A DNA stretch of 24,995 nt from a virus. The stretch covers positions 1-24,995 of IMG/VR virus record IMGVR_UViG_3300020197_001067; one strand, written 5' to 3'. Within the stretch, counting starts at the first letter, position 1, and every line of letters starts with the position of its first letter. Shown here piece after piece: positions 1-24,995 of this stretch. The notes below the pieces were generated by a model. The model saw only the letters and a program-made list of their open reading frames with translations. It was not told the DNA's origin and did not search any database. The translations under genes were made by a program, and so were the position numbers.

Positions 1-277
1 GCTTCAGATTTTCACGAAACTTTTCCCAGTACATATCAAATATTTTAACTCTTGTCCCTCTTGTAAGATCAAAACAAGTTACATCATCCACGATATACTT
101 GACGATATAAGCATCGTTCGGTGCCTCCTTGGTGCAAACATCGACATAGGAACCATTTTCCACCAGAATTTCACATCCGTAGCGTGACTTAGAAGTTTCT
201 CTTTCTGCTGGCGTCCAGTGGTCCATTTTCTTTTCCGTAGTTTGTGCATCATCAACTACATCACGAAGTTGACTCAT
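1..277 (-). CDS. Conserved hypothetical phage protein (C-terminus cut by window edge)
   Basis: The frame opens with ATG at 277 and stays open for 92 codons to the left edge, so the C-terminus is missing. It begins MSQLRDVVDDAQTTEKKMDH and continues with a mixed charged, beta-rich stretch (YGCEILVENGSY, then DAYIVKYIVDD) without membrane segments. Its ATG overlaps the TGA of the upstream gene (ATGA), which indicates translational coupling and co-transcription with the 203-aa gene. I do not recognise a named family; soluble and cytoplasmic by composition. The frame is too short for the right edge of the protein to be judged. Confidence 0.75.
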   Translation of the reverse strand, partial: MSQLRDVVDDAQTTEKKMDHWTPAERETSKSRYGCEILVENGSYVDVCTKEAPNDAYIVKYIVDDVTCFDLTRGTRVKIFDMYWEKFRENLK

Positions 278-885
278 GAACGATTCCCCCATTTAATATC
301 GAGGTATGCCTCCGCCACAACTTCTTGTGTCAGTTTGTACTTTGTCTGAAGTTTCTTATCCTTACAAAGGCAAAGGATTTCTGCCTCAAGTGGATGAAGA
401 CCCTGAAGAAGATTAATGAACATTGTTTCTCTACGAAGAGAACTTAGTCCATCATTACCGCCCTTTACAAAGTTATAAAACTTTGAGTATTCTTTACGAA
501 TAGAAGAACGACCTTGATCTTGGGAACCAAGAGAATTGGTTCCAATTTCTGCCATTTTGGAAACAGCATCATCAATTTTGTCAGTCAGAGTTCCACTAAA
601 AGAATTTTGTTCATCAAGACCATTATAAGGAACATCTCCTGGTGGAAGAGCAGAAATAATGCTCTCATCAAAATTCCAAATAAAAAGTGCTTTTAGAGAG
701 GGATGTTCGAATTTTTTAAGTGCTTCGACTTTGCGAGCATTTGATCTTTGCTTGTCAACAATTTGCAGAATCTCAAATGCAAAAGGATTTGCTGGAAGAT
801 CTGGAATTGGCGCTTGTGCTGTAGTCTTAACAGTTCTTACTGATGAAGTTTCACTCTTCTTCTTCGTCGTTGGTTTCGTAGTCAT
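274..885 (-). CDS. Conserved cyanophage protein of unknown function (possibly DUF6433)
   Basis: 203 aa from the ATG at 885. A TTG further upstream would add eight residues (MHLILRTI) but has no properly spaced ribosome site. The N-terminus is a Lys/Thr/Ser-rich, probably disordered tail (MTTKPTTKKK), followed by a helical segment with KVEALKKFEHPSLKALFIWN and ALPPGDVPYN around residues 50-85. A C-terminal helical half contains the motif GLHPLEAEILCLCKDKKL near 160-178. I recall this pattern from T4-like cyanophage proteins grouped as DUF6433; that assignment is from memory. The first 35 bases overlap the end of the small membrane protein gene, and the end overlaps the next start, so it sits inside an operon. 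Function unknown; no catalytic motif seen. Confidence 0.85.
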   Translation of the reverse strand: MTTKPTTKKKSETSSVRTVKTTAQAPIPDLPANPFAFEILQIVDKQRSNARKVEALKKFEHPSLKALFIWNFDESIISALPPGDVPYNGLDEQNSFSGTLTDKIDDAVSKMAEIGTNSLGSQDQGRSSIRKEYSKFYNFVKGGNDGLSSLRRETMFINLLQGLHPLEAEILCLCKDKKLQTKYKLTQEVVAEAYLDIKWGNRS

Positions 886-1078
886 GATAGTTCTCAAAAT
901 TAAATGCAATCACCTCATCTGGAATCAGGTTACCCTGCGAATCAAACATCTCGGGGTGAGGTCTTGGAATTTCCCGATAGTTCATCATATATTCTCTTGC
1001 TACCCACCCTGTTACAAGTCCCACAATAAGAAACAAAACAATCAGAAAAGAACCAAACACTAAACTTACTGCTAACAT
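851..1078 (-). CDS. Small single-span membrane protein
   Basis: 75 aa. Residues 3-27 form one strongly hydrophobic segment (SLVFGSFLIVLFLIVGLVTG), followed by a short basic spot and an acidic cytoplasmic-type tail ending in DEEEE. The ATG at 1078 is preceded by a strong Shine-Dalgarno site (AAGGAGG at about 1087-1093, 8 bases away), which also covers the stop codon of the preceding 43-aa frame. Small proteins of this layout (WVAREYMMNY followed by HPEMFD) are common in T4-like cyanophages, but their job is not established. Likely an inner-membrane protein of the infected cell. Confidence 0.85.
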   Translation of the reverse strand: MLAVSLVFGSFLIVLFLIVGLVTGWVAREYMMNYREIPRPHPEMFDSQGNLIPDEVIAFNFENYHDYETNDEEEE

Positions 1079-1091
1079 TTTTCTGCCCTCC

Positions 1092-1223
1092 TTAGGGTAC
1101 TTGTTTTTTAATTCCTAAAGATATTTCGAAATAGAAATGAATTTCTTTTCTGAAGAAATTAAATATCTTTCCGAATCTTATTGCGTGGGTATTCAGTTGT
1201 CTAGATTTACCTCCAGATAAAAT
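1092..1223 (-). CDS. Probable 43-aa gene using an ATT start codon
   Basis: The frame has no ATG, GTG or TTG start. A strong ribosome site AGAGGAG (1232-1238) lies 8 bases before an ATT codon at 1221-1223, and a late-promoter motif (CATAAATA) lies just upstream at 1256-1263. Read from ATT the product is 43 aa, with SGGKSRQLNTHAIRFGKIF followed by NFFRKEIHFYFEISLG, an alternation of aromatic and charged residues that looks protein-like. The stop merges with the ribosome site of the downstream membrane-protein gene, as expected in a compact operon. ATT starts are rare but known (infC, pcnB). Alternatives: a decayed gene that lost its ATG, or just a leader. Unknown function. Confidence 0.45.
   Translation of the reverse strand: MLSGGKSRQLNTHAIRFGKIFNFFRKEIHFYFEISLGIKKQVP
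1117..1170. repeat. Nested inverted repeat (hairpin)
   Basis: Outer arms AAAGATATTT (1117-1126) and AAATATCTTT (1161-1170) enclose inner arms AATTTCTT (1140-1147) and AAGAAATT (1153-1160). The left side carries a 13-base bulge. It lies inside the probable 43-aa frame; there is no T-run after it on either strand, so it is not a standard terminator. Confidence 0.5.
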
Positions 1224-1255
1224 ATAGTCTACTCCTCTATTAGCAGAGTTATTGT

Positions 1256-1263
1256 TATTTATG
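1256..1263 (-). promoter_or_regulatory. T4-type late promoter motif (CATAAATA)
   Basis: The minus strand reads CATAAATA just after the glutaredoxin stop codon. It matches the motif seen upstream of most structural genes here. It would serve the 43-aa frame and the membrane protein gene behind it. Confidence 0.5.
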
Positions 1264-1269
1264 GAATAA

Positions 1270-1506
1270 TTAGACGACCTTTTGTTCTTTAAGATATTTG
1301 ATCGTCTCCACCGATCCACCCAATTTTTTATCATCACAAATAACTTGTGGAAAAGTTGTACCTTCACCAAACTCGGCATAAAATTCTTCTTTGGTAAAGT
1401 CTTGTCCTAAAGTATACACCACAAATTTACTTCCTGTCAACTCAAGAACTTGTTTAACTTTATAGCAATGTGGGCAGTCCTCTTTTGAGTATACGGTAAA
1501 ATTCAT
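1270..1506 (-). CDS. Glutaredoxin
   Basis: 78 aa, a typical length for a minimal phage/bacterial glutaredoxin (T4 nrdC-like role). The redox centre is C11-P-H-C14 (SKEDCPHCYK), the cis-proline motif is TTFPQV with P53, and the glutathione-binding GG follows at 63-64. It should act in the cytoplasm, reducing ribonucleotide reductase or protein disulfides with glutathione. The ribosome site is weak (CGAATGAA before ATG). A promoter-like TGCTATAAT lies 37 bases upstream. A free cysteine (C57) follows the cis-Pro motif, as in many glutaredoxins. The function is confident; the exact client is inference. Confidence 0.95.
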   Translation of the reverse strand: MNFTVYSKEDCPHCYKVKQVLELTGSKFVVYTLGQDFTKEEFYAEFGEGTTFPQVICDDKKLGGSVETIKYLKEQKVV

Positions 1507-1542
1507 TTCATTCGATTGGTTTATTTAATTTATAAAATTAAT

Positions 1543-1551
1543 ATTATAGCA
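1543..1551 (-). promoter_or_regulatory. Extended -10 promoter element (TGCTATAAT)
   Basis: The minus strand reads TGCTATAAT, a consensus extended -10 for host sigma-70-type polymerase, 37 bases before the glutaredoxin ATG. No good -35 box. It is overlapped by a 6-bp inverted repeat, GCACAA (1549-1554) with TTGTGC (1565-1570), which spans the end of the upstream fibre gene. Weaker late-like motifs (TATAAATT, TTAAATAA) follow at 1521-1534. Confidence 0.5.
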
Positions 1552-1558
1552 CAAAAAA

Positions 1559-4500
1559 TTATGCTTGTGCTTCTGTCCAAGACAATCTACCAAACACACT
1601 TGCTGAAGATGAAGTTGATAAATTAGTAACAAGAATTGTTAAAGTATCAGGTCCATCAGGAAAAATTTGAGCGTTAGAAGTTGCACCACCGCCACCAAGT
1701 ATCGAATTTCCAAGATCTCTAACCTGAGACAAATCAACTGAATTTGCTCCAGTTCCTACAAAAAATCCTGCGGTAACTTCTCCACCAAGAACTGTTACTG
1801 ATCCACCAGCATAGTCTGCAATTTGTGCAAGAGATGAATTAATAGCTCCAGCAACATTACCAACAGCATTTGTCCAGTTTGTTAATGAAGTAGGTGTTCC
1901 ATTTAGAAAAGCGCGAACCAATAAGTTTGCGTTTACAGTTGATGTTGTAATATCCAATGCTCTTAAAGTTAACTGCATTCTATTAATTAATTCTCGTGTT
2001 CCAAAAGGACCTGCAATACCATTATCTACAGAAGGCGCAACACGAATCGAGAACAATGCTCTACTTTGGTTCGCAGGAACAACAGTTGGGGATGCTTGTC
2101 CATAAGTAAACACAAGAGATTTATCATCATCAAATCTACCATCCATAATTACACTTGTTCCCCAGTGAGAAATAGAGGGTCCAAATGATGGAAATGCTAC
2201 CTCAATTGCTACTGGATTTGTTTCTGAATATGGAAAAGTCGTTGGCGCAGCAAGGCCCATTGCAGGTATGATTACTCCTGTTGGATTTGCAGAAGTTGCT
2301 GCTTGGCTGAAAGTTAAAGTGCCTGTTCCAATTGATGTAATAAAAGTTGATTCTGGGAAAGAACTTGATACAACTCTTTGCCCGATTTGCAAATCTGTAG
2401 TTGATGCCGTCCCTACATTACTATTTACTGCAATAGTAATGTTAACAGATGGAGTTCCTGCTTTTGCTCTTGTAACTCCCGTAAAACCATCTGTTGTTAT
2501 TCCAGTGTAATTAACAAATTCATAACTATTTGCATCTCGAATAACTAAAGTTCCTGAAGATGGAAATCCTGCTGTCGAAGCAACACCAACCGTTACATCT
2601 GATGAACCCAGAGCTCTTCTTAGTTTTGTAATTGGTGGAACTGATTGAGATTCATAACGAGCAGGTAAGTTACCTGATCTCATATAAGCTTCAGTATTCG
2701 TATTATTATTTTGTAGTTTGTGACAATAAGTTACTGCTCCATCAACACCACGAAGTCCCCAACGAACATAACCAGCACCATACCAAGTATAATCAATATA
2801 GAACATCTGCATTTTAGATAGGTCTAAAATATATCCAGATGGTCCAGTTCCATCCATTCTATCAAGATTCCATTGGTCTTGTGGAATTCTTAGATCTTGA
2901 GTTTTAGATATAGTGACATTTTGTGCAGTTGCTCCACGATATGCAGGACTAATCTCAAAAGATGTGTTACTGGCAATATCAGTGACTCGATAAGATGTTC
3001 CACGTAGTACAATAAAATCACCAATATCTAATTGGCTTGCAAAAAAGGTTGGGAAAGAACTGCTCGTTTGAGTAATTGTTGCCGACCCATTAGTAGTAGT
3101 TACTCTACCAGAAAGTTGATATGTTGAACTTCTTCTAACTGCATAAAGTTTTTGCCCATCATATTCAAAAAATAGTCCATTTTGAGAATCATATATGCCA
3201 AGACGATTTACACAACCATGCCACCCAGATATAGAAGCATTAAATAGTCCAGTTGCTGAAGCAGTCGTAACTGGAGTTGGAATATTATACTCAAAATTAT
3301 TAAATCCTTTTACCCCAGTGACAGGAAACGTTCCATTATATTCTGGTTGATTGGCACCAAAAATAGTTACAGTATCACCAGATCCTTGTAAGTTGTGTTG
3401 TTCTCGTGTTGTAACAGTAACGGTAGTGCCAACACCAACTAAAGAATCAATTTGTAGGTTAGGTTTTAAAATTGTACCTGAACTTACCAAGAGACCTTTA
3501 CCAGATTGATATCTAAAATATCTCCTAGTTTGACGAATAGCAGTCTCATAGTTTGCATTTGCATTACTTGAGAATGAAATCCCACCATCAAATGGTCTAT
3601 GTAAAAACTGTGCCTGTGGTCTTACATAAATGCCGCCACCAGTAATTGCACCGACAGGAACAACATTAGCGTAATACTCAAAAGATGTTGAACTTATTAT
3701 TCTACTAACTACAAAAGACCCATTTGGTGGATTAGAAGTTCCTGCAGAAGTTCCAATAACCGCGATTTCATTACCAATTCCAAGTCCATGTGGAATTGTA
3801 GTTACAACTGTTATTCTTGTATTATTTGTAGTAATTGTTGGAGTCCCACCAATTTGAGCACTGGTGTATAATGCTCCTGTATAAATTCCTGTTTTATTAT
3901 TATCAAATAATTGCGTAATTACAGTAGTATTTTGCGCTCTGCCAGTATACGTAAATATTGTATTTCCAGCACCAGAGATACCTTCTATAATAAAATTACC
4001 ATTGGCAATATTAAGGAAAGAATCTTGCACACTAATAGGAGTTCCAACTGTTCCTGGAGTTGCTCCTCCTAATCCAACTGTTACAGTTCGAGATCCAGTT
4101 GGCTGCAAAATATAATTAATTCCACTAATCGGAGTAGAAACTGAAAATGCAAATGGTCTGTTGTTAATCAGACCTAAATTTTCCCATTTTGTAACTTGTG
4201 TTCCATACTCAAAGTCCGTGTCAATTAGAGATTGTGGTTGAGTAACTCTAAATTTATCTGTGGGATCTGTGAGAGTTTGACTTGCAGAAATTGGATAGTC
4301 ATCACTATCAAGATAAATTTGCAACTTATCTCCAGAAGACATTGTTGCAGTATTAGTAACTAATGTATAAGTCGTTCTATTAGTTGCTGTATTATAACTA
4401 TAAGTTGCTCCCCTCGTTGGATCCGCAAAATTATAGATGATAATATTGCGTGTTACATTAGTAACAACAAGTAATCTTTTTATATCATAATTACCCAGTA

Positions 4501-4567
4501 TCGAAACTGTTCCAACATTAGGAGCGCCTGGTGTAAAAACATAATCATAAATTAGTTTTTTTGCCAT
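1559..4567 (-). CDS. Large virion structural / tail-fibre-like protein
   Basis: 1002 aa, rich in Thr, Ser, Gly, Asn and Val, with almost no cysteine; no signal peptide or membrane segment. The start MAKKLIYDYVFTPGAPNVGT and a short beta-strand stretch (GNYDIKRLLVVTNVTRNIII) look like an N-terminal virion-attachment domain. The body is a run of beta-rich repeats with recurring TTTVTVTT- and FEYN/FEYYANV-type strands (for example EHNLQGSGDTVTI and HGLGIGNEIAVIG, both of a tail-spike-like 'event/edge' pattern). The C-terminus is again beta-rich. A late promoter motif lies 31 bases before the ATG. Inferred to be part of the tail fibre or baseplate periphery; I cannot name the gene. Confidence 0.85.
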   Translation of the reverse strand: MAKKLIYDYVFTPGAPNVGTVSILGNYDIKRLLVVTNVTRNIIIYNFADPTRGATYSYNTATNRTTYTLVTNTATMSSGDKLQIYLDSDDYPISASQTLTDPTDKFRVTQPQSLIDTDFEYGTQVTKWENLGLINNRPFAFSVSTPISGINYILQPTGSRTVTVGLGGATPGTVGTPISVQDSFLNIANGNFIIEGISGAGNTIFTYTGRAQNTTVITQLFDNNKTGIYTGALYTSAQIGGTPTITTNNTRITVVTTIPHGLGIGNEIAVIGTSAGTSNPPNGSFVVSRIISSTSFEYYANVVPVGAITGGGIYVRPQAQFLHRPFDGGISFSSNANANYETAIRQTRRYFRYQSGKGLLVSSGTILKPNLQIDSLVGVGTTVTVTTREQHNLQGSGDTVTIFGANQPEYNGTFPVTGVKGFNNFEYNIPTPVTTASATGLFNASISGWHGCVNRLGIYDSQNGLFFEYDGQKLYAVRRSSTYQLSGRVTTTNGSATITQTSSSFPTFFASQLDIGDFIVLRGTSYRVTDIASNTSFEISPAYRGATAQNVTISKTQDLRIPQDQWNLDRMDGTGPSGYILDLSKMQMFYIDYTWYGAGYVRWGLRGVDGAVTYCHKLQNNNTNTEAYMRSGNLPARYESQSVPPITKLRRALGSSDVTVGVASTAGFPSSGTLVIRDANSYEFVNYTGITTDGFTGVTRAKAGTPSVNITIAVNSNVGTASTTDLQIGQRVVSSSFPESTFITSIGTGTLTFSQAATSANPTGVIIPAMGLAAPTTFPYSETNPVAIEVAFPSFGPSISHWGTSVIMDGRFDDDKSLVFTYGQASPTVVPANQSRALFSIRVAPSVDNGIAGPFGTRELINRMQLTLRALDITTSTVNANLLVRAFLNGTPTSLTNWTNAVGNVAGAINSSLAQIADYAGGSVTVLGGEVTAGFFVGTGANSVDLSQVRDLGNSILGGGGATSNAQIFPDGPDTLTILVTNLSTSSSASVFGRLSWTEAQA

Positions 4568-4597
4568 TAATAATATTCCTACAAGTCTCTTTTTACT

Positions 4598-4605
4598 TAT
4601 TTATG
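4598..4605 (-). promoter_or_regulatory. T4-type late promoter motif (CATAAATA)
   Basis: The minus strand reads CATAAATA, 31 bases before the ATG of the 1002-aa fibre gene. It overlaps the stop codon of the gene upstream. Confidence 0.6.
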
Positions 4606-5806
4606 ATCCAAAGATAACGCTAAAAGCTAAGATAGCCGCATCAACTCCAGGTCCACTTAAACTACCAGAGACATATAGATTAGTTGTAGAGGTTGTCCCA
4701 GATACATTTACATTACCTGTTGCTATTATTGCAGTAGATCCAGATCCAATAGTAACAGTATTTGTGGTACTAAGTCCTACTTTTAATGAATTAAGAGTCG
4801 ATATTCCAGTTATTGCATTAATATTACCAGTTACATTACCAGTTACATTACCAGTTACATTACCAGTTAAAACCCCAGTAATACGTGCATCACCAGTAAC
4901 AATTAATGATGTTGTGGATCCACCAACAACTACAAGGTTGTTAAATGTTGATATTCCAGAAAAACGAGAATTACCTACTACGTCTAATTTTGTTGTTGGA
5001 AGTGTGGTCCCAATGCCAACATTTACGCTAGTATTAATTCCAGAAAGTGCCGTTCTCCATTGAGTACTAATACCAACAGTATCAAAATTAATCAAACCTT
5101 CGTATTGGTTTGCTGGAACAGAGTATGCAATAAAACTAACATCAGTTTTATTTGCTTTTACAACTAAAGTTTGACTTACTCCAATACCAATATTTTCTAG
5201 AACGTATTCTTCTCTTGGATTTAATTTTTGATTGTAAACAATAAAATCATTTGATGAAAATTCTGATACTCCAGAAGAAGAAATTCCTATAAAAAATTTA
5301 CAATCATCAGATACATTTTGATTAATTACTCTTAGAGTAATAACTGAATTTTTATTTGATCTAAACAGTGAAAAATTCTTGTTTATAACGAATCCAGTTT
5401 CTGTTGTGATTCCTGCAAATTCTTTTCCATAAAATGTAGTGATGCCAGTGCTAAAATTATTGTTGTAAACGTTATTGTAATCAAATGTTGATTGCACAAC
5501 AAATCCAACATCTGGCTCAGATGATTTACAAAATAAAATGTCTCCACTTTTAATTCCTACATTATCAATTACAAAAGATTGGTTTCTATCAATTTTTTTA
5601 TTATAAATTAAATAATCTGCTCTTGAAATATTATTTAAACTTCCCGATGCAATACCAACAAAAACTTTACTTGTCTCTAGACTTTGATTAGTAACGTGAA
5701 TCGTTACTTTTGATAAGATTCCAGAAAAAGAATAAAGCTCAGTGTTTTTATTAACACCACCAGTTGTTAAAGATGTTTTTAGTGAAGCAAGTCTTCCTAT
5801 TGCCAC
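4601..5806 (-). CDS. Tail-fibre-like structural protein with TGNV repeats
   Basis: 401 aa. Residues 1-230 hold two related beta domains: the strings SKVFVGIASGSLNNISRADYL and DCKFFIGISSSGVSEFSSNDF repeat the same layout about 140 residues apart. After them comes a phage-fibre type shaft with GIGTTLPTTKLDVVGNSRFS, then the 4-residue repeat TGNV x3 and LNSLKVGLSTTNTVTIGSG, typical of trimeric fibre shafts. The start is GTG at 5806 with no visible Shine-Dalgarno site. A late promoter motif is 24 bases upstream. Inferred to be a distal fibre or fibre-associated protein. Confidence 0.85.
   Translation of the reverse strand: MAIGRLASLKTSLTTGGVNKNTELYSFSGILSKVTIHVTNQSLETSKVFVGIASGSLNNISRADYLIYNKKIDRNQSFVIDNVGIKSGDILFCKSSEPDVGFVVQSTFDYNNVYNNNFSTGITTFYGKEFAGITTETGFVINKNFSLFRSNKNSVITLRVINQNVSDDCKFFIGISSSGVSEFSSNDFIVYNQKLNPREEYVLENIGIGVSQTLVVKANKTDVSFIAYSVPANQYEGLINFDTVGISTQWRTALSGINTSVNVGIGTTLPTTKLDVVGNSRFSGISTFNNLVVVGGSTTSLIVTGDARITGVLTGNVTGNVTGNVTGNINAITGISTLNSLKVGLSTTNTVTIGSGSTAIIATGNVNVSGTTSTTNLYVSGSLSGPGVDAAILAFSVIFGS
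4823..4870. repeat. Four tandem 12-bp units inside the fibre gene
   Basis: ATTACCAGTTAC is repeated four times (4823, 4835, 4847, 4859; the last unit ends in A rather than C). It encodes the TGNV repeat of the fibre shaft on the minus strand. Such a perfect repeat can expand or contract by slippage or recombination. Confidence 0.95.
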
Positions 5807-5829
5807 TTAACTATACAGACGTTTTTTAG

Positions 5830-5837
5830 TATTTATG
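5830..5837 (-). promoter_or_regulatory. T4-type late promoter motif (CATAAATA)
   Basis: CATAAATA on the minus strand, 24 bases before the GTG start of the 401-aa fibre gene. It sits in the 65-base divergent gap shared with the plus-strand epimerase gene. Confidence 0.55.
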
Positions 5838-5846
5838 TGATAGAAT
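5838..5846 (+). promoter_or_regulatory. Possible extended -10 for the epimerase gene (TGATAGAAT)
   Basis: The plus strand reads TGATAGAAT (TGn plus a TATAAT-like box with one mismatch), followed by AAGGAG at 5853-5858 and the ATG at 5872. No clear -35 box. It overlaps the opposing late promoter, so the two directions may compete. Confidence 0.35.
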
Positions 5847-5871
5847 ACATATAAGGAGAAGAGAATCTAAT

Positions 5872-6666
5872 ATGATTTTAGTTACTGGAAGCAAAGGATT
5901 TATTGGGCAACACTTTGTTAGAGAGGCACTATGGAGTCAGAAGTTATATCAAGTAGAGATGAGTCATTGTTTTCAGTTTCTGGAAGAATTTAAAGGTTGG
6001 AATCAGATACATTTAATTATCCATCAAGGAGCAATCTCCAGTACGGTAGAAAAAGATATAAACAAAATTCACAAATACAATGTTGACTTTTCGATCAAAC
6101 TTTTTGAGAAAGCAATCGAATATCAAATTCCTGTTAAATATGCTTCATCCGCTTCTGTTTATGGAAACAAAACAGATGGATCTTTTAATCCACTGAACTA
6201 CTATGCTGTCTCAAAACTCCAGGTTGATTACTGGGTGCAAGATAACATTGATCGTTTTAAAAGTATTCAGGGATTCAGATACTTTAATGTCTACGGCAAA
6301 GGTGAAGAGCATAAAAAAGATCAAGCGAGTCCCGTTAGTAAGTTTACTTGGCAAATCAGAGAAAAAGGATATTTAAATCTGTTCGAAGGGTCAGATAAGT
6401 TTTATCGTGATTTTATTTGTGTGAATGATCTTACTCGTCTTGTTCTTTATAATAAGCAACCTAGTGGCATCTATGACATAGGCACAGGATCGCCTGTGTC
6501 GTTCCAACACGTTGCTGAGTGTGTTACAAAAAAAGAGGGAGGAGACATTCGATATGTCCCCTTCCCTGAGCATCTAGTTGGCAAATACCAAGACTATACC
6601 TGTGCAAATATGAACTGGATTGAGAACTATCCCTTCATCACAGTTGAAGAATATCTCCAGGTATGA
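5872..6666 (+). CDS. hldD: ADP-L-glycero-D-manno-heptose 6-epimerase-like (HldD/RfaD family)
   Basis: 264 aa, short-chain extended NAD(P)-dependent epimerase; HldD is usually about 310 aa. Rossmann motif GSKGFIG at 6-12, HldD-specific HQGAISSTVE at 51-60, catalytic SSASVYG (92-98) and Y111xxxK115, then FRYFNVYG at 135-142 and LFEGSDKFYRDFI at 170-182, and near the end VPFPEHLVGKYQ. All of these line up with E. coli HldD as I know it. Reaction: epimerises ADP-D-glycero- to ADP-L-glycero-beta-D-manno-heptose in the cytoplasm. It is the only plus-strand gene in the window and faces the heptose operon; its last 29 bases overlap the end of the cupin gene. The exact sugar could differ (another nucleotide-heptose or a related sugar). 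AAGGAG lies 13 bases before ATG, which is long. Confidence 0.9.
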   Translation: MILVTGSKGFIGQHFVREALWSQKLYQVEMSHCFQFLEEFKGWNQIHLIIHQGAISSTVEKDINKIHKYNVDFSIKLFEKAIEYQIPVKYASSASVYGNKTDGSFNPLNYYAVSKLQVDYWVQDNIDRFKSIQGFRYFNVYGKGEEHKKDQASPVSKFTWQIREKGYLNLFEGSDKFYRDFICVNDLTRLVLYNKQPSGIYDIGTGSPVSFQHVAECVTKKEGGDIRYVPFPEHLVGKYQDYTCANMNWIENYPFITVEEYLQV

Positions 6667-7003
6667 TTCGATAACTATCCTCATCAAGATGCTGAGTTGA
6701 GAACTCAAACAACTCAGCATCTTCAAGTGCAAGCATTTGATGTCTTAGTCCTCTGGGAACGTGAAACTTATCACCCTTAACTAAGACTAAATGATTTGCA
6801 TTTCCAAAATCATCATTGACTCCATAGTAAAGACGAATTGCTCCAGACTGAACATAAAAAGTTTCATCCTTTAGTTTATGATAGTGATAGGAACATCTCC
6901 TATCCTTAAGAATGAAAAGAAGTTTTCCACAATATTCTTCACTATTGGCAATCCACTTTTCATATCCCCATCCTTTGGGAACAAATTTAATATCTTCAGT
7001 CAT
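6638..7003 (-). CDS. Cupin-domain protein (phosphomannose-isomerase-like C-terminal domain)
   Basis: 121 aa, one cupin barrel. Metal ligands of motif 1 are H40, H42 and E47 (CSYHYHKLKDETF) and motif 2 gives H88 (VPRGLRHQM); the string ELFEFSTQHLDEDSYR is typical of small cupins next to nucleotide-sugar genes. The start GWGYEKWI resembles the type II mannose-6-phosphate isomerase C-terminal domain. It overlaps the oxygenase by ATGA (7000-7003), so it is the last gene of the operon. A role as sugar isomerase or sugar-phosphate binding protein in glycan synthesis is inference; no such short cupin has a fixed activity I can assign. Confidence 0.85.
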   Translation of the reverse strand: MTEDIKFVPKGWGYEKWIANSEEYCGKLLFILKDRRCSYHYHKLKDETFYVQSGAIRLYYGVNDDFGNANHLVLVKGDKFHVPRGLRHQMLALEDAELFEFSTQHLDEDSYRIIPGDILQL

Positions 7004-7602
7004 ACAAAATTAGGTCCTCTGCTCCAACCCACTAAAGTTTTACGAACACCTTTTGTCACAGGTGCTACTCTATGTAGGAGATAAGATGGAAACACAATAA
7101 TTTGTCCTTTCTTTAAGCGATATGATACTGGTTCTGGACCTAACCAAAACTGAAGTTCTCCACCTTCATATTCAGATTCATCATTTAATCCTGCACTGAA
7201 AGAAAGTTTCCTTACGTGCTGTTGCCCGCCACGAACTGATGCATCAATATGCCAAGTGTAATGTCCGTTATCTTCTGCAGGATATTCACTGTACTGAAAG
7301 GACTCAAATCCATATAAAGAATATTTGTAGCAATGATCATTAACGTGAGTTATAATGTTTGATAGTTCTTTATAAAGATAATCAAACTTTTTATCCTCAG
7401 CAAGCCACATTATCCTAGAACTTCTAAGTTCTAAGCTTCCATCATTACCTCTTGGATCAACTGTTCTTCCATCAAGTAATTGATCTTTATGAGACTGAAC
7501 GTAGAATTCTATTTTCGAAATAGTAAGAGAATCTAATTTCTTGATAGACTCAATAATCCAACTTGAGTTATCATCTTCTCGATCAAACGAAAAATATATC
7601 AT
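7000..7602 (-). CDS. 2-oxoglutarate/Fe(II)-dependent oxygenase (prolyl-4-hydroxylase-like)
   Basis: 200 aa. The iron triad is H118-x-D120 (YTWHIDAS) and H177 (SYLLHRVAPV); R187 (GVRKTLVGW) should bind 2-oxoglutarate. The double-stranded beta-helix core spans about residues 95-196, with YEGGELQFW as the usual strand before the second His. Family members hydroxylate proteins or small molecules using O2 and 2-oxoglutarate. GAGGAG sits 6 bases before the ATG, which lies inside the end of the phosphatase gene (20-base overlap). Its place inside a sugar operon suggests it hydroxylates a sugar or a glycoprotein, which is inference. Confidence 0.9.
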   Translation of the reverse strand: MIYFSFDREDDNSSWIIESIKKLDSLTISKIEFYVQSHKDQLLDGRTVDPRGNDGSLELRSSRIMWLAEDKKFDYLYKELSNIITHVNDHCYKYSLYGFESFQYSEYPAEDNGHYTWHIDASVRGGQQHVRKLSFSAGLNDESEYEGGELQFWLGPEPVSYRLKKGQIIVFPSYLLHRVAPVTKGVRKTLVGWSRGPNFV

Positions 7603-7927
7603 CCTTTACTCCTCTATCATCAATATAATAGTCTGCTGCTGGTTTACCCATATGCAGTTCATGAAACTTACAACCCCATGATTTAAGTTGATCAAATGTT
7701 AAGTTGTAAAACTCTTTATGCGCTAACATTCGAGAATTCGAATGTCTACCCATACCTCTAGCGGTTAGATAGATGATTGTATGTCCTTCATCATATAACC
7801 TATTGATTTTTTCTATTCGATCTATCTTAGGCACTGAGTGAGAATAATCTCCATCGTGCAACATATCTTTAGGTTTATCACAGATCGTCCCATCGATATC
7901 GACGCAGTATGTTGACATCTTCATCAT
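7583..7927 (-). CDS. HAD-superfamily sugar phosphatase (GmhB-type role likely)
   Basis: 114 aa, a minimal HAD fold without cap. Motif I DIDGT has nucleophile D10 and D12; motif II is YLTARG (T55); motif III/IV is GKPAADYYIDDRG, with K95 and D103/D104. This resembles the small capsule-type HAD phosphatases. Beside an HldE kinase it would remove the 7-phosphate of heptose-1,7-bisphosphate (GmhB step), but it is much shorter than canonical GmhB (about 190 aa), so the substrate is inference. Three ATG codons are possible (7927, 7924 and 7918); MSTYCVDIDGT from 7918 would be enough. It overlaps the kinase gene by up to 50 bases. Confidence 0.85.
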   Translation of the reverse strand: MMKMSTYCVDIDGTICDKPKDMLHDGDYSHSVPKIDRIEKINRLYDEGHTIIYLTARGMGRHSNSRMLAHKEFYNLTFDQLKSWGCKFHELHMGKPAADYYIDDRGVKDDIFFV

Positions 7928-8666
7928 TTAATACGTAGGTTCCTGGATGTTGGACAGCAATTGCTGCTGCCTTGTTTGCAAACAGTATAGCATGGTGAAT
8001 GTTATTTGTCATCAGATAATAATAAGTCAGAGCAGCAAGAAAGGTGTCTCCTGCTCCAACAACATCAAATACATTAACTTTATCACCTTTATAAAGTTTA
8101 TCTTTATACAATGCTCCTCTTTCTCCAAGGGTCACAATTAAGTTTTCTGGTCTACCTCTAAGTTTTTTATATTCAGTTTCATTAATTTTAATAAAACAAT
8201 GTGGAGCATCGGGAAGATTTACCTTTTTAGTATCAACAAAAATGGGACACATATAGGTTTCTACAATCTCAAGTAACTTATCAAGAGTCAAAAATCCCTT
8301 ACCGTAATCAGAAACAACTACGGCATCAAAGTTTTCTTCAGGAAGAAATCCACGATAATGTGAAACGATTTCACCATCATCAACTCTTAAAAGGTGATGA
8401 TTATATCGTTGATCAACATATCGCGTTTTAGTAATCTTTTCTTCATTCGTTAAATGAACAACGTCAATATTAAATGATCTAAGATTTGCAAGAACATTTG
8501 CAGACATTCCCATTCTAACTTCTCTTTTTTTAAAGTTAAGAACTGGAACAGGAGATTCTGGATTTAGACGAGTACACTCACCATAAACAAACTCATCAAA
8601 GCAAGTCTCTCCGATCAATAATACTCTGAATGATGTTTGTTGTTGAGAAGTTAGGAATTCGATCAT
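7878..8666 (-). CDS. hldE: HldE N-terminal type heptose-7-phosphate kinase (ribokinase family)
   Basis: 262 aa; matches the kinase half of HldE/RfaE. Motifs in order: LLIGETCFDEFVYG (16-29), RLNPESPVPV (33-42, the HldE signature), a substrate-site Met/Ser/Ala/Asn stretch MGMSANVLANL, VVSDYGKGFL (117-126), VTLGERGALY (178-187) and the catalytic VVGAGDTF (202-209, anion hole GAGD, base D207). It phosphorylates D-glycero-beta-D-manno-heptose-7-phosphate at C1. The bacterial kinase domain is about 315 aa, so it is a compact version. Its first 71 bases overlap the adenylyltransferase gene. GGAG lies 12 bases before ATG. Substrate inferred from motifs and neighbours. Confidence 0.93.
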   Translation of the reverse strand: MIEFLTSQQQTSFRVLLIGETCFDEFVYGECTRLNPESPVPVLNFKKREVRMGMSANVLANLRSFNIDVVHLTNEEKITKTRYVDQRYNHHLLRVDDGEIVSHYRGFLPEENFDAVVVSDYGKGFLTLDKLLEIVETYMCPIFVDTKKVNLPDAPHCFIKINETEYKKLRGRPENLIVTLGERGALYKDKLYKGDKVNVFDVVGAGDTFLAALTYYYLMTNNIHHAILFANKAAAIAVQHPGTYVLNDEDVNILRRYRWDDL

Positions 8667-9006
8667 AAAAAATTAACTCCTTTGCAAATTGAGATCCTAT
8701 AATTTCTTTGCCTTTCCAATCAGATCCTACTACCATTACATCTGGGCTTACTCGATGAACAAGATCCTCCAATCCATCATCACTTAAGAATGTGACCACC
8801 TCATCAACTGGTCGAAGATTAAGAAGCAAAAACATTCTTTCACGTTCATTGTGAATTGGTCGTCCTGGACCTTTGAGTTCCTTCACTCGACTATCAGCAT
8901 CTAGACCAACGACAAGATGGTCTCCCTGTTGCCTGGCAAAATTCAGTAAATCGATGTGACCTACGTGAACTAAATCAAAAGTTCCGTTAACAAATACTTT
9001 TTTCAT
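8596..9006 (-). CDS. hldE: HldE C-terminal type heptose-1-phosphate adenylyltransferase
   Basis: 136 aa, nucleotidyltransferase of the HxGH superfamily. HVGH (14-17) sits in VNGTFDLVHVGH, followed by GLDADSRVKELKGPGRP (35-51) and the HldE signature STTNII (122-127). It joins a nucleotide (ADP in E. coli HldE) to heptose-1-phosphate. The nucleotide cannot be told from sequence: related HxGH enzymes use CTP. In E. coli both activities are one protein with the kinase first; here they are two proteins, in the reverse gene order, with a 71-base overlap. It starts with ATGA overlap with the carbamoyltransferase. Confidence 0.93.
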   Translation of the reverse strand: MKKVFVNGTFDLVHVGHIDLLNFARQQGDHLVVGLDADSRVKELKGPGRPIHNERERMFLLLNLRPVDEVVTFLSDDGLEDLVHRVSPDVMVVGSDWKGKEIIGSQFAKELIFYDRIPNFSTTNIIQSIIDRRDLL

Positions 9007-10748
9007 AGTTGATTTGGTACTGTAATTAACTTATTAATTTCGGGAAGATAAAGATACTTTATTTCACTATATCTTAATGTTCTGAATGCATCATCAATAG
9101 TTTCTACAATAGTATCTCCAGCAAGATTAAATGATGTGTTAAAAAGAACAGGCACTCCTGTCATTTTATGAAACTCAGAGATTAGGTCATAGTAATTTTT
9201 ATTCTGCTCTCTCTTAAGAGTTTGCACTCTACAAGTTCCATCAACGTGTGTGATGGCAGGAATTTCTTTTTGTTTTTCTGGTAATACATCAATAGCATAC
9301 ATCATATATGGACTTTCGTCAAGTCTATCCATATCAAACCATTCTTTAGAATGTTCGTATAAGACAGTTCCAGCAAAAGGTCTAAAGTATTCTCTCTTCT
9401 TAACTCGATTTACAATATTTTTTCCATCAGGATGACGTGGATCAAACAGAATCGAACGATTGCCCAATGCTCTTGGTCCTGCTTCAGATCTTCCCTGTGC
9501 AAGAGCAACAATGTTGCCATCAACTAATAGTTGTGCAACTTCTGCAGGGATAACTTCTCTTTCAGATTCTCCTTCATTCAGTACATAATCATATTTCATT
9601 TGCTGACCAAGATAAAGATCTTTGATTTTTAATTCATTTTGACGTTCTGGATATGCTTTTGATACTAAATTAAAAGCAGCACCCATCGAAACTCCACAAT
9701 CTGCAGAGATTGGCTCCACAAAAAGATTTACATCAGATGGCAAACTCTTAAGTAACTTATAATTAGCAACACAATTTAGAGCGCAACCACCAGATAAAAC
9801 TAAATTTTTGCAATTAGAAATAGTTAATGCTTTATGGCAAAGATGTAGTAGATATTCTTCATATTCTTTTTGGACTTTATGAGCAAAATTTCTTCTTCTG
9901 CGTTCTAGTTCTTCTTCATCTACCTCACCAGGTTTAGCAAGAGTTTTAATATGAGAAATTTCACTGGTGAAATTTAAAATTTCACCAGATCCTATAGGTG
10001 CTCCAACAGAAATATAATCATATGGTTTAAGTGCAACTCCAACATTATCAATGTAATCCATACTCAGGATACCAAATCTTTGCGGAACTCCACCAAGTTT
10101 GGTTAACATAGGTTTGATATTTTTGTCCTCTTCACCATATGGAGCAAGACCCATTGTCTTCCCACATTCCAAACCCTTCCACCCTAACCATTGAGTAGCA
10201 GCAGCATAAATCATTCCAGGACCAATAGTTTGTTTGGGATTAACGTACTTTGGCACTGATAAATTTCTTATACTTTTTACGTTTTCTTTACCTACTATAG
10301 ATTGATATAAAATTTCAGGTTCTGGATTATGAGAATTTCTAACCATTTTAAATATGGTTTCATTCTCTTTACCATAATCATAATCAGATCCAGCACCATC
10401 AAGAACTACAACAACTGCTTCATCAAAATCTGAATGATAGAACGCACAAGAAGCGTGTAATGAATGGTGTGGTTCTGCTTTTCGAATGTCTACAACTTTA
10501 TCAAGACCACACATATAGTCAACGTACTTAATGTACACTGAAGGATCAGTATTTTCATCCCACAGGTGTGTATAATAACAGTAATCTATATGTTTTGTAT
10601 ATTGTTTTATAAGTTGTAAAGCAACTAACGGAATACGATCTTGCTTTTCGTGAGTCAACCTTTCTTCTTCGAGATGAAGGACAACCTCAGTGTCCTTCAT
10701 CAACGTTACTGCAGCATTATGATGAATATGAAATGATAAAAACCACAT
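9003..10748 (-). CDS. Carbamoyltransferase, NodU/TobZ/CmcH family (copy 2)
   Basis: 581 aa, full length for the family. The Kae1-like half has HHNAA (9-13), the metal ligands HHSLH (94-98) and D117 in VVLDGAGSD, GKTMGLAPYG (196-205) and LSGGCALNCVAN (318-329). The C-terminal carbamoyl-transfer half has GRSEAGPRALGNRS (419-432), FRPFAG (455-460) and NTSFNLAGD (537-545). These enzymes use carbamoyl phosphate and ATP to put a carbamoyl group on a sugar hydroxyl. It starts two bases after the stop of copy 1 (TGATAATG), so the two are coupled. Substrate probably the glycan made by this operon; the two copies may act at different positions. Confidence 0.95.
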   Translation of the reverse strand: MWFLSFHIHHNAAVTLMKDTEVVLHLEEERLTHEKQDRIPLVALQLIKQYTKHIDYCYYTHLWDENTDPSVYIKYVDYMCGLDKVVDIRKAEPHHSLHASCAFYHSDFDEAVVVVLDGAGSDYDYGKENETIFKMVRNSHNPEPEILYQSIVGKENVKSIRNLSVPKYVNPKQTIGPGMIYAAATQWLGWKGLECGKTMGLAPYGEEDKNIKPMLTKLGGVPQRFGILSMDYIDNVGVALKPYDYISVGAPIGSGEILNFTSEISHIKTLAKPGEVDEEELERRRRNFAHKVQKEYEEYLLHLCHKALTISNCKNLVLSGGCALNCVANYKLLKSLPSDVNLFVEPISADCGVSMGAAFNLVSKAYPERQNELKIKDLYLGQQMKYDYVLNEGESEREVIPAEVAQLLVDGNIVALAQGRSEAGPRALGNRSILFDPRHPDGKNIVNRVKKREYFRPFAGTVLYEHSKEWFDMDRLDESPYMMYAIDVLPEKQKEIPAITHVDGTCRVQTLKREQNKNYYDLISEFHKMTGVPVLFNTSFNLAGDTIVETIDDAFRTLRYSEIKYLYLPEINKLITVPNQL

Positions 10749-10750
10749 TA

Positions 10751-12433
10751 TCAGTTAGGAACATAAACCAGTTTCTGAATTTCGGGGAGATACATATACT
10801 CAATATCACTGGTGCGAAGAGTCAATAAAGCATCCTCAAGAGTCTCAACGAGTGGATCTCCACCAAGATTAAAACTAGTATTAAAAAGGATGGGAACTTC
10901 AGTGATCTTATCGAAAGCATCAATAAGATTATAGTAATGTTCGTTTTGTTCTGGAGTTACAGTCTGAATGCGGCAAGTTCCATCAACGTGAATTACCGAA
11001 GGAATCTTTTCCTCGACACCATCAAGGCATTTGACAGCGTACATCATGTAAGGAGTTTCTTCACGTCCAGCAAGATCAAACCATTCGTGAACTGCCTCTT
11101 TCTTGATCGAACAAGCAAATGGACGGAACCATTCACGACGCTTCACTGTATTAACGATCTCTTTACCGTTAGGAACAGTTGGATCAAACAGAATCGAACG
11201 GTTGCCGAGAGCACGAGGACCACCTTCAGAACGACCCTGATAGATTGTTACAATATTCCCATCACGAATTAGTTGTGCAACATCATCATAAGAAGTATCA
11301 GAAACTTCATATCCATCAAGTTCATCCAAATATGAGTCAGTATCATACTGAGGGCCATAATAAACAGATGCCTGAGTAGAAGGTTCAGTATTATCAGTCA
11401 GTTGATTCCAAAGATACTTAGCACCACCAATCGAAGTTCCACCATCGTGAGAGATTGGTTCACAGTAGATGTTCAGATCAGGGAACGCTTGCCAGTACTT
11501 ATAGTTTGCAACACAGTTCAGACCATATCCACCACAAACAACAATGTCTGTTTCACCAGTTTCTTCATATGCTCTCTGAATCAACTGAATCATACGATTT
11601 TCAGTTGCTTCCTGAACAGCATATGCCATATCTTTTTGGATCTGAGTATATTCACCTTTTTTATGATTCGCAACATCATCTCTCAGAATTGGAAAACGAG
11701 TTGTATTGATGCGAGCAGCGTTAGGATATGTTGGAATAATCAGTTCACGATTGCCCCACTCACCACTAAAGAAAGGAGGAAGTTCAGGATTCGGAGATCC
11801 ATAAGGAGCAAGACCCATCAGTTTACCTGCCTCAATAGCAGGGAAACCACAATACTCAGTCACTGCCTCATACATTTTTGTATGACCAGGATACTCAGTT
11901 GCAAAAACATTAGGTTGAGTTTCGTGGCATCCAATAGAAGCTTTGGTTCCTAGATGCTTGTAAACGATCTCAAAGTTTTTTGGATAAGATGCTTTAAAAA
12001 TAGTCTCAAACTCATAGAAGGTATCATTAACACCATCCATCTGTAAGAAACTACCTGCACCATCTGCAATTACACAGGCAGCAGACTCAAATCCTGAGTT
12101 ATAAAATCCACAAGCAGCGTGCATCTCGTGGTGAATTGTATCAATAAAATGAGTCTCAAAATCAAATTTCTTTCGAGCGATCTTACGAATCAATCCCTGA
12201 TAAAGATCATCACCACACCAGTCAAGAACTGGTCCGTGACGATGGGTATGGCAAACTACAAGATGATCAATATGGTCAACGTAATCGAATACTTTAAGAA
12301 GTCCCATCAAGGGAGATCCATCGTACTTAAAGCGAGAGAGTCTTTCTTCCTCAAGATAGAATACAATCTCACCATCAACCATAAGCGTGGTGCTTGCATT
12401 GTGACCACGAGCACAAGAAACGATAACGGTCAT
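10751..12433 (-). CDS. Carbamoyltransferase, NodU/TobZ/CmcH family (copy 1)
   Basis: 560 aa, same domain layout as its downstream paralog: GHNAS (10-14), metal ligands HHEMH (101-105) and D124 in IADGAGSF, GKLMGLAPYG (203-212), CGGYGLNCVAN (300-310), GRSEGGPRALGNRS (400-413), FRPFA (436-440) and NTSFNLGGD (518-526). By eye the two copies share their key motifs but differ over much of the rest, so they are old duplicates rather than a recent copy. ATG at 12433 has a good AAAGGA site five bases upstream. Expected activity: carbamoylation of a sugar hydroxyl from carbamoyl phosphate and ATP; the acceptor is unknown. Confidence 0.95.
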   Translation of the reverse strand: MTVIVSCARGHNASTTLMVDGEIVFYLEEERLSRFKYDGSPLMGLLKVFDYVDHIDHLVVCHTHRHGPVLDWCGDDLYQGLIRKIARKKFDFETHFIDTIHHEMHAACGFYNSGFESAACVIADGAGSFLQMDGVNDTFYEFETIFKASYPKNFEIVYKHLGTKASIGCHETQPNVFATEYPGHTKMYEAVTEYCGFPAIEAGKLMGLAPYGSPNPELPPFFSGEWGNRELIIPTYPNAARINTTRFPILRDDVANHKKGEYTQIQKDMAYAVQEATENRMIQLIQRAYEETGETDIVVCGGYGLNCVANYKYWQAFPDLNIYCEPISHDGGTSIGGAKYLWNQLTDNTEPSTQASVYYGPQYDTDSYLDELDGYEVSDTSYDDVAQLIRDGNIVTIYQGRSEGGPRALGNRSILFDPTVPNGKEIVNTVKRREWFRPFACSIKKEAVHEWFDLAGREETPYMMYAVKCLDGVEEKIPSVIHVDGTCRIQTVTPEQNEHYYNLIDAFDKITEVPILFNTSFNLGGDPLVETLEDALLTLRTSDIEYMYLPEIQKLVYVPN

Positions 12434-12446
12434 ATCAATCCTTTAA

Positions 12447-13619
12447 TTAATTTTTAACAGTGTCTAGAAATCCAGATGGTTTTTTACCATTACTTTTAAT
12501 ATTACCTGATGATTTAATCAATTCCTCAACGGCACTAGTTTTTTTAGGGATGTCCATTACTGGACTTATTGCTTGTGAAACCTCAGATGCTCCTTTAAAT
12601 TGAGGTGCTGATTGTTGTGGATCACATCCTTGAGGACCACATTGTTGATTTGGAAGAACGATTACCTCTTCCTTTTTAACATAAAACTTTTTCATCAACT
12701 TATCAACACTCTCAACAACCACATCTTCGATTTTTCCATTCATTGCCATTATACCATCATTATTCCTGAATGTCACTTCGTCGGCAGTAATACGAATAGG
12801 ATCGTAAATACGAAGTCCTTCACCCATATCAAGAACCTCAAACTTATCACAGTTGGGATAACTGATATTTTCTTTACAAGTGGATCCAACAACTACTACA
12901 GCAGGAACTTCTTGAGAATATGCAATGTGTTGTCCAACAGAATCACACCCAAGAAGAAGATCTGCCTCAGCAATAATTGCTGCCCATTGCCTCAGATCAA
13001 TTCCTGCAGGAGTCGCAACGGGATCTTTACAACCTTCTTTCGAAAGGTCAATACTAAACTCACTCATAAAGATTACTGCATAACCTTTCTTTTGGAGTTT
13101 CTTCACAATCGAAAGAACATTCGCAAGTTCGAAACTTCTACCGCCAGCGTCAGTAATGAAGTTACCCATCATCTGAGCACCACGCCCGAATGGTTGGAAA
13201 ACTACAACCTTACTTTTTTTAGTTGCTTGGCGAACTTCTTCGAGAACAAACTTTGCCTGAATCATTTCTTGGCGAGAAAGTTTAATCGATGGTTTTGGAA
13301 GTTCTCTAACTCCTTTATTATTAATCTGAATATCAAATGCTTGACTCAGATTGCACTTTTGATTATAATATTCCCAGATACGATATGGTTCTGTTGTAAC
13401 CACATTACGCATTTGAATATGACTTCTAAACAGGTCTTTATGCCAGTTATCGTACACTCTGGGATAAAGATCTGTATGTCCCTTAAAGAAATCTGTTCCA
13501 CCTTCAGCAACAATAATAAAGTCGTCTTCGGGATGTTCTTCTTTATATTTCTCAAATGCTGGAATTGAGCAAATGACACGCCCAGCTCCGCCGTTTACAA
13601 AAAACGCAGTCGATCTCAT
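12447..13619 (-). CDS. GT9-like (heptosyltransferase-type) glycosyltransferase
   Basis: 390 aa, GT-B fold of the ADP-heptose:LPS heptosyltransferase kind. GGAGRVICSIPAFEKY (9-24) is the N-terminal motif, then FQPFGRGAQMMGNF (161-174) and the donor-site stretch ADLLLGCDSVGQHIAYS, followed by VPAVVVVGST. Residues after about 325 form a disordered, Lys/Ser/Gln-rich tail with NQQCGPQGCDPQQSAPQF. It should transfer a sugar from an ADP-heptose-like donor; acceptor unknown. First gene of the operon; the ATG has a CGAGGCGAG ribosome site, and two overlapping promoters lie upstream. Other GT9-fold roles are possible, since the donor-binding residues are not fully diagnostic. Confidence 0.85.
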   Translation of the reverse strand: MRSTAFFVNGGAGRVICSIPAFEKYKEEHPEDDFIIVAEGGTDFFKGHTDLYPRVYDNWHKDLFRSHIQMRNVVTTEPYRIWEYYNQKCNLSQAFDIQINNKGVRELPKPSIKLSRQEMIQAKFVLEEVRQATKKSKVVVFQPFGRGAQMMGNFITDAGGRSFELANVLSIVKKLQKKGYAVIFMSEFSIDLSKEGCKDPVATPAGIDLRQWAAIIAEADLLLGCDSVGQHIAYSQEVPAVVVVGSTCKENISYPNCDKFEVLDMGEGLRIYDPIRITADEVTFRNNDGIMAMNGKIEDVVVESVDKLMKKFYVKKEEVIVLPNQQCGPQGCDPQQSAPQFKGASEVSQAISPVMDIPKKTSAVEELIKSSGNIKSNGKKPSGFLDTVKN

Positions 13620-13642
13620 TCTCGCCTCGATAATTATGTTTA

Positions 13643-13671
13643 ATTATACTCTGTTATTTATCTGATGTAAA
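13643..13671 (-). promoter_or_regulatory. Host-type promoter TTTACA-17-TATAAT for the glycan operon
   Basis: On the minus strand TTTACA (13666-13671) and TATAAT (13643-13648) are separated by exactly 17 bases, close to the sigma-70 consensus. The -10 ends 24 bases before the GT9 ATG. A late-promoter motif sits inside the spacer. Confidence 0.75.
13655..13662 (-). promoter_or_regulatory. Late promoter motif nested in the host-type promoter (GATAAATA)
   Basis: GATAAATA on the minus strand lies between the TTTACA and TATAAT boxes, 36 bases before the GT9 ATG. It could allow both early/middle and late transcription, or make the two polymerases compete. Confidence 0.5.
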
Positions 13672-13712
13672 GTAGGTGGTTTTCCGAATCAATTAAAAAT
13701 GTATTATATCAT

Positions 13713-13738
13713 AAAAAAAGAAGGGTTTTAACCCCTCT
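13713..13738 (-). terminator. Rho-independent terminator after the 322-aa gene
   Basis: On the minus strand AGAGGGGTT (13730-13738) pairs with AACCCTTCT (13719-13727) with one G-T pair and a tiny loop, followed by TTTTTTT (13713-13719). It ends the upstream virion operon just before the glycan operon promoter. Confidence 0.85.
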
Positions 13739-13744
13739 CTTAAT

Positions 13745-14713
13745 TTATTCTTCTACTGGTGCAACCTTTGTCCAATCTGGCATTCCAGGCATTCTTCCTG
13801 CTTCTTCATCAGTTTCATTCTCAGGTGGAATAACGTTAAAAACTGCTGTGGTTCCCATTGCAACACGTGTTCCTAATTCACCTTCATCAACTCTCTCGGT
13901 TGGAGAAGAAACTATGATATAAGCACCCTTATCATCAGTTACTAACTGACCTTCATTAACAACTTTTGCTTCAGGATCTGGAGGTGGAAGATTTCCAGAA
14001 TCAGGGTCTCTGTTGACAAAATTTGGCCATTCTGGATTAAGTCTTGGATCGTCTGGGAATGGAACCATCCAAGGAGTATCTAACCAAGCACCAAATTTAG
14101 TTGGAACCTTTTGCAATTCTGCAACAAAATTATCCCACTGTTCTCTTTGGTCTTCAGTCCACTTATTTTGATCATAATGTCCCTGAATTTGAATAGCATC
14201 TTCAATAGTTACTTTGTAATTCCACTCAAACTCTTGTCTGATGATGTGAGGAATTTTCCATGGATATGGTTTTTTCCATCTTTTTAGTTTAAGATCATAT
14301 TCACAATCAGCAATCTCGATTGTGTGATCTGGAACTGTGGGATGAGGTCTTTCATAAAACAGTTCTTTTGTTTCTGGATGAAGATACTTTTTAGTTGGAA
14401 GATCTTTCATCTCAGGTGCAAGTTGTGCAATCGCAGATAAAAGAAGAGGATCATCGTCAAAAGTAATCAGAGCTGGATATGAATTAAATCCAGTATACTC
14501 TTCTAAAAACTCATATTGTGTTTCAGGATTTTCATCATCATACTCTCTAAATGATTCTCTTGCTAGAATCTTATTAGTTTTATAATCAACAAAAACCCAA
14601 ATTTTTTCTGGACCATCATAGGTCCACTGCGCTTTTAAACCTAGAGTGCTTTCATTCGAAAGATACTCATCTGGTAAATCGTATTGAAACGCTTTACGAA
14701 TATGCTTAGCCAT
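13745..14713 (-). CDS. Virion-associated protein with a tail-assembly-chaperone-like segment
   Basis: 322 aa, acidic and rich in Pro, Trp and Glu; no membrane segment. Residues 190-250 (WTEDQREQWDNFVAELQKVP, then LDTPWMVPFPDDP) look like the phage tail assembly chaperone pattern (W..yr..L..iP....WP..P; Pfam PF16778), which is usually encoded next to a fibre gene. The first half (PDEYLSNESTL, AQWTYDGPEKIWVFVD) and the Pro/Asp-rich linker before the C-terminal domain do not match anything I recognise. It follows the three Cys-rich fibre genes in one operon and is closed by a terminator. A role in folding or attaching those fibres is inference; it may be structural itself. Confidence 0.75.
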   Translation of the reverse strand: MAKHIRKAFQYDLPDEYLSNESTLGLKAQWTYDGPEKIWVFVDYKTNKILARESFREYDDENPETQYEFLEEYTGFNSYPALITFDDDPLLLSAIAQLAPEMKDLPTKKYLHPETKELFYERPHPTVPDHTIEIADCEYDLKLKRWKKPYPWKIPHIIRQEFEWNYKVTIEDAIQIQGHYDQNKWTEDQREQWDNFVAELQKVPTKFGAWLDTPWMVPFPDDPRLNPEWPNFVNRDPDSGNLPPPDPEAKVVNEGQLVTDDKGAYIIVSSPTERVDEGELGTRVAMGTTAVFNVIPPENETDEEAGRMPGMPDWTKVAPVEE

Positions 14714-14734
14714 AAGTAAATTTACACTCCTGTT

Positions 14735-14742
14735 TATTTATC
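14735..14742 (-). promoter_or_regulatory. T4-type late promoter motif (GATAAATA)
   Basis: GATAAATA on the minus strand, 22 bases before the ATG of the 322-aa gene, overlapping the stop codon of the upstream gene. Confidence 0.55.
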
Positions 14743-15691
14743 AAATCCAGTTAACAGTAATTCTAGCAGCTCCTGCTCTTCCAGCAGTTCCACAGCAACA
14801 GTTATTAGATCCACATGTTGCACCAGATCCACCAGGGAATCCAGGAACATATCCTGTCCTATCACCACCACCGAAACCAACTGAATTCATAGCACCGCAT
14901 GTAGCAAAATATGAACATGTTACATTTTCACACACTGGAACAGAAACATGTCCACCTTGCTCATTCACCAATCCACCAGGATAAGCAAAGTGCATACGAT
15001 TCATTTCTCTACATTGTGTCCACTGATAAAGAGTTGCTGCGCTTGGTAATCCAAAAGCACCATAATCAGCACCAAAATAAAGAGCGCAACACCCAGTACA
15101 AGCAGTTCCAAATCCAGCAATACCAAAACATCCACCATATGCTCTTTGCTCACATCCTGCAGCGGGGCCGCCCATTGCAACAATCCATTCACTACCATAA
15201 CCAAAACATAAATGACAATATGTACATCCAGGGAATCCACCATCTGCACAGAAATTAGAAAGACCTGATCCCGTAATAAATGCTTTACAACCTCTATTTC
15301 CAGTATCACCAGGGACTCTACAAGCAATTCCACCAACGCAAATATTATAAGCAGTCCCAGAAGCAACACCAGTAACTGTTTTGCGAGCATAAGCACCAGC
15401 ACCACCAGGAACACCAATCATACAGCAGCAAGCGCCTGCGCCGCCGCCACCACCTCCCCAGATTTCAAAGGTGATTACAGTGGTTCCAGTGCCTGTAGGT
15501 GATCCAGGAACTCTCCAGCACTGATATTCCGAACCCATACAAGTATATGAAGTGTCAGCGGCATCACATGATCCGCACCTATGCATCATAAACCAGGTGG
15601 ATTGACCTTGTCTCAAATTACCAATACCACCAGAATAAATTCCTACAAGTTCGGTACTTTGTGTTCCTAATAAGTTTCTAAGATTAGACAT
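14741..15691 (-). CDS. Cys/Gly-rich fibre/adhesin-like protein (paralog 3)
   Basis: 316 aa with 27 cysteines by my count (about 8.5%). N-terminus MSNLRNLLG, shared in kind with the two upstream paralogs. At about residue 74 begins FEIWGGGGGGAGACCC, then GCKAFITGSGLSNFCADGG near 133-151, and a C-terminal Gly-rich domain (YVPGFPGGSGATC, NCCCG, GRAGAARITV). Gly-rich domains of this sort occur in tail-fibre tips and in the T4-type gp38 adhesins; the very high Cys content is not part of those families. No signal peptide. A late promoter motif lies 25 bases upstream. Predicted location: virion surface, by context. Function not known. Confidence 0.8.
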   Translation of the reverse strand: MSNLRNLLGTQSTELVGIYSGGIGNLRQGQSTWFMMHRCGSCDAADTSYTCMGSEYQCWRVPGSPTGTGTTVITFEIWGGGGGGAGACCCMIGVPGGAGAYARKTVTGVASGTAYNICVGGIACRVPGDTGNRGCKAFITGSGLSNFCADGGFPGCTYCHLCFGYGSEWIVAMGGPAAGCEQRAYGGCFGIAGFGTACTGCCALYFGADYGAFGLPSAATLYQWTQCREMNRMHFAYPGGLVNEQGGHVSVPVCENVTCSYFATCGAMNSVGFGGGDRTGYVPGFPGGSGATCGSNNCCCGTAGRAGAARITVNWI

Positions 15692-15715
15692 TCTTTGTTT
15701 CGCTCTCTTATAGGA

Positions 15716-15723
15716 TATTTATC
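15716..15723 (-). promoter_or_regulatory. T4-type late promoter motif (GATAAATA)
   Basis: GATAAATA on the minus strand, 25 bases before the ATG of paralog 3, overlapping the stop codon of paralog 2. Confidence 0.55.
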
Positions 15724-16774
15724 ATTTAAATGTAATTTTGACCAGTCCTCTTGATCCACGCCAACCATAGCAGCAAGGACCACCACAAGAAGTTGCTGAT
15801 GGAGCACCTTGCCCCCACATACCTCTTCCACAAACATCTCCAGTCATTTCACCCCAGATACAAGAACCAAATTCATTAATACAAGAATTACCCTCATTTT
15901 TCACTACAACGTGCCTTGTGCATTGGTCACGAACTCCACCAGGCTGTGCAATTCCAAGACAAACCCAGCAAGTGTCTCCACAAGCACAGTTTACGCGGAA
16001 CCAACCAAGTTTTCCACCAACGTGATAGTCTCCACCATATCCACAAGCACAATCACACCAGAAAAATCCGTCAGGTGGGAAAATATAACAACCAGGACCA
16101 CCACCAACAGTTGTATTTGTTGCTGCTGATCTTAATTCGTGAGCACTACAAGCAGGCCCATATGTTGGAGATGATCCACCAGAATACCATACAAAGCAAC
16201 AAGTCTTACCAGGAAGTCCACCCTCTGCACAGAAGTTTGATAATCCGCAACCAGTGATGTATGATTTACATCCACGAATACCAGTGCAACACTGTGAGCA
16301 GCAAGTTGGAGGACCAACAAATACAAGATAGCAGAATCCACCTAGTGTTCCACCAGGAAAATCACATCCTCTTATAGTCTTACGTGCATAAGCACCAGCG
16401 CCACCAGGATTGCCTTGTTGGCAGCAACAAGCGCCGCCGCCTGATCCACCACCACCCCAGATCTCAAACGTAATCTGAGAGGTTCCAGGCATCGCACAGA
16501 ATGCTTGACACCAGCGGTTATAGTTTGCATTACAGTTTTCATTCCAACAATGTCCACCCCAGAACATTGTGAAACCATCTGGTTTATATGGTCCCCAAGC
16601 AGTTGCCCAAGAAGTGTTTACATCATTATGATAGATATTACCACCAATTCCTTTTTGTGGTGGATCAACCGAATGTTCCGCTCTTCTTGTAATTGTACTT
16701 GCCAATCCAGTCAGAGCATTACGTCTGAGGAGGTTAGAATTTTCAGTGTCTGTTAAACGTCTTAAATCTGCCAT
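15722..16774 (-). CDS. Cys/Gly-rich fibre/adhesin-like protein (paralog 2)
   Basis: 350 aa with 34 cysteines by my count (about 9.7%, the highest of the three). N-terminus MADLRRLTDTEN. FEIWGGGGSGGGACCC begins near residue 103, followed by GNPGGAGAYARK and GCKSYITGCGLSNFCAEGG, then Cys clusters such as CCSQCC and CDCACG. The C-terminus ends GSRGLVKITFK, a typical last strand of Gly-rich fibre domains. It follows paralog 1 after 11 bases, with GAGGT before the ATG and no promoter of its own, so the two are probably one transcript. Likely virion surface protein; Cys could form disulfides or bind metal. Confidence 0.8.
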   Translation of the reverse strand: MADLRRLTDTENSNLLRRNALTGLASTITRRAEHSVDPPQKGIGGNIYHNDVNTSWATAWGPYKPDGFTMFWGGHCWNENCNANYNRWCQAFCAMPGTSQITFEIWGGGGSGGGACCCQQGNPGGAGAYARKTIRGCDFPGGTLGGFCYLVFVGPPTCCSQCCTGIRGCKSYITGCGLSNFCAEGGLPGKTCCFVWYSGGSSPTYGPACSAHELRSAATNTTVGGGPGCYIFPPDGFFWCDCACGYGGDYHVGGKLGWFRVNCACGDTCWVCLGIAQPGGVRDQCTRHVVVKNEGNSCINEFGSCIWGEMTGDVCGRGMWGQGAPSATSCGGPCCYGWRGSRGLVKITFK

Positions 16775-16785
16775 TTTTGTTTACC

Positions 16786-17961
16786 TCATCCGTATGTAAT
16801 CTGAATCATTCCGCTGCCACCAGGTCCACCACAGTAGCAGTTATTACCACCAGTAGACGATGCACTCTTTCCACCAAATCCAGGTATATATGTATGGTGA
16901 GCATCATCAGACCCTTCACCACCACTTTGGAATCCCATCAGTGCTTTTGCGTGTTGATGAATACCTTGATAACCAGCGTTGTTCATATCCCATCTTGGAA
17001 TTGCAACCCATCCACCACGAGTATTAATCAAACCACCAGGATAAGGGTGAAGATCAGTGATCATACACCATTGACCAGCATCTTGATTATATGGAGAAGT
17101 GATCATTCCAGGTAGTCCATGTGCTCCACCATCAGCACCATAGAAAGGAGCACAATATGCCATTGGTGAGAAACAAGCGCCACCAAAACAATGATTGACT
17201 GGATGTCCTAAGAAGACTTCATTACAACAACTTAAATAAGTATTACCTTTATTATTAAATAATTTGGAATAAACAGAAACCTCAGGAAGTGCATCAGATA
17301 AGTAAGTTGCTCTTTGACCGATGCCGCCGCCTGGAGAAAAGCACGAATGCCCACAAATTAGATAATGAGGTCCACAAAAGAAGTCACAAGCCATCAATTT
17401 ACCCATCATAAAGTGACCAGCACCATCAGCACGGGTAAAAGCTGAAGAACAAGGGCTATAATCATTATTCCAACAGAAGCAACAACCATGTGATAATGCA
17501 CAGTGTGTCATCCCCCCCATACCACCTTCGGCACAGAAGTTACAAAGACCGTGCCCTACGATATATGATTTGCAACCTTGCTGTCCAAAATGATTTCCGT
17601 GTGGTAGGCAACACTGTCCTGTACCTAAACAAAATTCATAAGGACAACCAGTCAAATCACCATATTGCTCTGCACACAGAATTTTAAATGCATGAGCACC
17701 GCTCCCTCCAGGACCGCCCCACATGCAGCAACAACTACCACCACCAGATCCACCAGCTCCCCAAATCTCAAACTTAATAAAGCGAGTTCCTTTTGGAGCC
17801 TTCCACTTCATTGATGAATACTGGGGTTGATGGTTTACAGCACAATGCGTCATATAACGAATCTGCTTGTACTGAGAACCAATACGAGATGTAGTTAATC
17901 CTACGACCTGTTGGAAGGTAGTTGTATCAGCGTATGCGATTAAATCTCTTAGGTTTGCCAT
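16786..17961 (-). CDS. Cys/Gly-rich fibre/adhesin-like protein (paralog 1)
   Basis: 391 aa with 29 cysteines by my count (about 7.4%). N-terminus MANLRDLIAYADTT. FEIWGAGGSGGGSCCC begins near residue 64, then GCKSYIVGHGLCNFCAEGG, and a loop-rich centre holding His, Cys and Met (THCALSHGCCFCW). It ends GGPGGSGMIQITYG. The ribosome site AGGAGGAG is strong. No late promoter right upstream: it follows the 111-aa gene after 34 bases, so it likely shares that transcript. As for the other two paralogs, the fold is Gly-rich fibre-tip-like and the Cys content is unexplained. Confidence 0.8.
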   Translation of the reverse strand: MANLRDLIAYADTTTFQQVVGLTTSRIGSQYKQIRYMTHCAVNHQPQYSSMKWKAPKGTRFIKFEIWGAGGSGGGSCCCMWGGPGGSGAHAFKILCAEQYGDLTGCPYEFCLGTGQCCLPHGNHFGQQGCKSYIVGHGLCNFCAEGGMGGMTHCALSHGCCFCWNNDYSPCSSAFTRADGAGHFMMGKLMACDFFCGPHYLICGHSCFSPGGGIGQRATYLSDALPEVSVYSKLFNNKGNTYLSCCNEVFLGHPVNHCFGGACFSPMAYCAPFYGADGGAHGLPGMITSPYNQDAGQWCMITDLHPYPGGLINTRGGWVAIPRWDMNNAGYQGIHQHAKALMGFQSGGEGSDDAHHTYIPGFGGKSASSTGGNNCYCGGPGGSGMIQITYG

Positions 17962-17995
17962 TTACTACTCCTCCTGTTTATAAGATAATTACTCA

Positions 17996-18331
17996 TCAGG
18001 ACTTGAGTAATACCCAACCGTATGAAGCTCCAGTATAAAGAAGTTCTACAGAAGTATAAGGAACGTTAAGAGTGAGATTCTCATTTAGAGAAGCAATCTT
18101 AGTAATCGAAGTTGTAGTCCCAACGGTACAATTATATTGACCAAACCTACCATTTGGATCAACAACTGTAATTCTGTGCCCAATTACCGCATTTGCAGAA
18201 GTTGGAATGGTAACCGTGATTGGTCCACCAGTGGTATCAGCAAGAATCGTTTCGTTAGGATTTGCTGTATAATTTGTAGTGATTGCTACCAGAGTAGTGG
18301 TGGTAGTTGGCGTGGCGATAAAGCGTCCCAT
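17996..18331 (-). CDS. Small virion structural protein
   Basis: 111 aa, Thr-rich and beta-rich. After a Thr run (TPTTTTT) it has ANPNETILADTTGGPITVTIP and ends LYTGASYGWVLL. This TGGPITVTIP / GWVLL layout is common in phage tail-fibre tail domains, where a short beta unit caps the fibre. GGAG lies before ATG. It is the second gene after a late promoter (18715) and stands between the 106-aa gene and the Cys-rich paralogs. Specific role unknown. Confidence 0.75.
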   Translation of the reverse strand: MGRFIATPTTTTTLVAITTNYTANPNETILADTTGGPITVTIPTSANAVIGHRITVVDPNGRFGQYNCTVGTTTSITKIASLNENLTLNVPYTSVELLYTGASYGWVLLKS

Positions 18332-18349
18332 TGGTTTTTAAGTCTCCTA

Positions 18350-18670
18350 TTATGATACTAATTGTTCTACACCGTAAGCTGATACGGAAACATTTGGAGT
18401 GTCTGAGTACACAACCAATTGTTTACCAACATCCATAACCAATCCACTTCTCTCTAGAACACCGTTCGGTGCGATGTCGACGTCATACTCAATGAATTGA
18501 GCATTAGTTGGGGTTGCCCCTGTTGTAATAGCAACACGAACAGAAACATTTGTTGTATTTCTGTTGGCAACGTTCAGGTTCACATATGCTAAAGTAATGC
18601 TTGGAACACTGTATACTGTGGTATATGTTGTGGCAGCTAACGCAACTTGTCCTAAAATTCCTGATGCCAT
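18350..18670 (-). CDS. Small virion structural protein
   Basis: 106 aa, beta-rich, starting MASGILGQVALAATTYTTVY and with a repeat-like VNLNVANRNTTNVSVRVAITT strand pair; the sequence DIAPNGVLERSGLVMDVGKQLVVYS fits a small beta-sandwich. Proteins of this type are repeatedly present beside fibre genes in T4-like cyanophages, and the two beta domains of the 401-aa fibre protein have a similar layout (VFVGIAS...). ATG with GGAG 11 bases upstream and a perfect TATAAATA late motif 45 bases upstream. Role unknown, probably virion. Confidence 0.8.
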   Translation of the reverse strand: MASGILGQVALAATTYTTVYSVPSITLAYVNLNVANRNTTNVSVRVAITTGATPTNAQFIEYDVDIAPNGVLERSGLVMDVGKQLVVYSDTPNVSVSAYGVEQLVS

Positions 18671-18714
18671 TTAGAAAAACTCCAACTTTTTATATTTCAT
18701 GTTTTACTTAAAGT

Positions 18715-18722
18715 TATTTATA
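18715..18722 (-). promoter_or_regulatory. T4-type late promoter motif (TATAAATA)
   Basis: TATAAATA on the minus strand, a perfect match to the T4 late consensus, 45 bases before the ATG of the 106-aa gene. Confidence 0.7.
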
Positions 18723-18726
18723 ATAA

Positions 18727-21700
18727 TCAAGAGGTAGCAATCCAGTACGCAAATGCTCTTCCACCAAGAGTTTGAGCATCGACATATGTTTTAACTGCAA
18801 ACTCAGTTGGAACTGCAGTATTCGAGTTACCTGACATTGTTCCATCAGCAGAGAATTCACTGATTGCTTCACCAATTTGTCCACCAAGTGAACCCAGTCT
18901 CAGAGAAGTCAGACCCGAAAGATTAAACGCAGAAGCATTCAGAGTTGCACTACCAGTTGCCTGGTCAACAGCAAAGTAATTACCAACTCGGAAGTTACCA
19001 TCTTGGTCAGTGGTTACAAAGTAAACGCGTCCTGGAAATCCTTCGATCGTTTGGTTCCCCTGAATTGGTAACGTAATTGGTTTTGCTGGATAATTAGATT
19101 CTACTCTATTACCAATACCAATCTCAAGGAAATCGTGTCCAGTTAATCTAATTTGACTGTAATCATAACGAATCTTGAGGTCTTGTCCATCAAAGGCTGG
19201 ATTTACCTTCTCAATGTTTGTTCTAACAATTGCTGTACCACGAACAGTATCAACATTAAACGTTACTGCAGCACCTGCAACACCACCAATTTCAGTCCCA
19301 TCAATTGTAAGTTGTTGACCTTGAACATAATTAGATCCTGCAGTAGAAACTCCAAGATTATCAATATATCCTGTTGCACCGATACTTACATTTAAGAATC
19401 CACCAGTTCCAGTTGCACTTCCTGTTACGGCAACGCTTGGATATGTTCCTGTAGCACCAAGTGCTGATTGATGGTAAGTACCAGCATATCCTGCAATTCC
19501 AAACGTTGGAGCAACATAACTTGTTACAAGACTTATAACATATGCATTTGCATCAGATCCAATACCAGCAGTAATTGTTGATCCACTTCCTGCAGCAGGA
19601 CCATAAAGAGTTCCAGAAGTTCTTCTTGTTATTGGAGAGTCCGAAGTCACACCCACAAAACTAATACTTCCACGTGCTTTTGGTTGCTCAGTTAATCCTT
19701 TTAGTGGGAAGATGAATCCTTTAACTCCAGTTACAGCATCAGGATTATTGAGCAATCTTGCAGTTGCTCCTGTTCCAACCATTCCACCACCAATGAAGAT
19801 AACTTCATTTGGTCGGAAGGTTTCCATTCCAACAGGACGATAGAGAACTCTATTTGTAGATGGAATATCAAAAATAATTTTCCCAACTGCTCCAGAAGTC
19901 TCACCAGTGATAGCAGCACCAACAGTAACACCACCACCAACAATAACTAAACCACCAGTTGAATACTCAAGAAGTTCACCGTCAATTGCCGCTGGTTTAA
20001 ATGCTTCACTTTGACTATATCCTAAACTTACAGAACCCCATTCTCCATAAGAATTATTTCCATTCAGAGCACGAATAATACCACCGTTAGTAGCAAGGTA
20101 TCCATAATCACACCAGTAAGTAAATCCAGAAATAATCTCACACTTAGCATTATTATCTACCCAATACCCAATACCATTATCGGAAAGAACTGTGTAAGCG
20201 TGGAAAAGGCAACTCTTAAATGAACTCTGAATTCCAGTATATGCATTGCCATCAATATAAGCACCTATACATCCAGTGCCAATTCCAGTACATTCTTTAA
20301 CGTATGGTGACTTAAAATCAATTGGATTATTATCATCTAGAGTAATATAAACACCAGCTGGAGGATGTCTAAGTGTTCCTGTATCTGCTTTTAAAATATA
20401 TTGCGGATCGCTAGTTGTTTTAGCCCAACCAGTCATTCCTCTAAATGTCATCTCTGACAATGTGTTCGCATTATTTAACTTAAACATTACCCCAGTTGCT
20501 AGACCAGCATTTGCGGGTTCAATAAACACAACTCTTTGTGATGCACCTCTAATGTCTGTAAAAGCAGGGACAGTAATTGGAGTTTGTTCTGAATATACTC
20601 CAGCAGCAACATTAAGAACTGCAGGTGCTAGATTTAGAGATTGTATTTTTTGACAAGCGTATTTAATAGTTGCCCAAGGAGTTTCTGGTGTATTACCCCA
20701 AGTCTCCCAGTCTTGTCCAGTAAGTGCAGAAACATAATAATTATTTGGAGCATTTCCAAAATAATCCCAGATCGGATCTGATCCTGCAGATCTTAAAACA
20801 GTTCCAGTTGATCCAATTCCTAAAGCAATGACACCAGAAGAACTTCTAGTTAATAAATCACCCTGAACTGCAAGAACAGCACTAGCATCACCCTGAGCAA
20901 GTAATCCCCACTTACCTGTTGATGTAGTTGGAAGATTTCCTGTGTTAGAAGATGCAATCGAAACATAAGATGACTGAACGTAACTAACGACGTCGTTTAG
21001 TTGATATTCAGTTGCTGTTGCCCAAGTTCCAGCATAACGAAGACCATTAACAAGGAGTTGGAAATTATCAGTACTTGTAGATCCCAACCCTGCTGGAGTA
21101 CTAATGGCAGAAGTTGATGATGCTGTAGCAACATAAGTATTACCACCATATGTTACAAGAGTTCCATATTCGTATGTTGCATTATTTTGGAACGTTGTAA
21201 CTCCAGCAGTTGAAATACCTGTCGTCATTAAACGCCAGGCAGTACTTACACCAACAGCAGGTCTAATTCCTCTATTAACAGTTCCAGATCCGCCAGTAAT
21301 AATACCGACGTACATACTACCATTGTAATAAACAAAATCTCCATATTCATATTCTTGATCATATACCCATCCACCTTCACCATTATTTCCGCCAACATAT
21401 TCTACAGCATATGTTAAAGTAGCTACCCCAGAAGCAGACTTGTGAGGGAAGGTAACTCTATATTGATGATTTCCGTAAGCAAATACATCGTTAATAGAGT
21501 AAGTTGTTAATCCTACCCAATTGCCTCTATGTCTTAGACCCTCAACGTGAATTTGCCACCTAGGAGTTCCAATATTAAAGTCAGTCGAATACCATAGATC
21601 TTCTCTTGCAGCCGAAGTATGGTTGACTGTACAAACGTATGTATTGCCACCAAGTCGAACAATATCATCAATAACATATGCTGTAGATGGCTGCCATTCG

Positions 21701-21744
21701 CCTCTCCAGTTAAATTTTAATCTACCAAGTCTAAATTCTGCCAT
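18727..21744 (-). CDS. Large tail-fibre/tail-spike-like protein with repeated carbohydrate-binding-like motifs
   Basis: 1005 aa. The first ~265 residues carry five copies of a W...Y..(N/D)D.V.Y.G..Y motif: for example WRGEWQPSTAYVIDDIV, WVGLTTYSINDVFAYGN, WVYDQEYEYGDFVYYN, ATYEYGTLVTYGGNTYV and WATATEYQLNDVVSY, spaced about 55-60 residues, resembling CBM5/12-type carbohydrate binding units. The centre from about 335 (NNYYVSALTGQDWETWGNTP) looks like a right-handed beta-helix with the DxxPWxTIxxA pattern of tail spikes. The C-terminal part ends LSGLTSLRLGSLGGQIGE then VPTEFAVKTYVDAQ, typical of phage fibre ends. Probably binds a host or capsid-surface polysaccharide; no hydrolase motif seen. 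Confidence 0.85.
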   Translation of the reverse strand: MAEFRLGRLKFNWRGEWQPSTAYVIDDIVRLGGNTYVCTVNHTSAAREDLWYSTDFNIGTPRWQIHVEGLRHRGNWVGLTTYSINDVFAYGNHQYRVTFPHKSASGVATLTYAVEYVGGNNGEGGWVYDQEYEYGDFVYYNGSMYVGIITGGSGTVNRGIRPAVGVSTAWRLMTTGISTAGVTTFQNNATYEYGTLVTYGGNTYVATASSTSAISTPAGLGSTSTDNFQLLVNGLRYAGTWATATEYQLNDVVSYVQSSYVSIASSNTGNLPTTSTGKWGLLAQGDASAVLAVQGDLLTRSSSGVIALGIGSTGTVLRSAGSDPIWDYFGNAPNNYYVSALTGQDWETWGNTPETPWATIKYACQKIQSLNLAPAVLNVAAGVYSEQTPITVPAFTDIRGASQRVVFIEPANAGLATGVMFKLNNANTLSEMTFRGMTGWAKTTSDPQYILKADTGTLRHPPAGVYITLDDNNPIDFKSPYVKECTGIGTGCIGAYIDGNAYTGIQSSFKSCLFHAYTVLSDNGIGYWVDNNAKCEIISGFTYWCDYGYLATNGGIIRALNGNNSYGEWGSVSLGYSQSEAFKPAAIDGELLEYSTGGLVIVGGGVTVGAAITGETSGAVGKIIFDIPSTNRVLYRPVGMETFRPNEVIFIGGGMVGTGATARLLNNPDAVTGVKGFIFPLKGLTEQPKARGSISFVGVTSDSPITRRTSGTLYGPAAGSGSTITAGIGSDANAYVISLVTSYVAPTFGIAGYAGTYHQSALGATGTYPSVAVTGSATGTGGFLNVSIGATGYIDNLGVSTAGSNYVQGQQLTIDGTEIGGVAGAAVTFNVDTVRGTAIVRTNIEKVNPAFDGQDLKIRYDYSQIRLTGHDFLEIGIGNRVESNYPAKPITLPIQGNQTIEGFPGRVYFVTTDQDGNFRVGNYFAVDQATGSATLNASAFNLSGLTSLRLGSLGGQIGEAISEFSADGTMSGNSNTAVPTEFAVKTYVDAQTLGGRAFAYWIATS

Positions 21745-21754
21745 TTTTGTTTCC

Positions 21755-22120
21755 TTACTTTGGTCCTATGGTGGTGTAATCGTAGGTGCCATTCACCTTA
21801 ATAACAAAATATCCATCATCGTCAATAAAATAATTGAGATTTCTTCTGTCGAATCTTATCTGTTGGTATTTATCTTGTGGATGATTTGTTAAAGATTTCT
21901 CTTCTGTAATTTCTTCGACGTAATCTTGATAATCAGAAACTTCTGGTATTTGAGTACCGTCTAAACGGTAATTAACATCTATAGAGGTTTCTGTTGTTGA
22001 TGCTGCACTTACTTTTGTAAGCCAAAGCATATCATATTCATCACGTCTTAACGCATATACAAAATATCCATTTGAATCGGAAAAGGAGCTAGAATTAGCT
22101 CCGCTGAGTGAAAGTGGCAT
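21755..22120 (-). CDS. Hypothetical virion-associated protein
   Basis: 121 aa from the ATG at 22120 (MPLSLSG); an upstream TTG would give 127 aa but lacks a ribosome site. The start overlaps the stop of the gene before it as TAATG, showing translational coupling to the 168-aa gene. The protein is acidic, with a YFVYALRRDEYDMLWL strand pair and a C-terminal DDGYFVIKVNGTYDYTTIGPK. No recognisable family. Lies directly upstream of the 1005-aa fibre gene in the same operon; perhaps a fibre-associated protein or chaperone, inference only. Confidence 0.8.
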   Translation of the reverse strand: MPLSLSGANSSSFSDSNGYFVYALRRDEYDMLWLTKVSAASTTETSIDVNYRLDGTQIPEVSDYQDYVEEITEEKSLTNHPQDKYQQIRFDRRNLNYFIDDDGYFVIKVNGTYDYTTIGPK

Positions 22121-22626
22121 TATTGTATTATGCTCCAAAAACTACCAGTCCAAAGGAAAAAAATATGCGCTCCCGAAACATCTAACCAAAAAGGCGTATA
22201 CTCAACATTACCAATTTGATCTTGAATTTGATGTCCAGCAGTACTGTTTACTTTTATTGGATTTACTGACCAATTATTTGCTGGATCAGCAACTTCTACA
22301 CTATCACCAGCACTTAAAGAACTTGTTGGTAGATTTAATTCAAATCCTCCAAGAGTAGTATTAGCAAGATATCTTTTTTGGACCGCAAGACCAATACTAA
22401 TACCATCAGCAGATAACTCTGCTGATGCAAGTCCATTGTAATCAACATAAGTCCACTGAGCAGTAAGACCAGTTGGGGCCTGTGCAATAATTTTAATGTT
22501 CGCACCGTCACGAATATAAATTCGTTGATCGGGAATATTTACGGCAATTTCACCATCAGCAAGTTGAGCAGTTGTGGGTACAACGCCCAAATTCCTACTT
22601 CTTCTTGGCTTAATAATTGTCGCCAT
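22120..22626 (-). CDS. Fibre-type protein with Mtd-N-like N-terminal domain
   Basis: 168 aa. Residues 1-45 have the small phage-fibre N-terminal motif, a basic start (MATIIKPRRSRNLG) then LADGEIAVNIPDQRIYIRDG, which resembles the major-tropism-determinant N-terminal domain used to attach fibres. After that is a beta-rich segment (VDYNGLASAELSADG) ending in SFWSIIQ. The ATG has only a weak ribosome site (ATCCTGAATTA); a late motif (GATAAATA) is 27 bases upstream. Likely a small virion protein or fibre tip; the next gene downstream is coupled to it. Confidence 0.8.
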   Translation of the reverse strand: MATIIKPRRSRNLGVVPTTAQLADGEIAVNIPDQRIYIRDGANIKIIAQAPTGLTAQWTYVDYNGLASAELSADGISIGLAVQKRYLANTTLGGFELNLPTSSLSAGDSVEVADPANNWSVNPIKVNSTAGHQIQDQIGNVEYTPFWLDVSGAHIFFLWTGSFWSIIQ

Positions 22627-22652
22627 TAATTCAGGATAAAAAATATTTTAAT

Positions 22653-22660
22653 TATTTATC
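22653..22660 (-). promoter_or_regulatory. T4-type late promoter motif (GATAAATA)
   Basis: GATAAATA on the minus strand, 27 bases before the ATG of the 168-aa gene, at the head of the fibre operon. Confidence 0.6.
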
Positions 22661-22679
22661 ACTTTTCACAAGGCACTAT

Positions 22680-23411
22680 TTAGACAAAAGCAAAGTGAAT
22701 CCAACTAGTTGCGATATATTTTTTACCTTTTAAAGGAGGATTTCCTCGATGAGTATGAGTCCATTGAGATGGCCAAAGAACAACTCTACCTTTCTTTGGT
22801 TGAACTCTACGATGTTGATGAAGAAACTCTGTTTCACCACCTTCAACAACATCATTTAGATACAACATACTCACAAGATATCTTGTCGATGTCTGAATAC
22901 TTTCGACTTCATGGTGCCAAACGTGATATCCTTCACCTGGTTCAGTTTTCTGAATATTTACTGTATATTGAGCACCCTTCATATTATAAAGAATAGTATA
23001 TTTTTTAGCGTACTCAGCATAGCATTTTGCAATAATTTTATTGTATGAATCCAATACTCTTGTATTCATACTTACATTAAAACTATCTTGTTTTTGTTGA
23101 CTGGTCTCAAGAAAAACTGCTTCATCTTCAAGATGAAGAGCAGCCTTTTCCAACGATTGGGTATCACGGCGCATATAATGCCCATCAAATAAATTTTGAT
23201 TGGAATTTTTCATATTATGAAAAAAGTCAATCATATGAGTTCCATCAAAATCAGTATCAAAAACACCAATAAAATCGTCGCCAATATCGGCATTTAAAAT
23301 TCTATATTCCGATTGATTTGCTATCTCCATATAATTACCTTTCACAAAATCCTTATGGCGCTGCTGACCAGTCTGTACAACTCCAGTTTCCATCTCATTA
23401 ATATAAGTCAT
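22680..23411 (-). CDS. 2-oxoglutarate/Fe(II)-dependent oxygenase (P4H-like)
   Basis: 243 aa. The iron triad is H166-x-E168 (VWHHEVES; Glu replaces the more common Asp) and H221 (THTHRGNPP), with K230/K231 (GKKYIATSW) as the likely 2-oxoglutarate contact. ETEFLHQHRRVQPKKGRVVLWPS fits the P4H strand pattern. P4H-like oxygenases are frequent in T4-like cyanophages. Coupled to the 72-aa gene by TAATG. It precedes the 168-aa/fibre operon, so an effect on virion proteins or host proteins is possible but not shown. HxE instead of HxD is a notable variation. Confidence 0.9.
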   Translation of the reverse strand: MTYINEMETGVVQTGQQRHKDFVKGNYMEIANQSEYRILNADIGDDFIGVFDTDFDGTHMIDFFHNMKNSNQNLFDGHYMRRDTQSLEKAALHLEDEAVFLETSQQKQDSFNVSMNTRVLDSYNKIIAKCYAEYAKKYTILYNMKGAQYTVNIQKTEPGEGYHVWHHEVESIQTSTRYLVSMLYLNDVVEGGETEFLHQHRRVQPKKGRVVLWPSQWTHTHRGNPPLKGKKYIATSWIHFAFV

Positions 23412-23629
23412 TACTGATCCTCCAGTTTTACATTATTATGTTTTTTAGCACAAGCACCTCTTCCATATGCACGTGCCATACTGTTTATGTATGAGCAAAC
23501 TTTATTCTCTTCTCCACAATAAGGACACTTTGCACCAGGAGGATCGTTTACATATCCCGATGGCATCATTACTTCCTTATTTCTAATGATTCTTTGATTA
23601 TCTGCTTGCTCATATTTGCAATGGTTCAT
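23411..23629 (-). CDS. Small Cys-rich (zinc-ribbon-like) protein
   Basis: 72 aa with C35-x-x-C38 (CPYCGEE), C45 and C60, suggesting one zinc or redox site. Both ends are coupled: its ATG overlaps the stop of the upstream gene (ATGA at 23626-23629) and its stop overlaps the oxygenase start (TAATG). Two Met codons (21, 22) allow a shorter form MMPSGYVNDPPGAKCPYC. No named family recognised. Close to an oxygenase, but a link is inference. Confidence 0.8.
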   Translation of the reverse strand: MNHCKYEQADNQRIIRNKEVMMPSGYVNDPPGAKCPYCGEENKVCSYINSMARAYGRGACAKKHNNVKLEDQ

Positions 23630-23934
23630 ACTCTCACAGGTTCTGCCTGGCGGTCTGGGAGTTTGATTTGAGGCAGTGGTTCTGGTTCACGAACTTCCCA
23701 GGAACCACCAACACCACCGTCCATATTCACGACAATCTCACTGGTTGGTAGTGCCTTAGGCATCTGAACATCCACCACTTGACCCATCAGAAACTGGTTA
23801 CGAGTATAAGTGCGGTTCTGTGGATCCATAGCAACCATCGCCAGAGCATCAAGTTCATCACCACAATCTAATAGTTTTCTTCCAGTCTTTTTATCAAGAA
23901 CTGAGAAATACTCTTCACTCTGATACTTGTTCAT
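23626..23934 (-). CDS. Conserved hypothetical protein
   Basis: 102 aa from the ATG at 23934 (MNKYQSEEYFSVLDKKTGRK). A TTG upstream would give 129 aa but includes the promoter TATAAT, so the shorter form fits. The protein is acidic and ends in a Pro-rich tail (PEPLPQIKLPDRQAEPVRV). The transcript from TTTACA-17-TATAAT would start about 13 bases before the ATG. A 42-aa frame overlaps its start by 20 bases in another phase. Conserved-looking but unknown to me. Confidence 0.75.
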   Translation of the reverse strand: MNKYQSEEYFSVLDKKTGRKLLDCGDELDALAMVAMDPQNRTYTRNQFLMGQVVDVQMPKALPTSEIVVNMDGGVGGSWEVREPEPLPQIKLPDRQAEPVRV

Positions 23935-24043
23935 TGTCCGATCTCTTTTCTTTATTATAGGATACTTTAGATGATCTGTAAAGTTGTGGCCAAGTGTCTC
24001 TGATAATTTCTGCAAGTTTATAAGGTGTTTCTGAACTAATCAT
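23915..24043 (-). CDS. Small 42-aa protein, coupled to the HNH nuclease
   Basis: The ATG at 24043 directly abuts the TAA of the HNH gene (TAAATG), a strong sign of translational coupling. The product begins MISSETPYKLAEIIRDTWPQ and continues with a basic Lys/Ser/Arg part ending SDNEQVSE. Helical, charged, no membrane part. It overlaps the next gene start in a different frame. Unknown function; alternatively it is the true N-terminus of the 102-aa protein joined by frameshifting (see finding). Confidence 0.6.
   Translation of the reverse strand: MISSETPYKLAEIIRDTWPQLYRSSKVSYNKEKRSDNEQVSE
23954..23982 (-). promoter_or_regulatory. Host-type promoter TTTACA-17-TATAAT
   Basis: Minus strand TTTACA (23977-23982), 17 bases, TATAAT (23954-23959), the same boxes and spacing as upstream of the glycan operon. 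The -10 ends 20 bases before the ATG of the 102-aa gene and lies inside the 42-aa coding frame. Confidence 0.65.
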
Positions 24044-24415
24044 TTAATATGCAATATTTTTTCTTGGTCGGTATGCATAAAGATTGGTTGGTTTTGGTGG
24101 TTTCATCCATTCTTCTATGCTATTAAATTTATCTTCACAATAAAAATCCTGCTGAACATACCACAGTTTCCAGTGCTCGTGCCCTTTAGATTGATTACAA
24201 GTCTTGCAGCAGCATACCACATTTCTTGCAATATCTAAACCACCTTTAGATTGAGGAACTACATGATCTAAAGTTAAATCTTCTTCTGAATCACAATAAG
24301 CACATTTATGATCCCAACCTTCTTTTATTTGTTTTCTCCATAATCGTTTTGCTTCTGATTGACTTGTTGCTTGTAAATCAAACAAATAATCTTGAGGCGA
24401 TTGGAGAGGTCTCAT
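24044..24415 (-). CDS. HNH endonuclease
   Basis: 123 aa. Two CxxC pairs bind structural zinc (C38/C41 in KCAYCDS; C70/C73 in CCKTCNQSKG). The HNH centre is D50-H51 (LTLDHVVPQSKGG), N65 and N74/K77. Single-domain HNH proteins of this kind cut DNA and occur in phages as homing-type enzymes or packaging helpers; here it stands between small genes, not beside a terminase or an intron, which leaves the role open. The N-terminal part (PQDYLFDLQATSQSE) is helical. The stop abuts the next ATG. A late-like motif (AATAAATA) lies 21 bases upstream. Confidence 0.92.
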   Translation of the reverse strand: MRPLQSPQDYLFDLQATSQSEAKRLWRKQIKEGWDHKCAYCDSEEDLTLDHVVPQSKGGLDIARNVVCCCKTCNQSKGHEHWKLWYVQQDFYCEDKFNSIEEWMKPPKPTNLYAYRPRKNIAY

Positions 24416-24435
24416 AAGTATTTGCGTCTTATGAT

Positions 24436-24443
24436 TATTTATT
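24436..24443 (-). promoter_or_regulatory. Late-like promoter motif (AATAAATA)
   Basis: AATAAATA on the minus strand, 21 bases before the ATG of the HNH gene. A less perfect form of the late motif. Confidence 0.4.
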
Positions 24444-24565
24444 TTAGAGACCTCATACTAATGTCATTATAAAAGGAATATTCCAAAGAGTTGGAAGAGG
24501 ATAAGGATAAAGAGCATAAAAAAGTTCAGTGAACCCTGGGAGGTAAAATTTTTGGCGAATTTTTT

Positions 24566-24778
24566 TTAGGGGTCCTCGTATAACTTTTCCAATTTTTCTT
24601 TTGTGAGGTCAACATACATAACTTCTTCACCAGGATCAGGTGCCTCTGGATGCCTCTTTAGTTTTGGTTTATTCATCTCCTCATTTATTGACTGAATGTT
24701 TGCCCACATCATAGCAAAGGCACCTCCTGCGATGACTGCGAAGAATGTGAAGTAGATTATTACTAAAAAGTTATTCAT
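24566..24778 (-). CDS. Small membrane protein downstream of psbD
   Basis: 70 aa from the ATG at 24778 (MNNFLVIIYFTFFAVIAGGA). One membrane segment at about 4-24, then a charged tail with the strings ANIQSINEEMNKPKLKRHPE, PGEEVMYVDLT and KEKLEKLYEDP. I recall similar small proteins next to cyanophage photosynthesis genes, but their role is unknown. The ATG follows directly on the T-tract of the psbD terminator and has no ribosome site; a GTG at 24805 would run through the hairpin and also lacks one. Possibly translated from read-through transcripts. Confidence 0.8.
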   Translation of the reverse strand: MNNFLVIIYFTFFAVIAGGAFAMMWANIQSINEEMNKPKLKRHPEAPDPGEEVMYVDLTKEKLEKLYEDP

Positions 24779-24803
24779 AAAAAAAAGGAGTTCAGAGAAC
24801 TCC
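24779..24803 (-). terminator. Rho-independent terminator of psbD
   Basis: On the minus strand GGAGTTC (24797-24803) pairs perfectly with GAACTCC (24787-24793) around a 3-base loop, followed by eight T (24779-24786). It lies 57 bases after the psbD stop and ends one base before the ATG of the next gene. Confidence 0.9.
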
Positions 24804-24859
24804 ACTATTTGGTTTTAGGTCGGAAGGGGCAGTCAGGACATCCTGCCCCACAGCATCCC

Positions 24860-24995
24860 TTAGAGTGCGTTGCCACGGGGCAAAACTTCCTCTGGGAATA
24901 CAAAGTTTTCGTGTGGTTGATCAACAGGTGCCATCCAAGCACGTAGTCCTTCGTTAAGAAGAATATTCTTTGTGTAGAAAGTTTCAAACTCAGGA
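24860..24995 (-). CDS. psbD: Photosystem II protein D2 (C-terminal 44 residues; gene continues right)
   Basis: Reading the minus strand from 24994 gives [20 protein letters not shown] and then [24 protein letters not shown], ending with TAA at 24860-24862. This is the conserved D2 C-terminus (the [17 protein letters not shown] and [10 protein letters not shown] ending). D2 forms the photosystem II reaction-centre heterodimer with D1 in the thylakoid membrane; phage copies are known to keep photosynthesis running during infection. It is cut by the right edge, so N-terminus, promoter and any linked psbA lie outside. Strong terminator follows. Confidence 0.97.

Follow-up and report, generated by a model that had tools for sequence, protein, structure and literature searches.

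Gene block and its recurrence

A virus fragment from IMG/VR (24,995 bases, the whole stretch analyzed here and referred to as the window) carries, between positions 5872 and 13619, genes resembling the enzymes of ADP-heptose synthesis. This raises the questions of which protein performs the isomerase step assigned to GmhA in the canonical pathway, and where the sugar is finally attached. The DNA relatives of the window are T4-like cyanophages, and we infer that its virus is probably one of marine cyanobacteria. Nine open reading frames (ORFs) were confirmed within the interval, with concordant family assignments in Pfam, PHROGs, and NCBIfam, and these include every gene that an earlier note on this DNA had named. 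The block recurs in phages P-SSM2, S-CAM1, S-CAM3, S-SSM7, and Sf-FS3 and in many IMG/VR contigs and is therefore far from a chance arrangement. Separation of these neighbors in related phages had been named beforehand as grounds for abandoning the heptose reading; they travel together. The 2OG-Fe(II) oxygenase (7000 to 7602, minus strand; PF13640, E value of 8e-16) is an accessory, nonconstant member of the module, and of 86 viral loci with the kinase, only 9 have an oxygenase homologue close to it.

Predicted enzymes of ADP-heptose synthesis

The kinase (7878 to 8666, minus strand; 262 amino acids) is a short PfkB protein of the HldE kinase type. Its best NCBIfam match is TIGR02198 (126.8 bits; cutoff, 345) and its best PDB match is HldA (4e84; profile E value, 1.4e-28), and its GAGD motif is invariant among the aligned relatives. 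The HldE-adenylyltransferase-like protein (8596 to 9006, minus strand) finds its best family in TIGR02199, with 123.2 bits (cutoff, 181.5) compared to 71 for glycerol-3-phosphate cytidylyltransferase. The HldD-like ADP-heptose 6-epimerase (5872 to 6666, plus strand; 264 amino acids) has Escherichia coli HldD (1eq2) as its best solved relative (profile E value, 1.5e-68). Residues S93, Y111, K115, and K148, which correspond to S116, Y140, K144, and K178 of HldD, are invariant in 14 relatives, and the TIGR02197 score is 203.5 bits, under the curated cutoff of 274.6. None of these three phage proteins reaches the curated cutoff of its NCBIfam model.

The small HAD phosphatase (7583 to 7927, minus strand), a proposed GmhB substitute, is of the EcbF/BcbF type (TIGR01689, 31 bits, under the cutoff) and has no match to the GmhB model in NCBIfam. 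It contains the HAD motifs VDIDGTI and YIDDRG, and its best PDB relatives are 9iqw, a "capsule biosynthesis protein," and 1xpj. Cyanophage records in GenBank and PHROGs name it phosphoheptose isomerase, i.e., GmhA. This label is rejected, as the protein belongs to a HAD phosphatase family and not to an isomerase family. Overall, the HldE- and HldD-type families, HldA as the top structure, and the conserved HldD catalytic residues support well the ADP-heptose pathway that the earlier note had read from the sequence.

A cupin proposed in the place of GmhA

According to that reading, GmhA alone was not seen. Its absence holds for the window, which contains no SIS_2 domain, and extends to nine complete cyanophages carrying the module, in which no SIS isomerase was found. 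However, the isomerase step is probably not missing: the strongest candidate is the cupin (Cupin_2; 6638 to 7003, minus strand; 121 amino acids), previously treated as a side gene.

No gene accompanies the kinase more constantly in related viruses than the cupin. At loci chosen by the kinase alone, with at least 4 kb on each side, it is present in 54 of 54, compared to 45 for the epimerase and 40 for the HAD protein, and it is retained even where either of these is absent. Among 99 dereplicated, fully flanked viral kinase clusters, 92 carry the cupin only, 6 carry GmhA only, 1 carries neither, and none carries both; loci were chosen by similarity, and these counts are thus nonindependent samples. 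The GmhA-linked viral kinases are mostly distant from the cupin-linked ones, with a single close swap. This viral locus, L286, lacks the cupin and encodes a genuine GmhA (TIGR00441, 178 bits) next to a kinase, HAD protein, and nucleotidyltransferase of the same families as in the cupin-bearing module (41%, 48%, and 43% identical, respectively). Other arrangements also occur. Locus L309 has the kinase and neither isomerase, and in L105 the cupin coexists with a divergent SIS protein that adjoins a second HAD-nucleotidyltransferase. The cupin is found without the kinase in viral loci L063 and L092 and bacterial loci L102, L103, L106 to L109, and L112, and it is fused to the adenylyltransferase in three contigs (L170, L172, and L175).

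A comparable arrangement is seen in bacteria. The Parcubacteria locus L110 encodes a GT9 heptosyltransferase, the cupin, an HldE kinase (349 bits; cutoff, 345), an adenylyltransferase-GmhB fusion, and HldD (308 bits; cutoff, 274.6), and no SIS_2 or SIS domain was found in the genome. Across the 335 genomes of its class, a close cupin occurs in 3, all of them among the 11 HldE-positive genomes (P = 2.7e-5). GmhA is present in none of these three and in five of the eight other HldE-positive genomes. Among HldE-positive Cyanobiaceae genomes, 29 of 31 carry a GmhA-like gene.

The AlphaFold2 (AF2) model of the cupin (pLDDT of 95) has as its best Foldseek matches the D-lyxose/D-mannose isomerases, including TsLI (7nzo), Bacillus subtilis 2y0o, and E. 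coli Z5688 (3kmh). Three histidines and one glutamate that form the metal site (H40, H42, E47, and H88) are invariant in 64 relatives, as are K27, K45, and E100, and position 107 is D or E. The TsLI active-site residues K62, H75, H77, K86, E88, H143, E156, and D163 (PMC8378251) map to K27, H40, H42, K45, E47, H88, E100, and D/E107, respectively, by the 2y0o alignment and residue spacing rather than by superposition. The four metal ligands, both lysines, the glutamate, and the acid at the D163 position of these isomerases thus have counterparts in the phage protein. However, the phage cupin is approximately 50 to 100 residues shorter, is 16 to 29% identical, and, unlike them, would take a phosphorylated heptose.

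The fold alone is insufficient to fix the reaction, since the structural Z score is tied with those of CapF, KdgF, Pac13, and a phosphomannose isomerase. In addition, its matches in PDB profile searches score weakly, with quercetinases and oxalate decarboxylases among them, so the assignment is not based on them. The PHROG name, cysteine dioxygenase, is unsupported by the active-site pattern or the context. The cupin is most likely the sedoheptulose-7-phosphate isomerase of the GmhA step. No prior description of a cupin in this role was found in the open-access literature, and the assignment appears to be new.

Proposed pathway

Gene content, protein families, folds, the conservation of active sites, and patterns of co-occurrence and exclusion were computed; all catalytic steps, the acceptor, and the site of carbamoylation are what we infer. 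The module, with the cupin serving as its isomerase, quite probably covers steps 1 to 5 of ADP-heptose synthesis. The metal-dependent cupin would convert the ketose to the aldose, the role of GmhA elsewhere; the short HldE-type kinase would phosphorylate O1; the small HAD protein would remove the 7-phosphate; the HldE-type adenylyltransferase would yield ADP-D,D-heptose; and the HldD-type enzyme would invert C6. The GT9-fold protein would transfer the heptose, one or both NodU-type enzymes would carbamoylate it, and the acceptor would most likely be tail fiber or adhesin proteins of the virion. The reaction order is that of the canonical pathway, and the kinase, adenylyltransferase, and epimerase are recognizable relatives of its enzymes. 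The module differs in being phage-borne, in its split and short kinase and adenylyltransferase, and in having a cupin for SIS-fold GmhA and a small EcbF-type HAD protein for GmhB.

Probable heptosyltransferase and carbamoyltransferases

The GT9-like protein (12447 to 13619, minus strand) scores 22.5 bits against Pfam GT9 (cutoff, 22). Profile comparison of the GT9 family with the PDB yielded only chance matches, so that a fold comparison was needed. In VIA-align, the AF2 model (pLDDT of 84, with the C-terminal 60 amino acids unstructured) reaches Z scores of 24.4 with 3tov (GT9), 21.8 with WaaF, 20.4 with TibC, and 19.7 with WaaC; GT9 enzymes span 19.0 to 24.4 overall, and the next unrelated row is at 12.6. 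The modeled protein has a heptosyltransferase fold, in support of the GT9-like user of ADP-heptose proposed earlier. It shares this fold with the TibC/AAH autotransporter heptosyltransferases and WaaC/WaaF (Z of approximately 20 to 22) at 10 to 16% sequence identity. TibC is a protein heptosyltransferase for adhesins. An invariant arginine of the phage protein, R14, appears to replace the catalytic aspartate near the N terminus of WaaC (D13), as judged by motif position and not by superposition.

Both NodU-type carbamoyltransferases, CT1 (9003 to 10748, minus strand) and CT2 (10751 to 12433, minus strand), score above the gathering threshold for Carbam_trans_N and Carbam_trans_C (PF02543 and PF16861). 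CT2 belongs to the main ortholog group, which is near-universal beside the GT9 gene, with members in P-SSM2, S-CAM1, S-CAM3, and most GT9-bearing loci; it is 64 to 94% identical to the GT9-adjoining copies in closer relatives. CT1 belongs to a second group, which only a subset of relatives has; there its orthologs (52 to 76% identical to it) separate CT2 from the nucleotidyltransferase. The two separate ortholog groups rule out a recent duplication. No prior description linking cyanophages, carbamoyltransferases, and heptose was found in the open-access literature.

Destination of the sugar

The window's module is flanked by a tail fiber gene (4601 to 5806, minus strand; phrog_11338) on one side and, on the other, by genes for a conserved uncharacterized protein (phrog_9740) and a tandem series of three adhesin-like proteins rich in Cys and Gly (phrog_4205), which together span 13745 to 17961 (minus strand). 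Homologues of phrog_11338 flank the module in many loci, and those of phrog_9740 and phrog_4205 do so in many GT9-bearing loci. Tail fiber homologues flank 49 of 67 modules with GT9 and carbamoyltransferase genes, compared to 5 of 107 modules without them. The GT9 and carbamoyltransferase part is thus not universal; it marks the module version located among tail fiber genes, which favors virion decoration. The earlier note had left the glycan between host surface and virion; this gene setting favors the virion, and host lipopolysaccharide (LPS) less so. That the tail fiber itself is the target is plausible but far from assured.

Alternatively, and this may well deserve consideration although we doubt it, the ADP-heptose would go to the LPS or capsule of the host, altering receptors or blocking superinfection. 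The window's module lies between tail fiber and adhesin genes, as do most of its relatives with GT9 and carbamoyltransferases, and the GT9 fold includes the adhesin-modifying TibC, both of which argue for the virion. Conversely, modules lacking GT9 and carbamoyltransferase genes are found close to pstS, phoA, and psbA, in clusters rich in glycosyltransferases, and the same genes were earlier termed LPS genes (PMC3037559). In addition, Pseudomonas WapO carbamoylates LPS-core heptose (PMC8005017), a precedent for carbamoyl groups on heptose.

Alternative roles for the cupin and the module

It is unlikely that ADP-heptose is made with a host GmhA while the cupin acts otherwise, for example, by epimerizing or tailoring a nucleotide sugar. 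The cupin superfamily does include epimerases as well as ketoisomerases, with structural scores tied across functions, and some GmhA-like gene is present in 52 of the 251 Cyanobiaceae genomes surveyed. However, these are only about a fifth of the genomes of this host family, and heptose is absent from the LPS of marine Synechococcus (PMC4515613). The persistence of the cupin without the epimerase or HAD gene, its absence from every GmhA-bearing viral kinase cluster, and its position in L110, where all other canonical enzymes are present, also favor the isomerase role. More improbable still is the synthesis of an activated sugar other than manno-heptose from a related ketose phosphate, with the HldE and HldD likeness reflecting ancestry only: T4-like RB69 is thought to do likewise for arabinose, the HAD family also adjoins arabinose-5-phosphate isomerase in Tevenvirinae, and the curated HldE/HldD cutoffs are unreached, but the equivalent of the HldD-specific K178 is conserved, the top kinase structure is HldA, and the same families accompany a bona fide GmhA in L286, as the cupin accompanies canonical HldE, GmhB, and HldD in L110.

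Relation to known phage modules and significance

In the nucleotide-arabinose module of RB69 and other Tevenvirinae, as in the module described here, a member of the small HAD family adjoins a sugar-phosphate isomerase and a nucleotidyltransferase. However, the isomerase of the arabinose module is of the SIS type, an HldE kinase and HldD are absent from it, and its proposed product modifies DNA (PMC6024577). The cyanophage "LPS gene" set T4-GC 304, 305, 307, and 308 comprises the same families as the nucleotidyltransferase, kinase, cupin, and epimerase. Sullivan et al. (2010; PMC3037559) reported the co-occurrence of these clusters in three phages, gave no pathway, and left undecided whether they are functional or stuffer DNA.

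If the cupin assignment is true, a new isomerase family would complete a widespread phage pathway in which no other step is missing, two misleading GenBank/PHROG labels would be corrected in many cyanophage genomes, and possible stuffer DNA would become a testable five-enzyme pathway. We suggest, tentatively, a broader picture: cupin-type sedoheptulose-7-phosphate isomerases may be a new family that has taken the place of GmhA in hundreds of marine phages, as well as in a small number of bacteria, and phages of hosts with heptose-less LPS may build a carbamoylated heptose on their own tail fibers or adhesins, a virion sugar coat that would be wholly phage-encoded. If the product is on tail fibers, a phage-encoded glycan could control how the virus recognizes hosts that are major primary producers of the ocean.

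Gene content and distribution of a probable heptose module

The window, a 24,995-base IMG/VR virus record, has T4-like cyanophages as its DNA relatives. ORF calling combined with Pfam, PHROGs and NCBIfam family searches located nine genes within 5872-13619: an HldD-like epimerase on the plus strand and, on the minus strand, a GT9-like protein, two carbamoyltransferases, an HldE-adenylyltransferase-like protein, an HldE-kinase-like protein, a small HAD (EcbF/BcbF-type phosphatase), a 2OG oxygenase and a cupin. All match the families that the earlier note had named there. The kinase, adenylyltransferase and epimerase score under the NCBIfam curated cut-offs, yet the best match of each is its heptose family. 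The nearest solved structures are HldA for the kinase and HldD for the epimerase, and HldD residues S116, Y140, K144 and K178 are all kept when the epimerase is aligned. Outside the module, the minus strand encodes three tandem Cys-/Gly-rich, adhesin-tip-like proteins of one family (phrog_4205; 14741-15691, 15722-16774 and 16786-17961), the third with a Gly_rich_2 match slightly below cut-off; a 1005-aa tail fibre protein (18727-21744), two segments of which match CBM_5_12 (carbohydrate-binding module family 5/12); a second 2OG-Fe(II) oxygenase (22680-23411); and an HNH endonuclease (24044-24415).

The same genes occur in cyanophages P-SSM2, S-CAM1, S-CAM3, S-SSM7, Sf-FS3, S-SM2, P-TIM68, S-T4 and Sf-CH8, so these neighbours do travel together in related phages. 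T4-GCs 304, 305, 307 and 308, which co-occur in three phages, were previously named LPS genes; that study left function versus stuffer DNA undecided and named no pathway (Sullivan et al. 2010, PMC3037559). In the open-access literature, we found no earlier report of a heptose-isomerase cupin or a cyanophage heptose/carbamoyltransferase system, which counts as weak evidence. GenBank labels the cyanophage cupin "cysteine dioxygenase" and the HAD "phosphoheptose isomerase"; the latter is wrong, since the HAD is an EcbF/BcbF-type phosphatase. The same mislabeling occurs in the RB69-type arabinose module of T4-like enterophages, where the HAD family adjoins an arabinose-5-phosphate isomerase and a nucleotidyltransferase (Yersinia phage phiR1-RT, L010:2625-5369). 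A transketolase-like gene adjoins the heptose genes in S-SM2 (L006:357-1565) and P-TIM68 (L009:6582-7727) and could be a source of sedoheptulose-7-phosphate.

A probable cupin substitute for GmhA

GmhA is a SIS-fold enzyme. Searches of sequences with the module, nine of them complete cyanophages and ten of them long viral contigs, found neither SIS_2 nor SIS domains, in agreement with the initial failure to see GmhA. Among viral loci, no gene accompanies the kinase more constantly than the cupin, which is present in 54/54 kinase-query loci flanked by 4 kb or more on each side (epimerase, 45/54; HAD, 40/54). Gene order differs among loci (adenylyltransferase-kinase-HAD-cupin, cupin-adenylyltransferase-kinase and kinase-adenylyltransferase-HAD-cupin), and three viral contigs encode a cupin-adenylyltransferase fusion in a single reading frame (L170:7250-8038, L172:6314-7102 and L175:749-1531).

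A separate viral GmhA scan recovered kinase clusters with GmhA and without the cupin. After both scans were merged and redundancy was removed at 90% kinase identity, the fully flanked clusters comprised 92 with only the cupin, 6 with only GmhA, none with both and one with neither, although these are non-independent samples because loci were gathered by similarity. The most telling locus is L286, which has an unambiguous GmhA, no cupin, and a kinase, HAD and nucleotidyltransferase of the window's families (41%, 48% and 43% identity to the window proteins, respectively). This supports both a heptose substrate for the gene set and cupin-GmhA equivalence. There are exceptions. L309 has a kinase, and neither isomerase was found there. 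L105 combines the cupin with a divergent SIS protein, the latter next to a second HAD-nucleotidyltransferase. This contig of an Acidimicrobiaceae MAG carries two adjoining sugar-activation sets (7455-12343): kinase-adenylyltransferase-cupin, then SIS, a HAD-nucleotidyltransferase fusion and an epimerase. The cupin also occurs without the kinase, in viral loci L063 and L092 and in several bacteria, including Prochlorococcus AG-409-P03 (L106:7582-14631). There, a close relative adjoins genes for a DegT aminotransferase and a radical SAM/SPASM protein and lies near RecA-like and DUF932 genes, indicating additional contexts for the family.

The AlphaFold2 model of the cupin (mean pLDDT, 95) has D-lyxose isomerases as its first six Foldseek matches. 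VIA-align Z scores of 14-15 are tied over several cupin functions, so the fold alone does not fix function. In Thermofilum D-lyxose isomerase, K62, H75, H77, K86, E88, H143, E156 and D163 contact the sugar, and the E. coli enzyme became inactive when the residues equivalent to K86, E156 or D163 were mutated (PMC8378251). Judged from an alignment to the B. subtilis enzyme and from residue spacing, these contacts correspond to cupin K27, H40, H42, K45, E47, H88, E100 and D/E107; the first seven are invariant in 64 relatives, and position 107 is D or E. Fructose-to-mannose and sedoheptulose-7-phosphate-to-manno-heptose-7-phosphate conversion are both C1-C2 isomerizations.

Bacterial genomes

Bacterial loci point the same way. 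The cupin of Parcubacteria bacterium GW2011_GWA2_37_10 (L110) has a heptosyltransferase-II-like GT9 on one side and a true HldE kinase (349 bits; cut-off, 345) on the other; after the kinase come an adenylyltransferase-GmhB fusion and an HldD over cut-off. No SIS domain was found in this draft genome. Close cupins occur in 3/335 genomes of its class, all among the 11 HldE-positive ones (hypergeometric p, 2.7e-5); all three lack GmhA, which 5 of the remaining 8 have. Among 251 Cyanobiaceae genomes, only 31 have an HldE kinase, 29 of them with a GmhA-like gene; host heptose pathways thus rely on GmhA, and the majority of hosts lack both.

Destination of the sugar

The GT9-like protein is scarcely recognized by Pfam, and a PDB profile search was negative. 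Its model matches GT9 heptosyltransferases, including WaaF, WaaC and TibC, at Z 19.0-24.4, against 12.6 for the next unrelated entry. In its N-terminal motif, an invariant Arg apparently stands where WaaC has its catalytic Asp, which may mean a different acceptor or mechanism.

GT9 and the main carbamoyltransferase co-occur among loci. Homologues of the window's tail-fibre/adhesin genes flank 49/67 loci with both, versus 5/107 without them (Fisher p about 2e-22, uncorrected for relatedness), and modules lacking both are found instead close to pstS and psbA, in regions rich in glycosyltransferase genes. We therefore tentatively favor virion decoration by the window's version of the module; decoration of the host surface follows close behind. 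An example of carbamoylated heptose is already known from the LPS of Pseudomonas (WapO, PMC8005017). The LPS of some marine Synechococcus lacks heptose, as the earlier note had mentioned; WH8102 and CC9311 are such strains (PMC4515613), and module-bearing phages Sf-FS3 and Sf-CH8 infect WH8102.

The canonical ADP-heptose pathway has SIS GmhA and GmhB; because both are absent, the window set falls outside it by strict membership. The initial ADP-heptose interpretation is largely right, and its main correction concerns the step it called missing: the cupin, by predicted activity, is probably the GmhA of this pathway. As a whole, the gene set is predicted very likely to work like the canonical ADP-heptose pathway.

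Follow-up and report, generated by a model that had tools for sequence, protein, structure and literature searches.

Genes at the locus

Three cysteine- and glycine-rich genes, named A, B and C in the order of their transcription, lay in tandem behind a tail-fibre gene in the window (the whole 24,995-nucleotide stretch of viral DNA that was analysed). Their lengths and cysteine counts (Table 1) agreed exactly with an earlier sequence-only reading, and the core described there, FEIWG(G/A)GG...CCC together with GCKxxIxGxGLxNFCAxGG, was common to A, B and C in a three-way alignment. Cysteine accounted for 7.4%, 9.7% and 8.5% of the residues of A, B and C in the window ORFs, compared with 0.2-2.1% in four other window proteins by the same measurement, and the glycine counts were 68, 64 and 66 (17-21%). 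Among 132 family proteins the cysteine share ranged from 6.5 to 12.6% (median 9.9%), whereas 675 syntenic neighbour ORFs had a median of 0.85% and a maximum of 3.76%. A share of at least 4.5% was retained in 765 of the 766 family matches in the sequences searched; thus, the cysteine richness was not a matter of chance.

Table 1. Positions of the cysteine-rich genes and their neighbours in the window
Feature	Position	Strand	Details
GT9-type (heptosyltransferase-like) gene, constant downstream neighbour	12447..13619	-	PF01075 E 8.1e-5, 22.5 bits (cut-off 22); synteny
Acidic protein, probable tail-fibre assembly chaperone	13745..14713	-	322 aa, 1 Cys; phrog_9740
Paralog C, position 3, candidate tip protein with predicted TG fold	14741..15691	-	316 aa, 27 Cys; phrog_4205 E 9.2e-53
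Paralog B, position 2, candidate tip protein with predicted TG fold	15722..16774	-	350 aa, 34 Cys; phrog_4205 E 1.7e-51
Paralog A, position 1, Cys/Gly-rich candidate tip protein	16786..17961	-	391 aa, 29 Cys; phrog_4205 E 1.5e-53
Small protein between fibre and trio, possible adaptor	17996..18331	-	weak matches to tail/baseplate PHROGs; conserved synteny
Small tail-fibre-like protein between fibre and trio	18350..18670	-	phrog_11338 tail fiber E 8.2e-10; synteny
Tail fibre protein, 1005 aa	18727..21744	-	phrog_9851 tail fiber protein E 3.5e-243

The 1005-residue tail fibre protein is possibly the shaft that carries the tip. The acidic gene after the trio is probably related to tail-fibre chaperones, judging from its sequence relatives. 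The acidic protein of the window itself gave no Pfam match at E <= 1, including Phage_tail_APC (PF16778; cut-off 26.6 bits). When seven members of its family were scanned, those of loci L117 (30.1 bits) and L130 (29.0 bits) passed the cut-off, two scored 24.8 bits and three had no match. The surroundings were conserved among the 31 loci displayed, with the tail fibre in 26, the acidic chaperone-like gene in 20, and the GT9 and a carbamoyltransferase gene in 30.

Family membership and predicted fold

All three proteins matched, over most of their length, the PHROGs profile phrog_4205, an entry without assigned function that was found in T4-like cyanophages, among them the isolates S-CAM1, S-CAM3, S-SSM7, Sf-FS3 and P-SSM2. 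The proteins had been proposed as a new family; the family is indeed unnamed, but it already stood in PHROGs and in these isolates. A literature search, with subscription papers and supplements outside its scope, found, among the papers listed, no publication describing phrog_4205 and no proteome of any phage carrying it; the proteome-studied phages S-SM1, Syn9 and S-PM2 lack it. No match was obtained for the trio in the NCBIfam scan, for the trio region in megablast against phages, or in the PDB at E <= 1 with family profiles of 3 and 85 members.

The Pfam domain Gly_rich_2 (PF21722, curated cut-off 24.3 bits) matched A (E 9.4e-5, 22.9 bits) and C (10.5 bits) below the cut-off and did not match B. 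The cut-off was passed by family members of S-CAM1, S-CAM3, S-SSM7 and Sf-FS3, and 39 of 85 family members matched at E <= 0.01 (best 2.8e-11). Ordinary Gly_rich_2 proteins of the Kyanoviridae (S-SM1, S-RSM4, S-SSM5, HTVC008M) belong to the same domain family as the trio, and in S-SM1 and HTVC008M they are encoded near genes for the tail or baseplate. Unlike the trio, they have one match each, 29-33% glycine and 0-2 cysteines; ordinary relatives in sister phages mostly have 0-2 as well, with 9 in the second protein of Syn9. Profile-profile comparison of the two groups gave just E 0.011 and a probability of 3.8.

Evidence on the fold of the trio came from AlphaFold (AF2) models of B (mean pLDDT 75.8, pTM 0.73) and C (mean pLDDT 78.5, pTM 0.79). 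Both predicted models displayed the TG fold of the Pam3 tail fibre, a TNF-like β-sandwich with a glycine-rich bundle. Pam3 gp24 was the closest solved relative among the matches listed (7ypx_A; Z 17.4 over 189 residues at 2.9 Å for B, Z 16.6 over 196 residues at 3.3 Å for C), followed by the Bxb1 tail tip 9d93 (Z 13.5 and 13.0) and entries of the ALK/LTK TG domain (Z about 8-10), which have the same TNF-like and glycine-rich fold but belong to an animal receptor-kinase ectodomain and have no functional link to the trio. Subsequent matches lay at about Z 4. The S16 gp38 adhesin (6F45) was absent among the matches listed, which is no evidence against a likeness to gp38. This T4-type adhesin carries a glycine-rich bundle of extended helices at the fibre tip, as described in text of PMC13243192 and PMC9608196, and would share the glycine-rich tip bundle with the trio; its middle domain differs.

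Pam3 also has a cyanobacterial host, and its gp24 likewise begins with an N-terminal helix. According to the main text of PMC9608196, gp24 is made with the chaperone gp25 (PDB 7YPX, 7YFW), and its TNF-like and glycine-rich domains are held to be host-binding; for the trio, the candidate counterpart of gp25 is a chaperone-type neighbour gene. In contrast to the trio, gp24 is a single gene product that forms a homotrimer and has 39% glycine in its glycine-rich domain, and the main text of that paper does not contain the words cysteine or disulfide. An N-terminal anchor was common to A, B and C, and its LRxLL form was carried by 308 of the 374 family ORFs and by no more than 3 of the remaining ORFs at these loci. 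The reading that suits the three proteins best is that of adhesins at a tail-fibre tip, with much of the glycine replaced by cysteine. The earlier proposal of a receptor-binding tip is supported by the predicted fold, the location behind the tail-fibre gene and the chaperone-type neighbour. Most receptor-binding proteins of marine cyanophages lack annotation, and the trio is a candidate host-recognition tip for a large set of myoviruses that infect Synechococcus and Prochlorococcus.

Copy number and proposed subunit composition

One scan returned 423 candidate relatives, from Synechococcus and Prochlorococcus myoviruses. The best 80 of these and the best 80 of 167 in another scan were kept, so close relatives were over-represented. 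Among 293 loci, 187 were intact, and 98 arrays with flanks conserved on both sides and less than 85% identity were counted; the window array was set as intact because both flanks lay inside the window. Exactly three genes were present in 81 of the 98 non-redundant intact arrays, the others having two copies (13, including the P-SSM2 type), one (3) or five (1). All 37 LRxLL-anchored and all 33 SYKK-anchored arrays had three. The nearest neighbour of 127 of the 132 family proteins was of the same position, which marked positions 1, 2 and 3 as separate old lineages. Distances between the positions were congruent (r 0.82-0.90), a pattern that simple linkage also gives. A tree of 44 trios was built after filtering from 131 to 114, 109 and finally 44 loci, leaving out loci with more or fewer than three genes, those with a short copy and redundant ones. 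An origin of the trio by recent duplication was contradicted by the tree; by this sequence record, the members are not recent duplicates, and their lineages arose before the sampled phages diverged. Receptor switching was one option of the earlier reading; the fixed set of three genes and the old lineages, whose order was kept, argue against such switching by recent duplication, which found no support, and suggest an A:B:C heterotrimer. The hetero-oligomeric tip raised as the other option became likelier with the fixed copy number, though short of proof.

The text of PMC12724248 describes a comparable arrangement in the tail of the virophage DSLV2, in which three consecutive genes give a 1:1:1 heterotrimer that binds Synechococcus; it differs from the trio in its gp37-like fold, its smaller proteins and in not belonging to a tailed phage, and that text does not contain the word cysteine. 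It is somewhat unlikely that A, B and C share the adhesin fold but form separate homotrimers, on different fibres or for different receptors, as a three-receptor arsenal. Pam3 gp24 is such a homotrimer (main text of PMC9608196), and one- and two-copy arrays exist; however, three copies were found in 70 of 70 LRxLL- or SYKK-anchored arrays, without the loss or expansion expected of an arsenal. A chaperone-like gene between copy 1 and copies 2-3 at five loci (L113, L117, L126, L128 and L130) could mean separate assembly. The N-terminal anchor common to the paralogs speaks against separate homotrimers.

State of the cysteines and the proposed tip

The family contained 9.7% cysteine and 17.7% glycine; for six Kyanoviridae Gly_rich_2 proteins of the ordinary kind the values were 0.3% and 29.6%. 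Cysteine columns changed on shared branches 2.29 times as often as expected, against 1.06-1.37 for 14 other residues, and opposite-direction co-changes (255) were nearly as many as same-direction ones (293). The first coupling signal between cysteines was strong (phi up to 0.93, 85 rows), but 4 of 2211 pairs remained in the tree-aware analysis, and no cysteine pair among 339 sequences reached a Jaccard value of 0.2 (maximum 0.19), while alanine and asparagine pairs reached 0.24 and 0.21. Since the coupling shrank in this way, no specific disulfide pairs were assigned; the pair B93-B148 showed repeated co-change across separate analyses. The disulfides proposed earlier gained modest statistical support from the shared changes but none from the cysteine totals, in which no excess of even numbers was found (21 of 44 trios).

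It is unlikely that most of the cysteines are reduced, replacing glycine or serine as small core residues with just one or two disulfides. Phage protein synthesis takes place in the cytoplasm of the host, odd cysteine numbers were as common as even ones, and co-change was repeated only at B93-B148; however, ordinary relatives of the same domain manage with 0-2 cysteines (9 in the second Syn9 protein), and the excess of shared changes was peculiar to cysteine. Binding of zinc, iron or copper by the cysteines in place of disulfides, suggested before for metals such as iron or zinc, is quite improbable. The very high cysteine content, the 2.09-fold enrichment of adjacent CC pairs (785 vs 376) and the 19 histidines of A would suit it, whereas B and C have few histidines (6 and 4), and the plentiful tryptophan and tyrosine fit a folded β protein. 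Metallothioneins and zinc ribbons are enriched in CxC or CxxC; no such enrichment was found in the 132 family proteins (0.87 and 0.94, respectively), which makes metal binding less likely. Disulfides are favoured over metal on this modest evidence. Disulfide networks in virions are described in text on the phages Milano (PMC10811340) and 7-7-1 (PMC12796354), where many disulfides occur in structural proteins, as proposed for the trio, but in the sheath, baseplate and capsid instead of the tip; the 7-7-1 capsid proteins have 2.58% cysteine versus 7-10% in the trio.

We consider it probable that A, B and C are tip adhesins of T4-like cyanophage tail fibres, most likely in one A:B:C heterotrimer with cysteine-cross-linked loops. 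A short N-terminal helix (M-x-x-L-R-x-L-L) would dock each protein, followed, on the pattern of Pam3 gp24, by the TNF-like β-sandwich and a distal glycine-rich bundle of extended loops. The three diverged paralogs would most likely build a single heterotrimer, their folding aided by the acidic protein encoded next, and the cysteines in place of many glycines would most likely cross-link loops within and perhaps between subunits. With its variable loops, the resulting stiff tip could hold on to a surface receptor of the cyanobacterium. A bolder version, possible rather than probable, is a widespread cyanophage class with an obligate A:B:C heterotrimer tip of ancient TG-fold paralogs, similar to C1q, in which the flexible poly-glycine bundle was exchanged for one held by dozens of disulfides, which would form only once the host cell has lysed and so act as a redox switch. 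A heterotrimer would give each phage three different faces on one tip. Disulfides would bear on the maturation of the tip and its endurance in open water, given the reducing cytoplasm in which it is synthesized, and would place it, to our knowledge, among the most cysteine-dense virion parts.

That the trio consists of three recent duplicates under receptor-switching selection is hardly credible: the paralogs are in tandem and more variable than the sugar genes (at L001, 77% for A and C against 88% for GT9 and 94% for the carbamoyltransferase), but the position lineages predate the divergence of the sampled phages, and at the same locus A, B and C (77, 86 and 77%) were similar in variability to the neighbouring tail fibre (81%).

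Composition and predicted fold of the trio

The coordinates, lengths and cysteine counts that the sequence-only reading had assigned to the tandem paralogs A, B and C (29, 34 and 27 cysteines in 391, 350 and 316 residues) were confirmed from the open frames and their composition, and the core motifs that it described as common to all three were visible in a three-way alignment. The median cysteine content of 675 syntenic ORFs was 0.85% and the maximum 3.76%, and the trio was far outside the range of its neighbours. The cysteine richness of the trio is a genuine feature.

Features of the trio and its surroundings in the window
Feature	Position	Strand	Remark
Paralog A	16786-17961	-	transcribed first
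Paralog B	15722-16774	-	transcribed second
Paralog C	14741-15691	-	transcribed third
Tail fibre	18727-21744	-	four stretches match carbohydrate-binding module CBM_5_12
NodU-like carbamoyltransferases (two, tandem)	9003-10748; 10751-12433
Heptose-pathway-like genes	7583-9006
2OG-Fe(II) oxygenase genes	22680-23411; 7000-7602		Pfam; flank the tail-tip region
Cupin-domain protein	6638-7003

The trio is predicted to represent a known tail-fibre tip fold in an old, fixed, three-part and cysteine-rich form. The AlphaFold2 models of B (pLDDT 75.8, pTM 0.73) and C (pLDDT 78.5, pTM 0.79) matched the tail fibre of cyanophage Pam3 with Z scores of 17.4 and 16.6, followed by the Bxb1 tail tip (13.5 and 13.0) and, third, ALK/LTK TG-domain entries (about 8 to 10), while the other matches listed were at about 4 or lower. 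Foldseek alone matched the B model to 7ypx_A at E 6.6e-5. Among viral predicted structures, the best of the matches listed for C were proteins of S-CAM3 and P-SSM2, ahead of many phage proteins labelled “Glycine-rich domain-containing”. Pam3 gp24, which the chaperone gp25 folds, is described as homotrimeric; it has an N-terminal helix, and host recognition is ascribed to its TNF-like and Gly-rich domains (PMC9608196).

A, B and C all matched phrog_4205, a family of unknown function. The Pfam domain Gly_rich_2 was found at E <= 0.01 in 39 of 85 family members; A, B and C themselves did not reach the domain's own Pfam cut-off. Ordinary Gly_rich_2 proteins contained no cysteine in S-SM1, S-RSM4 and HTVC008M, two in S-SSM5 and in another P-SSM2 protein, and two and nine in Syn9. 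Six of them pooled, without the nine-cysteine Syn9 protein, had 0.3% Cys and 29.6% Gly, versus 9.7% Cys and 17.7% Gly in the family. Therefore, related phages hold both cysteine-rich and cysteine-poor forms of one domain.

Copy number, lineages and assembly

The family was present in 5 of the 13 named Kyanoviridae-type genomes examined, with three copies each in S-CAM1, S-CAM3, S-SSM7 and Sf-FS3 and two in P-SSM2. Viral contigs yielded 12, 423 (best 80 kept), 36, 167 (best 80 kept) and 85 (79 loci) relatives in five scans. A single relative came from the genome collection; its contig (L134), assigned to a Euryarchaeota MAG, carried an intact trio and is probably a mis-binned cyanophage contig.

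In a tree of 44 non-redundant intact trios, the position-1, -2 and -3 genes mostly formed separate clades. Of the 132 proteins, 127 had their closest relative from another phage at the same position; the five exceptions belonged to the divergent loci L116, L120 and L121. The sequences thus point to old lineages rather than recent duplication. Copy number was three in 81 of the 98 non-redundant arrays whose flanks are conserved, two in 13, one in 3 and five in 1. Copy number followed the type of N-terminal anchor: three copies in all LRxLL-anchored (37/37) and SYKK-anchored (33/33) arrays, two in all with the P-SSM2-type anchor (7/7), and in the remaining 21, three (11), two (6), one (3) or five (1). 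The LRxLL anchor occurred in 308 of 374 family ORFs versus 3 non-family ORFs from these loci. The only expansion seen, in locus L118 (4276-10211), comprised five family genes, and a sixth Cys/Gly-rich ORF of this locus fell under the HMM cut.

An obligate hetero-oligomer predicts the pattern seen, namely a fixed count, a shared anchor and divergent bodies. An A:B:C heterotrimer would be its simplest form because the fold trimerises in Pam3. Three consecutive genes of virophage DSLV2 are reported to give a heterotrimeric viral fibre; the trio likewise consists of three consecutive genes, but the DSLV2 fold differs (PMC12724248). We infer that A, B and C may assemble as an A:B:C heterotrimer.

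Role of the cysteines

Disulfides are favoured, with moderate confidence, as the role of the cysteines. Adjacent CC pairs were 2.09 times as common as in shuffles, and CxC and CxxC showed no enrichment, so motifs of the classic metal-binding kind are lacking. Different cysteine columns changed on shared tree branches at 2.29 times the expected frequency, against 1.06-1.37 times for 14 other residues, a pattern compatible with coupled gain and loss. On the other hand, same-direction and opposite co-changes were close in number (293 versus 255), no single strong cysteine pair appeared in the large set, and only 21 of 44 trios had an even cysteine total. B93-B148 was the sole pair that recurred in three analyses. 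Disulfide networks in virions are described for phages Milano (PMC10811340) and 7-7-1 (PMC12796354).

Neighbourhood and a putative chaperone

The locus order was tail fibre, two small proteins, trio, acidic protein, GT9-type gene and carbamoyltransferase. Of the 31 loci listed, some of them incomplete, 26 had the tail fibre, 20 the acidic gene and 30 the GT9 and carbamoyltransferase genes. The acidic 322-residue protein 3' of C had no Pfam match, and among seven of its relatives scanned, Phage_tail_APC was above the cut-off in two and just below it in two. In loci L113, L117, L126, L128 and L130, one acidic-type gene separated copy 1 from copies 2-3 and a second followed copy 3. The likeliest role of the acidic protein is that of a putative assembly chaperone.

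In L126, L128 and L130, the GT9 and carbamoyltransferase genes lay downstream of the array but on the other strand. The NodU-like pair of the window adjoined the GT9-type gene and the heptose-pathway-like genes, and this block is conserved on the downstream side of the probable adhesins. In locus L001, a 2OG-Fe(II) oxygenase gene (10018-10590, judged by eye) was directly 3' of the chaperone-like gene. The block that holds the cupin-domain gene in the window has a counterpart in S-CAM1 and P-SSM2, which contained genes labelled cysteine dioxygenase, a curious label near cysteine-rich proteins.
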